A DNA stretch of 64,000 nucleotides from Streptomyces umbrinus (GTDB lineage: Bacteria > Actinomycetota > Actinomycetes > Streptomycetales > Streptomycetaceae): contig NZ_JAUSZI010000002.1 of the NCBI RefSeq assembly GCF_030817415.1, positions 11,817,501 to 11,881,500 on the forward strand, given 5' to 3'. The notes beneath the pieces were generated by a model that was not told the DNA's origin, did not search any database, and saw nothing but the letters and a program-made list of their open reading frames with translations. Shown one piece after another: positions 1-64,000 of this stretch. The first letter of the stretch is position 1. Each line of letters opens with the position of its first letter. The position numbers and the translations under genes are program-made.

Positions 1-272
1 TGCCCGCCGTGCGGGAGGCGGACGACGCGACACTGGTCCTCGCGGACGGCTTCAGCTGCCGCACGCAGGTCGACCAGGCCGACATCGGACGCACCCCCTT
101 GCACCTGGCGGAAGTCCTGGCGGCGGCCCTCCGCGGACGGGACACCCGGCCGGACCGCCCCTCGCCCCCCGGACTGCGCGCACTGCTGCCCCTGGGCGCG
201 GTCGCTGCGGCCACCGCGACGCTGGCCGCACTCGTCAGAGCGCGGCACTTCCGTCGCTGGCCCTTCCCTTGA
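1..272 (+). CDS. C-terminal end of a FAD-binding/Fe-S oxidoreductase (cut by window edge)
   Basis: The frame is open from the window edge to the stop at 270-272, so only the C-terminus is seen. The segment VLADGFSCRTQ near its start, followed by a conserved R-T-P-L-H-L-A-E stretch, resembles the end of the GlcD/GlpC-type two-part oxidoreductases (FAD-linked oxidase fused to a cysteine-rich Fe-S domain) that oxidise 2-hydroxyacids. A hydrophobic stretch after the domain may be a weak membrane anchor. The start lies outside the window. Family from motif memory; substrate unknown. Confidence 0.6.
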   Translation, partial: PAVREADDATLVLADGFSCRTQVDQADIGRTPLHLAEVLAAALRGRDTRPDRPSPPGLRALLPLGAVAAATATLAALVRARHFRRWPFP

Positions 273-355
273 GCCGCTTCGACAACCGGTGAACGGCAGG
301 CATCGGCGACGCGCACGCCGGAACCACGACAGGGTCGCGGCAGAGCCGCTGCTGT

Positions 356-1061
356 TTACTGCCCGGCGGAAGTGTCGCTGCGGAAGCGTGCCGAGCACTC
401 CAGCAGCAGGGCATGGACGAATCCCTGCGGGAGGTTCCCGCGCAGTTGGCGCTGCGAGACGTCGTACTCCTCGGCGAACAGTCCCGTGGGCCCGCATGCC
501 GAGCGGGTGCGTTCGAACCACCGCACGGCCTCGGTTTCCAGACCCTGCGCGTGAGCGGCCAGCGCCATCGTGAAACCGCACAGCAAAAAGGCGCCTTCCG
601 CGTCGCCCAGCTGTTCGTCGCCGTGTCGAAACCGGTAGACGTAGCCGTCCTCTGCCAGCCGGTGCATCACTTCCGCGCCGGTGAGCGCGAAGCTTGGGGC
701 CGGCGGGCGGCACGGCTCCGCGGGCCAGCGGCAGCAGAAGGGCCGCCTCCGGGCCGGCATCGTCGGCGGCGCGCTGCCAGTGGCCGTCGGGATGCAGACA
801 GCGTGACCGGGTGGCGTCCAGGATGCGCTCCGCCAGCCGGGACCGGTCCTCGGACGCTGAGGTGCGCACTTCAAGCGCCAGGTCGCGCAGGCCCACGACG
901 CAGGAGAGCCGGGAGTGTGTCCACCAGCGGCTCTCCAGCTCCCACAGCCAGGCGATCTGTCCGCGCGGGTCGATGAGCGCGCCGCGCTCCCCCTCGGCGA
1001 TCAGGGCGTAGTCCCGCAGCACGAAGGGGCTGTCGGTGTCGTTCACGGGGTGGCTGCTCAT
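356..1061 (-). pseudogene. Broken GH15 (glucoamylase-like) gene, internally deleted and frameshifted
   Basis: The start ATG (1061-1059) overlaps the TGA of the upstream enolase-like gene as ATGA, so this was the third gene of the operon. The N-terminus reads as GH15 (a 'YALIAEGERGALIDPRG' segment), but after about 35 residues it jumps to sequence from the middle of such proteins (SRWWTHSRL). A frameshift near 700 then separates it from a clear GH15 C-terminus (GDAEGAFLLCGF, GLFAEEYDV, QLRGNLPQGFVHALLLE). GH15 proteins are normally about 600 residues; about 235 codons remain, so the product is not functional. Intact relatives hydrolyse terminal alpha-glucosidic bonds. Confidence 0.75.
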
Positions 1062-2193
1062 GCCGTGCGGTGGCAGTCCGCGGCCGCCCGGTTCAGGGTG
1101 AGACCGTGGCCCGGTTCCCCGGACGCCCCCGGCGTGACGGTCCCGCCCTGTGGATCGAGCGGGCCGTGGAACAGCATGGTCTCGATGCGGACGTGGTCGT
1201 GGAACCACTCCAGATGACGGGTGTTGGGCACGGCCGCGGCGACGTGGGCGTGCAGATGTGGGGCGCAGTGACCCGAGATGTGCAGCCCGAGCCCCTCGGC
1301 GACGGCCGCCGCGCGCAACCACACGGTGACGCCACCGCAGCGGGTCACGTCGGCCTGAAGGCAGTCGACGGCTCCGGAGGCCGCCATCCGGGCGAAGTAC
1401 GGCAGGTCGTAGCCGTACTCACCGGCCACGACGTCCGCGGTGACGGCATCGCGCACCTCGCGCAGCCCGGCGAGGTCGTCGGAAGAGACGGGTTCCTCGA
1501 GCCAGATGACGCCGAGATCAGCCATGACCGCGGCTATGCGCACGGCCTGTTTGCGGGTGTAGCCACCGTTCGCGTCGACATACAGCTCCGCCGCGTCGCC
1601 CACGGTGCGGCGGGCCAGTCGGATGCGGTGCAGATCGCAGGCCTCCTGCCGGCCGCAGGATTCGGCGATCTTGATTTTCACGCGGTCGATGCCCTGCTTG
1701 GTCCAGCCGCGCAGTTGCTGTTCGAGCTGGGTGTCGTCGTACGTGGTGAGGCCGCCGCTGCCGTACACCGCGACCTTGTCGCGCGCCGAGCCCAGCAGTC
1801 GCACCAGGGGCAGTCCGAGCAGGCGCGCCTTGAGGTCCCACAGGGCGGTGTCGACGGCGGAGACGGCGCCGGCCTCGATGCCGGGCCTGCCGGTGTTGAG
1901 CACGGACGGCTCATGCGGTCGTTGGCCGCAGGGACTCCGAAGGCGTCCTGCCCGACGACGAGGTCCGCGAGCTCGTGCTCGACGACCGGGACTGTGGCGG
2001 CCGACCCGTACGTCCAGCCGATGCCCCTCTCGCCCGCCGCGGCGAGCTCGACCAGGACGAGGGTCGTGGAGTTCCAGGTGAGCGTGGCATCCCCGCCCGG
2101 AAGATCGGTGGGGGCGCGGTACACAGAGACGGACAGGTGCTCCACGGCAGGGCCGTTGTGAAGCACCTGAGCCTGTGGTGCCGGTTGGGTCAC
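1058..2193 (-). pseudogene. Enolase-superfamily (mandelate racemase/muconate lactonizing-type) enzyme with one frameshift
   Basis: The GTG start at 2193-2191 overlaps the stop of the ThDP enzyme gene (GTGA), giving translational coupling. The N-terminal capping domain is read in one frame to about residue 95; a one-base slip near 1905 then moves the frame to the barrel domain, which runs to 1058. The barrel keeps enolase-superfamily metal and acid-base positions: KIKIAE, YVDANGGY, WLEEPVSSDD, VAGEYGY and a late HISGH segment. Members abstract the alpha proton of carboxylates; the substrate cannot be read. The frameshift is either real decay or a sequence error; the broken GH15 next door favours decay. 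Confidence 0.75.
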
Positions 2194-4034
2194 TTGTTCT
2201 CTTCGGCGCTGTCGTGGGGCCCGGCCCCGGGGCGGTCCTCGCGATGCCGCCTGCCCGGCAGCATTTCCTGCACCTTGGCCTTCAGTCCTTGCCTGACCAT
2301 GGAAGCGCGGTCGCTGTCGCCGTGCAGGATGGCGGAGGCCGCGGCCTCGATCTGGTCCAGGGACGCGTGCGGCGGGATCGGCGGGACGGCCGGATCGGTG
2401 CGGAAGTCGATGACGAAGGGCTGGTCCGCGGCGAGGGCCCGGTCCCAGGCGGCCTCGACATCCTCCGGCTTCTCCACCCGCACGCCCTCCAGGCCGATGC
2501 GCTGGGCGATCTCGGCGTAGGGCAGATCCGGGATGTGCTGCGACTCCTCGAACTGCGGGGCACCGGACATGGCCCGCATCTCCCAGGTGACCTGGTTGAG
2601 ATCGCCGTTGTTCAGTACGGCGACGATCAGCCGCGGATCGGACCACTCACGCCAGTATTTCGCGGCGGTGACCATCTCCATCATGCCGTTCATCTGCATG
2701 GCGCCGTCACCGACCAGCGCGATGGCCGGACGGTCGGGATGGGCGAACTTCGCGCCGATCGCGTATGGCACACCGGGCCCCATCGTCGCCAGCGTCCCGG
2801 ACAGCGAGCCGCGCATCCGGCCCCGCAGCCGCAGATGACGGGCATACCAGTTGGCGGCGGAGCCCGAGTCGGCGGCGAGGATGACATCCTCGGGCAGCTT
2901 GCCGTCCAGGGCGTGCACGACGTACTCGGGATTGATCGGATCGGCGTCCACGGCGGCCCGCCGCTGCATGACCTCCCACCAACGGGAGACGTTCTTCTCG
3001 ACCTTCTCCCGCCAGGCGCGCTTTTCCTTGTGGTGCAGGCGCGGCAGCAGACGCTGCAGCGTTTCCCGCGCGTCGCCCACCAGGTTCACCTCGAAGGGAT
3101 ACCGCAGCCCGATCATGTGCGGGTCGATGTCGATCTGCACCGCTCGCGCCTGGTCCAGTCCCGGCATGAACTGCGTGTACGGGAAGCTGGAACCGATCAT
3201 CAGCAGGGTGTCGCACTCCTGCATCAGTTCATAGGACGGGCGGGTCCCCAGCAGCCCGATGGAGCCGGTCACATAGGGCAGGTCGTCCGGCAGAACGTCC
3301 TTGCCCAGCAGTGCCTTGGCCACCCCGGCCCCGAGCACGTCCGCCAGCTGCTCCACCTCGGCGCGCGCCCCGCGCGCACCCTGCCCGATCAGCACGGCGA
3401 CCTTCTCGCCGGTGTTCAGCACCTCGGCGGCACGCTCGATGTCCTCGTCGGCCGGCACCGGCGCGTAACGTCCCAGGCCAAGGCTGGAGGGCACCATCTT
3501 GAAGGCGTGGGTCGGCGGACTGTAGTCCAGCTCCTGCACGTCGGCGGGCAGGATGATCGCGGTGACGGTCTGCTTGGCGTACGCGGTGCGCATCGCCCGG
3601 TCGATGAGGTTCGGCAACTGCTCCGGCACCATCGCCGTCTCGCAGAACTCCGAGGCGACGTCCTTGTACAGACTCTGCAGATCCACTTCCTGCTGGTACG
3701 AACCGCCCATCGCGCTGCGATTGGTCTGCCCGACCAGCGCCACGACGGGCACGTGGTCCAGCTTGGCGTCGTAGAGCCCGTTCAGCAGGTGGATTGCTCC
3801 CGGCCCGGACGTGGCCGCGCACACCCCCACTTTCCCGGAGAACTTGGCGTACCCCACCGCCTGGAAGGCAGACATCTCCTCGTGCCGCGCCTGGACGAAC
3901 TTCGGCTTGTTGTCGGCTCGCCCCCACGCCGCCAGCAGGCCGTTGATGCCGTCCCCGGCGTAGGCGAAGACGTGATCCACGTCCCAGTCGCGCAGCCGCT
4001 GGAGGATGTAGTCGGACACCTTCGTGCTGGCCAT
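2190..4034 (-). CDS. Thiamine-diphosphate enzyme, pyruvate oxidase/acetolactate synthase-like
   Basis: The protein has 614 residues with the standard three domains: N-terminal PYR domain with the activating glutamate in RHEEMSAF (E52), a central Rossmann-like domain (about 190-330), and a C-terminal PP domain with the ThDP/Mg motif GDGAMQMNG followed by NNGDLNQ. It resembles the PoxB-like 'thiamine pyrophosphate-requiring protein' group, which decarboxylates pyruvate or another 2-oxoacid. The ATG at 4034 is chosen because ACGGAG lies just before it; the open frame extends upstream without a better start. It is the first gene of a leftward operon with an enolase-superfamily enzyme and a GH15 gene, both now broken, so this may be the only working member. 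The exact substrate is not decided. Confidence 0.85.
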   Translation of the reverse strand: MASTKVSDYILQRLRDWDVDHVFAYAGDGINGLLAAWGRADNKPKFVQARHEEMSAFQAVGYAKFSGKVGVCAATSGPGAIHLLNGLYDAKLDHVPVVALVGQTNRSAMGGSYQQEVDLQSLYKDVASEFCETAMVPEQLPNLIDRAMRTAYAKQTVTAIILPADVQELDYSPPTHAFKMVPSSLGLGRYAPVPADEDIERAAEVLNTGEKVAVLIGQGARGARAEVEQLADVLGAGVAKALLGKDVLPDDLPYVTGSIGLLGTRPSYELMQECDTLLMIGSSFPYTQFMPGLDQARAVQIDIDPHMIGLRYPFEVNLVGDARETLQRLLPRLHHKEKRAWREKVEKNVSRWWEVMQRRAAVDADPINPEYVVHALDGKLPEDVILAADSGSAANWYARHLRLRGRMRGSLSGTLATMGPGVPYAIGAKFAHPDRPAIALVGDGAMQMNGMMEMVTAAKYWREWSDPRLIVAVLNNGDLNQVTWEMRAMSGAPQFEESQHIPDLPYAEIAQRIGLEGVRVEKPEDVEAAWDRALAADQPFVIDFRTDPAVPPIPPHASLDQIEAAASAILHGDSDRASMVRQGLKAKVQEMLPGRRHREDRPGAGPHDSAEENK

Positions 4035-4552
4035 GAAAACTCCGTTCCGGTCCTGCGTACTGTGTAAATGCCCTCGACACCCCTTGCCCAGACCGATCGC
4101 ATGGGGCGCCGGGCGGCCGGATATTCCACGGGTAGCCGTGCACGTACGAGAGAAACGTCGCACCGCGGACGCTCTCTGGAACACAACCATCCGTCGACGG
4201 CCGGGTCGCCGTACTCCGGGTCACCCGAACTCCGCGCGTCGGTGGCCGGGCACCAGTGCGCACCAGGACCAGCCTGCTCCGCCGCGCACGGCTCAGGGTC
4301 CTCTGAGGCGTCCGCGCCTGGCCAGGGGACAGCGGGGTGGGACCGGGCCCCTTCGAAGAACCTCGCCGGTGCCGCTGCGCGCTGTGCGCTGTGCGCTGTG
4401 CGCTGTGCGCTGTGCGCGAGGCTGAGCCGACGACGTGGCCGTCAGCCCAGGCAGACGAGCAGATCGTTGTACGCCTGCTCGCAGCGGCGGCATGCCTAGG
4501 GTCTGTCCGGTGAGTCGGCAGGGTCACCTTGCCTGCCTTCTAGGCTGACGCC
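4035..4552. other. Intergenic region between divergent genes
   Basis: About 500 bases separate the divergent ThDP-enzyme gene and the hypothetical gene at 4553. It must hold both promoters, but no convincing -35/-10 pair stands out. The one clear structure is the heptanucleotide tandem repeat listed separately. Several frames are open on both strands because of the GC content, but none has a start context or recognisable product. Confidence 0.5.
4374..4415 (+). repeat. Heptanucleotide tandem repeat (GCTGTGC)
   Basis: Five perfect consecutive copies of GCTGTGC occupy 4381-4415, preceded by one variant copy (GCTGCGC). A 7-base unit shifts frame with each copy gained or lost, which argues against coding and makes this a candidate length-variable locus. 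Confidence 0.85.
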
Positions 4553-5071
4553 ATGGAGAACGGGCTCGCTCACGAGGAAAGCGCCTTCATCAACTTTCGA
4601 CGCTACGTCCCAGATCCGAAGGAGCACGGGTTTCGATGGGTTGACATCAAGCAGCTCCGCCTCTCTGCGGAGTCCGTGGACGATAGAGGGCTGCTTGCCG
4701 AACTGATTGGGCATGAGCAGTTCCGGGACGACTATGCAGGTGGTGGAGTGCTGCCGGACGGACCCCGGCACGGTCCGTACTGGCTGCGATTGATCACTCC
4801 CGACCTGTACGAGCCCATCAGTCAGGAGAAGGCCGAGCAGATTCTGCGGGAGTGGATGGATCCGCTCTGGGACGTGCCCACCGAGCTGGAGGAAGATCTG
4901 CAGCAGGAGGTGTTCGCCCGCCTGTTCGCAGCCGATGGCATCTACTACCTCAGTGAGCTCGGTGACGATGCGATTCATGTCTGGGGACGCGTGCACGACT
5001 ACTTCCACGAGTTCGTGCTCATCGACCGCTCGGCTGGGCGTATCACGCTCATCGTCGCCGCCGACGACTGA
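4553..5071 (+). CDS. Hypothetical cytoplasmic protein, 172 aa
   Basis: I do not recognise this family. The protein is acidic, soluble, without signal peptide or membrane segment, and rich in aromatic residues (FRRYVPDP, HGPYWLRLITPDLY, VWGRVHDYFHEF). The last third looks like a small alpha/beta domain ending in an IDRSAGRITLIVAADD strand-turn-strand. Its style matches small Streptomyces proteins of the immunity or SUKH-like kind, but no diagnostic motif was found. Codon usage is less extreme than in its neighbours, which could mean recent arrival. It stands alone, with IS3 sequence directly downstream. Confidence 0.65.
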   Translation: MENGLAHEESAFINFRRYVPDPKEHGFRWVDIKQLRLSAESVDDRGLLAELIGHEQFRDDYAGGGVLPDGPRHGPYWLRLITPDLYEPISQEKAEQILREWMDPLWDVPTELEEDLQQEVFARLFAADGIYYLSELGDDAIHVWGRVHDYFHEFVLIDRSAGRITLIVAADD

Positions 5072-5086
5072 GGCAACCACCGGGGC

Positions 5087-5117
5087 ATCTGTCAATCCCC
5101 TGGTTCCGTAGAGACTT
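5087..5117 (+). repeat. IS3 terminal sequence, copy 1 of a 31-bp perfect repeat
   Basis: This 31-base stretch, starting ATCTGTCAATCC, is identical to 7166-7196 and in the same orientation. Here it lies just past the transposase stop codon, so it is most simply the end of an IS3-family element. Confidence 0.85.
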
Positions 5118-5454
5118 TGGTTATGCGGTCTGATCTTTCTGGCCGTGTCGCTCGCGCGCTTCGGCGATGATTCTTTCGAACTCCTGGGGCGGTAGGCCGC
5201 CGGCCGCGCTGTGCCTTCGTCGCGGGTTGTAGAACCCAGTGATCCATGTGGCGATCTTCAGGCGGGCCTCGCTCCGGGTCGCGAATTGTCGGCGGTGGAT
5301 GTACTCGACCTTGATCAGCGAGTTGAAACTCTCCGCGGCGGCATTGTCCAGCGCGGACCCCACCCGTCCCATGGACTGCACCACGCCCAGGCGGTCACAG
5401 AGCTTGTTGTACGCCTCGGACGTGTACTCCGCGCCGCGGTCGCTGTGGAAGATC
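5118..5454 (-). mobile_element. IS3-family element fragment: C-terminal half of OrfB transposase
   Basis: The minus-strand frame ending at 5121 encodes the end of an rve/DDE integrase domain: IFHSDRGAEYTS (second catalytic Asp), SMGRVGSALDNAAAESFNS (catalytic Glu), then FYNPRRRHSAAGGLPPQEFE, typical of IS3 OrfB. The N-terminal half and the first Asp are missing. The fragment stops near 5455, where a plus-strand LuxR helix-turn-helix remnant begins, so two broken genes are fused at that point. It cannot act alone. Confidence 0.9.
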
Positions 5455-5604
5455 GTCGCGGCCAAGCTCCACCTCTCGGAGTCCACGGTCCGCAACTACC
5501 TCTCCTCCGCGATCGGCAAGACAGGCACCCGCAACCGGATGGAGGCGATGCGGGAGGCGCGGCAGCAGGGGGGTGTGACCCTGCTGCCGCGGCGGGGGTT
5601 GTGA
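5455..5604 (+). pseudogene. C-terminal helix-turn-helix remnant of a NarL/LuxR response regulator
   Basis: The frame reads VAAKLHLSESTVRNYLSSA and continues with KTGTRNRMEAMREARQQG to a TGA at 5604. This is the last two-thirds of a LuxR-type DNA-binding domain of DesR-like two-component regulators. The receiver domain and first HTH helix are missing, replaced by IS3 sequence in the opposite orientation, so this is a remnant. Confidence 0.8.
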
Positions 5605-5636
5605 CCCCTGCCGCCGCCCTGCCCGCATCGCTCACC

Positions 5637-6461
5637 TCACCCCGTGGCCTCCGCCTTCTTGTAGTTCACTCCGTCCGGGCCCAGGCACACGAACCAGTCC
5701 TTCGGGGAGCCGTCAACCTCGCGGATCAGGTTCTTGAAGTCGCCGGCCCCCGCAGGGGCCCGTTCCACCCGGGTCTTCGTGCCGTCGTCCCAGGTGCAGG
5801 TGACTTCCTGGACGGTCCGGGCGACCTGGCCGATCACCAGGCGCTGCGGGGCGCCGACCCGGTCGGTGTCCAACGGCCTCGGGTACGCCTCGAGGTCCTT
5901 GCCCGCGACCACGTCGTCCTTCTTGAATGCTCTCAGGATCACCGTCGACGGCTTGCCCTCCACGGTCTGGTGCACGAAGTGCCAGCTCTCGCCCACCAGG
6001 TCCGAGGCCTTCTCCACCTTGACCGGCTTCTCCCCGTACAGGGCCATCTCGGCGAGCTGGGCGCGTGCCTTCGCCGTGGTCTTCGGCGCGGTCCAGACGG
6101 CGGCGTCGACCTTCCACTTCCTGCCGTGGTCCGTGCCCCTGGCCAGAGTCGTCACCCGCCGTTCGGGACTCTGCTTCGCCGTCCCCGCCGAGGGCCGCGC
6201 GGCCACCTGCCCCGCCCCGTGCCCGCCGCCCGTGCCTCCCGCCAGCGCCAGCGTCGTCCCCGTGGACCCCGCGATCACCGCCGCGGCCGCGGCGGCCACC
6301 GCCCAGCGGCGCGTCTTGCGGCGCCTCCCTCCCCGTACCACCGCCTGATAGGGGGCCGCGCCGACCTCCACCTCGTCCGCCGCGTCCGCCAGCAGGAGGG
6401 TGATGTCCGTGTGCGCCTCGTCGTACGTCATGTCGTGGTTCGTCTCCCTGTCCGCGCTCAT
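5637..6461 (-). CDS. Membrane-anchored partner protein of the sigma factor (putative anti-sigma factor)
   Basis: The protein has 274 residues: a short acidic cytoplasmic segment, an arginine-rich patch (GGRRRKTRRW), one transmembrane helix at about 50-72 and an extracytoplasmic domain of about 190 residues ending in WFVCLGPDGVNYKK. Its ATG overlaps the sigma gene's TGA by one base (TGATG), so the two are translationally coupled. This arrangement (sigma factor, then single-pass membrane protein) is that of ECF or SigE-family sigma genes with their regulators. No zinc-binding anti-sigma motif (HxxxCxxC) is visible, so the anti-sigma role rests on context and topology. Confidence 0.7.
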   Translation of the reverse strand: MSADRETNHDMTYDEAHTDITLLLADAADEVEVGAAPYQAVVRGGRRRKTRRWAVAAAAAAVIAGSTGTTLALAGGTGGGHGAGQVAARPSAGTAKQSPERRVTTLARGTDHGRKWKVDAAVWTAPKTTAKARAQLAEMALYGEKPVKVEKASDLVGESWHFVHQTVEGKPSTVILRAFKKDDVVAGKDLEAYPRPLDTDRVGAPQRLVIGQVARTVQEVTCTWDDGTKTRVERAPAGAGDFKNLIREVDGSPKDWFVCLGPDGVNYKKAEATG

Positions 6462-7000
6462 CACTTCCGCCCTCCGTTCGTGAGTGCCTCGGCCAGTCCC
6501 GGCAGGGCGCGGAGCTTCGCGATCCCCCTCGCCGTGTTGCTCTTCACCGTGCCGACGCTGCATTCCATGGCCTCCGCCGCCTGCGCCTCGCTCAGGTCCT
6601 CCCAGTACCGCAGGACCACCGCCTCCCGCTGGCGCACGGGCAGTGCGGCGAGCGCCGTCAGCAGCGCGCCGCGGTCGTCCGCCCGGGCGATGCGGTCGTC
6701 GGCGTCGGGCAGCTCGTGGGTGAGGCCCGAGTAGTCCTTCGGCGCCAGGAACTCCTTGAGGCGTCTGCGGTGCCTGCGGGCGTGCGCGTTGATCATCACG
6801 CGCCGTACGTACGCGTCGGGGTCGTCGGCCGCGCCGACCCTGCGCCAGGCCACATAGGCCCGTTCGAGCGTCGACTGGACCAGGTCCTCCGCGGCATGCT
6901 GCTCCCCCGTGAGCAGGAAAGCCGTGCGCAGCAACCGTGGCCAGCGGCCGACGACGAAGCTCTGGAACTCCGCGTCCCGAGCCTCTTTCCGATCCAACAT
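6461..7000 (-). CDS. SigE-family (ECF-like) RNA polymerase sigma factor, 179 aa
   Basis: Region 2 is seen at about residues 12-75 (LLRTAFLLTGEQHAAEDLVQ) and region 4 at about 115-170 (LPVRQREAVVLRYWEDLSE, then the helix-turn-helix MECSVGTVKSNTARG). The protein would direct RNA polymerase to a specific promoter set. The ATG at 7000 is used because GGAGGT lies five bases upstream; an in-frame GTG two codons earlier would place the ribosome site inside the gene. The downstream coupled membrane protein probably controls it. Both genes sit between two same-orientation IS3 remnants. Confidence 0.88.
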   Translation of the reverse strand: MLDRKEARDAEFQSFVVGRWPRLLRTAFLLTGEQHAAEDLVQSTLERAYVAWRRVGAADDPDAYVRRVMINAHARRHRRRLKEFLAPKDYSGLTHELPDADDRIARADDRGALLTALAALPVRQREAVVLRYWEDLSEAQAAEAMECSVGTVKSNTARGIAKLRALPGLAEALTNGGRK

Positions 7001-7165
7001 GGGCACCTCCTAGATGGTTGAAGGAGTCCATGAGGATCGGATTTCGTTGCACCGCCGCGCGGAGGATCTTTTTTTCGAGCCTCGGGCCCGGAGATTGTGC
7101 GGCAGGCTCGCGCGGCCGTGGCCTCACGCCTGCCGCACCGGCACCTTCCGCGGCAGCCACAGCAG

Positions 7166-7374
7166 ATCTGTCAATCCCCTGGTTCCGTAGAGACTTCCTC
7201 CAGCTTCACGCGCCTGACCTCACGTTCCGTCGGCTCCGCGGAACGTCGCCGCCATTTGTAGAACCACGCCTCGCTCACCCCGAGCAGGCGACAGGACATC
7301 CGATGGGGCACGTTGTGCTCGGCTCTCTGGCGACCGATGAAGGCGACCAGCGCCTCCGGTTCGTTCTCGGTCAC
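7166..7374 (-). mobile_element. Internally deleted IS3-family copy: OrfB N-terminus fused directly to the element end
   Basis: The frame begins MTENEPEALVAFIGRQRAEH and contains the IS3 OrfB start motif (HRMSCRLLGVSEAWFYKWR). After VRRVKLEE it runs straight into the 31-base element end (7166-7196, identical to 5087-5117), where it stops. The rest of the transposase between N-terminus and terminal sequence is missing, so this is a deletion derivative. It has the same orientation as the fragment at 5.1-5.5 kb. Confidence 0.8.
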
Positions 7375-7439
7375 TTCACCCAGAGAGCCATGGCACGCTT
7401 GAAGACATCACGCCCTACCTTTCTTCTCGGGTCTGAGCC

Positions 7440-7642
7440 GGCCACTCGTAAGATCGGCGGACCCGGGGACCCGGGGTATGGCTGACATCACGCTGTGCCA
7501 CTTGGATGGTTTATGGAGCTTGGCCGCCCGGGGTCCTGCGACGACTCGACCGCCAATTGGGAACTGCGACTCGATCGCTTCGTAGGGCAACGTCGGCGAG
7601 GTCGTCTGCGGAAACCGTGTACGACGAGCTCACGGAGGATAC
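7440..7642 (+). ncRNA. 5' noncoding end of IS110 element, possible bridge-RNA region
   Basis: About 200 noncoding bases precede the IS110 recombinase. In the IS110 group this left end is known to encode the structured bridge RNA that pairs with target and donor DNA. The segment holds short self-complementary stretches, but no fold was computed. The adjacent recombinase is truncated, so any RNA made here has lost its partner. Inference from family knowledge. Confidence 0.25.
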
Positions 7643-8394
7643 GTGCCGGAGATCTGGGCTGGACTGGACATCGGCAAGACGCATCACCACTGCATGGTGA
7701 TCAACGCGGACGGCACCCGCCTGCTGTCCCGCCGGGTTTCCAACGACGAGGCCGAGCTGCTGCAGCTCATCGGCGACGTCCTGGAGATATCCCGTGACGT
7801 GCTGTGGGCCGTCGACCTCAACCACGGCGGTGCCGCACTGCTGATCGGCCTGCTGGTAAACCACGGTCAGCCCGTCGCCTACCTCACCGGTCTGGCCGTT
7901 CACCACGCCTCGGGCACCTACCGCGGCGAAGGCAAGACCGACGCGAAGGACGCCTTCGTGATCGCCGACCAGGCCCGCGTCCGCCGTGACCTCGGTCTGC
8001 TCCGGCCCGGCGATGAGATCGCCGTCGACCTGCGCACCCTCACCACCCGCCGCCTCGACGTGGTCTTCGACCGCACCCGGCAGATCAACCGGCTCCGCGC
8101 ACAACTAGTCGAGATCTTCCCGGCGTTGGAGCGGGCTCTGGATCTGACGAACAAGGGTCCGATCACCCTGCTCACCGGCTACCAGACCCCGGCCGCCATC
8201 CGCCGCGCCGGCGCCAAACGGCTCGAAAACTGGCTGAAGAACCGCAAGGTCCACAGTGCCGCTGCTCTCGCGAAGACTGTGGTGGAGGCCGCCCAGGCCC
8301 AGCACACCGCGCTGCCCGGCGAGACGCTGGCCGCGGCGATGGTGCTCCGGCTGGCAAAGGGGGTGATGGCCCTCGACGAGGAGATCGCCGAACA
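7643..8394 (+). pseudogene. IS110-family recombinase, C-terminally truncated
   Basis: The GTG start (7643) follows GGAGG. The N-terminal RuvC-like DEDD domain is present: GLDIGKTHHH at residues 7-16 (first Asp) and GKTDAKDAFVIADQAR around 97-112. The long linker follows to VMALDEEIAEH, where similarity ends. The C-terminal Transposase_20 domain with the catalytic serine, about 150 residues, is missing; the frame then runs on through unrelated sequence. DEDD recombinases need both domains, so this copy is inactive. Confidence 0.88.
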
Positions 8395-8545
8395 CGGTGA
8401 GTCCGCAGATCCCGGCCAACTGCCGGAAGGGGAACGGGTGCTTCGAAGCGACCGCGGTGGCCGTGATGCCCGTGGCGTCCGTGAAGCTCCTCGCGTTCCA
8501 GCTCGCCCAGCGTCCCGCCCCCGCCGGCCCTCCGGGCCCGAAAGT

Positions 8546-8629
8546 TGAGATGGAGCCGGCGGTGGCGACGCCCTCTTCGCCCCCAGCGTCACCCGTCGCC
8601 TCGTCGAGGCCTACGCCCGCCAGACCACC
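8546..8629 (+). pseudogene. Response-regulator linker remnant
   Basis: A short plus-strand stretch reads GDALFAPSVTRRLVEAYARQ, the linker typical between receiver and LuxR DNA-binding domains in NarL-type regulators (usual form '..LAPSVTRRLI..'). It ends abruptly at an inverted junction with the minus-strand LuxR remnant at 8611-8703. Confidence 0.6.
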
Positions 8630-8703
8630 GACATGGCCTCGCTGATGTAGAGGCGGTCGGCGATCTCCACGTTGGACAGGCCGCGTGCGGTCAGTTTCCG
8701 CGA
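8611..8703 (-). pseudogene. LuxR helix-turn-helix remnant, inverted relative to the linker beside it
   Basis: The minus strand reads KLTARGLSNVEIADRLYISEA, the first half of a LuxR DNA-binding domain, then runs into unrelated codons and stops at 8611. It faces the plus-strand linker piece, so two parts of response-regulator genes now converge. Confidence 0.65.
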
Positions 8704-8914
8704 GGGCGGGACGGACCGGTGTCGGGCTCAATGGCCTGAACGGCTCAGGCATGGCCTACCTGCTGGACGACCTCGGCGTGACGGCGACCAGTGTGATCGG
8801 GCCGGCCACAGCCATCGCCAGCGCCGCCACCGTGGCCGGCGCGATCACCTTCGCCAAGCTGAGCGGGGCCCCGGCGCCCCGGCTGCCACTCGTCTTCGCC
8901 CTGTGCGCGGCCGG
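8685..8914 (+). pseudogene. MFS transporter fragment interrupted by IS1380
   Basis: The frame contains YLLDDLGVTATSVIGPATAI followed by a second hydrophobic helix and a short basic turn (FAKLSGAPAPRLPLVF), the alternation of helices and loops of a major-facilitator permease around helices 7-9. It ends where IS1380 sequence starts (about 8915). Only about 75 residues remain. Confidence 0.55.
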
Positions 8915-10375
8915 GAGGGCGGTGAGCCGCTGCCAGCAGGTGGTGAATGCTTCTGCCCAGGGCCAGGTGGCTTCGATCCGCAGCCAGCGGCGGCGGGCGT
9001 GGTCGGCGAGGCGGGCGGGCAGGTGGTAGAGGCGGAAGCGCATGGTGTCCGGCTCGGCGTCGGCCAGGCCGCCGATGTCGTGCAGGGCCAGCAGCCTCAC
9101 CCAGGCGTCGAGATCGGCGGCGATGTTCGCGGTGAGCATCCAGCCGCGGTTGATTTCCCACGAGGCGGACGGCAAATTGGTCAGGCCCATCGCCTTGTTG
9201 GTGCGCACCCGGTCTTCCACCCCGGCGTGCGAGCGGTGCAGTACGTCCAGGAACTGGCTGTGGCCCGAGCCGACAACGCCCCACATGTGGCGGATGTTGG
9301 TCGCGGTGATGCCATACCGCCAGCCGGTCTTCTTCTCGAACGCGGTCAGCTTCTTCAGGTGCCGCCGGGACGGTCGGACGCGGCGGACGATCAGCCGCAT
9401 GCCCTCCGGCCAGTCCTCGCGGGTGTTCAGCCCGGTCAGCTCGGCGACGAAGTAGCCGTCCTGAAGGCTGCCGTCCTGGGTCAGGGAGGTCTCCCACGCG
9501 GCCTCGGGCAGCCGGGCGATAGCCTGCTCGTCGGCGTCCGTTATCTTCCAGCCGACCGTGTAGCGGACCGTGCGCCGCGTGGTGTTCAGGGCTTCGAGGT
9601 GTTCCAGCAGGCCGTGCGTGGCCCCGGCCCCGTCCACCCGGACGAGGATCTTCGCCGCCGAGGAGCCGGGGACCTGCGCGAGGGCGTCGGTGAGCACGGC
9701 GATGTGGTCGGCCACTGTGTTCGCCCCTGCATTGCCCGGTCGCAGGATCATGGCCAGGGACTCAGTGGTGTTCGCGCACCACGCGGCCAACGGATGAAAC
9801 CCAAACGTCTTTTTGAAGGTGACCGCTGCCCCGGCCTTCTTCGACGCCGAGGTGATAACGGTGGCGTCGAGGTCGATGACGATCCAGCCGGTCAGCCGCT
9901 TGCCCGCCACTGTCAACCACGGGAAACCGCCCGGCCATAGATGCAGCAGACTCCACACGTGCCGGCGCACCCCCGCCCTCACCTTGGCGATCTTCGCCAG
10001 GGTGGCCTCGCCGAGCGCGGCCAGCGTGCGGCGAGCGGTGGAGTCCGAGGCCACCGGCCCGAACAACGGCCGGTGATGCAACTGGAGTTGCTCGGCCTCC
10101 GACAGGTTCGTCGCCCCGAGCACGATCGCGACCGTCAGGTGCACCAGCACCCCGGCACGTTCCCGCCAGACAGCTGCTGTGCTGGACGGCAGCACCTTCC
10201 CCAGCGCCCCGGTGAGGCCCGTGCGGTCCGCGCACCGGCGCAGCAACACCGCACCGGCATACCCGATGAGTCTCTTCCCGTCAGCCACCACGGACAGCCG
10301 ACGGTCCCACCCTGTCGCCTTGCTCACCAGATTGGTGCCCTGATCCTTGCAGCGGATACGACGAGACACTCGCAT
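8756..10375 (-). CDS. IS1380-family transposase (nearly complete; C-terminus replaced by read-through)
   Basis: The protein runs from ATG 10375 through a DDE-type (DDE_Tnp_1) transposase: GWIVIDLDATVITSAS (first Asp), KILVRVDGAGATHGLLEHLE (second Asp), and the C-terminal NLPSASWEINRG...DAWVRLLAL region. Native similarity ends at TTCWQRLTALPA near 8915; the last 50 or so residues come from flanking antisense transporter sequence. A related second copy at 11.5-11.8 kb still has the natural end (LPAVA-stop), which shows where this one was cut. The downstream terminal repeat is therefore missing, so mobility is doubtful although the catalytic domain looks whole. Confidence 0.85.
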   Translation of the reverse strand: MRVSRRIRCKDQGTNLVSKATGWDRRLSVVADGKRLIGYAGAVLLRRCADRTGLTGALGKVLPSSTAAVWRERAGVLVHLTVAIVLGATNLSEAEQLQLHHRPLFGPVASDSTARRTLAALGEATLAKIAKVRAGVRRHVWSLLHLWPGGFPWLTVAGKRLTGWIVIDLDATVITSASKKAGAAVTFKKTFGFHPLAAWCANTTESLAMILRPGNAGANTVADHIAVLTDALAQVPGSSAAKILVRVDGAGATHGLLEHLEALNTTRRTVRYTVGWKITDADEQAIARLPEAAWETSLTQDGSLQDGYFVAELTGLNTREDWPEGMRLIVRRVRPSRRHLKKLTAFEKKTGWRYGITATNIRHMWGVVGSGHSQFLDVLHRSHAGVEDRVRTNKAMGLTNLPSASWEINRGWMLTANIAADLDAWVRLLALHDIGGLADAEPDTMRFRLYHLPARLADHARRRWLRIEATWPWAEAFTTCWQRLTALPAAHRAKTSGSRGAGAPLSLAKVIAPATVAALAMAVAGPITLVAVTPRSSSR

Positions 10376-10415
10376 CCTCGCAGGTCAGCGGCACCATTTT
10401 GCTATCGGGGCGTCA
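8915..10415 (-). mobile_element. IS1380-family element, copy 1 (one end missing)
   Basis: The transposase-start side ends near GCTATCGGGGCGTCA (10401-10415), which aligns with the same end of the second copy (11813-11827). The opposite end stops at the last codons of the transposase and lacks the terminal repeat. It is inserted in, or fused to, an MFS gene remnant. Confidence 0.7.
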
Positions 10416-10565
10416 AATCATCGAAGCCGACAGCCATTCACTCGATGGTGTCAAAAAGCCGATCATCAGGTGCTTTTTCGCAGATAGTAGCTCGATAATC
10501 CCAAAGTCGCTGAGCGGTCATTAATGCGCCGCATCTAACGAGCTTGGCCCCAGGGGGGACCCGAC

Positions 10566-11354
10566 ATGAGAATCAAACGCGCGTTTGCTGCTGCCTTCTT
10601 GGCGCTGTTTGCCTGCGCCTCAGGACCGTCTGCGCAGGCAATCGTCGGCGGAGAGAAAGTGTCACAGCCCTGGGCAGCCGCCTTCATCAAGCAGAACAGC
10701 GGAGCACCTGTTGAGAAACGCACATATTGCTCGGGCGTACTGGTCAATCCGCGATGGGTGATGACCGCAGCGCACTGCCCGATCGCTCCCGGAGACACCG
10801 TAGTCATCGGCCGTGCGACCCTTGCCTCCAGCCAAGGTGAGAAACGTACCGTGGCCCGTATCGAACGGATGCCCCACAGCAACAGGTACTGCCCTTCAAA
10901 GAGTTGGGAGCTGTGCGACGTCGCTCTGGTGAGACTCAACGCGGCATCGGCGCAGCCCACCCTTGCTCTCGCGGGCAGCCAAGTGCTACGCGAGTGGGGC
11001 GAGGGGACTGCGGCCAGGGCGTACGGATATGGGGCGGCGTCGGCGGCGACCGCCGACAGGTCCAGCGGGTACCTGAAGCGGGCTCACGTCAGTATCGATG
11101 ACTTCCGTGCGAACAATCACACACTGTTCGCGTCCGGTCCACGAACGGCGGTATGTTACGGCGACAGCGGGGGCCCACTGGTGGTGAGCACCTCGCGCGG
11201 GCCGCGTCTGGTGGCGGTGGTCCGAGCCCGCGTCGGCCACGATCAGACCTCGTGTACTCGGGGTGACTCACAGTCGTATACCAAGGTCGGCTACCGGGGT
11301 GCCTCGAACAACTCGAAGCCTTTTCTGTGGATCACTCACATCCTCGGAACCTGA
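10566..11354 (+). CDS. Secreted S1-family (chymotrypsin-fold) serine protease, 262 aa
   Basis: Signal peptide at residues 1-25 ending AQA, followed directly by the mature N-terminus IVGGE. The catalytic triad is complete: H70 in TAAHC, D118 in LCDVALVRL and S201 in GDSGGP. Position 189 (chymotrypsin numbering, six before the serine) is alanine, not the aspartate of trypsins, so Lys/Arg specificity is unlikely. No propeptide lies between signal peptide and IVGG, so signal peptidase cleavage alone would expose the activating isoleucine. The ATG at 10566 follows GGGGGGA. It sits alone between two same-orientation IS1380 copies. Confidence 0.9.
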   Translation: MRIKRAFAAAFLALFACASGPSAQAIVGGEKVSQPWAAAFIKQNSGAPVEKRTYCSGVLVNPRWVMTAAHCPIAPGDTVVIGRATLASSQGEKRTVARIERMPHSNRYCPSKSWELCDVALVRLNAASAQPTLALAGSQVLREWGEGTAARAYGYGAASAATADRSSGYLKRAHVSIDDFRANNHTLFASGPRTAVCYGDSGGPLVVSTSRGPRLVAVVRARVGHDQTSCTRGDSQSYTKVGYRGASNNSKPFLWITHILGT

Positions 11355-11499
11355 CCTAGCCTCGGTTCTTCAGCCGGGTTCGGTCGCCGATCGGTTCGCC
11401 AGCTCGCCCGAAATGTCCTCGGGTCGTGCGAGGTGGGCCGTCGTGCGATGCCACCGGTGCGCCGGGTTCCGCGGGCCCGGAGTGGCGCTGATCGTCCTC

Positions 11500-11827
11500 C
11501 TTGCTGGTTTTCGTCGGGGTGGTGTCCGGCCGTCAGGCGACGGCCGGTAAGTCGATGAGACGCTGCCAGCAGGTGGTGGCGGAACCGCATGGTGTCCGGT
11601 CCGGCGGCAGCGAGGCCGTCGATTCTGTGCAGGGCCAGCAGTCGCAGCCATGGTCGAGCTTCGCGGAAAGCGTCCACCCTTGGCTGACCTCTCTGGACTT
11701 CGACGGGAGGTTATGCGTGCTCATTTGAGCTCACTCACCAGTTTGGTGCCCTGATCCTCGCAACGGATACGACCTAAGCACTCGCATCCTCGCAGCTCAG
11801 CGGCACCTTTCTGCTATCAGGCCGTCA
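11500..11827 (-). mobile_element. IS1380-family copy 2, internally deleted
   Basis: The first codons of the transposase and its upstream end (11728-11827) align with 10320-10415. After about 20 codons the sequence jumps to a late region (HNLPSKSREVSQGW, then PDTMRFRHH in another frame) and ends with CWQRLIDLPAVA and a stop. Several frameshifts are present. It retains both outer parts but lost the catalytic middle, so it could move only if supplied with transposase in trans. The 3' noncoding end may extend to about 11400. Confidence 0.7.
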
Positions 11828-11896
11828 GGTAGCCCAATTCCAGTGAATAGCCGAGGCTAGTCCTCGCGGACGCGATCAAACGCAACCGCGCGGACC

Positions 11897-11915
11897 TCCC
11901 ACCACGCTGGTGGGA
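11897..11915 (-). terminator. Hairpin downstream of the LysR gene
   Basis: TCCCACCA-CGC-TGGTGGGA forms a perfect 8-bp stem with a 3-base loop, 33 bases beyond the LysR stop. There is no U-tract, but GC-rich stems without one are common terminators in Streptomyces. Confidence 0.45.
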
Positions 11916-11947
11916 CGCCGAGAAAGAGGAGCTGACCGAGGAACGAG

Positions 11948-12868
11948 TCACGCCTGCGCGGCTGCGTCGACAGCGGTGGTCATGATGTGGCGGATCCGTT
12001 CGCGCAGCAGTTGATGCGTGCGGTCGTGATGGTTGCGTGGGTGCCACGCCATGCCGATGGTCAGGGGCGGCAGCACCAGGGGGATCGGGAACGCACGCAG
12101 TCCGAGTGTGTTCAGCATCGGTCGTCCGAGTCCCGCCGGGGCGACGCTGACGACGTCGGTTTCGCGGGCCAGGAACAGCGCGGTCGCGACGCCGGGGACC
12201 ACGGCCACCACGCGCCGGCTCAGGCCCAGTTCGGCGAGCCGCTCGTCGATTGGGCCGTGGGCCCGGCCGCGTCGCGACACGACGATGTGGTCCGTGGTGG
12301 CGAACCGCCGCGGGGTGACGGGTTTCGTCCTCGCCAGTGGGTGATCCGGCCGCACAACGCCGATCAGCGTCTCCGTCAGAAGTGTTTCCGTGCGGATCTC
12401 CGGGTCACCGGGACGCACGATCCCGATCTCCAGATCCACCAGTCCTTCGCGCAGGGCCGGGGCGTCCTCAAGGTTCTCCGGCCGCAACCGCAGGGAGATG
12501 CCGGGCGCCTGGACCCGTAGATCGTCGATGAGGGACGGGATGAAGGTCGTGGACAGCATGTCGTCGACCTGCAGGTCGAACGTGCGCACAGCGGTTCGGG
12601 GATCGGCGGTGCTCGACGGTGCGAACAGTGCTCGCGCCCGGGTGGCGACCGCGTGCACCTCTCCGCGCAGTTCCAGGGCCCGGGGTGTGGGCACGAGGTC
12701 GCGTCCGGCCCGCACGAGGAGCGGGTCGTCGAAGGCGCGGCGCAATCGGGCCAGGGCGCGGCTCATCGCAGGTGCCGAGGTGTGCAGGCGTGCCGCGGCC
12801 TTCGTCACGCTGTTCTCGGTGAGCAGCGCGTCCAACGCCTCGATGAGGTTCAGATCGACGTAGTCCAT
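11948..12868 (-). CDS. LysR-family transcriptional regulator
   Basis: 306 residues. The N-terminal winged helix-turn-helix is at about 1-65 (DLNLIEALDALLTENSVTKA, then LHTSAPAMSRALARLRRAF), followed by a LysR substrate-binding domain to the end. The start is set at ATG 12868 because LysR proteins of this type begin right at MDYVDLNLIEALDALL; a TTG 12 codons upstream would add an unneeded tail. It is divergent from the flavoprotein/hydrolase operon at 13.0-19.5 kb with about 100 bases between, the classical arrangement for a LysR protein that activates the neighbouring operon in response to its substrate or an intermediate. Confidence 0.88.
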   Translation of the reverse strand: MDYVDLNLIEALDALLTENSVTKAAARLHTSAPAMSRALARLRRAFDDPLLVRAGRDLVPTPRALELRGEVHAVATRARALFAPSSTADPRTAVRTFDLQVDDMLSTTFIPSLIDDLRVQAPGISLRLRPENLEDAPALREGLVDLEIGIVRPGDPEIRTETLLTETLIGVVRPDHPLARTKPVTPRRFATTDHIVVSRRGRAHGPIDERLAELGLSRRVVAVVPGVATALFLARETDVVSVAPAGLGRPMLNTLGLRAFPIPLVLPPLTIGMAWHPRNHHDRTHQLLRERIRHIMTTAVDAAAQA

Positions 12869-12973
12869 CCCCGGATTATCACTTGCGAAAGGACTACCTA
12901 CCAAGGTTGCACTGGTGTGAATCGGCTGCGTTTCCTAACGTCGAACCCACTCGACGACATGAAGGAGGTCGCA
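12869..12973. promoter_or_regulatory. Divergent promoter region of the LysR-controlled operon
   Basis: The only space between LysR and the operon it most likely controls. It must hold both promoters and the LysR operator. No single T-N11-A dyad stands out strongly enough to be named. Confidence 0.45.
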
Positions 12974-13069
12974 GTGGACATCCGCATCCGCCCGCCACGC
13001 GACAGCGGGACCCGTGACCTGAGCGCCCGCGGTGACCGTGGTGTCGACGCGACCGGAGACGGACTGTGA
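12974..13069 (+). CDS. Short leader cistron coupled to the FAD monooxygenase
   Basis: A GTG at 12974 follows AGGAGG with six bases spacing and opens a 31-codon frame ending at TGA 13067-13069, which overlaps the GTG of the monooxygenase by four bases (GTGA). An alternative ATG at 12959 would give 36 codons but places the ribosome site inside the frame. The peptide is charged (VDIRIRPPRDSG...) and unrecognised. No other good ribosome site lies before the monooxygenase, so this frame may deliver ribosomes to it. Confidence 0.45.
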   Translation: MDIRIRPPRDSGTRDLSARGDRGVDATGDGL

Positions 13070-14190
13070 CGCGCGCGGTCGTGATCGGTGCCGGGATCGT
13101 GGGCCTGACAACCGGGCTCGCGCTGCGCCATGCCGGGATCGAGGTGGTGATCTGTGAGCGCGCGCCGGAGATCCGCGCCGACGGGGCCTCGCTGGGGCTC
13201 TGGGCGAACGCACTGGCGGCCTTCGACGATCTCGCCGTCGGCGAGCAGGTGCGCTGCATCGGCGCACCCACCGAGATGTACTTCCACGATTCCGCCGGGC
13301 GACTGCTCGACACCCCGGGGTTCGCTCCCGAGGACCATCAGTACCTGCTGGTGCACCGGGCCAAGCTGAACGACCTGCTCGCCGACGCCGTGGGGCGGGA
13401 CAACATCCGCCTGGCCACCGGATTCACTGCGTACGAGGAGCACACGGACCATGTCACGGTCCACCTGTCCGACGGCAGCAGCGAGGACGCCGACGTGCTC
13501 GTCGGGGCGGACGGGGCGTACTCGGCAGTGCGCGCGCAGTTGGTCCCGGGCACTCCGGCGCGGGAACACCCCGGCCACCACGCCTGGCGCGCGGTCCTCC
13601 AGGCCACCGGCATCACGGTGCCCGAGGACCGGCTGATCCTGGGCACCCACGGCTGCCGGGGCGGCTACGTACGTACCTACGACGGGGGCGTCTACTGGCT
13701 GCTGAACCAATTCGACTCGCCCCCGCTGAAGGGGACCCCGAAGCAGCAGGTCATGGAACGGGCCGTCCATCTGGAGACGGAAGGGCGGGACGGGATCCTG
13801 GCCGGGCTGATCGCCGCGACGCCCGACGAACTCATCCTGCGCAACCAGGTCATGCTCGTGCCACCCCTCCCGCACTGGGTCTCCGCGCGGGTCGCCCTGG
13901 CCGGGGACGCGGCCCACGCGATGTCTCCGCACATCACCGCCGGCGCGACGCTGGGCATCGAGGACGCCGCCCTGCTCGGCCGCCTGCTCACTCCCACCGG
14001 CGACATGCCCGCCGCGCTGGCCGCCTACCAGGCCGGCCAGATCCCGCGGTACGCCCACGTCGCGCGACTGGCCGCGGCGGTGGAACACGCGCCCACGCCG
14101 CGGGAGTTCGCGCAGAACTACGTCGCGTTCAGCCACTGGATGATCACCCAGCGACCGCAGCTTCCCGGCAGGAACCGGGTGGACGCATGA
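13066..14190 (+). CDS. FAD-dependent monooxygenase (aromatic hydroxylase/UbiH-like), 374 aa
   Basis: Group A flavoprotein monooxygenase fold: Rossmann motif VIGAGIVGLTTGLAL at residues 6-20, the DG motif in VLVGADGAYSAVR (about 145-157) and the GD motif in VALAGDAAHAMSPH (about 278-291). These enzymes use NAD(P)H and O2 to hydroxylate aromatic or phenolic substrates in the cytoplasm. GTG start at 13066, coupled to a short leader frame; its own stop overlaps the next gene (ATGA). First enzyme of a seven-gene operon likely under the divergent LysR regulator. The substrate is unknown. Confidence 0.88.
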   Translation: MTRAVVIGAGIVGLTTGLALRHAGIEVVICERAPEIRADGASLGLWANALAAFDDLAVGEQVRCIGAPTEMYFHDSAGRLLDTPGFAPEDHQYLLVHRAKLNDLLADAVGRDNIRLATGFTAYEEHTDHVTVHLSDGSSEDADVLVGADGAYSAVRAQLVPGTPAREHPGHHAWRAVLQATGITVPEDRLILGTHGCRGGYVRTYDGGVYWLLNQFDSPPLKGTPKQQVMERAVHLETEGRDGILAGLIAATPDELILRNQVMLVPPLPHWVSARVALAGDAAHAMSPHITAGATLGIEDAALLGRLLTPTGDMPAALAAYQAGQIPRYAHVARLAAAVEHAPTPREFAQNYVAFSHWMITQRPQLPGRNRVDA

Positions 14191-15971
14191 CGTTCGTCGT
14201 CGAAGTGGACGTGTTGGTGCCGATGCGCGACGGCATCGCGCTCGCCACCAACGTGTGGCGGCCCGAAGGGCCGGGACCATTCCCCGTGCTGCTGGTCCGC
14301 ACCCCCTACGGCAAGGACGACGCCGGAACGTACGGCAACCCGAAGCTTCCGGATGTGTTCGCCTTCGTGGACGCCGGTTACGCGGTGGTGGCCCAGGACG
14401 TCCGCGGGACCTCCCGTTCGCCCGGAGCGTTCGTGCCCCACGCCAACGAGGGCCGTGACGGTGCCGACACCCTTACGTGGCTGGCCGGACAGCCGTGGTG
14501 CGACGGCGCGGTCGGCATGTGGGGCGGGTCCTACATGGGATTCGCGCAGTGGCAGGCGGCTGTGCACGACGCACCGGCACTGCGCGCGATCGCGCCCGTG
14601 ATGACCTCCGCCGACCCGTACGCGGCACCGTGGTACTCCCCGGGCGGAGCGGTGTCGCAGGACGCCGTCCTGACCTGGGGCACGCTCTCGGCCCTGCGCA
14701 ACCTCCGCCGCGGCCTCGCCGACGGACACGGCGACCCGGGCGACGCTCACGCACTTCTGTCCGGCCTGTCCGACCCGCGGCTGCTGCACGACCCGCTGCC
14801 GGTCGCCGACCGCGGCGCGGTCACCCGGCACCTGCCCTGGGCCGGCCAGGTGCTCGACCACCCGGAGCGGGATACGTTCTGGCAGGAGGTCGCCTCGATC
14901 GACCACTGCGGCGACATCACCGTCCCCGCGCTCCATGTAGGGGGCTGGTACGACGTTTTCGTAGGCGAAACCGTCCGGTCCTACACGACGATGCGCCGCC
15001 ACGGTGGCAGCGCCGCGGCCCGCGACGGTCAACGGCTACTCATCGGCCCCTGGTGCCACGCCGACGGCGCAGACCTCGGCACCTTCCCCGACCGGTCGTT
15101 CGGACTCCACAGCAGCATCAAGGCCGCCGACGTCACCGGCGCGCACCTGCGGTTCTTCGACCGCTGGGTCCGCGGCCTCACGGACACCCCCGACGACACC
15201 CACCGGGTCCGGATCTTCGTCATGGGTGTCGACCGGTGGCGTGACGAGGTGGACTGGCCGCTGCCCGACACCCGTTACACCGACCTCTTCCTCGCCGGGG
15301 GCGGCCGAGCCAACACCGCTGGTGGCGACGGCGTCCTGACGCGCGACGCCGTGTCGATGGAGACGGCGGACACGTTCCTCTACGACCCGCGTCGCCCGGT
15401 CCCGAGCCTGGGTGGCACCGTGCTCGCCGCCGCCTCCGGTGCCTTCCCCGGACCGGCCGACCAAGCGGCCGTCGAAACGCGCGAGGACGTCCTGTGCTTC
15501 ACCACTCCCGTCCTCAAAGACCCCCTCGAGGTCACCGGCCACGTCACGCTGGTCCTGCACGTCTCCTCCTCGGCACCGGACACCGACTTCACCGGCAAGC
15601 TCGTCGACCTGCACCCCGACGGCAGGGCGATCCTGTTGTGCGAGGGCATCCAGCGGGCCCGCTACCGCACGTCACTCACCGATCCGGAGCCCCTGGAACC
15701 GGGAACGGTTTACGAGTTGACCGTCGACCTGAGGGTCACCGCGAACGTGTTCCTGCCCGGGCACCGCATCCGGCTCGAAGTCTCCAGCAGCAACTTCCCC
15801 CGCTACGACCGCAACACCAACACGGGCGGGACGATCGCGGCCGACAGCGAAGACGACCTGGCCGTCGCGGTCAACCGGGTCCACCACGGACCGGCCCACC
15901 CGAGCCGCCTGATTCTGCCGCTGGTCGAACGGCCGGAGCCCGGACACCCCACAACGAAGACAGGCACATGA
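14187..15971 (+). CDS. CocE/NonD-family hydrolase (X-Pro dipeptidyl-peptidase S15-like), 594 aa
   Basis: An alpha/beta-hydrolase domain begins at VPMRDGIALATNVWRP; the nucleophile elbow GGSYMG places the catalytic serine at S115, and the oxyanion tyrosine lies in LVRTPYGKDD. The C-terminal third is the jelly-roll X-Pro dipeptidyl-peptidase domain (from about 370; GHVTLVLHVSSSAPDTDF). Relatives include cocaine esterase and glutaryl acylases, which cleave ester or amide bonds. ATGA overlaps at both ends couple it to the monooxygenase and the SnoaL gene, so it likely removes an acyl or ester group in the same pathway. There is no signal peptide, so it is cytoplasmic. Confidence 0.9.
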   Translation: MTFVVEVDVLVPMRDGIALATNVWRPEGPGPFPVLLVRTPYGKDDAGTYGNPKLPDVFAFVDAGYAVVAQDVRGTSRSPGAFVPHANEGRDGADTLTWLAGQPWCDGAVGMWGGSYMGFAQWQAAVHDAPALRAIAPVMTSADPYAAPWYSPGGAVSQDAVLTWGTLSALRNLRRGLADGHGDPGDAHALLSGLSDPRLLHDPLPVADRGAVTRHLPWAGQVLDHPERDTFWQEVASIDHCGDITVPALHVGGWYDVFVGETVRSYTTMRRHGGSAAARDGQRLLIGPWCHADGADLGTFPDRSFGLHSSIKAADVTGAHLRFFDRWVRGLTDTPDDTHRVRIFVMGVDRWRDEVDWPLPDTRYTDLFLAGGGRANTAGGDGVLTRDAVSMETADTFLYDPRRPVPSLGGTVLAAASGAFPGPADQAAVETREDVLCFTTPVLKDPLEVTGHVTLVLHVSSSAPDTDFTGKLVDLHPDGRAILLCEGIQRARYRTSLTDPEPLEPGTVYELTVDLRVTANVFLPGHRIRLEVSSSNFPRYDRNTNTGGTIAADSEDDLAVAVNRVHHGPAHPSRLILPLVERPEPGHPTTKTGT

Positions 15972-16453
15972 GCGCGCTTCAGGACCTGGTGGACCGGGCC
16001 GCGGTGGCCGATGCCGTCGCCGGTCTCGCCCACGCCCAGGACGACCGGGACTGGACCGCTCTGCGGCGGCTGTTCGCCGACGAGGTGCGGCTGGACCTCT
16101 CCATCCACTACTACGGCAGGCCGCCGACGACGGTGCCGGCCGCCGAGCTGGTCGAGCTCGCCCGAACGACACTGGAGGGCTTCGACTGCACCCACCACGC
16201 GGCAACCGACCTCGTCGTACGGCTGTCGGGCGACGAGGCCGAGTGCAGCGCGCACATGGTCGCCTACCACCACGTCCCCGCGGACCCCGGTGTCACCGAC
16301 CACTGCACGATGCGCGGCCTCTGGCAGCTCAGACTCCGCAGATCCGGCGGACGCTGGCTGATAGGCCACTGGGCCGTGGTGCGCACCGCCCCATGGGAGG
16401 GGTCCCCCGCCGTCTACGAGCTCGCCGCCGCCCGTACCGGACGCCCGTCCTGA
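15968..16453 (+). CDS. SnoaL/NTF2-like protein, 161 aa
   Basis: Begins LQDLVDRAAVADAVAGLAHA, typical of the SnoaL_4/NTF2-like helix, followed by DDRDWTALRRLFADEV and beta strands ending GGRWLIGHWAVVRTAPWEG. Members are small cone-shaped dimers acting as isomerases, cyclases, dehydratases or small-subunit partners in aromatic and polyketide pathways. The start overlaps the previous stop as ATGA. The role is probably an isomerisation or hydrolysis step in the operon's pathway; no catalytic residue can be assigned from sequence alone. Confidence 0.85.
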   Translation: MSALQDLVDRAAVADAVAGLAHAQDDRDWTALRRLFADEVRLDLSIHYYGRPPTTVPAAELVELARTTLEGFDCTHHAATDLVVRLSGDEAECSAHMVAYHHVPADPGVTDHCTMRGLWQLRLRRSGGRWLIGHWAVVRTAPWEGSPAVYELAAARTGRPS

Positions 16454-16514
16454 CGGCAGCCGCGCAGGACACTCAGTCGCGCAGAAACGAGCAGGACCCA
16501 GAGGTGAGGAACCC

Positions 16515-16829
16515 GTGTTCTACGAGATACGGACGGAACGTGCCCGTGCCGGCCACGGCGCGGAACTGGCGCGCTACATGGACGAGACCGTCGTCCCGCT
16601 GCACCAGGAAATGGGGATGCACGTGGTGGGAGCGTTCACGATGGCCGACGACGAGGACGCTTTCGTCTGGATCCGGCGCTTCGAGGACGCCGCCGACCGG
16701 GAACGCTTCCTGGCCGCCATCCATGGGGATCCCCGGTGCGCGACCGTCGTCGACACCCTTTCCGCCCTGTCGGGCGGGCCGGCGTCCACGGTCCGGCTGG
16801 AACCCGCCCCGCGATCCGCGCTGCGCTGA
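16515..16829 (+). CDS. NIPSNAP-family protein, 104 aa
   Basis: Dimeric alpha+beta barrel sequence: MFYEIRTERARAGHGAELA, then EMGMHVVGAFTMADDEDAFVWIRRFEDA and RERFLAAIHGDP, as in NIPSNAP proteins. Bacterial members often sit in catabolic operons and probably bind or modify small ligands. GTG start with AGGTGAGGA upstream, 61 bases after the SnoaL gene. Exact role unknown. Confidence 0.85.
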   Translation: MFYEIRTERARAGHGAELARYMDETVVPLHQEMGMHVVGAFTMADDEDAFVWIRRFEDAADRERFLAAIHGDPRCATVVDTLSALSGGPASTVRLEPAPRSALR

Positions 16830-16946
16830 CCCCGCCCACGCACCTGGCCGTGCCGCAGCGCCCGGCAACCACGCCCCTCCCGGCTCCGCGGACCGGGGCC
16901 GCAGTACACGACCTGGATCGATCGACCACGCGAAGGGAGGTTACGA

Positions 16947-17864
16947 ATGGCTCGGCACGAACTGCCGGCGACCCGGGACACCGTGGTGAACGTCTTCGGC
17001 CGGGACACCCCACCGGTTCTCACCGTGGACGCCGGCGACTCGGTGGTGGTCGACTCGCTGGACGCCGCAGGACACCTGGAGCCGATGCGAACACCCGGTG
17101 ACCCGAGGCCGAAGATGTTCGAGGACCGGATCGGCCACTGTCTCACCGGTCCGATCGCGGTGCGGGGCGCGGAGCCGGGCATGGTCCTTGAGGTGCGCTT
17201 CGAGTCCGTCGTGGCCGGCACCTGGGGCTGGACGCTCGCCGGGGTGAAGGACACCCCCCTGACGCGCCGACTCGGCGTCGCCGACGGACCCGCGTCATGG
17301 CTGTTGTGGAACATCTGCGACGGGACGGCCACCAACGACCGCGGCCAGACCGTGGACATCGCGCCCTTCCTGGGTGTGGTCGGTGTCCCTCCGGCGGAGC
17401 CGGGCTCGCATTCAACCATCCCGCCGAGAGCGGAAAGCGGAGGGAACATCGACTGCCGCGAACTGGTGGCGGGTTCCACGCTGTACCTGCCGGTGACCGT
17501 GCCCGGGGCGATGCTCCACCTGGGAGACGGCCACGCGGCACAGGGGAACGGTGAGGTCGCCGGAACGGCGATCGAATGCCCCATGACGACGGAGGTGACA
17601 CTCAACCTCCGGGAGCGGGCCCCGGTTCCCGGTATCCACGCCGAGACGCCCGAAGGACGCGTCACCTTCGGTTTCGACGCGGACCTGAACGCGGCGACGG
17701 GGGACGCGTTGGACGCCATGCTGGCCTGGCTGCGCCCACTTTTCGATCTGGACAGGACGGCGGCGCTGGCCTTGGCCGGCGTGGCCGTAGACCTGCGAAT
17801 CACCCAAGTGGCCAACGACACGTGGGGTGTGCACGCCGTGCTGCCGTACGACGCCGTCCGGTGA
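16947..17864 (+). CDS. Acetamidase/formamidase-family hydrolase, 305 aa
   Basis: FmdA/AmdA family, shown by the conserved core GGNIDCRELVAGSTLYLPV followed by PGAMLHLGDGHAAQGNGEVAGTAIEC (about 165-215), which carries metal-binding and catalytic residues. Characterised members release ammonia from formamide or short amides. ATG at 16947 follows AGGGAGG. With the CocE-like hydrolase it gives the operon two hydrolases, suggesting a nitrogen-containing or acylated aromatic substrate; this is inferred from context. Confidence 0.88.
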   Translation: MARHELPATRDTVVNVFGRDTPPVLTVDAGDSVVVDSLDAAGHLEPMRTPGDPRPKMFEDRIGHCLTGPIAVRGAEPGMVLEVRFESVVAGTWGWTLAGVKDTPLTRRLGVADGPASWLLWNICDGTATNDRGQTVDIAPFLGVVGVPPAEPGSHSTIPPRAESGGNIDCRELVAGSTLYLPVTVPGAMLHLGDGHAAQGNGEVAGTAIECPMTTEVTLNLRERAPVPGIHAETPEGRVTFGFDADLNAATGDALDAMLAWLRPLFDLDRTAALALAGVAVDLRITQVANDTWGVHAVLPYDAVR

Positions 17865-17957
17865 CCCCCACGACGGGATCAGCTACTGAACTCGACCTTG
17901 ATCCGACGTCATGACCTTCCTTGTAAACCGTGTGAGAGCGAGTAACGAGCAAACCGA

Positions 17958-18620
17958 ATGACATCTCATGACCAACTGATGACCATCACCCATGCGAGCC
18001 CTCAGGCCCGTCCGCGCCGGATTTCCTACACGGAGGTGCGCGCCCGGATCGGCGAGCCCGAGGACATGATCAAACGCAAGCTGCGCGACCGTCTCGACCG
18101 GCATGCGCGTCGTTTCATCGCCCATTCTCCTTTCCTGGCGATGGCCACGTCGGACGCCATGGGACTCCCTGACAGCTCACCACGCGGTGACTATCCGGGG
18201 TTCGTGAAGGTGCTCGACGAGCGCACGCTCGCCATTCCCGACAGGCCGGGCAACCAACTGGCCGACTCCTTTCGCAATCTCGCTGAGAACGACGGGATCG
18301 GGCTGATGTTCGTCGTCCCCGGAATGCGAGAAGTGCTGCGTGTCAACGGTCGTGCCTATCCCACCGACGAGCCGGACGTGCTCGCCCGGATGCGCACCGA
18401 GGGAAAGGAGGCCGAGCTGGCGATCGTCGTGGAACTGACGGAGGTCTTCTTCCACTGCGGCCGCGCGCTGATCCGCTCCCGGCTGTGGGATCCGGCGAGC
18501 CAGGCCCTGGCCGGGGAACTGCCGTCGATAGGCGAGATCGCCGCCGACCAGTTCGGGCTCGCCGCCGACCCGAGGGCGCTGACGGACATGCTCGAAGACG
18601 ACTACCGACACCTGTACTGA
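17958..18620 (+). CDS. FMN-binding PPOX-type split-barrel flavoprotein (MSMEG_1061-like), 220 aa
   Basis: Pyridoxamine-oxidase-like fold: FLAMATSDAMGLPDSSPRGD (about 55-75), then YPGFVKVLDERTLAIPDRPGNQ, RNLAENDGIGLMFVVPG and EVLRVNGRAYP, which bind FMN in this superfamily. The usual members of the group are about 200 residues, as here. It probably acts as a flavin-dependent reductase or oxidase in the same pathway. The gene ends eight bases before the PDR-type reductase, so the two are likely co-translated. No substrate can be assigned. Confidence 0.85.
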   Translation: MTSHDQLMTITHASPQARPRRISYTEVRARIGEPEDMIKRKLRDRLDRHARRFIAHSPFLAMATSDAMGLPDSSPRGDYPGFVKVLDERTLAIPDRPGNQLADSFRNLAENDGIGLMFVVPGMREVLRVNGRAYPTDEPDVLARMRTEGKEAELAIVVELTEVFFHCGRALIRSRLWDPASQALAGELPSIGEIAADQFGLAADPRALTDMLEDDYRHLY

Positions 18621-18627
18621 GGCGGCC

Positions 18628-19542
18628 ATGGCCATGCAACGAACCATTCTTGAGAAGGCCGAACCGGTCGCCGAAGGAGCCGTCTCGCTCCTCCTGCGCG
18701 GCGCCGACGGCCCGCTGGCCCCCTGGGAACCGGGCGCCCACATCGATCTGGCACTGCCCAACTGGCTGACCCGGCAGTACTCGCTGTGCGGGGATCCGGC
18801 CGACCTCGACACCTACCGTGTCGCAGTCCGTCACGACCGGCTCAGCCGGGGCGGCTCGGAGTACATCCACCTGTTCCTCGACGAGGGCCACACCCTCGAC
18901 GTCTCGGTGCCACGCAACAACTTTCCCCTGCTGCCCGCATCGGAGTACCTGTTCCTCGCCGGCGGGATCGGCATCACCCCCATCGTGCCGATGCTGACGG
19001 CAGCGGTCGAAGCGGGCGCCTCGGCGACGCTGGTGTACATGGGCGGGTCCCTCGCCACCATGCCGTTCGTCGACGAACTGCGGGCCGCGTACGGCAGCCG
19101 GGTGCGCATCCACGCTACCGAGCGGCACGGCAGGCCCGACTTCGCCGCCAAGGCGGCGGCGCTGGGCCCTCGGACGCTGGTGTACTGCTGCGGCCCCGCG
19201 CCGATGCTCGAAGCGGCCGAGGCGGCGTTCCCCGCGCAGCAGCTGCACATCGAGCATTTCCGGCCGGCGGCCAAGAAGTTCGCGCCCAACGAGCCCTTCG
19301 ATGTGCACTGCGCCCGGTCACAACGGACCGTCCGGGTCGGCGCGGAGGACTCCATGCTGGACGCGTTGAACCACGCGGGATTCCGCATACCGTCCGGATG
19401 CCGCGAAGGGGTCTGCGGCAGTTGCGAGATCGCCCTCGTCGAGGGAGAGCCGGAGCACCGCGACGACATCGGCGCCCCACCCGGTCGTATGTACTGCTGC
19501 GTCTCACGGGCGCTGTCGTCCGGCCTCACCGTCGACCTGTGA
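18628..19542 (+). CDS. PDR/VanB-family oxidoreductase (FMN, NADH and [2Fe-2S] domains), 304 aa
   Basis: Phthalate-dioxygenase-reductase layout: flavin-binding barrel with RQYSLCGD (about 52-59), nucleotide-binding domain with AGGIGITPIVPML and YCCGPAPMLEA, and a C-terminal plant-type ferredoxin domain with CREGVCGSCE and a final cysteine in MYCCVSRAL. It passes electrons from NADH to an oxygenase such as a Rieske dioxygenase or VanA-type demethylase. No such oxygenase is encoded nearby, so its partner is either elsewhere or one of the flavoproteins in this operon. ATG 18628 is used; an ATG two codons later is possible. Confidence 0.92.
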   Translation: MAMQRTILEKAEPVAEGAVSLLLRGADGPLAPWEPGAHIDLALPNWLTRQYSLCGDPADLDTYRVAVRHDRLSRGGSEYIHLFLDEGHTLDVSVPRNNFPLLPASEYLFLAGGIGITPIVPMLTAAVEAGASATLVYMGGSLATMPFVDELRAAYGSRVRIHATERHGRPDFAAKAAALGPRTLVYCCGPAPMLEAAEAAFPAQQLHIEHFRPAAKKFAPNEPFDVHCARSQRTVRVGAEDSMLDALNHAGFRIPSGCREGVCGSCEIALVEGEPEHRDDIGAPPGRMYCCVSRALSSGLTVDL

Positions 19543-19601
19543 CCCGATCCGTACCGCCCCTCATGCGCCGAACGCCGTGAGCGCCGACCATCCCGGGAGG
19601 G

Positions 19602-20273
19602 ATGCCCCATGACAATCCATCCGCACCTGACGACCAGGGCCGGTGGCTTGTGACCGACTGGATCGAACTGGCCGAATCGGTCATCACCTCGCCGTGGTTG
19701 TACGCGGTGCTCATCGCAGTGTCCTTCCTCGACTCCTTCCTCCCGCTGATCCCGAGCGAACCCGTCGTGATCGTCGCGGGGGTCTACGCCGCGACCGGTG
19801 AGACCGACATCGTGCTCGTCATCGCCGCCACGACGCTCGGGGCCCTTCTCGGCGATCTCGTTCCCTACGCGGTCGGACGCCTGTTGGGCGTACACATACT
19901 CAAGCGCCTGCCACCCGGCTCCAAACGTCGGATGGCCCACGACTGGTTCGCCCGCGAGCTCGACGCTCGCGGCGGCTTCATCCTGGTGACCACACGGTTC
20001 ATCCCGGTGGGGCGCTACCTGGCCACCTTGTCCACCGGGCTTGTCGGCTACCCGGTGGGCAGGTACCTGCTGTTCGTCGCGTTCGCCACCGCCACCTGGA
20101 GCGCCTACACCGCGCTCACCGGCTATTTCGGCGGCGTCGTGTTCCAGGAGAACACGCTGCTGGCCATCGCCGTCGGTGTGGGGCTGGCGGTCGTGGTGAC
20201 CGGTGTCATCGGAGGCGTACGTCACCTCCGCCGCCGCGGGACCGCCGTCGCAGCGGACACAGCCGTCGACTGA
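19602..20273 (+). CDS. DedA-family membrane protein, 223 aa
   Basis: SNARE-associated (DedA) family: LDSFLPLIPSEPVVIVAG, the central re-entrant region, then RGGFILVTTRFIPVGRYLAT with the conserved R-F-x-P-x-x-R signature, and three further hydrophobic helices. DedA proteins are inner-membrane phospholipid transporters that help keep lipid balance and proton motive force. GGGAGG precedes the ATG at 19602. It lies 60 bases behind the catabolic operon on the same strand but may be unrelated in function. Confidence 0.9.
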   Translation: MPHDNPSAPDDQGRWLVTDWIELAESVITSPWLYAVLIAVSFLDSFLPLIPSEPVVIVAGVYAATGETDIVLVIAATTLGALLGDLVPYAVGRLLGVHILKRLPPGSKRRMAHDWFARELDARGGFILVTTRFIPVGRYLATLSTGLVGYPVGRYLLFVAFATATWSAYTALTGYFGGVVFQENTLLAIAVGVGLAVVVTGVIGGVRHLRRRGTAVAADTAVD

Positions 20274-20274
20274 C

Positions 20275-20314
20275 CCCGGTCGTGACCGAACGTCAGGTCG
20301 GGGTGACGACCGGG
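20275..20314 (+). terminator. Inverted repeat after the DedA gene
   Basis: Arms CCCGGTCGT (20275-20283) and ACGACCGGG (20306-20314) pair perfectly, and the loop contains a second short GACC/GGTC pair. It lies at the end of the rightward operon, facing a leftward gene, so a terminator is likely. Confidence 0.55.
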
Positions 20315-20339
20315 CATCACCCCCCACCGATCGAGTGGT

Positions 20340-20720
20340 TCAGGGCCGGGGAAGCAGCTCTTCCAGAGCCGCGCGGGTCTCGGCTATGCCTTCCTTCCAG
20401 GCGGCGCTGCGCAGGGCAGCCATGTCCCATGAGGCCACGGGGTCGGCGTCGCTCACGCAGTAGCCGTAGACCGAGGAGGAGATGTCCTCTGTTGTGAGGA
20501 GGTGGTCGTAGTGGAACGATCCCTCGAAGCCGACCCAGGCTGCGGCCCGGCCATCCGCGCACAGGCGGCGCAAGACCTCGCACGTGTAGGTGTGCAGGTC
20601 AAGTGAGATGTCGCGAAAGGTGAGGTCGTACGACATGAGGCCGAGCGGCGCGATCTCTTCCGGTTGCCCCTCCGGCATGCACGGGCGCACCTCGTCGGGC
20701 ACGAGTCCGGCGAGGGACAC
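20340..20720 (-). CDS. Hypothetical protein, possibly N-terminally truncated
   Basis: The product is not recognised. The protein reads MSLAGLVPDEVRPCMPEG, then DISLDLHTYTCEVLRRLCADGRAAAWVGFEGSFHYDHLL and a C-terminal EGIAETRAALEELLPRP. It is acidic and cytoplasmic in character. GTG at 20720 is the only start, without a good ribosome site, and the frame stays open upstream into the LysR remnant region, so the original N-terminus may have been lost at a junction near 20750. Confidence 0.5.
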   Translation of the reverse strand: MSLAGLVPDEVRPCMPEGQPEEIAPLGLMSYDLTFRDISLDLHTYTCEVLRRLCADGRAAAWVGFEGSFHYDHLLTTEDISSSVYGYCVSDADPVASWDMAALRSAAWKEGIAETRAALEELLPRP

Positions 20721-20776
20721 CCGCTCCTCGCCAGCGACAGGGCCCTGCGCATGGCAGACCTTGCGACACAGGATGG

Positions 20777-21106
20777 GTGCGCTTCCGCCGCGCCAGCCTG
20801 CTCGACGAATACCTCGCCCGCCTGCTCGCCGACGTGGGCATCAGCCCGCCCACGGTGGCCCGAGCGTCACAGATCTCCACCGCCGTGCGACTGGCAGCCC
20901 AGGGCTTGGGCGTCACCGTGGTTCCGGCATCGGCCGTGCCCGAAAGCTTCGAACAGCTAGCCCGCCCGTTCCTGCCTTCCCTGACCGAACCCGTCATCGT
21001 CGGTATACGCCGCCACCCAGGTTCGGCGGAGGCAGCCGTGCTCGACCACCTCCATCAGCAGAACTGGTGCGGCACCAGCCTCCTCGCCCCGCATACCGCC
21101 CTCTGA
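20777..21106 (+). pseudogene. LysR-type regulator, C-terminal effector domain only
   Basis: The frame reads DEYLARLLADVGISPPTVAR followed by SQISTAVRLAAQGLGVTVVPASAVPE, the second half of a LysR substrate-binding domain, and ends normally at 21106. The helix-turn-helix and first half are missing. It cannot bind DNA. Confidence 0.75.
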
Positions 21107-21216
21107 ATTAACGAGCTGCCCCGCGATTGGTCTTGAGGTGTGTTGGCCTGGAGGTTCGGCTGGTGGGTGATTCAGCAGGCCGTGGGGCGGGCGAGCATGA
21201 GTCACGGGGCATCCCG
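21107..21216. other. Short intergenic region, nothing found
   Basis: Between the LysR remnant and the convergent quinone reductase gene. No promoter or hairpin is convincing. Confidence 0.4.
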
Positions 21217-21997
21217 TTAGCCGCGCACGTGCAGCCCGAAACCCGTGCGGCCCGCCGGCTCCCGTCCCTCCTTGAGGTGCAGTGAGGGGATCTCGTAGTC
21301 ACCGAGGTTCTGCGGCCGGAACGCGATCGGCTCGGTCGACTCCAGGGTGAGCAGGCGCTGCTCCCAGGCCTTGGCGACGTCCGGGTACTCCACGCTGGTC
21401 ATCCGGTCGGTGAACGTAGAGCACGAACGGCGGCAGCACCTCGATGCCCGGGTAGTAGAGGATGCCGTGGTGGATCGGGAACAGCAGATCGTCGATGGGG
21501 CCGTTGATCCCGCGAGCGGCGTAGTGCGACTCCGGGCCGCCGGCGGTCACCGACAGCAGAGCCTTCCTGCCCGCAAGGGTGCCTTCGCCGAAGCGCTCGC
21601 CGTATTTGGTGTCGCTGTGCTCGCCGACGCCGTACGCGAAGTGGTAGGTGAACACCCGGTCCACCCAGCCTTTGAGGATCGCGGGCATCGTGTACCACCA
21701 CAGCGGGAACTGGAAGATGATCGTGTCGGCCCACAGCAGCTTCTCCTGCTCGGCGAGGACGTCCGGGGTGAGTGTCCCGGCGTCGAAGGCCCGGCCCGAG
21801 TCCAGGGCGACCTTCAGCGGACGTGAGGCGTCGGGGCCGTAGTCCGCGGCGTCCACGACCGCCTTCCAGTTCATCGCGTACAGATCGCTCACCCGTACCT
21901 CGTTGCCGGCGGTCTCCAATGTGGACACCGCGAGGTCCTTCAGCGAGCTGTTGAGCGACTTCGGTTCCGGGTGGGCGTAGACGATCAGCGTCTTCAC
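21217..21997 (-). pseudogene. NAD(P)H:quinone oxidoreductase-like flavoprotein with one frameshift
   Basis: Flavodoxin-like fold: LIVYAHPEPKSLNSSLKD at the N-terminus (FMN/FAD phosphate loop), ADTIIFQFPLWWYTMPAILKGWVDRVFT (about 90-118) and TAGGPESHYA. The family (MdaB/NQO1-like) reduces quinones by two electrons. At about 21408-21418 one extra base shifts the frame after PPFVLY; the natural C-terminus (MTSVEYPDVAKAWEQRLLTL to HVRG) continues in the other frame. It is divergent from an MmyB-type regulator, a common pairing in actinobacteria. Either a recent inactivation or a sequence error. Confidence 0.8.
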
Positions 21998-22136
21998 GGG
22001 AACTCCTTCGGATCGGGTGTATTCGATCCTGGGGGCCGCAGCGCCCGGCGTTCAGGGGCTCCTCTTCCGTCGGACGGGACTTCCTGGTATCGGCAGGACC
22101 ACCTTCACGGGCACCACCGAGGCCATACTGAGGGGC

Positions 22137-22985
22137 ATGGACGACCTTGCGGGCTTCCTGCGGACCCGGCGTTCCCGGGTCGACCCGGCGGCCGTCGGCA
22201 TCCCCACCGACAGCCGCCGCCGGGTCGAAGGGCTGCGCCGCGAAGAGGTCGCGCACCTGTCCGGAGTCAGCGTCGACTACTACGTACGATTGGAGCAGGG
22301 CCGCGCGACCCAGCCCTCCGAACAGGTCCTCGACGCGCTCGCCCGCGTCCTCGGCCTCGACGAGACCGAACGCGGGCACCTCGACCGGCTCGCCCGGCAG
22401 CGCCGCCGCCGTGCGAAGGCGCCGGGCGGGCGGGTCCGGCCGGAGCTGCTACGCGTTATCGATCTGGTCGCCGACGCACCCGCGCTGATCATGGACCACC
22501 GCCTGGACGTGCTCGCCGGGAACCACCTCGCCGGGCTCCTCTACGGCCGGCCGATGCCGGGCCTGAACACCGCCCGGCACATCTTCCTTGAGGAGGCCGA
22601 GCGCGGCCTTTACGCGGACTGGGAAAACTGCACCCTCGACGTGGTCGGGCACCTGCGCCTGGCCGCCGGCAAATACCCCGAGGACCCCCGCCTGGCCTCG
22701 CTCATCGGCGAACTGGCGATGGGCAGCGAGCGCTTCCGCCGCCTCTGGGCCCGCGCAGACGTGCGCGCCCGCACACATGGACGCAAGGCGTACCGGCACC
22801 CGCTGATCGGACTGCTGGAACTGCACCAGGAGAACTTCGCACTACCAGATGAATCGGGCATGGAGCTGCTGGTGCTGTCCGCGGCCCCCGGCAGCCCCGC
22901 CGAGGACGCGCTGCGCCTGCTCGCGGGCCTAGACGCGGACAGCGATGACGCGCATCCCACAGTGAACGCTCAGATCCGCCGCTAG
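22137..22985 (+). CDS. Helix-turn-helix regulator with MmyB-like ligand domain, 282 aa
   Basis: XRE-type HTH at about 5-75 (GFLRTRRSRVDP, RRVEGLRREEVAHLSGVSVDYYVRLEQG) followed by the MmyB-like PAS-related ligand-binding domain (LIMDHRLDVLAGNHLAGLLYG...RLAAGKYPEDPRL). In Streptomyces these proteins often repress a divergent oxidoreductase gene, as found here. ATG 22137 is chosen: it follows GAGGGG and fits the family start. The stop codon overlaps the CTAG target of an IS5 insertion. Confidence 0.9.
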   Translation: MDDLAGFLRTRRSRVDPAAVGIPTDSRRRVEGLRREEVAHLSGVSVDYYVRLEQGRATQPSEQVLDALARVLGLDETERGHLDRLARQRRRRAKAPGGRVRPELLRVIDLVADAPALIMDHRLDVLAGNHLAGLLYGRPMPGLNTARHIFLEEAERGLYADWENCTLDVVGHLRLAAGKYPEDPRLASLIGELAMGSERFRRLWARADVRARTHGRKAYRHPLIGLLELHQENFALPDESGMELLVLSAAPGSPAEDALRLLAGLDADSDDAHPTVNAQIRR

Positions 22986-24080
22986 GGCGTGTGTGACGTC
23001 GTGATCAATCTCGGGTTCTGGTCCCGTGCAGGGGCGGTACCTGGTAGGACGCTGGGTGTGACACGTAGCAACTCACCGACGGGCAATGGGAGTTCATCGA
23101 GCCGTACCTGCCGATAGGCGAGTACGGTCCGTACCCCGGGCGGTTGCGGGAGCAGTTTCGAGGGGGTGATCTGGCGGTTCCGGTCCAGCGCCCAGTGGCG
23201 CGAGATGCCCTCCGAGTTCGGACCGTGGCCGACGGTCTACGGGCGCTTTCGCGTCTGGCGGGACGCCGGGGTCTTCTCCGCTTTTCTGGAAGGCATGATC
23301 GTGGAGGCCGCCCGCCGGGGACAGACGGACTTGTCCCTGGTCAGCGTGGACTCCACCACTGCCCGCGCCCAGCACGACGCCGCCGGGATGTGCATCGGCA
23401 AGGAGGTCCTGGACGCCCTGGAGGAAGCCGCCGCCGACCAGGAACGGGCCCGGCAAAAGGGGGCGGCCCGCCAGAACAGAACGGACAGGAGGGAAGCGAC
23501 GCCCCCGACCGGGAAAAACGGCGGCACCTCAGACGACGGCACAAGCTCCGTCTGAAGGAAGCCCTGCTCGGGAGATCCCGTGGTGGGCTGACGCGCAAGG
23601 TTCATCTCGCCGCGGACCGCAAGTGCCGCCCGTTGTCGTTCGTCCTGACCGCGGGACTGGCAGCCGACAGCCCGCAGTTCGTCCCCGTGCTGCAGAAGGT
23701 GCGGGTCCGTCTGCCTGTCGGCCGTCCCCGGACCCGGCCTGGGGCTGTCGCCGCCGACAAGGCCTACTCATCCCGCGCCAACCGCTCTTACCTGCGCAAA
23801 CGCAACATCAAGGCCGTCATCCCGGAGAAGAAGGACCAGGCCGCCAACCGGAAGAGGAAAGGCAGCCGGGGCGGCCGACCCACAGGTCACGACGCCGGTC
23901 TCTACAAGGAGCGGAACACCGTCGAGCGTCTCATCAACAAGCTGAAAGCCTGGCGGGGCATCGCGACTCGATACGACAAGACGCCCCAGAGCTACCTCGC
24001 CGGCCTCTACCTCCGCGCCTCCATGATCTGGATCAGCGACCTGCTGAAGGCAACTGATTGATCACGACGTCACACAGGCC
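22986..24080 (+). mobile_element. IS5-family insertion sequence
   Basis: Terminal inverted repeats of 24 bases (22986-23009 and 24057-24080) match with a single mismatch (GGCGTGTGTGACGTCG against GGCCTGTGTGACGTCG). CTAG flanks both sides (22982-22985 and 24081-24084) and is the likely target duplication. The left CTAG contains the stop codon of the upstream regulator. The element is about 1.1 kb, normal for IS5. Confidence 0.88.
23078..24061 (+). pseudogene. IS5 transposase in several frames
   Basis: Three frame blocks give a whole IS5/IS427-type DDE transposase: DGQWEFIEPYLPIGEYGPYP (frame of 23078), VIWRFRSSAQWREMPSEFG to GKEVLDALEEAAADQERARQ with VSVDSTTARAQHD (first Asp), then RGGLTRKVHLAADRKCRPL, AVAADKAYSSRANR (second Asp) and YKERNTVERLINKLK (Glu). 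The last change of frame lies at GCAAAAGGGGGCG (about 23452), which looks like the programmed frameshift of this group. The earlier shift near 23157 and the missing start context near 23052 look like damage, so the copy is probably inactive. Confidence 0.8.
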
Positions 24081-24101
24081 CTAGCCGCCGCTGCGGCTCT
24101 C

Positions 24102-25553
24102 ATGCTCGGAGCAGGCGGGCTGGTGGCCGTGAACGTGTACGCCTCTGCCCACGAGACATCGGGCGGCAACACCGTCAAACAGTCGCCTCAAGGTGGGACC
24201 GGCCAAGCTGCGGCCTCGGAGGCCTCGACCATCGACTGCCCCGACGTCGGTAGCCGACTGCAGCAGGTGCCGGACCAGGCCCGGGCCGAGGTCGACAGGG
24301 AACTTGCCGCACTGGACAGCCAGGTTTCGGAGGCTTACCAGAGGCTGCAGAGTTCAACCCGGGCCATACAGCAGGACTACAGCTTCGCAAAAAACGTGAT
24401 CATTGTCCCCCTCAAGGACAAGCGGGCTGCGACGATCGACCGGATCTCCATTGCCATCGGCAGGGTGGGGAACAAGCCGCAGGGACTCAAGGCACTGGCC
24501 GCCTGTACGCTGCGCGCTTCCGGCAACCAGAGGGACACCGGCGGCAACCAGAACGGCCGGGAGCAGGGCCAGGAGAACGGCCAGGGACAAGAGCAGGGCA
24601 ACGGGCAAGGCCAGCCCGTCAATGGCGGACAGGCAGGCAACGGGCCTGTCGCCGCCGACTTCGTCGACATCACCTCGGTGAAGCCCAACGTGACACCACC
24701 CCGAGGGTCGCAGCAGGCCTCCCGGGGTTCCTTCGCCACCCAGTGCGGTGTGAACGAGAACAAGCTGTACAACAGCGACAACGTCATCGTGGCGCCCGGT
24801 GTGGACAACGGTGCTCATCACACGCATGACTACGTCGGCAACCAGGCGAACGACGCGTTCGCCGACAACGACGACTTCGCGGGCGGAGACACGACCTGCC
24901 AGAACCAGGGGGACAAGTCGTCCTACTACTGGCCGGTCCTCCGGTTGCAGGACGGCACCGAGGAATTCGACGCCGAGCAGCAGGGCGGCGGCGCCGAGGG
25001 CAACGCCGGCAAGATCCTCACCGCATCGCAGGTGACCCTGGACTACGTGGGCAACGCGAGCAGCAAGGTCGTGGCCATGCCCAAGTTCCTGCGGATCATC
25101 ACCGGTGACGCCAAGGCATTCACCAACGGCACGACGAACGCCAACGCGGCGTGGAGCTGCACCGGCTTCGAGAACCGCCAGCTGACGGACAAGTACCCGA
25201 TCTGTCCCGAGGGCAGCAGCCTGGTGAGGACGTCGAAGTTCCAGAGCTGCTGGGACGGCCAGAACGTCGACAGCGCCAACCACCGCGACCACGTCGCGTT
25301 CGCCGATCCGAAGACAGGCGCCTGCCCGAGTGGCTTCAAGGCCGTTCCCCAGCTTGTACAGCGGCTGGTCTACGACGTGGACGCACCCAGCCTCAACGAC
25401 AGCGGCCAGTTCAGCCCGTTTTACGCGGTGGACGGCTTCCCGGAGCAGATGCACAAACCGATCACCGACCACGGTGACTTCGTCAACGTCTTCGACGAGC
25501 AGCTGATGAGCAAGATGGTCCAGTGCATCAACACCGGCCGCCAGTGCCAGTGA
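24102..25553 (+). CDS. Secreted DUF1996-domain protein, N-terminus cut by IS5
   Basis: The C-terminal two-thirds is a DUF1996 domain ([58 protein letters not shown]), a family of secreted actinobacterial and fungal proteins of unknown function. Between an N-terminal helical segment and this domain lies a Gln/Gly/Asn-rich linker. A hydrophobic segment at the start ([15 protein letters not shown]) is the core of a signal peptide, but its positively charged beginning is missing: the frame is open upstream into the IS5 end and the first ATG (24102) has no ribosome site. The protein may no longer be made or exported properly. Confidence 0.75.
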
Positions 25554-25639
25554 TGTCACTGCGCTGAGCCGCTGTCCGCACCCTCGACGACCGCCGGCAA
25601 CGCCAGCGGCTGAAACGAGACGCGTCGACATCGGGAGCA

Positions 25640-25724
25640 CGAAATCCGTCGCCCGCCGGCCCGGCCATGCCGACGTGCCACGCCGACAGGCTGGCCCGCT
25701 GGCACCGGCCGGTGACGGATTTCG
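25640..25724. repeat. Inverted repeat with 11-bp arms
   Basis: CGAAATCCGTC (25640-25650) and GACGGATTTCG (25714-25724) are perfect inverted arms, extended inward by a less perfect GGCC/GGCC pairing. The 63-base centre is GC-rich. It could be a small nonautonomous element or a relic of one. Confidence 0.55.
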
Positions 25725-25789
25725 CATGTCGCGAGTCGTGCGCGGGGACCTGGCCATCCTCAAGGCGTTGGTTACCCCATGCGGGCTCG

Positions 25790-26272
25790 GGCCGTGCCGC
25801 GTCCGTCGCCGACCTGTCCGGCGTGGACCCGCGCAAGCTGCCGGAGGCGGGGGCCGCGCTGACCGACCGTATGCGCGAGTACGTGTCCCGATGGGGCGCG
25901 GTCGCCCCCACTCCGACACCCCTCTTTCCAGTGGTCGACGGCGACGTCCTGCCCGCCACGCCCTGGGAGGCCCTGGCCGGCGGCGCGGCACGGGACATGG
26001 AGCTGATCGCCGGTCACAACCGGGACGAGTTCCGTCTGTTCCTGATGATCGAGGGCCCGCTCGGCCAGGTGGATGAGAACCATGGCGGCCATGGCCCTGG
26101 GCCTGTTCGGGCCCACACCGGACGCCTAGCAGTCCTACCGCGCCGCGTTCCCGGATGCCTCCCCGGAGTACCTCTTCGAACTCGTGCAGTCGGGCTGGCT
26201 GTTCCGCATGCCTTCGCTGCACCTCGCGCGGGCGCAAGTGGCCGGCGGCGGCCGGGCGCACATGTACGAACG
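25790..26272 (+). pseudogene. Type B carboxylesterase fragment
   Basis: LSGVDPRKLPEAGAALTDRM, then PLFPVVDGDVLPATPWEALA and LIAGHNRDEFRLFLM match the middle of a COesterase-family enzyme (the region around the catalytic glutamate). A frameshift near 26085 and an in-frame TAG at about 26128 interrupt it; the similarity continues (QSYRAAFPDASPEYLFELV). The catalytic serine region and the C-terminal histidine are missing. Confidence 0.7.
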
Positions 26273-26295
26273 CGTTCCACGTACGCGGGGGTACA

Positions 26296-26373
26296 TGAGT
26301 CCGCGCTCTTCGGCCAGCGTGCGAAGGCGATCTCCTGTACCTTCGTCGATCTTTATCGTGGTGTCGGCCGTAG
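26296..26373 (-). pseudogene. Ribbon-helix-helix antitoxin N-terminal remnant
   Basis: The minus strand reads DTTIKIDEGTGDRLRTLAEERG, the start of a CopG/VapB-like ribbon-helix-helix antitoxin. An ACG stands where an ATG would be expected, and the remainder and any toxin partner are missing. Confidence 0.55.
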
Positions 26374-26568
26374 CGGGAGAACGCCGGTGAATACCCCGCC
26401 CGATTGGTGCGCCCCGCTCGGCGCGCGAAGCGCGCAAAGTAGCACAGTGGCGCGGGCCGGGGAGCGGGTTACCCGCACCGACGTGAGTGCGGCAGACTGG
26501 TGCGGAGCCCCGGCTGTCCGGCCGGGGTGAGGGCCTGTTCTGTCGCAGCAAGGAAAGCCGCTAGATCC
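26374..26568 (+). promoter_or_regulatory. Upstream region of the Wadjet operon
   Basis: About 200 bases in front of jetA with no gene. A short perfect hairpin (GCGCGC-GAA-GCGCGC, 26421-26435) is visible. AAGGAA lies 13 bases before the GTG start. No clear -35/-10 pair is seen. Confidence 0.4.
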
Positions 26569-28107
26569 GTGAGTGACGAGTCCGACGCCCTGGACCCCGA
26601 TGTTCCGGAGTCCGTAGACGAGGGCGCGTTCGGCATCGACGCGTTCTCCCTCGACGACCGGCTGCGGCTGTTCCACTTCGCCGCCGCCGAGAAGCGCCAC
26701 GAATATCTTTGGCTGTTGCGTGCCTTCGATCGCGGGCGCGCCAACTACCAGGTGCTGCTGCACGCTTCGGACGCGGTGGGACTGCTGGAGCGGCTCACCG
26801 CCGAGCATCCCGTCGCGGGCACTGTCGGTGAGGTCCAGCCGCTGCTCGACGCGCTCGCGGAGTGGCAGGTCCTGGACCGGTCGTACGACGGGACGCGCGC
26901 CGCGAACCTCGCCGAGTACCGCAACCGGCATTACGTGTACCAGTTCACCCAGGCCGGATACCGGGCCTACCGGGCGGTGGAGGACGTACTCGGCGCGAGC
27001 CTGGAGGACGCCCAGCTCTCCCGCCTCGTCTTCCCAGACATCCTCGGCGACCTGCACGCGCTGGCCGAGGCCAACGCCGCAGGCGACGGCGAGGAGGTCT
27101 ACCGCAAGCTCGGCCGGCTCGATTCCGTGCTGAACGAGATGGCACAGCGCGCTGCCCGCTTCTACCTCATGCTGGGCGACCTGGCGCGCACCAACGACAC
27201 CCGGCCCGAGGTGTTCCTCGCCCACAAGGACACGCTCCTCGCCCACATGCGGGAGTTCACCGCCGAGCTCGGCCGCTACGCCCCGCTGCTCGCCGAGGCC
27301 GTCGAGAAGGCCGCGGCCACCGGTGTGGACCGCATGATCGAGTACGCGGCCGAGGCCGACGAGCGGCTCTTTCGCAGCCCCGCCGAGCGCCTGGCGGACT
27401 GGCGGCACCGGTGGGACGGCATCGTCCACTGGTTCGCGGAACGCGAGCACAGCGAGACCGAGCGGCTGCAGGACGCCACCGTCACAGCGATTCGCTCCGT
27501 CCTCGCCCTGCTGCGCCGCGTCACGGAGGCGCGCCGTGGCGGGGTGAGCCGGGAGAGCCAACTGCGCCACCTCGCCCAGTGGTTCACCTCCTGCGAGAGC
27601 GACGAGGACGCGCACGCCCTGTTCCAGGCCGTCTTCGGGCTCGGCGCACCCCGTCACATCGCCGTCCCGTACGCCGATCCCGAGCAGATCCCGGGGCGTA
27701 CGTCCTGGTGGGAGGCCGAGCCGGTCGAGCTGGCCCGCACCCTGGTCCAGTCCGGCCGCACCCCCGCCCTGCACGGGCCCGGCCGCATCGAGCGCAACGA
27801 CGACCGGCGGGCACTGCTCCGCGCCGAGCAGCTGAAGGAGCAGGCCGAGCGCCGCGGTGCCGCGAACGCCCTCGCGTCGGACGGCGTCTATGGCCGGACG
27901 CTCGACGAGCCCGAGACGCGGGCCCTGCTCGCCCTGCTGGACGTGGCGCTCGCCGCCCGTGTCCCCGCCAGCCGCCTGGTCACCGCCGCCTCCGGATCCG
28001 CCCACGGGGTACGGCTCACCCTCACCCCCGCCGAGGGCCCCACCACCGTCGACACGGTGCGCGGGCGTCTCCATCTCGACGGGCTGCGCCTGGAGGTCAC
28101 CGCATGA
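26569..28107 (+). CDS. jetA: Wadjet type II subunit JetA (DUF2397/TIGR02677), 512 aa
   Basis: The protein reads FSLDDRLRLFHFAAAEKRHE near its N-terminus, then the winged-helix region (EHPVAGTVGEVQPLLDALAEWQVLDR, YRNRHYVYQFTQAGYRAY) typical of the DUF2397 family. In Wadjet systems JetA is the kleisin-like subunit of an SMC complex that recognises and disables circular plasmid DNA. GTG 26569 gives the usual family length of about 500 residues. First gene of a complete jetABCD set. It is linked to jetB by a nine-codon frame (28104-28133). Confidence 0.88.
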   Translation: MSDESDALDPDVPESVDEGAFGIDAFSLDDRLRLFHFAAAEKRHEYLWLLRAFDRGRANYQVLLHASDAVGLLERLTAEHPVAGTVGEVQPLLDALAEWQVLDRSYDGTRAANLAEYRNRHYVYQFTQAGYRAYRAVEDVLGASLEDAQLSRLVFPDILGDLHALAEANAAGDGEEVYRKLGRLDSVLNEMAQRAARFYLMLGDLARTNDTRPEVFLAHKDTLLAHMREFTAELGRYAPLLAEAVEKAAATGVDRMIEYAAEADERLFRSPAERLADWRHRWDGIVHWFAEREHSETERLQDATVTAIRSVLALLRRVTEARRGGVSRESQLRHLAQWFTSCESDEDAHALFQAVFGLGAPRHIAVPYADPEQIPGRTSWWEAEPVELARTLVQSGRTPALHGPGRIERNDDRRALLRAEQLKEQAERRGAANALASDGVYGRTLDEPETRALLALLDVALAARVPASRLVTAASGSAHGVRLTLTPAEGPTTVDTVRGRLHLDGLRLEVTA

Positions 28108-28133
28108 ACCGTCACCGAGGCAGGACCGCATGA
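28104..28133 (+). CDS. Nine-codon minicistron bridging jetA and jetB
   Basis: ATGA at 28104-28107 overlaps the jetA stop, and the frame MNRHRGRTA ends at TGA 28131-28133, which overlaps the jetB start ATG at 28130. A ribosome ending jetA could therefore restart here and again at jetB. The peptide itself may have no function. It could also be chance. Confidence 0.35.
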   Translation: MNRHRGRTA

Positions 28134-29557
28134 GCCGTGTCGCCGAGGGCGTCTCCCCGCTCGAACTCGCCGACTACCAGAAGGCGGTACGGCTCGTCCT
28201 GCGGCATCCGCTGGTCACGCCCGGGTATCCGGACAAGGCGGCGCTGGCGACCGTGCGCCGCTGGGCCGGGCAGCTGCGCACCGATCTGATGGAGGTGCTC
28301 GGCCACCGGCTCGTCACCACCGCCGACACCGCCCGGCTCCAGCGCGCCCAGGACGGCCTGGACGCCACCCGCCCGGCCCTCACCCGTGCGGGCCGCCCCT
28401 TCGACCGCCGCCGCTACGCCTACCTCGTCCTCACCCTCGCGGCCTTGGGCCGCCACGGCGCGCAGGTGGCGCTGGGTGAACTGGCCGACGCGGTCGCCGC
28501 CGACGCGGTACGCATCGACGGACTCGGGCTCGACACCGCGCGCAAGCCCGACCGGGACGCCTTCGTCGACGCCGTCACCTGGCTGACCGAACGCGGCGCG
28601 CTCACCCTCGCCGACGGCTCCGCCACGGCCTGGGCCGGCGACCCCGAGCGCGCCGAGGCCCTGTACGACATCGACCGCGAGATCCTCCTCGCCGTTCACC
28701 ACCCGACCCGCGTCCTGCAGCACCTGACCTCCGTCACCGCGCTCCTCGACTCCGGCAGCGCGCTCGGCATGTCCGCCGGCCGCGCCGGCCGCCGCCGCGA
28801 CCAGGCCCGCCGCGCCCGCCGCCTGGTGCTGGAGAACCCAGTCGCGTACTACGCCGACGCCGACAGCGAACTCCTGGGCCAGCTGCGGGCCCCCGCCCTC
28901 GCCGAGGACCTGGAGCGGCTGACCGGGCTGACCGTGGAGCGGCGGGCCGAGGGTGTGGCGCTCATCGACACCTCCGGCAGGCTCTCCGACATCCGCTTCC
29001 CCGGCGGCGGCACTGTCGCGCAGGCCGCGCTGCTCCTCGCCGCCCGGATCAGCGCCGCCGTGCAGCGTTCCGGACGGCACGCCCTCGAGCTGCTGCCCGC
29101 GCCCACCGCCGCCGAACGCCTCGCGGCCCGCGCCCGGCGTATCGACGGCGCGCTGCCGTCGAGAGGGCTGGTCGCCGAACTGGTCGAAGAAGACGATGGG
29201 TCGGTTTACGAGGGGTCCGGCGACGCGGGTCAGGAGCCGGGGGAGACCCGGTATCCCTTCGTCACCGACTCCTGGCTGCGCGGCAGGCTCAAGGAGATCA
29301 CCGGGGAGTATGGTGCGGGCTTCGCCGCCGATCTGCGCGGCGACCCGGACCGGCTGCTTGACCAGGCCCTCAGCCTGCTGGCCGCCATGTCGTTGATCGC
29401 CCGGGTCGACGGCGGAGCCCTCGCCCTTCCCCTGATCGCCCGCTACCGCGGGGTCACCGCCCGGGTGAAGACCCGACCCGCCTCCCAGCCGTCGGCCCAA
29501 CTGCCCTCCCAGACCGCCCTGTTCGCCGCCGAGACCGCCAAGGACCCGACCCCGTGA
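28130..29557 (+). CDS. jetB: Wadjet type II subunit JetB (DUF2398/TIGR02678), 475 aa
   Basis: Begins with ELADYQKAVRLVLRHPLVT and contains RRYAYLVLTLAALGRHGAQV, winged-helix segments and a late TRYPFVTDSWLRGRLKEITG typical of DUF2398. JetB is the KITE-like subunit (two winged helices) that binds the kleisin JetA and bridges the SMC heads. ATG 28130 is chosen by family start; the longer open frame upstream lies inside jetA. Its GTGA end overlaps jetC. Confidence 0.88.
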   Translation: MSRVAEGVSPLELADYQKAVRLVLRHPLVTPGYPDKAALATVRRWAGQLRTDLMEVLGHRLVTTADTARLQRAQDGLDATRPALTRAGRPFDRRRYAYLVLTLAALGRHGAQVALGELADAVAADAVRIDGLGLDTARKPDRDAFVDAVTWLTERGALTLADGSATAWAGDPERAEALYDIDREILLAVHHPTRVLQHLTSVTALLDSGSALGMSAGRAGRRRDQARRARRLVLENPVAYYADADSELLGQLRAPALAEDLERLTGLTVERRAEGVALIDTSGRLSDIRFPGGGTVAQAALLLAARISAAVQRSGRHALELLPAPTAAERLAARARRIDGALPSRGLVAELVEEDDGSVYEGSGDAGQEPGETRYPFVTDSWLRGRLKEITGEYGAGFAADLRGDPDRLLDQALSLLAAMSLIARVDGGALALPLIARYRGVTARVKTRPASQPSAQLPSQTALFAAETAKDPTP

Positions 29558-32500
29558 GCGCCCCCGCCCCCACCCCGGCCCCCCGCTATGTCCCCACCCG
29601 CGCCGGGATCATCAACCTGTGGGACTACCGGGACGAGGAGTTCTCCTTCGCCGGCGGCTGGCTGGTGCTGCGCGGTCCCAACGGATCGGGCAAGACCAAG
29701 GCTCTGGAAGTCCTCTTCCCGTTCGTCCTCGACGGCCGTATCGACCCCAAGCGGCTCAACCCGTTCGCCGCCGAGGACCGCACGATGAAGTCCAACCTGC
29801 TCTTCCGCGGGCAGGACAGCGCCCTCGGCTACGTCTGGATCGAGTTCACCCACCGGGAGACGGGCGAGGCCGTCACCTGCGGCATCGGGCTGCACGCCCA
29901 GCGGCACCGCGACACGCCGGCCCGGTGGCACTTCGTCGCCGAAGGCCGTGTCGGCGAGGACTTCTCGCTGCTGACCGATGACGACCGGCCGATGACGAGG
30001 AAGCAGCTCGCCGCCGAACTCGGACGCGAGCTGATCGCCTCCACGGCCGACTACCGCGCCGCCGTGGACCAGCGCCTGTTCGGTCTCGGCCGGGAGCGGT
30101 ACGAGCAACTGCTCACGCTGATCCTCACGTTGCGCCGCCCGCAGCTCGCCAAGAACCTCGACCCGGCCAAGCTCTCCGACACCCTCACTGCGGGCCTGCG
30201 CCCCCTCGACGACGACCTGATCGCCGAGGCGGCCCGCTCCTTCGACGACATGGAGTCCGTGCAGCGCACCCTGGAAGGGCTGGCCGCCGCCGACGACGCC
30301 ACCCGCGCCTTCCTCGCGAGCTACTCCACCTATCTGCGGGTCCACGCCCGCACCGCCGCGGACCGGCTCACCGCCCGCCGCGCCGAAACAGCTGAGCGCG
30401 CCGCCGCCCTGCGTACCGCCACCGCGGACCTGGCGGCGGCCCGCGAACAGCAGACAGCCGCCGAAACGCGCGCCGAGTCGGCCGACGCCTCGCTCGCCGC
30501 CCAGCGCGCCCGTCTCGACCAGCTGCGCTCCTCCGCCGCCTACCAGGCCATCGAGCAACTCGCCGACCTGGAACGCCTGGTGCGCACCTGCGAGCACACC
30601 GCCCGGCAGGCGAGCGCCGAACGCGAACGCCGCACGGCCGCCACCGGCCGCGCCCGCGCCGAGGCCGAACACGCCGCCCAGCTGGCCGCAGAACTCGACG
30701 CCGCCGTCTCCCGGGACGCCGCCACCGTCGCCGACCACGCCCACACCGCCGGCCTCCCCTGGACACCGGCCGACGCCGAACCCGCCCGCCTCGCCGAGCG
30801 CTCCGCCGCGCTCGCCGCTGCCCGCCACGAGGGCGTCCGGGCCGTACGTGGCGCCCAGCAGGCGGCACGTGGTGCCGAGCAGACCCGTGACCTCGCCCGG
30901 GCCTCGCTCGACCGCGCGCAGGAAGCCGTCGCCACGGCCGAAACCGCCGAAACGGGCGCCGAGTCGGCCCTCGAAGCCGCCCGTGAACAGGCCCGTACGG
31001 CGCTCGGTCAGTGGACGGAGGCTCACGGCACGCTCCTGGACGAGGCCGGTGCCGAGCGACTGGCCGAAGCCCTCGAACTCACCGGCGAGGCTGAGGCGTT
31101 CACGCTCGCCGACGCCTTCACAGAGGCCACCGCCCCAGCCGTGCAGGAACTGCGCGACACCCTCGCCTCCCTGCGCGCACAGCGCACCGACGTCGAGCGC
31201 CGCCGCGCCGAGACGGAAGCCGAACGCGACCGGATCGCCGCCGAACACGACGACGCCCCGCCCCCGGCCCGGGGTCGGACCATGCAGGGGGCGCCCGGTG
31301 ACGGCGTTCCGCTGTGGCGGCTCGTCGACTTCGACGGTGAATTGACGGACCGCCAGTGCGCCCACCTGGAAGCGGCCTTGGAAGCCTCGGGCCTCCTCGA
31401 CGCCCTCGTCACCGCCGAGGACACCCCTATGCCGGCCGGTCACAGCGAGGGCTACCTCCGTGCCGGAGCCCCGGTGAACGGTCCGAGCCTTTCCGATCTC
31501 CTGAGGCCCGACACCCCCGAGAACCTGGAGGGCGCCTCCGCGGTCTCGGCCGCGCGGATCACCGCCGTACTGCGCTCCGTCGCGGTCACCGGCGACCTCG
31601 ACACCGGGACCCCACAGATCAGTCCGGACGGCCGGTACGCGGCCGGTGTCCTGGTCGGTGCCCACACCAAGGAGCACGCCGAGTACGTCGGCGTCACGGC
31701 CCGCGCGCGCCGACGCGCGGCCCGGATCGCCGCCTGCGAGATGCTGCTTGCCGAACTGGTCGCTCAGCTCGATGAGTTGGCGCGCACACAGGCTCGTACG
31801 GTAGCCGCCCTGGAGGCATACGCAGCCGCCCGCGCCGCCCTGCCCCGCACCACCGGCATCACGCAGGCCCTGCGCGAACTCGACAAGGCCACGGCGAGGC
31901 TGCGCGCCACCCGTGACGCCGCCGACGCCTCCCAGGCCTCGTACGACGAGTCGGTGGCCGCCTGCTCGGTCGCCGAGCGCGCCCTGCGCCGCACCGCCGC
32001 CGAGCACGCCATCGAGATCGAACGCGTCGACGCCGTCGAGAGGGCCACCCGCGCCTTCGAGACGGCGGTACGCGAACTCACCGCACGCCGCCGCGAACAC
32101 GCACGCCAGACCGAGCTCGCCCAGGCGGGCGCCGACCGGCTCACCGCCGCCGCCGAGGACGAGGAGACCGCGCTTGACACCGAGCGGGCGACGCGTCGCC
32201 GGCACACCGAGGAGGCCGCGGGACTCAAGGCCCTCCAGGACGCCGTCGGGGCCGAGGCGCAGGAGGTGATGCGCCAGGTGCAGGAGGCCGAGGACGGGAT
32301 CGACGCCCTGGTGCGGGAGGCCGAGGCGGTTCGCACGGCCCAGCACACCGCGATCGCGGGGACCGCCGCCGCCGACGCCCGCCGTACGGCCGCCGCCGAT
32401 GCCCGGTCGGTCGCCGCGGCGGAGGAGAAGGACACCGCCCGCGGCCTGCGCCCGTACGCCGCCCGCGAACTCCTCGACATCCTGCGCTGTCCGCCCTCTC

Positions 32501-33660
32501 TCGCCTGGCCCGCCCAGGAGGCCGACTGGACCGGCGAAGCACTCCCGCCGGCCGTGATCGCCGTACACGAGGCGATTCTCTCCGCGACCCGCGATCTCAC
32601 CCCCACCGAGACCAGCCTCAAACAGTCCGTCACCCGTCTCACCAAGGCTCTGGACGACCTGCAGGCGCAGCTCGCCGCCGCCGGGCAGGACTACCGGCCC
32701 GAATGGGACGGCTCGGACGGGGTCATCGTCGTACGCGTGGCCGACGAGGAGGGCCCGCTGCCCGTCGCCGCCTTCGCCCAGAAGATCTCCTCCCACCGCC
32801 GTGACCAGGCTGAACTGCTCTCCGCCTCCGAGCAGCGCATCCTGGAGGACGCCCTGCTCACCCGGCTCGCCCAGCAGATCCACGACCGCACCGTCGACGC
32901 CCGCGACCTGATCCGGCGGATGAACACCGACATGCGGGCACGCACGATGTCCTCGGGGACGACGGTCGGCGTGAACTGGCTGCTCGCCGACCATCTCGAC
33001 GACGAACAGCGCGGTGTCTGCGGCCTCCTCGACGCCGACGCCGCCCGCCTCGGCCCGGGCGGTCTCGCCCGGGTGCGCACCCACTTCGCCGCGCAGATCA
33101 AGACCGCCCGCGCCCGCCACCGCGACCAGCCCTACCGGGAGTTGCTCGCCGAGGTCCTCGACTACCGGCACTGGCGGCAGTTCGCGTTCCAACTGGTCCG
33201 TCCCGGCGAGTCCGGCAGGACGGAGGAGCGGCTCACCCGCGCCCGGCACAGCCGCCTGTCGGGCGGCGAGCAGTCCGTGTCGCTCCACCTGCCGCTGTTC
33301 GCCGCCGCGCACGCCATGCTCAACTCCGCCGACCCGCACGCCCCGCGCCTGCTCGCCCTCGACGAGGCCTTCGCGGGCGTGGACGACACCGGGCGCGGTG
33401 AACTCATGTCGCTGGCCGCCCAGTTCGACCTCGACCTGTTCATGACCGGCTACGACCTGTGGGCCGCCCACGCCTCCGTGTCCGCCGCCGCTCACTACGA
33501 CCTCGCCCACACCGCAGTCGACCACACCGTCTCCGCGCTGCTGCTCGTCTGGGACGGCGACCGGCTCCTCGCCGACGACACCGGCGATCTCACCACCGCC
33601 CTCGGCTCGCCCGGCACCCGGCGCGTCCCTACGCCCGAGGAGGCCCCGGTTGCCGGTTGA
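29554..33660 (+). CDS. jetC: Wadjet type II SMC-like ATPase JetC (TIGR02680), 1368 aa
   Basis: SMC/SbcC-type ATPase with both halves of the nucleotide site at its ends: Walker A GPNGSGKTK at 41-49, ABC signature LSGGEQSVS at about 1235-1243 and Walker B LLALDEAFAGVDD at about 1265-1277. Between them lie long Ala/Arg/Glu-rich coiled coils with a central hinge-like break (about 560-700). In Wadjet this motor extrudes DNA loops and drives cleavage of small circles by JetD. GTG 29554 overlaps the jetB stop. All ATPase motifs are intact, so the enzyme looks functional. Confidence 0.93.
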   Translation: MSAPAPTPAPRYVPTRAGIINLWDYRDEEFSFAGGWLVLRGPNGSGKTKALEVLFPFVLDGRIDPKRLNPFAAEDRTMKSNLLFRGQDSALGYVWIEFTHRETGEAVTCGIGLHAQRHRDTPARWHFVAEGRVGEDFSLLTDDDRPMTRKQLAAELGRELIASTADYRAAVDQRLFGLGRERYEQLLTLILTLRRPQLAKNLDPAKLSDTLTAGLRPLDDDLIAEAARSFDDMESVQRTLEGLAAADDATRAFLASYSTYLRVHARTAADRLTARRAETAERAAALRTATADLAAAREQQTAAETRAESADASLAAQRARLDQLRSSAAYQAIEQLADLERLVRTCEHTARQASAERERRTAATGRARAEAEHAAQLAAELDAAVSRDAATVADHAHTAGLPWTPADAEPARLAERSAALAAARHEGVRAVRGAQQAARGAEQTRDLARASLDRAQEAVATAETAETGAESALEAAREQARTALGQWTEAHGTLLDEAGAERLAEALELTGEAEAFTLADAFTEATAPAVQELRDTLASLRAQRTDVERRRAETEAERDRIAAEHDDAPPPARGRTMQGAPGDGVPLWRLVDFDGELTDRQCAHLEAALEASGLLDALVTAEDTPMPAGHSEGYLRAGAPVNGPSLSDLLRPDTPENLEGASAVSAARITAVLRSVAVTGDLDTGTPQISPDGRYAAGVLVGAHTKEHAEYVGVTARARRRAARIAACEMLLAELVAQLDELARTQARTVAALEAYAAARAALPRTTGITQALRELDKATARLRATRDAADASQASYDESVAACSVAERALRRTAAEHAIEIERVDAVERATRAFETAVRELTARRREHARQTELAQAGADRLTAAAEDEETALDTERATRRRHTEEAAGLKALQDAVGAEAQEVMRQVQEAEDGIDALVREAEAVRTAQHTAIAGTAAADARRTAAADARSVAAAEEKDTARGLRPYAARELLDILRCPPSLAWPAQEADWTGEALPPAVIAVHEAILSATRDLTPTETSLKQSVTRLTKALDDLQAQLAAAGQDYRPEWDGSDGVIVVRVADEEGPLPVAAFAQKISSHRRDQAELLSASEQRILEDALLTRLAQQIHDRTVDARDLIRRMNTDMRARTMSSGTTVGVNWLLADHLDDEQRGVCGLLDADAARLGPGGLARVRTHFAAQIKTARARHRDQPYRELLAEVLDYRHWRQFAFQLVRPGESGRTEERLTRARHSRLSGGEQSVSLHLPLFAAAHAMLNSADPHAPRLLALDEAFAGVDDTGRGELMSLAAQFDLDLFMTGYDLWAAHASVSAAAHYDLAHTAVDHTVSALLLVWDGDRLLADDTGDLTTALGSPGTRRVPTPEEAPVAG

Positions 33661-35023
33661 GCCGCCTGAGCACGGTGAGCGCCGCGCTTACGACGAGTTG
33701 TGGGACGAGTACAACGAGTTGCGGGGCGAGGGATGGGCCCGGCTGCTCGCCGCCGCCCGCCGCAGGCTGGAGCGCACCGGCGGCACGCTCGACGGAGACA
33801 TCGGACTCGCTCGGCCCGGCGAGGCCGAACGCCGTACCGTCATCGGCATCACCGGCCGCTACCGGCCCGAGACCGCCCAGCGCCTCGCCGTCCCCCTGCG
33901 CGACCTGGACGCGTATCTGCACGACCGCTACGGCACCGGCCTCCTGACGACCCTCGGCCGGCTGAACGGCCCGCTGCGCGACCGGCCAGCCGAACGGGCC
34001 GACGAGGACGCGCGCCGCGAACAAGCCCTGACATCCGCCCGCTCCAGCCTGCTCGCCGGGCAGGCGTGGTTCGCCGCCTGGCTGGAGCGGATCGCCGCCG
34101 ACGGCACCCTCACCCGTCTCGTCCGCCGCGGGGACGCACCCCTCCTCGACGCGGCGGTACGCGTCCTGGAAAGGCTCCCCGGCATTCTGGACCGGCTTCC
34201 CGGCGACCTGGACCGCCGGAACCCGGCCAGGGGGCCCGGTGATCAGGGCCGGGCACCTGGGCCCGCGGCCGGTGTCCTGCCGCTTCCGGTCCTCGCGGAG
34301 TGGGCCACCGGCGACACCAAGGCCCTCGTTCCCGGCGCCCCGCTCGAACAACTCGTCCTGCGCGCCCTCGCCCAGCGCGGCGGCAGCAGTTCGGTCGTTT
34401 CGGTCGTACCGCGCGATCGGGCCGGGCGGCGCGCCCTGTGGGAGAGCGCCGGAGCCATCGCCGACGACCTTGCCAGCCAGGTGCTGGTCCTCAACATCGG
34501 AGCCCAGGGCAGCTCCGTGGTCTGCGACTGGTTGCGGGATGCCGCCGACTTCGGCATCCCCTTCCGGCTCACCCTCCACCAGCTCGCCACCGCCCCTGTC
34601 GTCCCCGCCGCCCGTACCATCTTCGTCTGCGAGAATCCGGCCGTGCTGCGTGCCGCGGCCGGCGAATTTGAGGACACCGGTGCCGCCCTCGTCTGTACCG
34701 AGGGCGTTCCGTCCGCCGCCTGCCACAAACTGCTCGGCGACGCTGTACGCGCGGGAGCCCGGCTGCACTGGCGCGCCGACTTCGACTGGGCGGGCCTGCG
34801 TATCACTGCGGGCGCCGTGGCCCGCCACGGCGCCCGCCCCTGGCGGATGACCGCCGCCGACTACACGGCGGCCCTCAGCGAGGGCGAGTCCACACCGCTC
34901 GCGGGATCGCCCGCCGCCAGCCCCTGGGACCCCGAACTGGCCTGTGCCATGGCGGAGTCGGGCAGCACGGTCATGGAAGAGCGCCTTCTGCCCGCGCTTC
35001 TGTCCGACCTCACCCGCACCTGA
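33650..35023 (+). CDS. jetD: Wadjet type II nuclease subunit JetD (DUF2399/TIGR02679), 457 aa
   Basis: The C-terminal half holds a Toprim-like nuclease core: FVCENPAVL with E328 and RADFDWAGL with D377 and D379, the acidic positions that bind metal and cut DNA. The N-terminal part (DELWDEYNELRGEGWARLLA...TGGTLDGDIGLARPGEAERR) matches the TIGR02679 arm. TTG 33650 is the best start: GAGGAGG lies seven bases before it, and the overlap with jetC is 11 bases. Last gene of the operon. With JetABC it would cleave invading plasmids. Confidence 0.9.
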   Translation: MPVEPPEHGERRAYDELWDEYNELRGEGWARLLAAARRRLERTGGTLDGDIGLARPGEAERRTVIGITGRYRPETAQRLAVPLRDLDAYLHDRYGTGLLTTLGRLNGPLRDRPAERADEDARREQALTSARSSLLAGQAWFAAWLERIAADGTLTRLVRRGDAPLLDAAVRVLERLPGILDRLPGDLDRRNPARGPGDQGRAPGPAAGVLPLPVLAEWATGDTKALVPGAPLEQLVLRALAQRGGSSSVVSVVPRDRAGRRALWESAGAIADDLASQVLVLNIGAQGSSVVCDWLRDAADFGIPFRLTLHQLATAPVVPAARTIFVCENPAVLRAAAGEFEDTGAALVCTEGVPSAACHKLLGDAVRAGARLHWRADFDWAGLRITAGAVARHGARPWRMTAADYTAALSEGESTPLAGSPAASPWDPELACAMAESGSTVMEERLLPALLSDLTRT

Positions 35024-35620
35024 CCCGCGAGTCCGGTGGCCGACTTGATCCGTCCGCCGGGAGCGGGTCGCCCTCCCAGCCAAGAAGGACGTACGTACAA
35101 CGCCTACGCGGCACACTCCGCCGACGTCACGACGCACTCCGCCGGACCGGAGATCGACCACGCGGCCCGGTGCTCCGTACACCGTGGCACCCCTTCCGGT
35201 GCCACGCGTACGAGTCAGGGCAGCAGCCGCCCCCGACCAGACCACCGACCACCAAGGCCCGACCACGGACACGATCCGATAACCCCGCCCCCGACCAGGC
35301 CCACAACCGACCTGGTGACCGGGCCGACAACTGTCCCCACCCACCCCCGGCCGGAAACGGCAAACCAGCAGGTCACCATGCCCGCCCGGGCGTGGTCGGG
35401 AGGCCGACATCCCCTCTACGCCCCCGAGCCCCGCCCCACAGCAGGAAGAAGGAGAAGTGGGTGGGTGGGTGGGACAGGCCCCGGGCAGCGGGCGAGAGGG
35501 TCGGGCGCCGCCGGTGCTGCTCGCGCGACGGCGGGGCCGCGCGCGACGCCGGGCAGAGCAAGCCGCCCGGCCCGCGGGCCGGCTGCAACCGGACGTGCAC
35601 CTGGGCCAGTTCTGTCGGTC
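35024..35620 (+). other. Long noncoding stretch between jetD and the pentapeptide gene
   Basis: Nearly 600 bases without a credible gene. It is low in complexity, with many scattered CCGACCA-like units (35230-35330) and a perfect G-quadruplex motif at 35459-35473. One frame stays open through it into the next gene, but the sequence is Pro/Arg/Thr-rich and repeat-like, so it is treated as untranslated. Confidence 0.5.
35459..35473 (+). promoter_or_regulatory. Canonical G-quadruplex motif (GGGT)3GGG
   Basis: GGGTGGGTGGGTGGG on the plus strand, with single-base loops, is among the most stable parallel quadruplex sequences known. It lies about 150 bases before the pentapeptide gene and in the presumed transcribed strand, so it could act on DNA or as RNA. 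Confidence 0.7.
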
Positions 35621-36592
35621 ATGAGCTCACGTCTGTCCCTGCGCCAGGCTGAACGGCGCGGTCTGCGCCTGTGGCCCGTCGGTATCGTCCTCGCCCTGGC
35701 CTTCCTCATTGCCGTCATGGTGGCGGCCTTGGTGTTCTATGCAGGCTGGGACCTGCTCGGCGCACGCGAGTTGAAGCCCGAGCGACGCATCGACTCCACG
35801 ACACTGTTCGACCTGGTCAAACTCGCCTTCGGTGTCGTGGCCGGTGCGGGCGCCCTGGTCGCCCTGGTGGTGGCCTACCGCCGTCAGCGTGTCGACGAGG
35901 ACGGCGCTTTGCGTGACGCCACCCGCTTGCGCACCGAACGCTTCACCACCGCCGTGTCCCAACCTGGTGAAGAATCCGCAGCCGTCCGCCTCGGTGGCGT
36001 GCACGCCCTAGCCGGGCTCGCCGACGACGCTCCCACTCGCGAGCTACGCCAGACCTGCATAGACGTCCTGTGCGCCTACCTCCGACTGCCTTACACCGCC
36101 GAACCCGAACCTCACCGCCGCCGAGGCCGCCATCCGCTACCGACGGACAATTCGGAAGCCCGCCACAGCTACCTGGCCCTGCGAGAGGTCCGGCACACCA
36201 TTATCCGGCTCATCCGCGACCACCTTCGCCTGCCCCTTCAGCATCACCACTCCTGGCAAGGCCACGACTTCGACTTCACAGGCGTCACGTTCGACGGAGG
36301 AGACCTCAGCGGGGCGGTGTTCTCCGGCGGCAGCGTCATCTTGTTCGAGGCGGTGTTCGCCGGTAGCACGGTCAGCTTCAGCGAGGCAGCATTCTCTGGC
36401 GGCACGGTCAACTTCACCGGGGCGACGTTCTCCGGTGGCGTGGTCGACTTCAATCGGGCGGTGTCCTCCGGCGGCACGGTCGACTTCAGCGGGGAGAACG
36501 GGGCCGCTCCGCTTGGCTTGACTCCGACAGCAGGCTCTCCTCTCCCAGACGGGTTCATCCTGGCGGCGTCCTGGGAACCGACAGATCCCTAA
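35621..36592 (+). CDS. Membrane-anchored pentapeptide-repeat protein, 323 aa
   Basis: Two transmembrane helices near the N-terminus (LWPVGIVLALAFLIAVMVAA and LVKLAFGVVAGAGALVALVV), then a cytoplasmic linker (RLRTERFTTAVSQPGEESAA, RLGGVHALAGLADD) shared by many Streptomyces proteins of this kind, and a C-terminal right-handed beta-helix of pentapeptide repeats (DFTGVTFDGGDLSGAVFSGG ... VDFSGEN). A 12-residue super-repeat of the type FSGGTVNFTGAT occurs about five times. ATG 35621 is taken because the sequence before it looks noncoding. Function unknown; some of these proteins are associated with defence or toxin systems. It directly follows the Wadjet operon. Confidence 0.82.
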   Translation: MSSRLSLRQAERRGLRLWPVGIVLALAFLIAVMVAALVFYAGWDLLGARELKPERRIDSTTLFDLVKLAFGVVAGAGALVALVVAYRRQRVDEDGALRDATRLRTERFTTAVSQPGEESAAVRLGGVHALAGLADDAPTRELRQTCIDVLCAYLRLPYTAEPEPHRRRGRHPLPTDNSEARHSYLALREVRHTIIRLIRDHLRLPLQHHHSWQGHDFDFTGVTFDGGDLSGAVFSGGSVILFEAVFAGSTVSFSEAAFSGGTVNFTGATFSGGVVDFNRAVSSGGTVDFSGENGAAPLGLTPTAGSPLPDGFILAASWEPTDP

Positions 36593-37002
36593 CGTCGCAT
36601 GCGCTTCCGGTGTGTCTGGCGTTCGCGCGTACACGCGAAGACTTCAACCAGGCGGGCTACCAGCGCATGCCGAGAGCGTCGAGGTCTGCGCGGCGCTGGT
36701 CGCCCAACTGCGAGGCGCGGCGACGGGTGTTGTCCACCCAGGCTCCGAGCTTCACGACTTTTTCCCGGCCCCCATCACCGCCCACGATGATCATCTCGAT
36801 GTGCTTGCGGGGGACCAGAAGCCCCCAGAGCCTCCTGACGCCTCTCAGACAGCTCTGCGACATGCGGCCGTCTGCTGGTCACACGAGGTGATCAGCCGCC
36901 GATGGAGCCGTCAGCGTGATGTACGGCCGCAGCCGCAACCGGAGCGGCCCTCCCGGAGGTCTGGACCGGTAGTCCGCAAAACACCCGGTTGGGAGACAAA
37001 AG
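36593..37002. other. Intergenic region with one gene remnant
   Basis: About 400 bases between the pentapeptide gene and the next small gene. Apart from the helicase-associated remnant (36657-36770, minus strand) nothing recognisable was found. GGGAGA lies seven bases before the next ATG. Confidence 0.45.
36657..36770 (-). pseudogene. Helicase-associated (HA) domain remnant
   Basis: The minus strand ends KLGAWVDNTRRRASQLGDQR followed by RADLDALGMRW and stop. This is the C-terminal repeat of the 'helicase-associated' domain found in long Streptomyces helicases (WVxNTRxR...LxALGMxW). Only one repeat is left. Confidence 0.6.
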
Positions 37003-37323
37003 ATGACCCCCTGGAGCAACGAGAACCTCAGTTCCCGCGCCTACACCGACCCCTACGCCGCTCCGGACCCCCATGACGACACCTGGCCGACGCCCGTCCA
37101 AGCCGGTGATGACCTGGACTATTTCCTGCCGCCGCCCAACCCGGCCGAACGCCTCGGCCGCGTCCTCGCCCCGCGCAATGAGCGGCGCCTTGCCCTGAAC
37201 GTGGCCCTCACCGCCGCCGGTATCCCCCCGATGCCGGAAGACCGTGCGGTCATCGACCAGCTCAGCGCACTGCCGGCGGACGTCAACACCGTCCTCCAGC
37301 GCTGGCTGCACCACACCCTGTGA
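37003..37323 (+). CDS. Small hypothetical protein, 106 aa
   Basis: Not recognised. The N-terminal half is acidic and Pro/Asp-rich (AYTDPYAAPDPHDDTWPT), the C-terminal half is helical (ERLGRVLAPRNERRLALNVALTAAG, AVIDQLSALPADVNTVLQRWL). ATG 37003 follows GGGAGA. Similar short proteins are widespread in Streptomyces; none has a known function to my knowledge. Confidence 0.6.
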   Translation: MTPWSNENLSSRAYTDPYAAPDPHDDTWPTPVQAGDDLDYFLPPPNPAERLGRVLAPRNERRLALNVALTAAGIPPMPEDRAVIDQLSALPADVNTVLQRWLHHTL

Positions 37324-37692
37324 ACCCGGGGAGGGACCCGCGACCGTGTGCGACGCGCTGCATCGGGTTGTGATCGGCCCGATCACTGTCCCGGCCCGGT
37401 CGGACCAGCGGCAACCAGGACGCCGCTGTGAGCGTTGGCGCCCGCGTCAACTGGGGTTCCGATCTCAGCGGCGATTCGTCTTCCGGCTGGGCTGGTAGCC
37501 CCTGACTGCCACTTTTGTGCAGGCCAGAAGGCTTTTAAGTCCTTCCTGAGCGACACGCAACTATGGAGTCAGGAGACATCTCTGCTCCTCGCCCGGCACG
37601 GAGACGGCCACGCGGGGCCCGGCGTCGCCTGTGCCCGGAAGCCGTATTCGCGGAACCCTCGCCCCGCCCCGAGCTGCCTGGCCCAGATGTCC
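37324..37692. other. Intergenic region, nothing recognised
   Basis: About 370 bases between convergent small genes. A partly AT-rich stretch at 37520-37560 contains GCTTTTAAGTCC. No tRNA, repeat or gene was found. Confidence 0.4.
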
Positions 37693-38001
37693 TCACCCGC
37701 CCACCAGCACAGGACGCGGGGGCAGTCCAGGCGGCACCATCCAGACGAGCTGGCCGTTCTGCGGCCGCTCGGCCGGCGAACAGTCCAGCCGAGTCGGTGG
37801 CTGGATGTTGTCGGCCCGGACGCCGTCGGCGTCCTGGGTGACGTCGAAGCACACCCGGCTGCCCGCGACCAGCACGCGGTCCGCGTCACCGTGCACCGCC
37901 GACCGGTGGGCGACAGCCTCCCAGCCGGCGCCGTCCTGAGCGATGGCACCCACACCCCGTTCGGGATCGAACCACTTCACCACACCGCTCGGCACAGGCA
38001 C
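37693..38001 (-). CDS. Cold-shock-domain protein with C-terminal extension
   Basis: VPSGVVKWFDPERGVGAIAQDG is the beta1-beta2 start of a CspA-type cold shock domain, with the first RNA-binding motif altered from KGFGFI to RGVGAI. The second (VFVH) is also replaced (AVAHRSAV). The domain ends at VRADNIQPP, followed by about 30 further residues (TRLDCSPAERPQNGQLVWMV). Start uncertain: GTG 38001 or GTG 37995. The altered aromatic motifs suggest changed nucleic acid binding. Confidence 0.7.
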   Translation of the reverse strand: MPVPSGVVKWFDPERGVGAIAQDGAGWEAVAHRSAVHGDADRVLVAGSRVCFDVTQDADGVRADNIQPPTRLDCSPAERPQNGQLVWMVPPGLPPRPVLVGG

Positions 38002-38119
38002 CCCCAGCTCTTGCCGCCACCGGATGGGAGCCCCCAGCATCCGCCCGCGCATGATCGCCGACAACCGGCGCGGGTCCTGGCGCGTGAGGCAGACACCCCG
38101 CGCCCGGCCAGGCTTCACC

Positions 38120-38206
38120 ACCCCAGCAAGCGCGCTGCGGGAGCGCGGCGGTGGCGAGGAGTGCGGCGCCGGCGGCTGCGGTGAGGGTCAGTGTTCGAGA
38201 GCGCAC
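38120..38206 (-). pseudogene. Signal peptide of a truncated secreted protein
   Basis: GTG 38206 is preceded by AGGAGGG and encodes a clear Sec signal (VRSRTLTLTAAAGAALLATA), then ALPQRAC and unrelated codons. The mature protein is missing; sequence belonging to the cold-shock gene's upstream side follows. The gene still has the same palindromic operator (38223-38241) as the GH18 gene at 47.8 kb. Confidence 0.65.
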
Positions 38207-38222
38207 TGTGGGGGACCCTCCT

Positions 38223-38241
38223 GTTAGGAAAGTTTCCTTAC
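38223..38241 (-). promoter_or_regulatory. Palindromic operator-like site, copy 1
   Basis: GTTAGGAAAGTTTCCTTAC: half-sites GTTAGGAA and TTCCTTAC are inverted around a 3-base centre, with one mismatch between arms. It lies next to the ribosome site of the truncated secreted-protein gene. The same motif occurs perfectly at 47736-47754. Confidence 0.7.
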
Positions 38242-38689
38242 CGGATGCCGTACAAGGTGGACCCGCTCCCGTGACCGCGTCAAGACCCTTCAACCTAGTC
38301 CATTTTGTCCTGTTTATTTGTCTGGACCAAGAAGCGCCAGCTCACAGTGGACGCATGGCAGGTTGGCGCGCGGGTACTCGACTGAACCTTGACCGAACCG
38401 TGGTGAGGAGGCGGCGCAGTGCCCCGCCCGTCCACATAGACTCCGGCGCGCGCGGAGGGGCGTCCGCGCGGCGCTCACGGGAGCCTCGCCGCCAACTGTC
38501 CTCCCTGCGGCCCGCGTTGGAGTCTCGCCCATGGCCGGCGTCGGTACCGGACAGGTCGATGGAGGCGGGCGACAGGTGAGCGCCTACGTCACAGCAGGGC
38601 GAGGGGGTCGTACGGCCAAGTGATGCGGAAGGCCCCGCCGCAGATGTGCGCGGCCGGGCCTTCGGCGGCGTTTCGGAGGGTGGGTCGGC
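38242..38689. other. Region without a gene
   Basis: About 450 bases, partly AT-richer near 38290-38330 (likely promoter DNA of the lost secreted-protein gene). No intact gene or repeat was found. Confidence 0.4.
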
Positions 38690-38870
38690 CCATCTCGAAC
38701 GTCGCCGGGTTCGAGCCCAAGCGGCGGTTCTCGTCCAGCGCGCTGATCGCGGCGATGTCCTCCGCGTCCAGCGAGAAGTCGAGACTTCGTTGACCGCCGG
38801 GATGACGGAGGCCCCGGCGATCGGCGTCTTCAGGCGCTCCGGAAAGAAGTTGGAGAGCCGATGGCACGCA
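38690..38870 (-). pseudogene. Aldo/keto reductase remnant
   Basis: One minus-strand frame reads LSNFFPERLKTPIAGASVIP followed by AVNEVS (the GVSNF...VVPAVNQ region of aldo/keto reductases); another reads FSLDAEDIAAISALDENRRL followed by SNPATF (the C-terminal part). About 60 residues between them, and the frame, are lost. Confidence 0.65.
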
Positions 38871-39168
38871 CGCGGCCGTCCTTGCTCACGAGCTCTCGAT
38901 TCTTCAGTCGTCGGGCGGTACTGCCATCGTCGACGATCACGACCGCTGTGCATTCCTGACCGGTGGATTCGCTGTGGATTGTTGGGTGCGAGCCGGAGAT
39001 TGGCCAGAAATTGATCCGATCTTATCGGTCCGGACCATTGACCGCGTCCTTTCGTACCGGGACTCTATTGCACGCTGCTGAACTCAGTGCATGCATGTGA
39101 ACACCAGCTCCTGTCTGGGCCTCTTCGGGCCCCACACCCCCACCTCTCGGGAAAGCGGGTACGCGCAC
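38871..39168 (+). promoter_or_regulatory. Upstream region of the PQQ operon
   Basis: About 300 bases without a gene before pqqA. It is less GC-rich than its surroundings (39000-39100), as expected for a promoter region, but no single -35/-10 pair is persuasive. The pqqA ATG has only a weak ribosome site (GGGAAAG, 15 bases away). Confidence 0.45.
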
Positions 39169-39309
39169 ATGAACGAGACGGCGTACGACACCCAGCACAC
39201 GGAACGGATCATTCAGGAGACATCGGAGGGCACGGTCCGGGGGACACTCGGGTATCTGGTCGTCGAGACCGCCCTGGAGGTCACCGCCTACGCACTCGGC
39301 GACCGGTAA
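39169..39309 (+). CDS. pqqA: PqqA-like precursor peptide, 46 aa
   Basis: PQQ is built from a glutamate and a tyrosine of the ribosomal peptide PqqA, spaced E-x3-Y. The C-terminal part VETALEVTAYALGDR carries exactly this spacing (E37, Y41) and resembles FEVTMYFANR of known PqqA. The peptide is longer at the N-terminus than proteobacterial PqqA (about 24 residues). It lies five bases before a PqqC-like gene, with pqqD and pqqE following, which is the best support. Confidence 0.75.
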   Translation: MNETAYDTQHTERIIQETSEGTVRGTLGYLVVETALEVTAYALGDR

Positions 39310-39314
39310 CGAGC

Positions 39315-39695
39315 GTGCCCGCAACGTCCGTGCGCGACGACGGCGCCGCGGCCCTTTGGCGCACTCCCGAGTTCACCGAGCGGCTGCGCGCCGTCGCCGC
39401 CTCGCTCACCGAGTTGTCGGCTCCCGGCCTGATGCGCACCCGCATTGCCGCCTTCCCACACCACTACCCGTGGATCGCCGCCGACGGCCTCGCCTACTTC
39501 CGTACCCGGATCGGGCAGGGCGGCCGCGACAGCGAGGAGGCGCTCGCGCTGGTGCAGACTTGGGCGCGCACCCGCGAACAGCAGGAACGCGCGGCAGCGG
39601 TACTCGCCTTCAAGTGCGATGTGCTGTGGGCGTTGCTGGATGCGGTGGAGCGTGGAGCACCGGATGATGGCGCGGTCGCGGAGGACGCCACGTGA
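39315..39695 (+). CDS. pqqC: PqqC-like protein lacking the central region, 126 aa
   Basis: After a short start (LWRTPEFTERLRA, like the beginning of PqqC) the sequence jumps to the C-terminal third of PqqC: VAASLTELSAPGLMRTRIAA, HHYPWIAADGLAYFRTRIGQ, then AFKCDVLWALLDAVE. Normal PqqC has about 230-250 residues and performs the last ring closure and oxidation. By comparison with Klebsiella PqqC (from memory) the C-terminal active-site His, Tyr, Arg and Lys are kept, but the N-terminal His and Arg residues are gone. The reading frame is intact, so this is an in-frame deletion. GTG 39315; overlaps pqqD (GTGA). Its function is doubtful. Confidence 0.75.
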   Translation: MPATSVRDDGAAALWRTPEFTERLRAVAASLTELSAPGLMRTRIAAFPHHYPWIAADGLAYFRTRIGQGGRDSEEALALVQTWARTREQQERAAAVLAFKCDVLWALLDAVERGAPDDGAVAEDAT

Positions 39696-39946
39696 CCTGG
39701 CGTCCTGAGCTTTCCCGCGCAGTGATGCTCCGTCACGTCCGCGTTCGCGACGTCGACCTGCTGCTCCTGCCCGAGCGGGTGGTCGTGCTGCGCGGCGGCG
39801 CCGGCAGTGTCCTGCGCCTCTGCGACGGCCGTCGCGAGGTGCGCGAGATCGTCGCCGAGCTCGGGGAACGGATCCCCGGCGCACCGGTCGCCGACGAAGT
39901 CCCGGAATTCCTCACGGCGTTGCGAAAGGAGGGCTGGCTCCGGTGA
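39692..39946 (+). CDS. pqqD: PQQ biosynthesis peptide chaperone PqqD, 84 aa
   Basis: PqqD / RiPP recognition element fold: VRVRDVDLLLLPERVVVLRG (beta strands), AGSVLRLCDGRREVREIVAEL (helix) and VADEVPEFLTALRKEGWLR. PqqD binds the PqqA leader and delivers it to PqqE. GTG start overlaps the pqqC-like stop; the end overlaps pqqE by GTGA, so all three are translationally coupled. Length is normal. Confidence 0.88.
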   Translation: MTWRPELSRAVMLRHVRVRDVDLLLLPERVVVLRGGAGSVLRLCDGRREVREIVAELGERIPGAPVADEVPEFLTALRKEGWLR

Positions 39947-40959
39947 ACGCCGATCCGCCCTGGGCCCTGCTCGCCGAACTCACCCACGGCTGTCCGCTGC
40001 AGTGCGCGTACTGCTCCAACCCCGTCGAACTGATCAGTCGGTCAAAAGAGTTGAACGCCGAACAATGGGAGGACGTGCTGGACCAGGCCGCTGTCCTGGG
40101 CGTCGTCCAGCCCCACCTCTCCGGCGCCGAGCCCCTCCTGCGACGCGACCTCGCCCAGATCGTCGCGGTGGCGGACGACGCGGGCCTCCACACCCAGCTG
40201 GTCACCAGCGGAGTCGGCCTCCACGAACGGCGGCTCGACGAGTTGATCGACGCCGGACTGCACAGCGTCCAGCTCTCCGTCCAGCACGCGGATCCAAAGA
40301 AGTCCGAACACATCGCCGGGGCACGGTCGTTCACCGCGAAGGAGCGCGCCGCGAGCCTGATCCGCACGGCCGGACTCCCCTTCGGGGTCAACGTCGTGCT
40401 GCACCATGCCAATATCGACGCCCTCGACGAGCTGATCAGCCTCGCCCTGGACCGGGGCGCCGAACGCGTCGAGCTGGCCAACACCCAGTTCTACGGTTGG
40501 GCCCTGCGCAACCGCGCCGCATTGCTGCCGACCCGCGCCCAGGTGGAGCGGGCCCGCGAAACGGTGACCCGCCGACGCGAACTCCTCGCCGGATCGGTGG
40601 AGTTGGTGTGGGTGTCCCCGGACTACATCGACGGCACCGCGAAACCGTGCATGGGCGGCTGGGGAGCGCTCTCCCTGACCGTCGCCCCCGACGGCACGGT
40701 TCTGCCGTGCCCCGCCGCCGGCGCGCTGCCCGGACTCGACGCACCCAACGTCACACAGCGCCAACTCGCCTGGATCTGGAGGGAGTCGAAGGCCTTCAGC
40801 ACCTACCGGGGCCAGGACTGGATGCGGGATCCCTGCCGCACCTGTGCCCTGCGCACCACCGACTTCGGCGGCTGCCACTGCCAGGCGTACGCGCTGACCG
40901 GCGAAGCCGACCGCGCCGACCCGGTCTGCCGGCACTCGCCCCCGACCACCACCTCGTAA
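39943..40959 (+). CDS. pqqE: PqqA peptide cyclase PqqE (radical SAM, SPASM domain), 338 aa
   Basis: Radical SAM cluster motif CPLQCAYC at residues 16-23 of an ELTHGCPLQCAYCSNPVEL segment typical of PqqE. The C-terminal SPASM region holds further cysteines (KPCMGGWGALSLTVAPDGTV, PCPAAG, DPCRTCALRTTDFGGCHCQA, DPVC) that bind auxiliary Fe-S clusters. The enzyme forms the C-C bond between Glu and Tyr of PqqA. All cluster cysteines appear present, so the enzyme looks functional. It overlaps pqqD by GTGA. The next gene, a secreted GH105, follows after 109 bases on the same strand. Confidence 0.92.
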   Translation: MNADPPWALLAELTHGCPLQCAYCSNPVELISRSKELNAEQWEDVLDQAAVLGVVQPHLSGAEPLLRRDLAQIVAVADDAGLHTQLVTSGVGLHERRLDELIDAGLHSVQLSVQHADPKKSEHIAGARSFTAKERAASLIRTAGLPFGVNVVLHHANIDALDELISLALDRGAERVELANTQFYGWALRNRAALLPTRAQVERARETVTRRRELLAGSVELVWVSPDYIDGTAKPCMGGWGALSLTVAPDGTVLPCPAAGALPGLDAPNVTQRQLAWIWRESKAFSTYRGQDWMRDPCRTCALRTTDFGGCHCQAYALTGEADRADPVCRHSPPTTTS

Positions 40960-41028
40960 GCGATCTCGTCGATGAAGCCGCCGGGCCGCGTACGGACCTC
41001 GCCTACACCTATCGAGCCTATTGAGCCT

Positions 41029-41049
41029 GTCGACCCGATTGAGGTCGAC
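41029..41049 (+). promoter_or_regulatory. Dyad before the secreted-enzyme operon
   Basis: GTCGACC-CGATTGA-GGTCGAC: perfect 7-bp inverted arms around a 7-base centre, 20 bases before the GH105 start and overlapping the likely promoter. It could be an operator for a LacI- or GntR-type regulator. Confidence 0.45.
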
Positions 41050-41068
41050 CCTAGTGAGAGGGAGGATC

Positions 41069-42289
41069 ATGAGACGTCTGAGCGCCGCGCTGACGGCGGG
41101 CGTGTTCGCCACCGCCGGGCTGCTGACGGTCACCGCGACCGCCCCGCCAACTCCCCTGGAGCACACGGCGGTCGCGCGACCGGCCGCCGCCACCGACTGG
41201 TCCGTCGCCATGGTCGACTCGACGACGGCCCGCTACACGCCGAGCACCATCGGCGGCTGGTCGTACCCCGTCGGCCTGTATCTCTACGGCCAGTACCTCA
41301 CCTATCAGCGCACGCACGACGCGCGCTATCTCTCGTACCTCACGAGCTATGTCGACCGCTTCGTGAAGAGCGACGGATCGATGGACCAGGGCTTCAACAG
41401 CCTCGACAGCATGCAGGCCGGACGGCTGCTGGTGATCCTGCACCGCGAGACCGGCGAGGACCGCTACCGCAAGGCGGCCAAGAAGATCCGCGACCGGCTC
41501 GACACCTTCCCGCGCACGTCCGACGGAGGCTTCTGGCACGCCGACACCAGCAGCCGCGCCCATCAGCTCTGGTCGGACGGCGTCTATATGGTGAACCCGT
41601 TCCTCGTCGAGTACGGCAAGGAGTTCGGGGACTCGGCGTACGCGAATGACGAGGCCGCCAAGCAGTTGTACGTGTACGGCAGGCACCTCCAGGTCTCAGG
41701 CGGCCTGTTGAAGCACGCCTACGACGAGTCGAAGACCGCGAGCTGGTCCGATCCGGGAACCGGACTCGCCCCCGAGCACTGGTGCAGGGCGGTCGGCTGG
41801 TACTCGATGGCGATCGTCAACGTGCTGGACGCCCTGGCCGTGAACCACGTACGCCGACCTCAACTCATGGGCATTCTGCGGGACTTGGCGAAAGGCCTGA
41901 AGAAGTACCAGGACCCGGCGACCGGCCGCTGGTTCCAGGTCATCGACAAGGGCAGCAGGAGCGACAACTGGACCGAGACCTCCTGCTCCAGCATGTTCAC
42001 CTACGCCCTCTCGCGCGGCGCCCAGCAGGGCTACCTCGACGCGCACTACAAGTCCGTCGCCCAGCGCGGTTACGAGGGCGTCCTCGCCAAGATCTCGCTC
42101 GGCTCCGACGGGCGCACCAACCTCACCGATATCTCCATCGGCACCAACGTCGGCGACTACGCCTTCTACATGGCCCGGCCCCGGGAGACCAACGACTTCC
42201 ACGGCCTCGGCGCCTTTCTGATCATGAACGAGCAGCTCAGAACAAAAGCTCGGAACAAACCCACTCAGGACGAGGTGAGTCAGCCATGA
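41069..42289 (+). CDS. Secreted GH105/GH88-family unsaturated uronyl hydrolase, 406 aa
   Basis: Signal peptide at about 1-40 followed by an (alpha/alpha)6-barrel protein. SSRAHQLWSDGVYMVNPFLV carries the catalytic Asp region of GH105 (DGxYM), and GLAPEHWCRAVGWYSMAIVN is the second conserved block. These enzymes remove the unsaturated uronic acid left at oligosaccharide ends by polysaccharide lyases, as in rhamnogalacturonan breakdown. ATG 41069 follows GGGAGG. First gene of a secreted-enzyme operon; its end overlaps the lyase-like gene (ATGA). Most GH105 proteins are cytoplasmic; this one appears exported. Confidence 0.85.
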   Translation: MRRLSAALTAGVFATAGLLTVTATAPPTPLEHTAVARPAAATDWSVAMVDSTTARYTPSTIGGWSYPVGLYLYGQYLTYQRTHDARYLSYLTSYVDRFVKSDGSMDQGFNSLDSMQAGRLLVILHRETGEDRYRKAAKKIRDRLDTFPRTSDGGFWHADTSSRAHQLWSDGVYMVNPFLVEYGKEFGDSAYANDEAAKQLYVYGRHLQVSGGLLKHAYDESKTASWSDPGTGLAPEHWCRAVGWYSMAIVNVLDALAVNHVRRPQLMGILRDLAKGLKKYQDPATGRWFQVIDKGSRSDNWTETSCSSMFTYALSRGAQQGYLDAHYKSVAQRGYEGVLAKISLGSDGRTNLTDISIGTNVGDYAFYMARPRETNDFHGLGAFLIMNEQLRTKARNKPTQDEVSQP

Positions 42290-43077
42290 GCACATCCCGA
42301 AGGACTCTGCTGGGCATGGCGCTCGGCGCCACCACAGGAGCCGCGGTCGGCGGCCTGCCTGCCGCCACCGCACACGCCGCCTCCTGGCAGCAGAAGTGGG
42401 CACCGTCGGCGAGCAGCGACAAGCTCGGTGCCTTCGAGACCATCGAGGACGACCGAGCCGACTCCCACCCCGCCGGCTCCCCGCACATCTTCGCCACCGG
42501 CGACAACTGGCGCTTCAACATGCACACCGTCGACCGCGACACCTCGACCGACCGCCAGCGCCACGAGGTCACCGGCCTGCGCAACGGCGGTGGCAGCAAC
42601 TACCTCAAGTGGACCGAGGGCCAGACCTGGCGGGTCACGTACTCGATGTACATCCCCAGCTCCCTGAAGGCGACCACCACCTTCACCCACATCATGCAGA
42701 TGAAGCAGCCCGGTGCGGGCAGCTCGCCGATCGTCGTGCAGTCGCTCCGTCGGGTGAACGGCGTGCAGACCATCGAGCTCAAGCTCTTCGAGGACGACAT
42801 CCTCGTCGGCCGTACCGACCTGGAGCCGCTGCACAACAAATGGATCGACGTCGACTTCCAGATCAAGGTCGGCAACGGCTCGGCGGGCTCGGTCCGCTGG
42901 ATCCTCAAGAACGGCTCGACCACCGTCATCGACAAGTCGAAGACCGGCGTCGACACCTTCCTGGCCGACCGCGTCCGCCCGAAGTGGGGCATCTACCGCT
43001 CCCTCGGCGACACCTCGGGGTCTCTGCAGGACTGCTACCTCCTGCTCAGCAATCTGCGCGGCTACCAACTCGTATAA
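42286..43077 (+). CDS. Tat-exported polysaccharide-lyase-like beta-jelly-roll protein, 263 aa
   Basis: Twin-arginine signal MSTSRRTLLGMALGATTGAA. The mature protein is a beta-sandwich of the heparin-lyase-I/PL20 type: RHEVTGLRNGGGSNYLKWTE, WRVTYSMYIPSS, THIMQMKQPGAGSSPIVVQS and KWGIYRSLGDTSGSLQDCYL, the last being typical of the final strands. Lyases of this fold cut uronic-acid polysaccharides by beta-elimination and leave the unsaturated ends that GH105 removes, and the two genes overlap by ATGA. The exact PL family is not certain from sequence alone. Confidence 0.7.
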   Translation: MSTSRRTLLGMALGATTGAAVGGLPAATAHAASWQQKWAPSASSDKLGAFETIEDDRADSHPAGSPHIFATGDNWRFNMHTVDRDTSTDRQRHEVTGLRNGGGSNYLKWTEGQTWRVTYSMYIPSSLKATTTFTHIMQMKQPGAGSSPIVVQSLRRVNGVQTIELKLFEDDILVGRTDLEPLHNKWIDVDFQIKVGNGSAGSVRWILKNGSTTVIDKSKTGVDTFLADRVRPKWGIYRSLGDTSGSLQDCYLLLSNLRGYQLV

Positions 43078-43088
43078 GGAGCCGACCC

Positions 43089-46000
43089 ATGCAGCAGCGC
43101 AAGCGATGGGCGGCGACCGTGTTCTTCGCGTTCGCCATCGTGCTCGGCCTGACGCAGCCCTCCGCGTTGGCCACCCCCCAACTCCCGGGGCCCGCGGACA
43201 CCACCCAACTTCCGGCCCGTGCAGCCGAGTTCGACGTACGTGACTACGGAGCAAAGGGTGACGGCTCCACCAACGACACCCCTGCCATCAACAAGGCTGT
43301 CACGGCGGCGAATTCGGCGGGCGGCGGCACGGTCCGCTTCCCGGCCGGCAAGTACAAGTCCAAGAACACCATCCGCATGAAGAGCGAGGTCACGCTCCAG
43401 GTCGACAAGGGCGCCACCATCCAGGGCTCCAGCGCCGACACCTACGACGCGCCCGAGGACAACCCGTACGACGACTACCAGGACTACGGGCACAGTCACT
43501 TCCACAACGCGATGATCTACGGCGACAGGCTGACGAACATCGGCTTCGTAGGCGAGGGCGTCATCGACGGCCTCGGCAACCTCATCACCGGCAACCCCAA
43601 GTCCGGGGAGGCCGACAAGATCATCTCGCTGACCCGTTGCGACGGACTCCGCCTCGGCGACGGAATCACCCTCCGCAGGGGCGGCCACTTCGCGGCCCTC
43701 ATCAACGGCTGTACGAACGTCACCTCGGACCGACTGAACATCGACACCGCGAGCGACCGCGACGGCTGGAACATCATCAGCACGACGAACGTCACCGTGA
43801 CGAACGCCAACATCAAGGCCAACGACGACGCGCTCGCCTTCAAGAGCGACTACGCACTCGGCGCCAAGCTCCCCAACGGCCATGTGCGGGTGAGCGATTC
43901 GTACCTCTCGGCCGTCTGCTGCAACGCCCTCATGTTCGGCTCCGAGACCTGCGGCGACTTCTCCGACTACCAGTTCGCGAAGATCCGCATCGAGGGCTCC
44001 AACAAGTCGGGGCTCGGCATGGTCTCGATGGACGGCGCCAAGATCTCCGACGTCCACTACCGCGACATCACCATGACCAATGTGCACTCGCCGATCATGC
44101 AGAAGATCGGCACCCGCAAGCGATGCGGCAACGACCCGGGCATCGGATCCATCAGCGACATCACGTACGACAACATCACGGCCTCCGGGTCGAGCCCGTC
44201 GTTCAGCCCGACCCTGTGGGGCGAAAGCGGCCACCGCATCAACGGCGTCAGCTTCAACAACGTCAACATCACCGTGCCCGGCGGCAACGGCACCATGTCC
44301 ATCGCCGTGCCGGACAACACCGCCACCGACTACAACCCGAACAGCATCGGCACCCGGCCTGCGTACGGCTGGTACCTCCACAACGCGGACAACGTCACCT
44401 TCACGGACAGCTCGGTGAAGTTCGCGGCGAACGACGGGCGCCCGGCGGTCATCGCGAACTCGGCGAGCGGCGTCAGGTTCAACCGCTTCACGGCTCAGCG
44501 CGGCAGTGACTCGCCCCACGACGTCGGCTTCCAGTCCGTCACCGGCTACTGCCTGACGGACAGTCACAACCCATCGGGCGGCGCGCTGCGAGTCTCCAGC
44601 AGCGGCGGATCCACGGAGAATTGCAGCTCGGCCGCGACGCCGCTCGACCTGGAGAACCCCCGTCAGGATTTCCTACGAGGCTCGGTCGGTGGACTCTTCC
44701 TGCACTGGGGTGAACGCACCGCCCCCGCCCACACCAGCTGCACCGGCTGGGAGAACGACGTCACCAGCGGCGGCTGGACTCCCGAATACTGGGTGAACGA
44801 GGCCCAGAAGCTGCACACCCAGTACCTGGTGCTGGCCACCTTCCACAGCCGGCTCGGCTATGCCCGCCCCTGGCCGTCGAAGATCCCCGGCAGTTGCTCC
44901 ACCAAGCGGGACTTCGTCGGCGAGCTGATCACCGCTGCCAAGGCCAAGGGGCTCAAGGTGATCCTCTACATGACCGACGACCCCCAGTGGCACAACGAGG
45001 GCGGTCATGAGTGGCTCGACTCGGCCGCGTACTCCTCCTACAAGGGCAAGACGGTCGACCTCACCACCCGCGACGGCTTCGGGCAGTTCTCGTTCGACAA
45101 CTTCTTCGAGGTCATGGACCGCTACCCCGACCTCGGCGGCTTCTGGATCGACAACGACAACGCGTACTGGGAGAGCCACGACCTCTACGCGCAGATCCAG
45201 CAGAAGCGGCCCACATACACGCTCAGCAACAACAACGAAGACACGCCGATCATGGACATGATCAGCAATGAGCAGAAGACGGGGATGTCGCCGTCGTACG
45301 ACTACCCGCAGGCGATCTACACCGCTCAACCCCGCCTCACCGAGGCCGACTTCAAGCTGCCGTCCAGCGGGGCGTGGTGGTACGACGGCTCGAACCCGGC
45401 CGTCGACAAGATGCTCACGCTCGGCCGGCTCATCACCAACGCGGGCTCGTCCGTGAAGGCGCTGATGGCCGAGACAGCCCAGGTCAACGGCAAGTTCCCG
45501 AGCAATCAGTCCGCCTTCAACAACTTCGCCGACTCCTACCTCGACCCCATCTGGGAGTCGCTGCAGGGCACCGAGGGCGGTGGCTATATGTACGGCGGCC
45601 TCAAGCCCGGGTTCTGGAACGACGGCGCGCACGGAGTGACGACGGTCAGCAAGAGCGATCCGAACCGCCAGTACGTGCATGTGCTGACGCCGCCCTCCAC
45701 CAGCACCCTGCGCATCCGCGACAACGGCTACCGCATCGCCTCAGTCACCAACCTCCGAACGGGCGCGGCGATTTCGTGGTCGCAGTCCGGCGGAGTTCTC
45801 ACACTGAACGGGCTCGGCAACTGGGATCCGTACGACACCGTCTTCAAGGTCACGACCGCCGGACGGCAGGGGATCCTCTCGGGGGTCGGTGTGAGCGCGA
45901 GCGCCTCGGCGAGCGGTCACGGGGCGTCGGCCGCCGGAGACGGCGACTACCTGACCTACTGGGACAGCAACAAGACACTGCCGGTCAATCTCACCTTCGA

Positions 46001-46337
46001 TCTCGGCAGTTCGAAGAAGGTGCAGTACATCGGGCTCAACCAGCGCGAGGATTCGGTCGCCTACGCGCGCTCCGACACCGAGCAGTCCGCCCGTATCAAG
46101 GGCTACAAGGTGTTCCTCAGCAACGACGGGACCAATTGGGGGAGCGCCGCCAAGACGGGCGAGCTTCCGAGCCGCCGGGGAATCCAGGGAATCGACCTCA
46201 CGGCCGCCAATGCCCGTTACGTACGGCTCGAAATCGACACCACCTGGGCCGCGTCCAGCGACTCCGCCCGCTACAAGCGGCTGCGGATCGACGAGGCCTG
46301 GATCGGGACCGCCTATGCGACGGGGGCATCGTCATGA
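43089..46337 (+). CDS. Secreted GH28-like / GH29-like / CBM32 fusion enzyme, 1082 aa
   Basis: Three modules follow a Sec signal (1-30). Residues about 45-480: right-handed beta-helix of the polygalacturonase type (FDVRDYGAKGDGSTNDTPAI, IKANDDALAFKSDYA). About 520-930: a GH29 alpha-L-fucosidase-like barrel (GGLFLHWGERTAP; GGFWIDNDNAYW with likely nucleophile D688). About 932-1080: F5/8-type C (discoidin, CBM32) domain (NLTFDLGSSKKVQYIGLNQR). One chain could open a pectic backbone and remove fucose side groups. AAGGAG precedes ATG 43089, and the stop overlaps the GH27 gene. A GH28-GH29 fusion is, as far as I know, unusual; the frame is continuous through both junctions. Confidence 0.83.
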   Translation: MQQRKRWAATVFFAFAIVLGLTQPSALATPQLPGPADTTQLPARAAEFDVRDYGAKGDGSTNDTPAINKAVTAANSAGGGTVRFPAGKYKSKNTIRMKSEVTLQVDKGATIQGSSADTYDAPEDNPYDDYQDYGHSHFHNAMIYGDRLTNIGFVGEGVIDGLGNLITGNPKSGEADKIISLTRCDGLRLGDGITLRRGGHFAALINGCTNVTSDRLNIDTASDRDGWNIISTTNVTVTNANIKANDDALAFKSDYALGAKLPNGHVRVSDSYLSAVCCNALMFGSETCGDFSDYQFAKIRIEGSNKSGLGMVSMDGAKISDVHYRDITMTNVHSPIMQKIGTRKRCGNDPGIGSISDITYDNITASGSSPSFSPTLWGESGHRINGVSFNNVNITVPGGNGTMSIAVPDNTATDYNPNSIGTRPAYGWYLHNADNVTFTDSSVKFAANDGRPAVIANSASGVRFNRFTAQRGSDSPHDVGFQSVTGYCLTDSHNPSGGALRVSSSGGSTENCSSAATPLDLENPRQDFLRGSVGGLFLHWGERTAPAHTSCTGWENDVTSGGWTPEYWVNEAQKLHTQYLVLATFHSRLGYARPWPSKIPGSCSTKRDFVGELITAAKAKGLKVILYMTDDPQWHNEGGHEWLDSAAYSSYKGKTVDLTTRDGFGQFSFDNFFEVMDRYPDLGGFWIDNDNAYWESHDLYAQIQQKRPTYTLSNNNEDTPIMDMISNEQKTGMSPSYDYPQAIYTAQPRLTEADFKLPSSGAWWYDGSNPAVDKMLTLGRLITNAGSSVKALMAETAQVNGKFPSNQSAFNNFADSYLDPIWESLQGTEGGGYMYGGLKPGFWNDGAHGVTTVSKSDPNRQYVHVLTPPSTSTLRIRDNGYRIASVTNLRTGAAISWSQSGGVLTLNGLGNWDPYDTVFKVTTAGRQGILSGVGVSASASASGHGASAAGDGDYLTYWDSNKTLPVNLTFDLGSSKKVQYIGLNQREDSVAYARSDTEQSARIKGYKVFLSNDGTNWGSAAKTGELPSRRGIQGIDLTAANARYVRLEIDTTWAASSDSARYKRLRIDEAWIGTAYATGASS

Positions 46338-47683
46338 CACGTATCCGCATCAGATCACTGGTCCTCGCCCTGGTCGGGCTGCTGATCGCCTCCGCGATTC
46401 CGCTGCTTGGCGGTGGGCACCCGGCCGCCGCCTCCGACAACGGTCAGTCCATCCGCCCCGCCATGGGCTGGAGCAGCTGGAGCTTCGTGCGCCGTCTGCC
46501 GACCGAGGAGAAGATCAAGGCACAGGCGGACGCCCTGGTATCGAGCGGGCTCAAGAACCAGGGATTCGTGTATGTGAATCTTGACGACTTCTGGCAGAAG
46601 TGCGACGCGAACGGGTTCGTCGTCGACTCCTACGGCCGCTGGACCGTCGACTCGGCCAAGTTCCCGTCCGGAATCAAGGCGCTCGCCGACTACATCCACT
46701 CCAAGGGGCTGAAGTTCGGCTTCTATGTGACGCCGGGCATCGCCAAGAACGCCGTCACCAAGAATACGCCGATCGAGGGGACGTCGTACCGCGCGAAGGA
46801 CATCGCGGACACCTCGAAGACCGAGAAGAACTACAACTGCAAGAACATGTACTACATCGACTACGGGAAGCCGGGCGCGCAGGAGTTCGTCAACTCGTGG
46901 GCGAAGCAGTTCGCTTCCTGGGGCGTCGACTACCTGAAGATCGACGGGGTGGGCAGCCAGGACATCCCGGACGTCCAGGCCTGGGACAAGGCGCTGCGGG
47001 CGACCGGACGGCCGATCAACTATGCGCTCTCCAACAACCTTCCGATCGACAACGCCTCCACTTGGCGGCGGCTGGCCAACAGTTGGCGCACGCAGGGTGA
47101 TGTGGAGTGCTACTGCGGTCCGGGCTCGAACGGCAGCGGCTATCCCCTCACCGATTGGGCGCACGTCACCGCCCGCTTCACCTCGGCCGCCAACTGGCAG
47201 CAGTACGCGGGCCCCGGCGGCTGGAACGACCTCGACTCGCTGGAGATCGGCAACGGCGACCAGGTCGGCCTCACCGCCGACCAGCGCCGCTCGCACTTCA
47301 CGCTGTGGGCGATGGCGGGCTCACCGCTGCTGCTCGGCACCGACCTGACGAAGCTCGACTCCGTCGACAAGGCGATGCTGACGAACGACCGGCTCATCGG
47401 CGTCGACCAGGACGGCGTCGCGGCCAAACGCATTGTCAACAGCGGTGTCAAGCAGGTCTGGAGCAAGAAGGAAAACAGCGGCGACTATGTCGTGGCGCTC
47501 TTCAACACCGGCACCTCCGGCAACTCCACGGTCAGTGTGAACTGGTCGCAGGTCGGGTTCACCGGTTCCGGCGACGTCACGGACCTGTGGTCGGGCTCCG
47601 ACAAGGGCACGATCGCTGACTCGTACAGCGCGACCCTCCGGCCCGGCGAGACCCGCCTGATCCGGGTGACACCCCAGGGCTGA
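46334..47683 (+). CDS. Secreted GH27 alpha-galactosidase-like enzyme, 449 aa
   Basis: Sec signal at about 1-33, then a GH27 barrel: MGWSSWSFVRRL, FVYVNLDDFWQKCDANG, SKGLKFGFYVTPG, DYLKIDG with nucleophile D204, and GGWNDLDSLEIGNG with acid/base D301. The C-terminal beta domain is present (VALFNTGTSGNSTVSVNW). GH27 includes alpha-galactosidases and beta-L-arabinopyranosidases, which act on galactan and arabinogalactan side chains. ATG overlaps the stop of the fusion enzyme (ATGA). Last gene of the coupled operon. Confidence 0.88.
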   Translation: MTRIRIRSLVLALVGLLIASAIPLLGGGHPAAASDNGQSIRPAMGWSSWSFVRRLPTEEKIKAQADALVSSGLKNQGFVYVNLDDFWQKCDANGFVVDSYGRWTVDSAKFPSGIKALADYIHSKGLKFGFYVTPGIAKNAVTKNTPIEGTSYRAKDIADTSKTEKNYNCKNMYYIDYGKPGAQEFVNSWAKQFASWGVDYLKIDGVGSQDIPDVQAWDKALRATGRPINYALSNNLPIDNASTWRRLANSWRTQGDVECYCGPGSNGSGYPLTDWAHVTARFTSAANWQQYAGPGGWNDLDSLEIGNGDQVGLTADQRRSHFTLWAMAGSPLLLGTDLTKLDSVDKAMLTNDRLIGVDQDGVAAKRIVNSGVKQVWSKKENSGDYVVALFNTGTSGNSTVSVNWSQVGFTGSGDVTDLWSGSDKGTIADSYSATLRPGETRLIRVTPQG

Positions 47684-47699
47684 ACGGCAGGAGCGGCAA

Positions 47700-47721
47700 G
47701 GTCTTCCGGCTTCGGGAGACC
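47700..47721 (+). terminator. Hairpin after the GH27 gene
   Basis: GGTCTTCCG-GCTT-CGGGAGACC forms a 9-bp stem with one mismatch and a 4-base loop, 17 bases after the GH27 stop. It probably ends the operon, and the next gene has its own operator. Confidence 0.55.
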
Positions 47722-47735
47722 TGTGCCCTCTGACC

Positions 47736-47754
47736 GTTAGGAAGCTTTCCTAAC
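47736..47754 (+). promoter_or_regulatory. Palindromic operator-like site, copy 2
   Basis: GTTAGGAAGCTTTCCTAAC: perfect 8-bp inverted half-sites around GCT, 38 bases before the GH18 start. The same motif (one mismatch) is found at 38223-38241 before another secreted-protein gene. It looks like a regulator binding site; the protein is not known to me. Confidence 0.75.
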
Positions 47755-47792
47755 GCCCACACTCCACCCCCCACTCCAGGAGGACGATCCAC

Positions 47793-48803
47793 ATGCATAC
47801 CGCCGTACCCCCACGCAGTCCCCGCGTGGCCCTCGCCGCCCTGCTGGGACTCTTGCTGTCCCTGCTGTTCGCCGTGCCGCCGGCGTCGCAAGCGGCCACG
47901 GCGAGACCTCTTGCCTCCCCGGGCATGGCCGTCGCGCCGTACGAGTACCTCGGCTGGGGCAGCCCGCAGAACCCGACCTCGGTGATGTCCGCGACCGGCG
48001 TCAAGTGGTTCACGCTCGCCTTCATCCTCTCCGACGGCTCCTGCAACCCGAAATGGGACGGCTCGCGCCCGCTGACCGGCGGCAACGACCAGTCGACAAT
48101 CAACGCCATCCGGGCGGCCGGCGGTGACGTCATCGTCTCCGTCGGCGGCTGGAGCGGGGCGAAACTCGGCGAGAAGTGCTCCAGCGCCTCGGCGCTGGCC
48201 GGCGCGTACCAGAAGATCATCAACGCGTACGGTCTCAAGGTCATCGACATCGACATCGAGAACACCGAGTGGTCCAACGCGACGGTCCGGCAGCGGGTGA
48301 TTGACGCGCTGAAGATCGTGAAGGCGAACAACTCCGGTCTGAAGACCATCATCACCTTCGGCACGACGACCAGCGGCCCGGACTCCACCGGCGTCGACAT
48401 GATCAAGCGCGGAGCCAATTCCGGTCTGGCGAACGACATCTGGTGCATCATGCCGTTCGACTTCGGGGGCGGCTCCAGCAACATGGGCACGCTGACCACC
48501 CAGGCCATGGAGGGCCTCAAGGCGCGAGTCAAGTCCGCGTACGGCTACACCGACTCGGCGGCGTACGCACACATCGGGCTGTCGTCGATGAACGGCAAGA
48601 CCGACGTCTCGGGCGAACTCGTCCGTGTCGCGGACTTCAAGACCATGCTCGCCTACGCCCAGCAGCACCGCATCGCCCGCCTCACGTACTGGTCCGTCAA
48701 CCGCGACCGGGCCTGCGGCTCCGGCTCCGCCGGTGACGCGTGCAGCGGCGTCTCGCAGCAGCCGTACGACTACCTCAAGGTCTTCGCCCAGTACACGGGC
48801 TGA
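47793..48803 (+). CDS. Secreted GH18-family (chitinase-like) protein, 336 aa
   Basis: Sec signal at about 1-34. The GH18 barrel is shown by KWFTLAFILSDGSCNPKWDG, VIVSVGGWSGAKLGE (the SxGG strand) and KVIDIDIENTEW, the DxxDxDxE active-site strand with the catalytic glutamate E156; the first Asp of the motif is Lys here. The C-terminal part (THIGLSSMNG-like block, LTYWSVNRDRACGSG) is typical of chitinase D-type proteins. It may hydrolyse chitin or related GlcNAc polymers. GGAGG precedes ATG 47793. It is controlled separately from the GH105-GH27 operon, judging by its own operator. Confidence 0.87.
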   Translation: MHTAVPPRSPRVALAALLGLLLSLLFAVPPASQAATARPLASPGMAVAPYEYLGWGSPQNPTSVMSATGVKWFTLAFILSDGSCNPKWDGSRPLTGGNDQSTINAIRAAGGDVIVSVGGWSGAKLGEKCSSASALAGAYQKIINAYGLKVIDIDIENTEWSNATVRQRVIDALKIVKANNSGLKTIITFGTTTSGPDSTGVDMIKRGANSGLANDIWCIMPFDFGGGSSNMGTLTTQAMEGLKARVKSAYGYTDSAAYAHIGLSSMNGKTDVSGELVRVADFKTMLAYAQQHRIARLTYWSVNRDRACGSGSAGDACSGVSQQPYDYLKVFAQYTG

Positions 48804-48817
48804 AAGGAGGGACAACC

Positions 48818-50854
48818 ATGAAGATCTTCCGTCGGATCGCCGCGAGCACGGCCGTGCTGCTCGGTGCCGGACTCGTCCAGGCCGTACCACAGGCCGCCGC
48901 GGCGGCCCCCACCCGCTACGAGGCGGAGAACGCGGCATACGTCTCGGGCTCCACCGTGGACGACAACTACGCCGGTTACTCCGGTACCGGATTCGTGAAC
49001 ACCCCCAACTCGGCGGGCAGTTACGTCGAGTTCACCGTCAACGCGGCCGGCGCGGGCAACGCGAAGCTTGCCCTGCGGTACGCCAACGGCACGACGGCGG
49101 ACCGCCCGGCCGACATCGCGGTCAACGGCACCGTGGTCAAGTCCGGCTACTCGTTCCCGTCCACCAGCACCTGGTCCGCCTGGACCACGACGACGGTCTC
49201 CGTCCCGGTCAACGCGGGCAGCAACAAGATCCGGCTCACCGCGACCGACTCGGGCGGCCTGGCCAACACCGACTATCTCGACTTCGAACTCTCCTCCACC
49301 GACGCGCAGGTCCCGAGCCGCCCGGGGCAGCCCAGTTGCTCGGCGATCACCGAGGACCGGCTGACCCTGTCCTGGGGTGCCTCGACCGACAACGTGGGCG
49401 TGGCCGCGTACGACATCTACGAGCACGGCAACAAGATCAGCGAGGCCGCGGGCAGTGCGACCTCCAAGGCGCTGACCGGGCTGAGCCCGAACACCACCTA
49501 CAACCTGACGGTCATCGCCAGGGACGCGGCGGGCAACGCCTCGGCCGCCAGCCCGGTCGTGGACTGCACGACCTCGAAGAGCACCGACACCACCGCGCCG
49601 AGCAGGCCCGGCACGCTGTCGGTCGCCAATGTGACCGCCAACAGTGCCGAGTTGAGCTGGGGCGCCGCGACGGACGACAGGGCGGTCGTCGGCTATGACG
49701 TACGCAGCGGCACCACCGTCTACAAGACCGTCACGGGTACCTCGACCTCACTGACCGGGCTCGCTTGCGACAGCCCGTACGGGTTGAACGTGGTGGCGCG
49801 CGATGCGGCGGGCAATGTGTCCGAGCAGAGCAACACCGTCAGCTTCACCACGAAGGCGTGTGTGACGGACGGCGGTGTCCCGTCGTCGATCGCCACCGTC
49901 TCCAGCGGCTGGACCATCCCCTGGGGCACGTACTGGATGCCCGACGGCCAGACTGCGTTGGTCACCGAGCGGGACGACTTCCGGGTCTGGAAGGTGACCA
50001 AGGACGGCACCAAGACGCAGGTCGGTACCGTGCCGAACGCCGTCACGACCAACGGCGAGGGCGGCCTGCTCGGCGTGGCGGTCGACCCCAAGTGGGAGAC
50101 CAACCACTACGTGTACTTCATGCACACGGCGTCCGAGGGCAACCGGGTCGTCCGCATGACGTACAACGGCAGCTCGCTGACCGGCTACACGGTTCTCCTC
50201 CAGGGCATCAAGAAGAACCGTTACCACAACGGCGGCCGGCTCGTCTTCGGCCCCGACGGTTATCTGTACGTCTCGACCGGCGAGGCCCAGACGCCCGACC
50301 TCGCGCAGGACAAGAACTCGCTCAACGGCAAGATCCTGCGCATGACCACGGACGGAAAGGCCGCCCCCGGCAATCCGTTCAACAACTACGTCTACAGCTA
50401 CGGCCACCGCAATCCGCAGGGCCTCGCCTTCGACCGCAACGGGCGCCTGTGGGAAGCGGAGTTCGGCAACAGTTCCAAGGACGAGCTGAACCTGATCAAG
50501 CCGGGCGCCAACTACGGCTGGCCGACCTGCGAAGGCACCTGTGATGTGTCCGGCATGACCAACCCGAAGAAGACGTGGAACGTCTCCGAGGCCTCTCCGA
50601 GCGGTATCGCCATCGTCCGCAACGTCATCTACATGGCGTCCCTGCGGGGGGAGCGGCTGTGGCGGATCCCGATCACCGGTGACACGGAGAACGTCGGTAC
50701 CGCGACGGCGTACTACGTGGGCACGTACGGACGCCTTCGTACGGTCACCAAGGTGCCGGGCGCCGACCAGCTCTGGCTCTCGACGACGAACTGCGACAAC
50801 AACGGAGGCGAGGCGGACGGCTCGGACAAGATCTTCCGGGTGAGCATCAGCTAG
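48818..50854 (+). CDS. Secreted PQQ-dependent sugar dehydrogenase with CBM6 and two FN3 domains, 678 aa
   Basis: Sec signal (1-27), then a CBM6 carbohydrate-binding module (RYEAENAAYVSGSTVDDNYA), two fibronectin type III domains (PSRPGQPSC..., PSRPGTLSV...), and a six-bladed beta-propeller of the soluble PQQ glucose/sorbosone dehydrogenase type (about 345-678): HNGGRLVFGPDGYLYVSTGE and YGHRNPQGLAFDRNGRLWEA carry the PQQ-site His and Arg. The propeller resembles CAZy AA12. Such enzymes oxidise sugars using PQQ and pass electrons to acceptors. AAAGGAGGG precedes ATG 48818, 14 bases after the GH18 gene, so both are probably one transcript. It links the locus to the pqq operon 8 kb upstream. Confidence 0.88.
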   Translation: MKIFRRIAASTAVLLGAGLVQAVPQAAAAAPTRYEAENAAYVSGSTVDDNYAGYSGTGFVNTPNSAGSYVEFTVNAAGAGNAKLALRYANGTTADRPADIAVNGTVVKSGYSFPSTSTWSAWTTTTVSVPVNAGSNKIRLTATDSGGLANTDYLDFELSSTDAQVPSRPGQPSCSAITEDRLTLSWGASTDNVGVAAYDIYEHGNKISEAAGSATSKALTGLSPNTTYNLTVIARDAAGNASAASPVVDCTTSKSTDTTAPSRPGTLSVANVTANSAELSWGAATDDRAVVGYDVRSGTTVYKTVTGTSTSLTGLACDSPYGLNVVARDAAGNVSEQSNTVSFTTKACVTDGGVPSSIATVSSGWTIPWGTYWMPDGQTALVTERDDFRVWKVTKDGTKTQVGTVPNAVTTNGEGGLLGVAVDPKWETNHYVYFMHTASEGNRVVRMTYNGSSLTGYTVLLQGIKKNRYHNGGRLVFGPDGYLYVSTGEAQTPDLAQDKNSLNGKILRMTTDGKAAPGNPFNNYVYSYGHRNPQGLAFDRNGRLWEAEFGNSSKDELNLIKPGANYGWPTCEGTCDVSGMTNPKKTWNVSEASPSGIAIVRNVIYMASLRGERLWRIPITGDTENVGTATAYYVGTYGRLRTVTKVPGADQLWLSTTNCDNNGGEADGSDKIFRVSIS

Positions 50855-50937
50855 CGGGCGTGACGCCGAGGTACGCGTCCCTGACCCTCGGGTCGGCGTG
50901 TACCTCGGCGGTCGCGATGTGGCCGGTCTTCCCGGGA
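50847..50937 (-). pseudogene. ABC transporter ATPase C-terminal remnant (LivF/LivG type)
   Basis: The minus strand reads ATAEVHADPRVRDAYLGVTP and stop, the signature end of branched-chain amino acid ABC ATPases. It overlaps the last codons of the dehydrogenase gene on the other strand. Nothing of the ATPase core is present. Confidence 0.6.
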
Positions 50938-51065
50938 GTTGGAGTGCGTGGAGTTCGCCGACCAGGTCTGTCCCGGTGACCCTGCCGTCACCGATCCGCG
51001 CCAGGCTGCGCAGCGCGATGCGCCGGTGGTCGCGCGGGGCGCCCCGCGGGGGCGAAAACAACGGG

Positions 51066-51272
51066 GCGAGGGATCTGGGCGTGAGTCCGGAAGGGCTGCG
51101 CGGGTGGGTGAAGCAGGCGAAGATCGACCGCGGTGAGGGGCCCGCCGGGGCTTTGACCACTGCGGAGCGTGAGGAGTTGGTCCGGCTGCGGCGGCAGGTT
51201 CGCGAGCAGGAGGCCACGATCGAGGTTCTGGGAAAAGCGACCGCCTTCTTCGCTCAGGACAAGATGAGGTAG
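51066..51272 (+). pseudogene. IS3 OrfA, C-terminal part
   Basis: ARDLGVSPEGLRGWVKQAKI, then the leucine-zipper-like helix EREELVRLRRQVREQEATIE and KATAFFAQDKMR-stop: the DNA-binding helix 2 and coiled coil of an IS3 OrfA. The first 30 or so residues are missing. Confidence 0.85.
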
Positions 51273-51275
51273 ATA

Positions 51276-52188
51276 CCGCGGCACGGTGTCGTTTCATCGA
51301 TGCGGAGAAGGCATCGGAGGGTAATCCTGCAGGTCACAGCATTGCGTTTCTGCGCCGTGTGCTGGGAGTGCCCCGTTCCGCCTACTACGCGCACAGGGCG
51401 TCACGGCCGGCCCGGACGGTGCGGGAGCGGGCCGGGGAGGTGCTGGTGGGCGAGATCCGGGTGCTTCACGCCGGATCTCGCGGTGCCTACGGGCCCCGCG
51501 GATCCACGCCGCCCTGCGGCGGGCCGGGCGGGTGGTGAATTCCAAGAAGGTCGAGCGGCTGATGCGCAGGCACCGGATCGTCGGGATCACCCGCCGCCGG
51601 CGGCGGCGGGGCCTGACCCGGCAGGCGAAGCGGGCGGTGTTCGCGCTCGACCTGATCGGCCGGAACTTCACCGCGCCCCGGCCCGGGATGCGGCTCGTCG
51701 GCGACATGACTGAACTCAGCACGCTGGAAGGGAAGTTGTATCTGGCGACCTGTATCGATCTCGCGACGCGGGAGGTGGTCGGCTGGGCGGTGGCCGACCA
51801 TCACCGCGCCGAGCTGCCGGTCAATGCCCTGCGGATGGCGGCCGGGCGTGGCGGCCTGGAACACGGTTGCATCATGCATACGGATCGCGGCAGCGAGTAC
51901 GCGAGTGACGAATTCCGCACAGAAATACGCAAGTTGCGTATGAGGCAGTCGATGGGGCGCGTCGGCTCTTGTTACGATAATGCCGCCGCGGAAAGCTGGT
52001 TCGCCCTCCTGAAAGCGGAGATCGGGACGACCGTGTGGGAGACCCGCGAGGCCGCCCGGGCCGACGTTTTCCGCTACGTCGAGGTCGAGTACAACCGCAG
52101 CCGGCTCCGCCGGCACCTCGACTACGGGTACGGCACCCCGCTCGAAACGAGATCCTTGCTCAGGCAGAGCCTCGTCCCGGCAGCGTAA
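51276..52188 (+). pseudogene. IS3 OrfB transposase with one frameshift
   Basis: RFIDAEKASEGNPAGHSIAF and VLGVPRSAYYAHRAS are read in one frame up to GSRGAYG (about 51490). One missing base then shifts to the frame of PRIHAALRRAGRVVNSKKVE and the DDE core: LVGDMTELSTLEGKLYLATC (Asp), MHTDRGSEYAS (Asp), NAAAESWFALLKAE (Glu). With the base restored the protein would be complete, so inactivation is recent or a sequence error. Confidence 0.85.
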
Positions 52189-52218
52189 ACACCCGCTGTC
52201 CAGTTCGCGGGGGGAACT

Positions 52219-53255
52219 TCAGGGCCGGTATCGCCAAGCCGACGTACATGTTCAAGGACGGCTCGGACATCTGGGCGTAGGACTTCATCGAGCCCGGTTA
52301 TGTCAGTATGCCCGGCCCGGGCGGCAAGCCGCGCGTCCTGCGGATGATGATCCGCTCGGCGCAGATGGACCGCGACGCGGGCAAGCAGGTCTTCGAGATG
52401 CGCGGGCCCGGTGTCGGCGCCGTACAGATCAACAAGGGTTCGTTCAACGACCAGGCCGACCAGATCAACTCCACGGGCAACCTGGAGACCATTCCGCCGT
52501 ACACCTACAACGGCAGGTCCTACCCGGCGGGCCGGATCATCACCGGCCGGCACGGCACCCGGCTGCCCGCGCACACGGCCTTCCTCAGGGCCCAGCAGGC
52601 GCAGGACCCGCTGGTGCTCGACACGGGATGGCTCGGCGTCGGCCATGTGGATGAGTTCGTGCAGTTCCTGCCCGCGGACACCCCGCGCGGCTGGAAGATC
52701 GGCATCGCCGACCCGGAGGGTGCGCTGGCCCTGCTGCGCAAGGCGCAGCGGGACGGGCACGGCCACGCCAAGGTGTTCTCCATTCCGCGCTCCTACGGCC
52801 AGGGCCGTATTCCCACGATCGACCAGGCCTTGTCCGACCGGCAGTTGCTGAAGGACAACGCCTTCGCGGCCCGGAAGATCAAGGAGAACCTGGCGCTGCT
52901 GAAGCGGGAGACCGGCGTCATGGACGGCGAGGTCGTGAAGATCCCGGCGATGTTCGAGGGTGGCTTCGGTGGCTCCCCCGGAACGCAGGACCGTCCGGTC
53001 GTCGCCTACTATCCCGGTGCCGTCAATGGCGTTGTGCTGAGCCCCACCACGTATGCCGCCCCCAGGCAGTGGGGCCCGGTCGTGGGCGGCAAGGACATCC
53101 TCGCCGAGGCGGTGACCCGGGCGTACGCCAAGGTCGGCATGCGGGTGCGCTACCTGGACGACTGGCGTACCCACCACGTCTCCGCTGGCGAGGTGCACTG
53201 CGGCACCAACACGATCCGCGCGGCCGGCACGGCCTGGTGGAGCTCCCCCAAGTAG
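52219..53255 (+). pseudogene. Protein-arginine deiminase-family protein, 5'-truncated with in-frame stop
   Basis: The catalytic C-terminal domain of the PAD family is recognisable: KPTYMFKDGSDIWA-stop-DFIEPGYVSMPGP, then LDTGWLGVGHVDEFVQFLPA (catalytic His/Asp region) and SAGEVHCGTNTIRA with the nucleophilic Cys. The N-terminus is lost at the IS3 end, and a TAG (52278-52280) stands where relatives have a Gln codon. Translation from ATG 52308 could still make the catalytic half, but without export signal or N-terminal domains. Intact relatives convert arginine to citrulline and are secreted in Streptomyces. Confidence 0.8.
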
Positions 53256-53285
53256 GACCGGACCGACCGTACACAGGAGACCCAA

Positions 53286-54182
53286 GTGAGATGCCGCAAG
53301 ACTCTGCCCTTGCTCGCTGCCGTGGCCTGCCTCGCGACCGCTTGCAGCAGCACGTCCAACACCAACACCGACCCGGCCGCCCCGTCGTCGACGTCCGCCG
53401 CTGCCCGCTCGTCGTCGGCCTCAGAGGAGAAGAACAAGGCGCTTGTTCTGCGCCTGTACTCGGAGGCGTTCAACAAGGACAAGACCGACGTGGTGAAGGA
53501 GCTCGTCGCGACCGACTACGTGCAGCACGACAAGGGGGTGCCCGGCGGGGCCGACGGGCAGGTCAAGCAGTTCAAGGACGTCAAGGCGAAGATTCCCGGC
53601 GCGGTGGCGACCGTCAAGCACGTGGCCGCCGACGGTGACCTGGTGGCCGTGCACTGGCACGCGTCGGCCACCCCGAAGAACGAGGCGACCGGCCAGGCCA
53701 AGGCCGACCTGTTCCGGGTCGACAACGGCAAGCTGGTCGAGCACTGGGGCATCACGCAGACCGTGCCGAAGAAGACGGCCAACGGGAACTCGCTGTTCAG
53801 CGACGTGTACCGGTACCCGAACGGGGCACCGACCCTGTCCGAGGAGCAGGAGGAGAAGAACCGGAAGTTCGCGGTCGACGCGTACCGCAAGCTCTCCGAC
53901 GGTGACGCGACCGTGATCGACAAGAGCTGGGATCCGCGGTACTACCAGCACAACCCGGCGGCCGCGAACGGAACGGGTCCGCTGAAGCAGTTCTTCGAGC
54001 AGAACACGCAGGGCGCCCCCTCACCCAGCAGTACCGGAGGCGGCGGGACCGGGTTCGGCAACACCCTCGCCGACGGGGACCTGGTGTGGGTCTTCAGCTC
54101 CGACTACGTCGTCGTGGACCTCTTCCGGGTGGTCGACGGAAAGATCATCGAGCACTGGGACGTCGCCGCCGACGGGCAGTAG
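53286..54182 (+). CDS. Lipoprotein with two SnoaL-like (NTF2-fold) domains, 298 aa
   Basis: Lipobox CLATACSS puts the lipidated cysteine at residue 20, followed by a Ser/Thr/Ala-rich tether. Two SnoaL-like domains follow: NKALVLRLYSEAFNKDKTDV ... GKLVEHWGITQTVP (about 48-170) and KNRKFAVDAYRKLSDGDATV ... GKIIEHWDVAADGQ (about 190-298). This duplicated 'ester cyclase' type is common in Streptomyces exported proteins of unknown role. GTG 53286 with AGGAGA upstream. A strong terminator follows. Confidence 0.85.
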   Translation: MRCRKTLPLLAAVACLATACSSTSNTNTDPAAPSSTSAAARSSSASEEKNKALVLRLYSEAFNKDKTDVVKELVATDYVQHDKGVPGGADGQVKQFKDVKAKIPGAVATVKHVAADGDLVAVHWHASATPKNEATGQAKADLFRVDNGKLVEHWGITQTVPKKTANGNSLFSDVYRYPNGAPTLSEEQEEKNRKFAVDAYRKLSDGDATVIDKSWDPRYYQHNPAAANGTGPLKQFFEQNTQGAPSPSSTGGGGTGFGNTLADGDLVWVFSSDYVVVDLFRVVDGKIIEHWDVAADGQ

Positions 54183-54200
54183 CCCGGCCGGAAGGACTGA

Positions 54201-54228
54201 CCGCCGGACCTCTTCGGAGGTCCGGCGG
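54201..54228 (+). terminator. Strong hairpin terminator
   Basis: A perfect 12-bp GC-rich stem closed by a TTCG tetraloop (CCGCCGGACCTC / GAGGTCCGGCGG), 18 bases after the lipoprotein stop. UUCG loops are exceptionally stable. Confidence 0.9.
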
Positions 54229-54363
54229 ATTTCAGCGTTCCCGGGTCCAACGTCCGCGTAGGGCAGAGGAGTTCACCCCGGTGGTGTACGCCTTGTCACC
54301 CCGCACCCGCAGCCGCCCGTGACCAGTCTTTTCAGGTCCCACGGACTACGGATGTCGAAGGTA

Positions 54364-54393
54364 TTGACGCATCCCGCTGCTCACATTTAACGT
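54364..54393 (+). promoter_or_regulatory. Candidate housekeeping-type promoter for the GH43 gene
   Basis: TTGACG (54364-54369) and TAACGT (54388-54393) are spaced by 18 bases, close to the HrdB consensus. A long leader of about 230 bases would follow. Confidence 0.5.
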
Positions 54394-54625
54394 CTGCCCG
54401 ACATCGCGAACGTCGTTCGATCCACCGGACAACTTCCGCCCTCACCCGCTCTTGGATTGACCAACCGTGCCGGCGAGAGACATGCCGTTGCGCGGATCCG
54501 ACCCCGCTTCCGCGTCGTGCGGTAGTCGACCCTGTCCCGCCAACGCTGGGACTGAGCCCCCCGGTTGACCCTGCTTCGCCCCTTTTCGCCCGATGGTGGC
54601 ATTCGCAGAACGATAGGAGATGGAC
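54394..54625 (+). other. Leader region of the GH43 gene
   Basis: No gene. A short dyad CGAAC-GTC-GTTCG is seen near 54407, possibly an operator. No riboswitch-like structure was recognised. Confidence 0.35.
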
Positions 54626-56059
54626 ATGTCCGCGCTCCGCGCCCGGCTGTCGGCGATATTGCTCGCCGTGTGCCTGCTCTTCACAGGCCAAGCCCTGACC
54701 ACACCGCAGCGGGCTGCCGCCGCCGATCCGGGCTATCTGATGGCGCACTTCATCGGGGAAGGGGCGACCGGTCAGCAGATCTACTTCTCGCACAGCGCGG
54801 ACGGCCTGCACTGGAGTGACCTCAACGGCGGCGGGATGGCCCTGCGTTCCACGGTGGGCACGCGTGGAGTGCGCGACCCCGCACTGGTCCGCTCTCCCGA
54901 CGGCAGCAAGTACTGGATCATCGCGACCGATCTGTGCATCGACTGCGGGCAGACGTGGAGTCAGTCCATCAACGACGGCAGCCGCAACCTCGTGGTGTGG
55001 GAGTCGACGGACCTGGTCAACTGGTCGCAGCCGCGGCTGCTCAACGTCGCCGGAGCGATTCCCGACGGGCGCAACGCGTGGGCGCCGGAGGCGATCTGGA
55101 ACCCGGCCACCAACGACTACATCCTGTACTGGGCGACGAACAAGCCCCTCAACGGCGCAACGAAGCACCGCATTTACTACGCCCGCACCAGCGACTTCCG
55201 CTCCATCACCACCCCGCAGGTCTACATCGAGCGCCCCGGCACCCAGGAAATCATCGACACCCAGATCGTCGAGATGCCGAGTGGCGTCGGCGACTACCGC
55301 TACGTACGGGCCTCCGGTGACGGCCAGATCACCCTCGAAGGCAGCAACTCGATCCTCGGCACTTGGACCAACCTCGGCAACCTCTCCGGCATCGGCCTGA
55401 CCGGCTCCCAGGTCGAGGGTCCGATGTGGATGAAGTTCAGAGACCGCAACGAGTGGACCCTCTACCTCGACCAGTACGCCTCGGGACGCGGTTACATGCC
55501 GGTCACGACGACCAACCCGTCCGCCTCCGGCACCTACAAGCTCCCGGCGTCGGGCAGCTACAACCTGGGCGGCACCAAGAAGCGCCACGGCTCGATCCTG
55601 AACCTGACGGCCGCCGAGGAGAGCCGCGTACAGGCCCGCTGGCCCAACACCACGGTCAACCGGCTCCAGTCGTACAACTTCCAGGACCGGTACGTCCGGC
55701 ACGCCAACATGGACGTGCGCATCGACCCCAACGTCAGCCCCGCCGCCGACTCCCAGTTCCGGCTGAGAACCGGTCTGGCGGGCTCCGGTACCGTCTCCTT
55801 CGAGTCGGTGAACTTTCCCGGCTACTTCCTGCGGCACGCCGGATACGACTTCCAGCTCGCCTACAACGACGGCACCACCCAGTTCGCCGCGGACGCCACC
55901 TTCCGCAAGGTCGCCGGGCTCGCCGACGCAAGCTGGTCGTCGTTCCAGTCGTACAACCACCCCGACCGGTACATGCGCCACTACGGGTACCAGCTCCGTC
56001 TCGACCCGATCACCACGGCGACAGGGCGCGGCGACGCCACCTTCCGCGTGACGAACTGA
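54626..56059 (+). CDS. Secreted GH43-family enzyme with arabinose-binding CBM42 (AbfB), 477 aa
   Basis: Sec signal at about 1-33. The five-bladed GH43 propeller covers 35-320: LMAHFIGEGATGQQIYFSHS, GVRDPALVRSPDG (RDP with catalytic Asp), NAWAPEAIWNPATNDYILYW (APE with Glu). The C-terminal AbfB/CBM42 domain (about 335-477) has the repeating pattern LQSYNFQDRYVRHANMDVRI / FESVNFPGYFLRHAGYDFQL / FQSYNHPDRYMRHYGYQLRL, which binds arabinofuranose side chains. It is thus likely an arabinofuranosidase or arabinanase. ATG 54626 fits AGGAG; an ATG two codons earlier is less well spaced. Convergent with the LacI regulator gene. Confidence 0.9.
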   Translation: MSALRARLSAILLAVCLLFTGQALTTPQRAAAADPGYLMAHFIGEGATGQQIYFSHSADGLHWSDLNGGGMALRSTVGTRGVRDPALVRSPDGSKYWIIATDLCIDCGQTWSQSINDGSRNLVVWESTDLVNWSQPRLLNVAGAIPDGRNAWAPEAIWNPATNDYILYWATNKPLNGATKHRIYYARTSDFRSITTPQVYIERPGTQEIIDTQIVEMPSGVGDYRYVRASGDGQITLEGSNSILGTWTNLGNLSGIGLTGSQVEGPMWMKFRDRNEWTLYLDQYASGRGYMPVTTTNPSASGTYKLPASGSYNLGGTKKRHGSILNLTAAEESRVQARWPNTTVNRLQSYNFQDRYVRHANMDVRIDPNVSPAADSQFRLRTGLAGSGTVSFESVNFPGYFLRHAGYDFQLAYNDGTTQFAADATFRKVAGLADASWSSFQSYNHPDRYMRHYGYQLRLDPITTATGRGDATFRVTN

Positions 56060-56095
56060 CCCCACGCCGGCGATGCGGTCCGTGGCCCCGTGCGG

Positions 56096-56988
56096 TCAGA
56101 GTGTGCCGTTCCCTCGCCGTACGGGGCCTCGTGTGGACCGGCGAGGGGCCAGGACCGGCTGCACGAGCCGATGCCGGTCCACACAGGTGCGGGCGTTGAT
56201 GAGAGCGATCAGCAGGTCGACCGCTTCGTCGCTCACCCGGTCCGGGCGGAGGCTGAGCGTGGTGACGGGCGGGGTGGTCGCCGCGTAATCCGGATCCTCA
56301 CTGATGCACGCCACCAGTAGATCCTGCGGCACTCGAAGCCCGTGGTGCCGGGCGGCGGCGAGGATGTTGTGACCGGAGTCGGAGTAGATGCCGATGACGG
56401 CGTCCGGTCGTGGATCGCGGTTGAGTAGCCGGCTGACCGCGTCCCGTTCAGCAGTGAAGTAGTCGGGCAGCGAGGCGTACTCCTCGACGAGTGTGGGCAA
56501 GTCGTGCTCGGCGCACCAGGAGGCGTAGGCGCGTCCGATCAGGTGCGGGTACTCGTTGTCGTGCAGCGGCTGGGAGAGCGCGATCCGCCGGGCGCCGGCC
56601 TCCGTGAGGTGGTCGAGCAGGAGACGCAGGCCCGCGTCGTAGTCGATGTCTACCCACACGTCGCCCCAGTGCGGCTGGGGCGGCCGGCCGTCGCAGACCA
56701 TGGGGACGCCACGCTCCCGCAGGAGGGAACGCACCGGGTCGTCGGCGCGCGGATCGACGTGGATGACGCCGTCCATCGGTGTGTTGAGCCACATCCACGG
56801 TGACAACAAACTCGGCATCACCATGAGCAGGTAACCGCGCTCATGCGCTGCGGAGATGGCGCCCAGCGCCAGCTGTGCGTAGTACGGGATCTCGGTGTAC
56901 GGGACGGGAAGGTCGCCGTATGCCGTCATGGTCAGACCGAGCACTCCGGTGCCGCCGCGAGCCAGGGCACGGGCCGTGCTGGCGGGGG
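56096..56988 (-). pseudogene. LacI-family regulator, C-terminal part (split by IS607)
   Basis: Reads on from STARALARGGTGVLGLTM into a periplasmic-binding-protein-like effector domain (DGVIHVDPRADDPVRSLLRE, RRIALSQPLHDNEYPHLIGR, PDAVIGIYSDSGHNILAAA, LRPDRVSDEAVDLLIALIN). The DNA-binding part lies at 59139-59310 on the same strand. Joining the two pieces across the mobile element gives one 354-residue frame, the normal size of LacI proteins. The regulator presumably controlled the GH43 gene or the sugar-enzyme locus. Confidence 0.88.
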
Positions 56989-57059
56989 GTGAAAGCTGCT
57001 ACAGATTTTCTAGTCATTCATAGTCATCCTTAGCCGTGTGTCTCAGGTAACTTGGTCTC

Positions 57060-57635
57060 GTGAAGCTTTCGGAGTGGGCCCGTCAGCAGGGCGTGAGCTA
57101 CCAGACCGCCTGGCGGTGGGTGAAGGACGGGAAGATGCCCGTCCCCGTTCGCCAGGCGCCGTCCGGGACGTGGTTGGTCGACGAGGTCGCCGTCCGGCCG
57201 TCCGGGCGTGTGGTGGCGTACTGCCGCGTGTCGTCCGTTGACCAGAAAGCCGATCTTGAGCGGCAGGCCGCCCGGGTGGTGTCCGGCGCGAACGGGCTGG
57301 GCCTGGCCGTCGCTGAGGTCGTCACCGAGGTGGGATCCGGGTTGGACGGGCGGCGCCGCAAGCTGCACCGGCTGCTGTCCGACCCGCAGGCGGCGGTGAT
57401 CGTGGTCGAGCACCGTGACCGGCTGGCCCGGTTCGGCGTCGAGCACCTGGAGGCCGCGCTGTCGGCGTCCGGGCGGCGCCTGGTCGTCCTCGACCCCACC
57501 GAGACCGCCGATGACCTGGTACGCGACATCACCGAGGTGCTCACCTCCATGTGCGCCCGCCTGTACGGGCGGCGGGCAGCGAAGAACCGGGCCGCCCGCG
57601 CGGTGGCCGTGGCGACCGGCGAGGCCGCCGAGTGA
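57060..57635 (+). CDS. tnpA: IS607-type serine recombinase (TnpA), 191 aa
   Basis: N-terminal MerR-like helix-turn-helix (LSEWARQQGVSYQTAWRWVK) followed by a small serine-recombinase domain: VVAYCRVSSVDQKADLERQA with catalytic serine in CRVSS, AVIVVEHRDRLARFG and the C-terminal helix. This reversed order (HTH first) is characteristic of IS607. GTG 57060. Its stop overlaps the tnpB start (GTGA). It appears intact. Confidence 0.92.
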   Translation: MKLSEWARQQGVSYQTAWRWVKDGKMPVPVRQAPSGTWLVDEVAVRPSGRVVAYCRVSSVDQKADLERQAARVVSGANGLGLAVAEVVTEVGSGLDGRRRKLHRLLSDPQAAVIVVEHRDRLARFGVEHLEAALSASGRRLVVLDPTETADDLVRDITEVLTSMCARLYGRRAAKNRAARAVAVATGEAAE

Positions 57636-59086
57636 AGAAGTTCCAGCCGCAGCCCGGGTTCGTGGTGCAGGCGTACCGCTTCGCACTGGACCCGAACGTC
57701 ACCCAGGAGCATGCCCTGCGCTCGCACTGCGGCGCGGCGCGTGCCGCCTACAACTGGGCCGTCGGCTCGGTGACCGCCTCCTGGTGGCAGCGCCGCGCAG
57801 AGGAGTCCTACGGCATCGGCGAGGCCGGGCTGACGCAGTGGCGGCCGTGGTCGCTGCCCGCGCTGCGGAAGGCGTTCAACGAGGCCAAGCACACCGATCC
57901 GAGGTTCGCCGCCTGGTGGGAGGAGAACTCCAAGGAGGCGTACTCCACCGGCCTGGCGAACGCGTCGGCCGCGTTCGACAACTACGCGAAGTCCAAGAAC
58001 GGCAAGCGGTGCGGCAAGCGGATGGGTGCGCCGCGGTTCAAGTCGAAGCGCAAGGCGCGCCTTGCCTGCCGGTTCACCACCGGCGTGATCCGCGTGGACG
58101 CTGACGGCCGTCACGTCACCCTGCCCCGGCTGGGCACAATCCGCACCCACGAGCCCACGGTGAAGCTCCTCGCCCGCGTCCAGGCCGGGACGGCCCGGAT
58201 CCTGTCCGCGACCGTGCGGCACGAGCGCGGACGCTGGTTCGTCTCGTTCCAGGCCGAGGTCAAGCGGGACCTCGAACGCGTGGCGCGGCCGGACGTGGCG
58301 GTCGGGATCGACCTGGGGGTGAAGACCCTCGCGGTCATGGCCGACAGCACCGGCGAGATCCGCACCATCGCGAATCCCGGGCACTACGACCGAGCACGCA
58401 AGCAGCTGCGCCGCGCCTCCCGCGTCGTCTCCCGACGGCAGGGCCCCGACCGGCGGACCGGGCAGAAGCCGTCGAAGCGGCGGGAGAAGGCCAACGCCGC
58501 CCGCAACAAGGTGCATCACCGGGTGGCCAACCTCCGCGCGGACGCCCTGCACAAGCTCACCACCGCCGTGGCGGCCGAGTACGGCACGGTCGTGGTCGAA
58601 GACCTCAACGTCGCCGGGATGCTCCGCAACCGGCGTCTCGCGCGAAGGATCGCCGACGCCGGGTTCGGGGAGATCCGCCGCCAGCTCACCTACAAGACCC
58701 GCCAGCGCCACGCCACCCGCACTATCGCGGCGGACCGCTGGTACCCCTCCTCGAAGACCTGTTCCGGGTGCGGCGCGGTGAAAGCCAAACTGCCGCTGCA
58801 CGTGAGGACCTACCAGTGCGACGCCTGCGGTCTGGTCATCGACCGGGACGACAACGCCGCACTCAACCTCGCCGCGCTCGCGGCAGCCGCAACAACTGGT
58901 ACCGGAGTGGCCGGAGACCAGGACGCCCAAGCGGTGTCGAAGCCTCGTGGAGCCGACCAGAAGACCCGCACCACCCGCCCCCGCCGCAAGGCGGAGGCGT
59001 CGCGGGCAGGTGGCGCAACCCTGCCGCACCAGCGGCAGACGGAAGCGAGAGACCGTACTCAAGCCGAAGCCCTCACGCTCTGGTGA
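57632..59086 (+). CDS. tnpB: TnpB RNA-guided endonuclease of IS607, 484 aa
   Basis: N-terminal helical region (YRFALDPNVTQEHALRSHCG, AAYNWAVGSV), then the split RuvC nuclease: Asp in GIDLGVKTLAVM, Glu in VVVEDLNVAGM and Asp in IDRDDNAALNLAALA, with the zinc finger CSGCGAV...CDACG between the last two. TnpB cuts DNA matching the guide RNA made from the element's right end, favouring retention of the element. GTG 57632. All catalytic residues are present, so the nuclease looks active. The C-terminal 60 residues are basic and low in complexity, as is usual where the guide RNA overlaps the gene. Confidence 0.92.
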   Translation: MKKFQPQPGFVVQAYRFALDPNVTQEHALRSHCGAARAAYNWAVGSVTASWWQRRAEESYGIGEAGLTQWRPWSLPALRKAFNEAKHTDPRFAAWWEENSKEAYSTGLANASAAFDNYAKSKNGKRCGKRMGAPRFKSKRKARLACRFTTGVIRVDADGRHVTLPRLGTIRTHEPTVKLLARVQAGTARILSATVRHERGRWFVSFQAEVKRDLERVARPDVAVGIDLGVKTLAVMADSTGEIRTIANPGHYDRARKQLRRASRVVSRRQGPDRRTGQKPSKRREKANAARNKVHHRVANLRADALHKLTTAVAAEYGTVVVEDLNVAGMLRNRRLARRIADAGFGEIRRQLTYKTRQRHATRTIAADRWYPSSKTCSGCGAVKAKLPLHVRTYQCDACGLVIDRDDNAALNLAALAAAATTGTGVAGDQDAQAVSKPRGADQKTRTTRPRRKAEASRAGGATLPHQRQTEARDRTQAEALTLW

Positions 59087-59158
59087 CGAGACGGACCTTC
59101 CGGGCGGAAACATCCGGAATGCTGAGACCTGACTACGGTCCCGGCAACGGCGTAACCG
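59000..59158 (+). ncRNA. Predicted TnpB guide RNA (omega/reRNA) with LacI-derived guide
   Basis: In IS605/IS607 elements the guide RNA overlaps the end of tnpB, ends at the element's right end and takes its guide from the flanking DNA. Here the scaffold would end near 59138 and the guide would begin TCCCGGCAACGG in the LacI gene. No fold was computed; placement follows family knowledge. Confidence 0.4.
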
Positions 59159-59310
59159 AGTTCGCGTGTCGCGGAGAGCATGCGCTGCCTGGTCGGCTCG
59201 GACAGCCGGCCGGTGCCGTTGAGGGCGTTCGACACCGTGGCCGTGGAAACCCCCGCCCGTGCGGCCACGGCACCGAGTGTGGGGCGTTGCCAGACATGCG
59301 AGCTTCTCAT
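59139..59310 (-). pseudogene. LacI-family regulator, N-terminal DNA-binding part (split by IS607)
   Basis: ATG 59310 begins MRSSHVWQRPTLGAVAARAG followed by VSTATVSNALNGTGRLSEPT, a typical LacI helix-turn-helix and hinge start, ending ATRELGYAVAG at the element boundary. On its own it would be read into the mobile element and stop later (frame open to 59059). The DNA-binding domain without effector domain could still bind weakly, but regulation by a sugar would be lost. Confidence 0.88.
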
Positions 59311-59641
59311 GTGTTCCCCAACAGTGCCTGTTGTTCCCAACAGCCCCATGACGGCTTGTGGTTAACACCTTAATCACTCAGCGTACGCGGCGACAGCGGC
59401 CGGGTCCGGAGTTATCAGATGCCAGATGTTCGCAGTACAAGCCTGTAAGGCACGGTATGGTCCGCTCGACCAGCGTGCCGATTGCGGAACAAGAACGGCC
59501 GAGGCCCAATAGGGCCCTGGTTACGTCAAGTTCCCATTTCCTGCCCCGGCCGGGGCCGTATCGGATCAGGACGTTCGAGTCCTCGCGCCCTCGCGGGTGG
59601 CGGGCGCGAACGCGTCACATGGACATAGGTAAGGGGACGCG
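59311..59641. promoter_or_regulatory. Divergent region between LacI and the ferric-reductase-like gene
   Basis: Directly before the LacI start two similar blocks occur (GTTCCCCAACAG at 59313 and GTTCCCAACAG at 59333), a possible autoregulatory operator. Further right GGTTAACACCTTAATCAC is AT-richer and may hold a promoter. No gene was found. Confidence 0.45.
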
Positions 59642-60979
59642 GTGGAGGCGACGAATACACAGGTGCGGCCAGGCACCGTACCTCCAGTCGTTGCGGCGCG
59701 CTGGGCGCTGTGGACGTTTGTCATCGTCAACTTGGTGATCGTCGAGGCCTTGTTCCTCACCGCAGGGACCGGCAAGAACGGGGTGCTCACGGTCGCCAAG
59801 TTCTTCGGCCTGCACGCCGCCGTACTGATGTTGTTCCAACTGCTGCTGGTGGCCCGGCTGCCGTGGCTCGACCGCCGTATCGGCATGGACCGGTTGACGG
59901 TGTGGCACAGGTGGGTCGGCTTCACCCTGCTGTGGACCCTCCTCACCCACGCTGTGCTGGTGGTGCTGGGCTACGCGCGGCTCGATGACGCGTCTATGAC
60001 GAAGACGTTCTTCGCACTGGCCGGAGTGACCGCTTCGCTGCTGGGGATGGGGGCCGCGGCGATCATCGTCGTGGTCGCCGCGGTGTCCGCCCGGAATGTC
60101 AGACGGCGGCTTCGGTATGAGACCTGGCACGGCCTGCATCTGCTGCTGTACGTGGCGTTGGGGCTGGCATTCGTCCACCAGTTGCAGGAGACCACGACCT
60201 TCAGCTCCTCCGCGCCCGCGATGATCTACTGGTGGGCCATGTGGCTGTTCGCGTTCGGTGCCCTGGTCACGGGCCGGATCGTCATGCCTGTGTGGCGCAA
60301 CGCCTATCACCGGTTCGAGGTCGCGGAGGTGGTGCCGGAGTCGGACGACGTCGTGTCGGTGCACGTCACCGGCCGTCACCTCGACAGGCTGCCGGCCCGG
60401 GCCGGCCAGTTCTGCATCTGGCGGTTCCCCGGGCACAACCACTGGTGGCTGGCCAATCCGTTCTCGCTGTCGGCTGCACCCGACGGCCGCACGTTGCGCC
60501 TGACCGCCAAGGCGGTCGGCGGCGCCAGCGCAGGCCTGCGGAACGTCCGGGTCGGGAGCCGCGCGTTCGTCGAGGGGCCGTACGGGGCGTTCACCGCGTT
60601 GCATCGAACGCGGCCCGGCGCACTGCTGATCGCCGGAGGAGTGGGGATCACGCCGGTTCGAGCCCTGCTGGAGGAGGAACCGGCCGGAGACGTCGTCGTG
60701 CTCTACCGGGTGCGCAGCGAGGATGACGCCGTGCTGGTCGACGAGGTACGAGCCCTGCTCGCGGACCGCGGCGGGCGGCTGCACCTGCTCACCGGCCGCA
60801 CAGGGGAGACGAGCCCGCCGTTCGAGCCCGACAGCCTCGTCGCCCTGGTTCCCGACATAACCGAACGCGACGTCTACGTCTGTGGTCCGCCCGGGATGAC
60901 CTCGACCGTGCTCAGCGCCCTGCGCAGGCTGCAGGTTCCCCAACGGCAGGTGCACGCCGAGCGGTTCGGCCTGGCCTGA
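59642..60979 (+). CDS. Ferric-reductase-like membrane flavoprotein, 445 aa
   Basis: The N-terminal half has about six membrane helices with haem-ligand histidines in LTVWHRWVGFTLLWTLLTHA and ETWHGLHLLLYVALGLAFVH (ferric-reductase transmembrane domain). The C-terminal half is a ferredoxin-NADP reductase module: FAD-binding around WWLANPFSLSAAPDG, and NAD(P)-binding AGGVGITPVRALLEEE and DVYVCGPPGMTST. It moves electrons from NAD(P)H through haem across the membrane, for metal reduction or respiration. GTG 59642. Possibly a partner for extracellular redox chemistry at this locus, but this is only a suggestion. Confidence 0.9.
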   Translation: MEATNTQVRPGTVPPVVAARWALWTFVIVNLVIVEALFLTAGTGKNGVLTVAKFFGLHAAVLMLFQLLLVARLPWLDRRIGMDRLTVWHRWVGFTLLWTLLTHAVLVVLGYARLDDASMTKTFFALAGVTASLLGMGAAAIIVVVAAVSARNVRRRLRYETWHGLHLLLYVALGLAFVHQLQETTTFSSSAPAMIYWWAMWLFAFGALVTGRIVMPVWRNAYHRFEVAEVVPESDDVVSVHVTGRHLDRLPARAGQFCIWRFPGHNHWWLANPFSLSAAPDGRTLRLTAKAVGGASAGLRNVRVGSRAFVEGPYGAFTALHRTRPGALLIAGGVGITPVRALLEEEPAGDVVVLYRVRSEDDAVLVDEVRALLADRGGRLHLLTGRTGETSPPFEPDSLVALVPDITERDVYVCGPPGMTSTVLSALRRLQVPQRQVHAERFGLA

Positions 60980-61162
60980 CGCGTGGGGGCGACGGGCGCG
61001 ATCGAAGCCTCGGCGCAATCCACGGGCTTTGTCCCTGACGCTGCCGATAGCGTCATCCGCGCTGGTTGGAGCCAGTGCGCGACGGTTCGTGGGATGTCGG
61101 CCGCGTCGCCGACGTCGACCACTCTGGCACGACTGGCGATCACCCAGGCATGATGACCGACC
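60980..61162. other. Intergenic region before a transposase gene
   Basis: 180 bases; presumably contains the left end of the transposase element. No clear inverted repeat was found with the region after 62260. Confidence 0.35.
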
Positions 61163-62260
61163 ATGCTGCTGCGACTGGTGTACCTGGGCATGGCGAGCGC
61201 CTTCGCGATGCTGCGGCTGCTGCCGATGAGCGATCGGGACATGGACGTGGAGGTCCTGGCTCTGCGCCATCAGATCGCGGTGCTGGAGCGGCAGCTGAAC
61301 GGGCAGCGGGTGCGGTTCGATGCGGGCGACCGGGCGTTCCTGGCGGCGCTGCTCCAGGGTCTGCCGCCCGAGGTGCTGCGTCGGATGCGGCTGCTGGTGC
61401 GGCCCGACACGGTGCTGCGTTGGCACCGCGACCTGGTCTCGCGCCGCCACGCGGCCCGTTCCCACCCCAAGCGCCCGGGGCGGCCGCGCACGGTGCGCTC
61501 CGTCCGCGTGCTCGTGCTGCGTCTGGCGCGGGAGAATCCCGGCTGGGGCTACCGGTGCCTGCACGGTGAACTGCTCGTCCTCGGCGTGAAAGTGGCGGCG
61601 TCCACGGTCTGGGAGATCCTCAAGGACGCCGGGATCCCGCCGGCACCCGAGCGGACGTCCAGTACCTGGGCGGACTTCCTGCGCTCCCAGGCGGACGCGC
61701 TCCTCGCGTGCGACTTCTTCGAAACCGTCACCCTGTCCGGGGCGCGGCTGCACGTGTTCGCGCTCATCGAGCACACCGGCCGGCGCATCCGGATCCTGGG
61801 TGTGAGCGCGCACCCGACCACCTCCTGGGTCGTGCAGGCGGCGAGGAATCTCGTCATGGACCTCCAGGACGCCGGCTGCCAGGCCCGCTACCTGATCCGG
61901 GACCGGGACGGGAAGTTCCCCGAACTGTTCGACACGATCCTCGCCGACGCGGGGATCGAGGTCGTGCTCAGCGGCATCCGGATCCCCCGCATGAACTCCA
62001 TCATGGCGAGATGGGTGCAGACCTGCCGCCGTGAGCTGCTGGACCGCACCCTGATCTGGAACCAGCGGCATCTCCTCCACGCACTGCGGGAGTTCGAGCA
62101 GTTCTACAACGCGCACCGGCCGCACCAGGGCATCGCGAACGCCCGCCCGCTGCACCCGCTCCCCGAACCGATCACCGATCCGGACGAAATCGCCCGCCTC
62201 GACATACATCGAACCGACCGACTCGGCGGCCTCCTTCACGAGTACCAGCATGCTCCGTGA
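61163..62260 (+). CDS. DDE 'integrase core' transposase lacking the catalytic glutamate, 365 aa
   Basis: The N-terminal membrane-like helix and VEVLALRHQIAVLERQLNGQ coiled coil, the helix-turn-helix region (PDTVLRWHRDLVSRRHAARS) and an rve-type core match the common actinobacterial integrase-core transposases. The first Asp (D184, LLACDFFETV) and the second (RDRDGKF) are present. The Glu normally found in NSxMERW is Ala here (A282 in NSIMARW, codon GCG instead of GAG). The gene is full length but its product should be inactive. It interrupts a minus-strand membrane protein gene to the right. Confidence 0.88.
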   Translation: MLLRLVYLGMASAFAMLRLLPMSDRDMDVEVLALRHQIAVLERQLNGQRVRFDAGDRAFLAALLQGLPPEVLRRMRLLVRPDTVLRWHRDLVSRRHAARSHPKRPGRPRTVRSVRVLVLRLARENPGWGYRCLHGELLVLGVKVAASTVWEILKDAGIPPAPERTSSTWADFLRSQADALLACDFFETVTLSGARLHVFALIEHTGRRIRILGVSAHPTTSWVVQAARNLVMDLQDAGCQARYLIRDRDGKFPELFDTILADAGIEVVLSGIRIPRMNSIMARWVQTCRRELLDRTLIWNQRHLLHALREFEQFYNAHRPHQGIANARPLHPLPEPITDPDEIARLDIHRTDRLGGLLHEYQHAP

Positions 62261-62269
62261 CCAGACCGG

Positions 62270-62477
62270 ATGAGGTTTCCGGCAAGGGCAGGGCCAGGCT
62301 GCGGAATCCGTTGCGTGCCTCGGATATACACGCCAGATAGTCCCCGTAGAGAACTCTCCGTACGGCTGTCTCGCGCTCCCGGCTTTCACGGCGCCAGCGG
62401 CCACGCTCCAGAACGGCCGCGGACGCGGTGGCGATGACGGCACCCACACCGGCGCTGACCAAGGTCATCCACTCCAT
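62270..62477 (-). pseudogene. N-terminus of a small membrane protein, truncated by the transposase element
   Basis: ATG 62477 begins MEWMTLVSAGVGAVIATASA, one membrane helix, followed by a charged helix (ERGRWRRESRERETAVRRVL, YLACISEARNGFRSLALPLP). After that the frame enters the transposase element. Similar Streptomyces proteins are longer; function unknown. Confidence 0.6.
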
Positions 62478-62893
62478 GGCCCGAGTCTGGCCACTGCGCG
62501 GGGTGTTGACACCGACACGGCTCGCAACACGTACGCCGCTCGGTCATTCAAGCCTGAACGATGTGCAGGGTTCGCCCATCCCGCAGGGGCATCTGTCGGC
62601 ACCGTCCGACGGCGGAGTCAGGCAAGCCCGTCCAGTCCCTCACCGCGGCCGCCCCAGGGCCGCCAGCTCCGGACGGCCGCTCCGGGGCGGCCTACTTCCC
62701 AACTCCCCGATGCCCTGGGACGCCTGGCATCCCGACGGCCGTGCCGACGAGGCGCCGGTGTCATCCACCTCTACCAGTCACGAATGGCCGAGCGCGGCAT
62801 ATATTCGCGCTCCCGTGTCAGTTCCCGCTGTCAGACTGCAACCATCCCCATCGCAGGGGTGGTTGACCTTATCGCCGACGAGAGGACCGATGC
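62478..62893. other. Region without a recognisable gene
   Basis: About 400 bases. Open frames here are Pro/Ser/Arg-rich and lack ribosome sites. A promoter for the zinc-finger gene is expected but not identified. Confidence 0.4.
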
Positions 62894-63214
62894 GTGGCGG
62901 CCGACTGGGACGCACTGGACTGGACATGCCCCACGTGCGCGGCTCCGCGCGCGAAGACGTGCACCACGAAGGACGGCTGCCCCCGGCCCATGCACCTCGC
63001 CCGCCGCTTCACCTCGATCCTGCTGCAGGTCGCCTTACACCGCGGCCTCGGCCAGCCGCCCGCCGAACGCGCCCAGATCGTACGGTCCCTCACCACGGTC
63101 CAGGAGTCGGACACGTCCGCGCGGGAGGGCTACCTGTGGCACCAGGCCGCCGACGAGCTGTGGTTGTGGGACCAAGTGGTGGCCAGGGCCGACCGGCACG
63201 CGGCGGCCCTGTAG
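62894..63214 (+). CDS. Small phage-type zinc-finger protein, 106 aa
   Basis: The N-terminus has WTCPTCAAPRAKTCTTKDGC followed by PRPMHLARR, the CxxC...C...H pattern of the 'DNA-binding phage zinc finger' found in Streptomyces proteins and actinophages. A helical C-terminal part follows (HRGLGQPPAERAQIVRSL, EGYLWHQAADELWLWDQVV). GTG 62894. It probably binds nucleic acid; partner unknown. Confidence 0.65.
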   Translation: MAADWDALDWTCPTCAAPRAKTCTTKDGCPRPMHLARRFTSILLQVALHRGLGQPPAERAQIVRSLTTVQESDTSAREGYLWHQAADELWLWDQVVARADRHAAAL

Positions 63215-63285
63215 GGTTCCAGAAGTGACGTACATCTGACCAGGCACTTTGCGACTCCCGGGCGATCACGGCAAGCTCGGACCCC

Positions 63286-63525
63286 ATGGCACTGCGCATG
63301 CTCTACCTGGTCTTCCTCCGACTCCTCGGACTGCTTCTGCTGCTCTCCCGCTCGCAGCAGACCAAGGACGCCGAGCTGCTCGCGCTGCGCCACGAGAACG
63401 CGGTGCTGCGCCGCCAGCTCGGCGTCCGGCCACACCTCACCTGGCCGGACCGCGCAGTGCTCGCCGCCCTCGCCCGGCACCTACCCTCCCGGCTGCGCCG
63501 ACTCCTGTTGGGTGCCAAAAGTCCC
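63286..63525 (+). pseudogene. N-terminus of an integrase-core transposase
   Basis: MALRMLYLVFLRLLGLLLLL and KDAELLALRHENAVLRRQLG match the start of transposases like the one at 61163. It ends near 63525 at the edge of another, oppositely oriented element. Confidence 0.75.
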
Positions 63526-63570
63526 GCACATGCGTTGAGCTGGGCGTTCGCCAGACTGTCGTGATCTTCG

Positions 63571-64000
63571 TCAGGCTGTGTCGCGGTACTTGTGGATGAG
63601 TCCGCTGAGGACGTCGTGGCGCTGGATGTGTTGGGCGGGGAAGGGGATGACGTCCGGATCGTCGGCTGGTGCTCGAAGGTGCAGGGCCCGGTGCGGCCTT
63701 CCGGAGTTGTAGTGCTCGGCGTATTCGGCGAGGACACGCCGTGCGTGTTGCTCGTTGTAGATCAGCATCCGGTCGGTGCACTCGGCCCGCACGCTGCGGA
63801 TGAACCTCTCCACGTGGGCGTTCATCCGCGGTGTCTGTGGCGCGCTCTTCAGGATCTCGATGCCGTCGGCGGTGAAGACGGCATCGAACGCCTGGGTGTA
63901 GCGGCTGTCGCGGTCGCGTAGCAGGTAGCAGGTAGCCTGCGGCGCGGTCTGCGAGGTTGGCGAGGAAGTTCCTCGAGAGCTGGGTGGCCCAGGCTGCGGT
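63571..64000 (-). pseudogene. Integrase-core transposase, C-terminal part, frameshifted, running off the window
   Basis: The minus-strand frame ending at 63571 has YLLRDRDSRYTQAFDAVFTA (second Asp), PRMNAHVERFIRSVRAECTD with the catalytic Glu, and EYAEHYNSGRPHRALHLRAP. Upstream (about 63925-63940) the unit GCTACCT is tandemly duplicated, which shifts the frame relative to LSRNFLANLADRAAG before it. The N-terminal half is beyond the window edge. It differs from the copy at 61163 and keeps the Glu. Confidence 0.8.

Follow-up and report, generated by a model that had tools for sequence, protein, structure and literature searches.

PQQ genes, acidic-polysaccharide enzymes and a PQQ-type dehydrogenase share one operon in a number of Streptomyces, with decayed PQQ genes in Streptomyces umbrinus

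In a number of Streptomyces, pqq genes share one operon with acidic-polysaccharide enzymes and a PQQ-type dehydrogenase, and at the Streptomyces umbrinus locus described here the PQQ genes have decayed and the dehydrogenase has been retained. The simplest reading is that this oxidative operon once supplied its cofactor itself and has lost this capacity repeatedly. The locus lies in the window, by which we mean the whole 64,000-nucleotide stretch of DNA analysed, and all genes named in the original prediction are present on the plus strand where it had placed them. The features are as follows.

38688..38940, minus strand: divergent aldo-keto reductase gene reduced to a remnant (of 294 residues, two stretches of 20 and 32 matched)
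39027..39036, no strand: palindrome GGTCCGGACC, then ATTGACC, in the upstream region; conserved among relatives
39169..39309, plus strand: pqqA-like precursor peptide, core ETALEVTAY
39315..39695, plus strand: pqqC fragment, in-frame loss of ~120 residues relative to L160
39692..39946, plus strand: pqqD (TIGR03859 63.8 bits, cutoff 46)
39943..40959, plus strand: pqqE, GAEP for GGEP, 3' end disrupted (TIGR02109 466 bits, cutoff 381)
41069..42289, plus strand: GH105, YteR-like, secreted (PF07470 300 bits; 1nc5 E 1.6e-78)
42286..43077, plus strand: polysaccharide lyase-like protein, secreted (PF14099, marginal score)
43086..46337, plus strand: GH28, GH29-like and CBM32 in a single polypeptide, secreted (domain matches)
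46334..47683, plus strand: GH27 of the alpha-galactosidase or beta-L-arabinopyranosidase type, secreted (domain match)
47793..48803, plus strand: GH18-like protein, secreted (weak: 22 bits, cutoff 29.6)
48818..50854, plus strand: CBM35-FN3-FN3-aldose sugar dehydrogenase (GSDH, PQQ-dependent type), secreted (domain and structure matches)

The aldo-keto reductase gene is full-length in L090, L104, L160 and other relatives. We rejected the GH43-AbfB and LacI-type protein at 54620-56944 as parts of the system, given that at E 1e-5 the 76 loci drawn from the best 80 of 241 stretches gave 0 matches for AbfB and a single 26% match for the LacI-type protein.

These 76 named loci, several of which are cut by contig ends (L079 among them), each encode a relative of the GH28-GH29-CBM32 protein and were taken from the 80 best among 241 confirmed stretches, which is the scope of all counts out of 76 or their subsets below. 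The order in relatives runs from the GGTCCGGACC region through pqqA-(B)-C-D-E to GH105, lyase, GH28-GH29-CBM32, GH27, (GH18) and the CBM35-FN3-FN3-aldose dehydrogenase. A same-strand pqqE is found in 29/76 loci (one a remnant) and a same-strand dehydrogenase in 54/76, opposite-strand dehydrogenase genes (L112, L115, L119 and L124) being left out of the 54. Linkage of pqqE with the fusion gene exceeds chance: among 392 genus genomes, with the window's own genome and locus included, pqqE was found in 88, and 14 of the 25 full-length fusions have a pqqE no more than 10 kb away. The outcome that would have refuted the original prediction, a lack of co-occurrence of these genes in other genomes, was not seen. 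Moreover, pqqE and the GH105 gene overlap by four bases in 31 of 44 distinct loci (52 rows minus repeats, 16 rows being 8 loci seen twice), S. coacervatus, S. olivochromogenes and S. alanosinicus being among the species with the overlap, which argues for one operon whose genes would be co-transcribed. The overlap was not found in the other 13, the window among them, where the disrupted pqqE 3' end accounts for its loss. The original prediction of one oxidative sugar-use system therefore stands as far as pqq genes, CAZymes and propeller dehydrogenase forming a conserved operon are concerned, and falls on local PQQ in the window strain. If the pqq and CAZyme genes were unrelated neighbours, brought together by chance or hitch-hiking, the lack of a local pqqE in 47/76 loci would be expected, but the proximity in 14/25 fusions, the four-base overlaps and the pqqA remnants that persist where pqq was lost led us to reject chance adjacency, and GSDH genes adjoin pqq outside CAZyme loci too, leaving this explanation with scarcely any probability. 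Against the conserved operon, the CAZyme-locus label needs 7 changes on the PqqE tree, 5 of them forced by well-supported branches. No description of an operon of these parts was found in titles and abstract openings of CC-licensed PMC literature, which is weak evidence of novelty.

Among the PQQ genes of the window, pqqC and pqqE are damaged. PqqD and PqqE pass their equivalog cutoffs, with an altered SAM motif in PqqE, and the PqqA peptide has the EVTAY (ExxxY) core and scores 13.1 bits with the NCBIfam PqqA model, below the cutoff of 20. PqqC covers only model positions 133-223 of 239 and reaches 103 bits against a cutoff of 240, and is thus not a complete PqqC, compared with 273-280 bits in three relatives. 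No pqqB match was found within the window. The pN/pS of pqqE was slightly higher in the window (0.31-0.44) than in L160 (0.25-0.33), but that of GH105 was raised likewise (0.26-0.42 compared with 0.18-0.25), hence pN/pS alone cannot single out pqq decay and was not used as proof of it. On gene integrity, with pqqC and pqqE damaged and pqqB absent, we reject local PQQ synthesis in this strain, and the earlier supposition of locally made PQQ fits the relatives and not the window strain.

We considered whether the operonic pqqACDE makes a different RiPP-derived product instead of PQQ, because 20 of the 29 pqqE-bearing loci yielded no pqqB (L079 being cut by a contig end). This is highly improbable: PqqE, as well as PqqC in the three relatives tested, passes the equivalog cutoff, the PqqA core EVT[AG]Y is kept, and a PqqB homologue occurs elsewhere in 10/10 tested genomes whose only pqqE is operonic, one of which was scanned and passes TIGR02108 (345 bits, cutoff 245). 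An orphan pqqB as strict partner of operonic pqqACDE is suggestive only, since 7/31 pqqE-less genomes also carry one.

Because the local PQQ genes have decayed and the dehydrogenase is kept, the enzyme probably obtains its PQQ from another source. At a distance of 1.4 Mb from the window locus (G000:C2:10.49 Mb) there is an intact pqqABCDE, accompanied by a second dehydrogenase, which holds the sole PqqB match of this genome, and it is the most likely source in the window strain. Across the loci, 30 have a dehydrogenase and no local pqqE, and 23 of these belong to genomes that yielded no pqqE; together with the 47/76 loci lacking a local pqqE, this indicates that PQQ supply is not strictly coupled to the operon, and where a species has no pqqE at all, neighbours presumably provide the PQQ. 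Part of pqqA persists in 16 of the 47 pqqE-less loci. Ten loci match only the profile of the region upstream of pqqA, and are weak evidence of pqq loss because this profile was trained on 20 of the loci themselves and also matches upstream of the window genome's ordinary pqq operon (L004). We take the palindrome GGTCCGGACC to resemble GntR-type sites. As a tentative proposal, to which we give a little less than an even chance, the operon would be cofactor-autonomous, a single transcription unit that yields the redox cofactor and, through translational coupling, the secreted enzymes that use it, and from which pqq has been deleted many times; the secreted dehydrogenase that is kept would then run on neighbours' PQQ, and PQQ would be shared by the bacteria that live on decaying plant matter.

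The dehydrogenase carries a GSDH domain with a six-bladed propeller, and its closest structure is PQQ-bound 3DAS, the aldose sugar dehydrogenase (Asd) of Streptomyces coelicolor, at 47% identity. Homology places it among the bacterial aldose sugar dehydrogenases, and thus in a PQQ-binding family as had been supposed; the AA12-like assignment was dropped, AA12 chains being only 14-19% identical. The CBM6 label of the predicted CBM6-FN3-FN3 dehydrogenase was likewise superseded and its FN3-FN3 part retained: PF16990 (CBM35) scored 48.4 bits (cutoff 28), PF03422 (CBM6) also passed with the lower score of 41 (cutoff 28.9), and the best PDB matches of the module were 2vzp and 2w47, which we take to be CBM35 modules that bind uronic acid. 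Inspection by eye revealed an apparent signal peptide and no anchor motif, so that of an anchored enzyme only the signal peptide and CBM35 were seen. HHIP, a non-enzyme propeller, is among the related propellers, and GSDH constraint is alike with and without pqqE (median pN/pS 0.188 in 18/23 loci from genomes where no pqqE was found, compared with 0.185 in 20 loci with operonic pqq), as might be expected if the propeller had become sugar-binding or lactonase-like and its tie to pqq were historical. Such a loss of PQQ use is improbable, because the closest structure is PQQ-bound and 29/29 GSDH of pqqE-less loci retain both HNGGR, which includes the catalytic His, and GHRN, with PQQ-site residues mapped by these motifs, not by superposition. 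The role of sGDH His144 and arginines in the PQQ enzyme was taken from passages of PMC6881789.

The oxidised sugar might instead be merely fuel, with the dehydrogenase serving mainly as an electron source for LPMOs or for iron or quinone reduction. A fungal CBM-bearing PQQ pyranose dehydrogenase drives LPMOs (PMC5960967), and the window enzyme similarly bears a CBM35 and a signal peptide. However, the fungal effect needed the cytochrome domain (PMC5960967), which the window enzyme lacks, and the Pfam matches of the operon include no LPMO or cytochrome family. We consider this role rather unlikely, and prefer sugar use, for which the originally predicted fucose, galactose or uronic acid are candidate substrates.

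Among the secreted enzymes, GH105 is closely related to the YteR-type structure 1nc5, and its signal peptide was apparent by eye. The lyase scored 31.1 bits with PF14099 (cutoff 29.9), and a longer ORF fell just under at 29.4. Its sequence had one PDB match (E 0.45), for which reason a structural model was used; Foldseek put PL7 alginate lyases first and a second look put PL20 glucuronan lyase first, and any family assignment is tentative. Like that of the lyase, the assignments to GH29 and GH18 are weak, which counts against the reading below.

Taken together, it is likely that this conserved operon serves extracellular breakdown of a uronate-rich polysaccharide and oxidative use of the released sugars, our best guess for the polymer being rhamnogalacturonan I or a comparable acidic component of the wall. 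The lyase and glycosidases would free oligo- and monosaccharides outside the cell, and CBM35 would keep the dehydrogenase close to material that bears uronate. With PQQ and Ca2+ bound, the enzyme would convert aldoses to lactones and pass electrons to a putative acceptor, and PQQ made from the same operon would match cofactor supply to enzyme. If this is true, biosynthesis of a diffusible redox cofactor is tied to degradation of one polysaccharide class in a major soil genus, which would give PQQ a likely role in these Gram-positive bacteria. Intact, decaying and lost pqq genes beside the same dehydrogenase would then be a natural experiment on PQQ sharing among soil bacteria, and the secreted CBM35-bearing dehydrogenases possible tools for oxidation of pectin-type oligosaccharides.

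The operon has the same pqq gene order as the ordinary Streptomyces pqqABCDE with its adjoining aldose sugar dehydrogenase, as at 10.49 Mb in the window genome (GSDH lies within the examined stretch in 61/78 main-type pqq loci), but it usually lacks pqqB and has CAZyme genes between pqqE and the CBM35-FN3-FN3-GSDH. Propeller and PQQ-site motifs are common to the window protein and 3DAS/Asd, whereas CBM35, two FN3 domains and the setting in a CAZyme operon are additions. B. subtilis YteR-type GH105 enzymes act in rhamnogalacturonan degradation, and the window relative differs in having a signal peptide and in being joined to a PQQ-type dehydrogenase. Fungi, to our knowledge, do not make PQQ. 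The fungal AA12 pyranose dehydrogenase CcPDH likewise oxidises sugars with PQQ, is secreted, carries a CBM and takes part in polysaccharide breakdown (PMC5960967, PMC4133262), but its AA12 domain is distant from the window domain, which is without an AA8 cytochrome. Gram-negative bacteria that scavenge PQQ via PqqU keep PQQ enzymes without PQQ synthesis (PMC12124388, in whose main text Streptomyces, Actinom- and Gram-positive gave no match). The pqqE-less Streptomyces loci resemble these scavengers in keeping a PQQ enzyme without its synthesis, but no importer would be required for an enzyme that a Gram-positive cell secretes.

The source genome (12.4 Mb, three contigs) carries the window (C2:11817501-11881500) ∼0.4 Mb off the end of its contig, and the genes named by the original prediction were all found there on the + strand (ORF starts picked by hand, translations checked). 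Four-base overlaps join pqqC/pqqD, pqqD/pqqE, GH105/lyase and the GH28-GH29-CBM32 fusion/GH27, and the intergenic gaps are 8 bp between lyase and fusion, 109 bp between GH27 and GH18, and 14 bp between GH18 and the dehydrogenase. At loci with GH105 within 1.5 kb after pqqE, a four-base ATGA or GTGA serves both as pqqE stop and as GH105 start in 38 of 52 rows, corresponding to 31 of 44 distinct loci. Moreover, the PqqE from 29 CAZyme loci without pqqB formed a single clade (SH-aLRT 96). We infer that the pqq and CAZyme genes form one operon and are co-transcribed.

Querying with the fusion protein gave 241 confirmed stretches, and the best 80 of them yielded 76 named loci, at part of which the match was confined to the GH29-CBM32 half; within the flanks retrieved, same-strand genes were counted. 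Among these 76 loci we found GH29-CBM32 at 76, GH105 at 62, GH28 at 61, GH27 at 56, the lyase at 52 and GH18 at 38, together with the dehydrogenase at 54, pqqE at 29 (one, in L054, a remnant), pqqC, pqqD and pqqE together at 27, and pqqB at 9. CAZymes of the set also accompany the dehydrogenase in Actinomadura, Planotetraspora, Lentzea and Actinacidiphila, though gene order varies and the set is more or less complete; in Kribbella they occur without the dehydrogenase. Among 392 genus genomes, the window's own included in every count, 88 had pqqE and 25 the full-length fusion, with pqqE in 16 of these 25 (Fisher p 4.5e-6). The predicted co-occurrence of pqq and CAZyme genes extends beyond the window genome, as pqqE was ≤10 kb from the fusion in 14 of the 25.

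Stretches of ≤20 kb were also fetched around 102 genus pqqE genes (all 103 minus the window's), of which 78 encode PqqE ≥62% identical to either of the source genome's two copies. Neighbourhoods of these 78 held the dehydrogenase in 61 cases, GH105 in 23 and either in 64. Pared-down pqqBCDE-GH105-lyase-dehydrogenase sets were present at L175, L180 and L188, and other sets, at L193 and L194, have no lyase; the recurring core is GH105 plus the dehydrogenase, to which the lyase is usually added. The remaining 24 of the 102 loci (L044-L047, L229-L248) carry a divergent second pqqE type, and neither this dehydrogenase type nor GH105 was found in their ≤20 kb stretches.

The proposed supply of locally made PQQ is not supported for the window strain, whose pqq set is damaged (a pqqC fragment and an altered, disrupted pqqE). 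Window PqqC scored 103 bits against a cutoff of 240, aligning to model positions 133-223 of 239 only, and PqqC of three relatives reached 273-280 bits. Compared with the copy at the related locus L160, the window protein jumps from ERLRAVA to AASLTEL, with ∼120 residues missing in frame and GTCGCC at both edges of the deletion. At one motif window PqqE has GAEP, whereas GGEP stands in all 41 other readable rows compared (43 rows, some loci twice; L054 unreadable). The 3′ end of pqqE is frameshifted and interrupted, and thus the stop falls 109 bases short of GH105 and the overlap is gone. In the PqqE tree the window tip branch is 0.27, compared with 0.015-0.15 for the 28 other members of its clade, and most of pqqE is gone too in L054, the nearest relative. 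Values of pN/pS against L160 were 0.06 for the dehydrogenase, 0.31 for pqqE and 0.26 for GH105; counter to decay, pqqE is raised only slightly, and GH105 is raised as well. Two short pieces are all that remains of the divergent aldo-keto reductase gene adjoining window pqqA. A DkgA-like aldo-keto reductase at L090 (4346-5230, - strand; 355.6 bits, cutoff 425), and also at L104, L160 and L057, adjoins the operon divergently, with or without pqq, and could act on keto-sugar acids.

A predicted alternative PQQ source is present in the source genome, where nine stretches belong to the dehydrogenase family.

Second pqq locus of the source genome, on the window's contig (C2:10.49 Mb)
C2:10.49 Mb, pqqA-like peptide
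C2:10.49 Mb, pqqB, 349.7 bits (cutoff 245)
C2:10.49 Mb, pqqC, full-length, 244 aa
C2:10.49 Mb, pqqD, 48.5 bits, above the Pfam cutoff
C2:10.49 Mb, pqqE, 492.8 bits (cutoff 381)
C2:10.49 Mb, second dehydrogenase gene, after pqqE, domain 77% identical to the window's

In all 10 tested genomes with an operonic pqqE as sole pqqE, a PqqB homologue lies outside the operon (43-45% identity to the source genome's PqqB, one 59%; the one scanned scored 345 bits against 245 for TIGR02108), and such outlying PqqB occurred also in 7 of 31 pqqE-less genomes. It is plausible from these gene positions that the PQQ pathway is split over two places.

The dehydrogenase persists after loss of the cofactor genes. 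Local pqqE was absent at 30 of the 54 dehydrogenase loci (best 80 of 241 fusion stretches); 7 of these 30 genomes had pqqE elsewhere, and in the other 23 it was not found at E 1e-50, although some copies may be missing from draft genomes. HNGGR and GHRN were conserved in 29 of 29 dehydrogenases from pqqE-less loci, and median pN/pS of the dehydrogenase was 0.188 for 18 of the 23 loci from genomes in which pqqE was not found and 0.185 for 20 loci with operonic pqq, an equal constraint with or without pqqE. A profile of the pqqA gene and its upstream region matched near the CAZyme gene start at 26 of 47 pqqE-less loci (best 80 of 241); 16 matches extend well into pqqA, and hence the pqq genes were deleted there, while the 10 matching in the upstream region alone would not by themselves prove deletion. 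In the tree of fusion and dehydrogenase proteins, pqq presence and absence are intermixed, with 12 changes over 66 loci, L079 being scored pqq-less because its contig ends there.

Other features were seen in the window and its relatives. A Wadjet type II anti-plasmid system (26500-35023, + strand) gave strong JetA2, JetB2, JetC2 and JetD2 model matches. A protein-arginine deiminase domain (52308-53255, + strand; PF03068, 315 bits, the profile's first 80 positions missing) follows an integrase-core gene (51532-52188) at a short distance and was possibly cut by insertion. An AbfB/GH43-like arabinofuranosidase gene with a divergent LacI-type sugar-binding protein gene (54620-56944) was considered as part of the operon and rejected, conservation with it not being found. 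The serine resolvase and IS605 OrfB/TnpB-like protein at 57060-59086 (+ strand) form an IS607-like arrangement. At L095, L098, L161 and L178, CBM35-part matches adjoin several operon enzymes, as if a single targeting module had spread through the operon.

Such an operon was not found described in a partial literature search by title and abstract opening. Retention of PQQ enzymes without PQQ synthesis has a precedent (PMC12124388). All components are of known kinds, and what is new is their arrangement, their coupling and the repeated loss.
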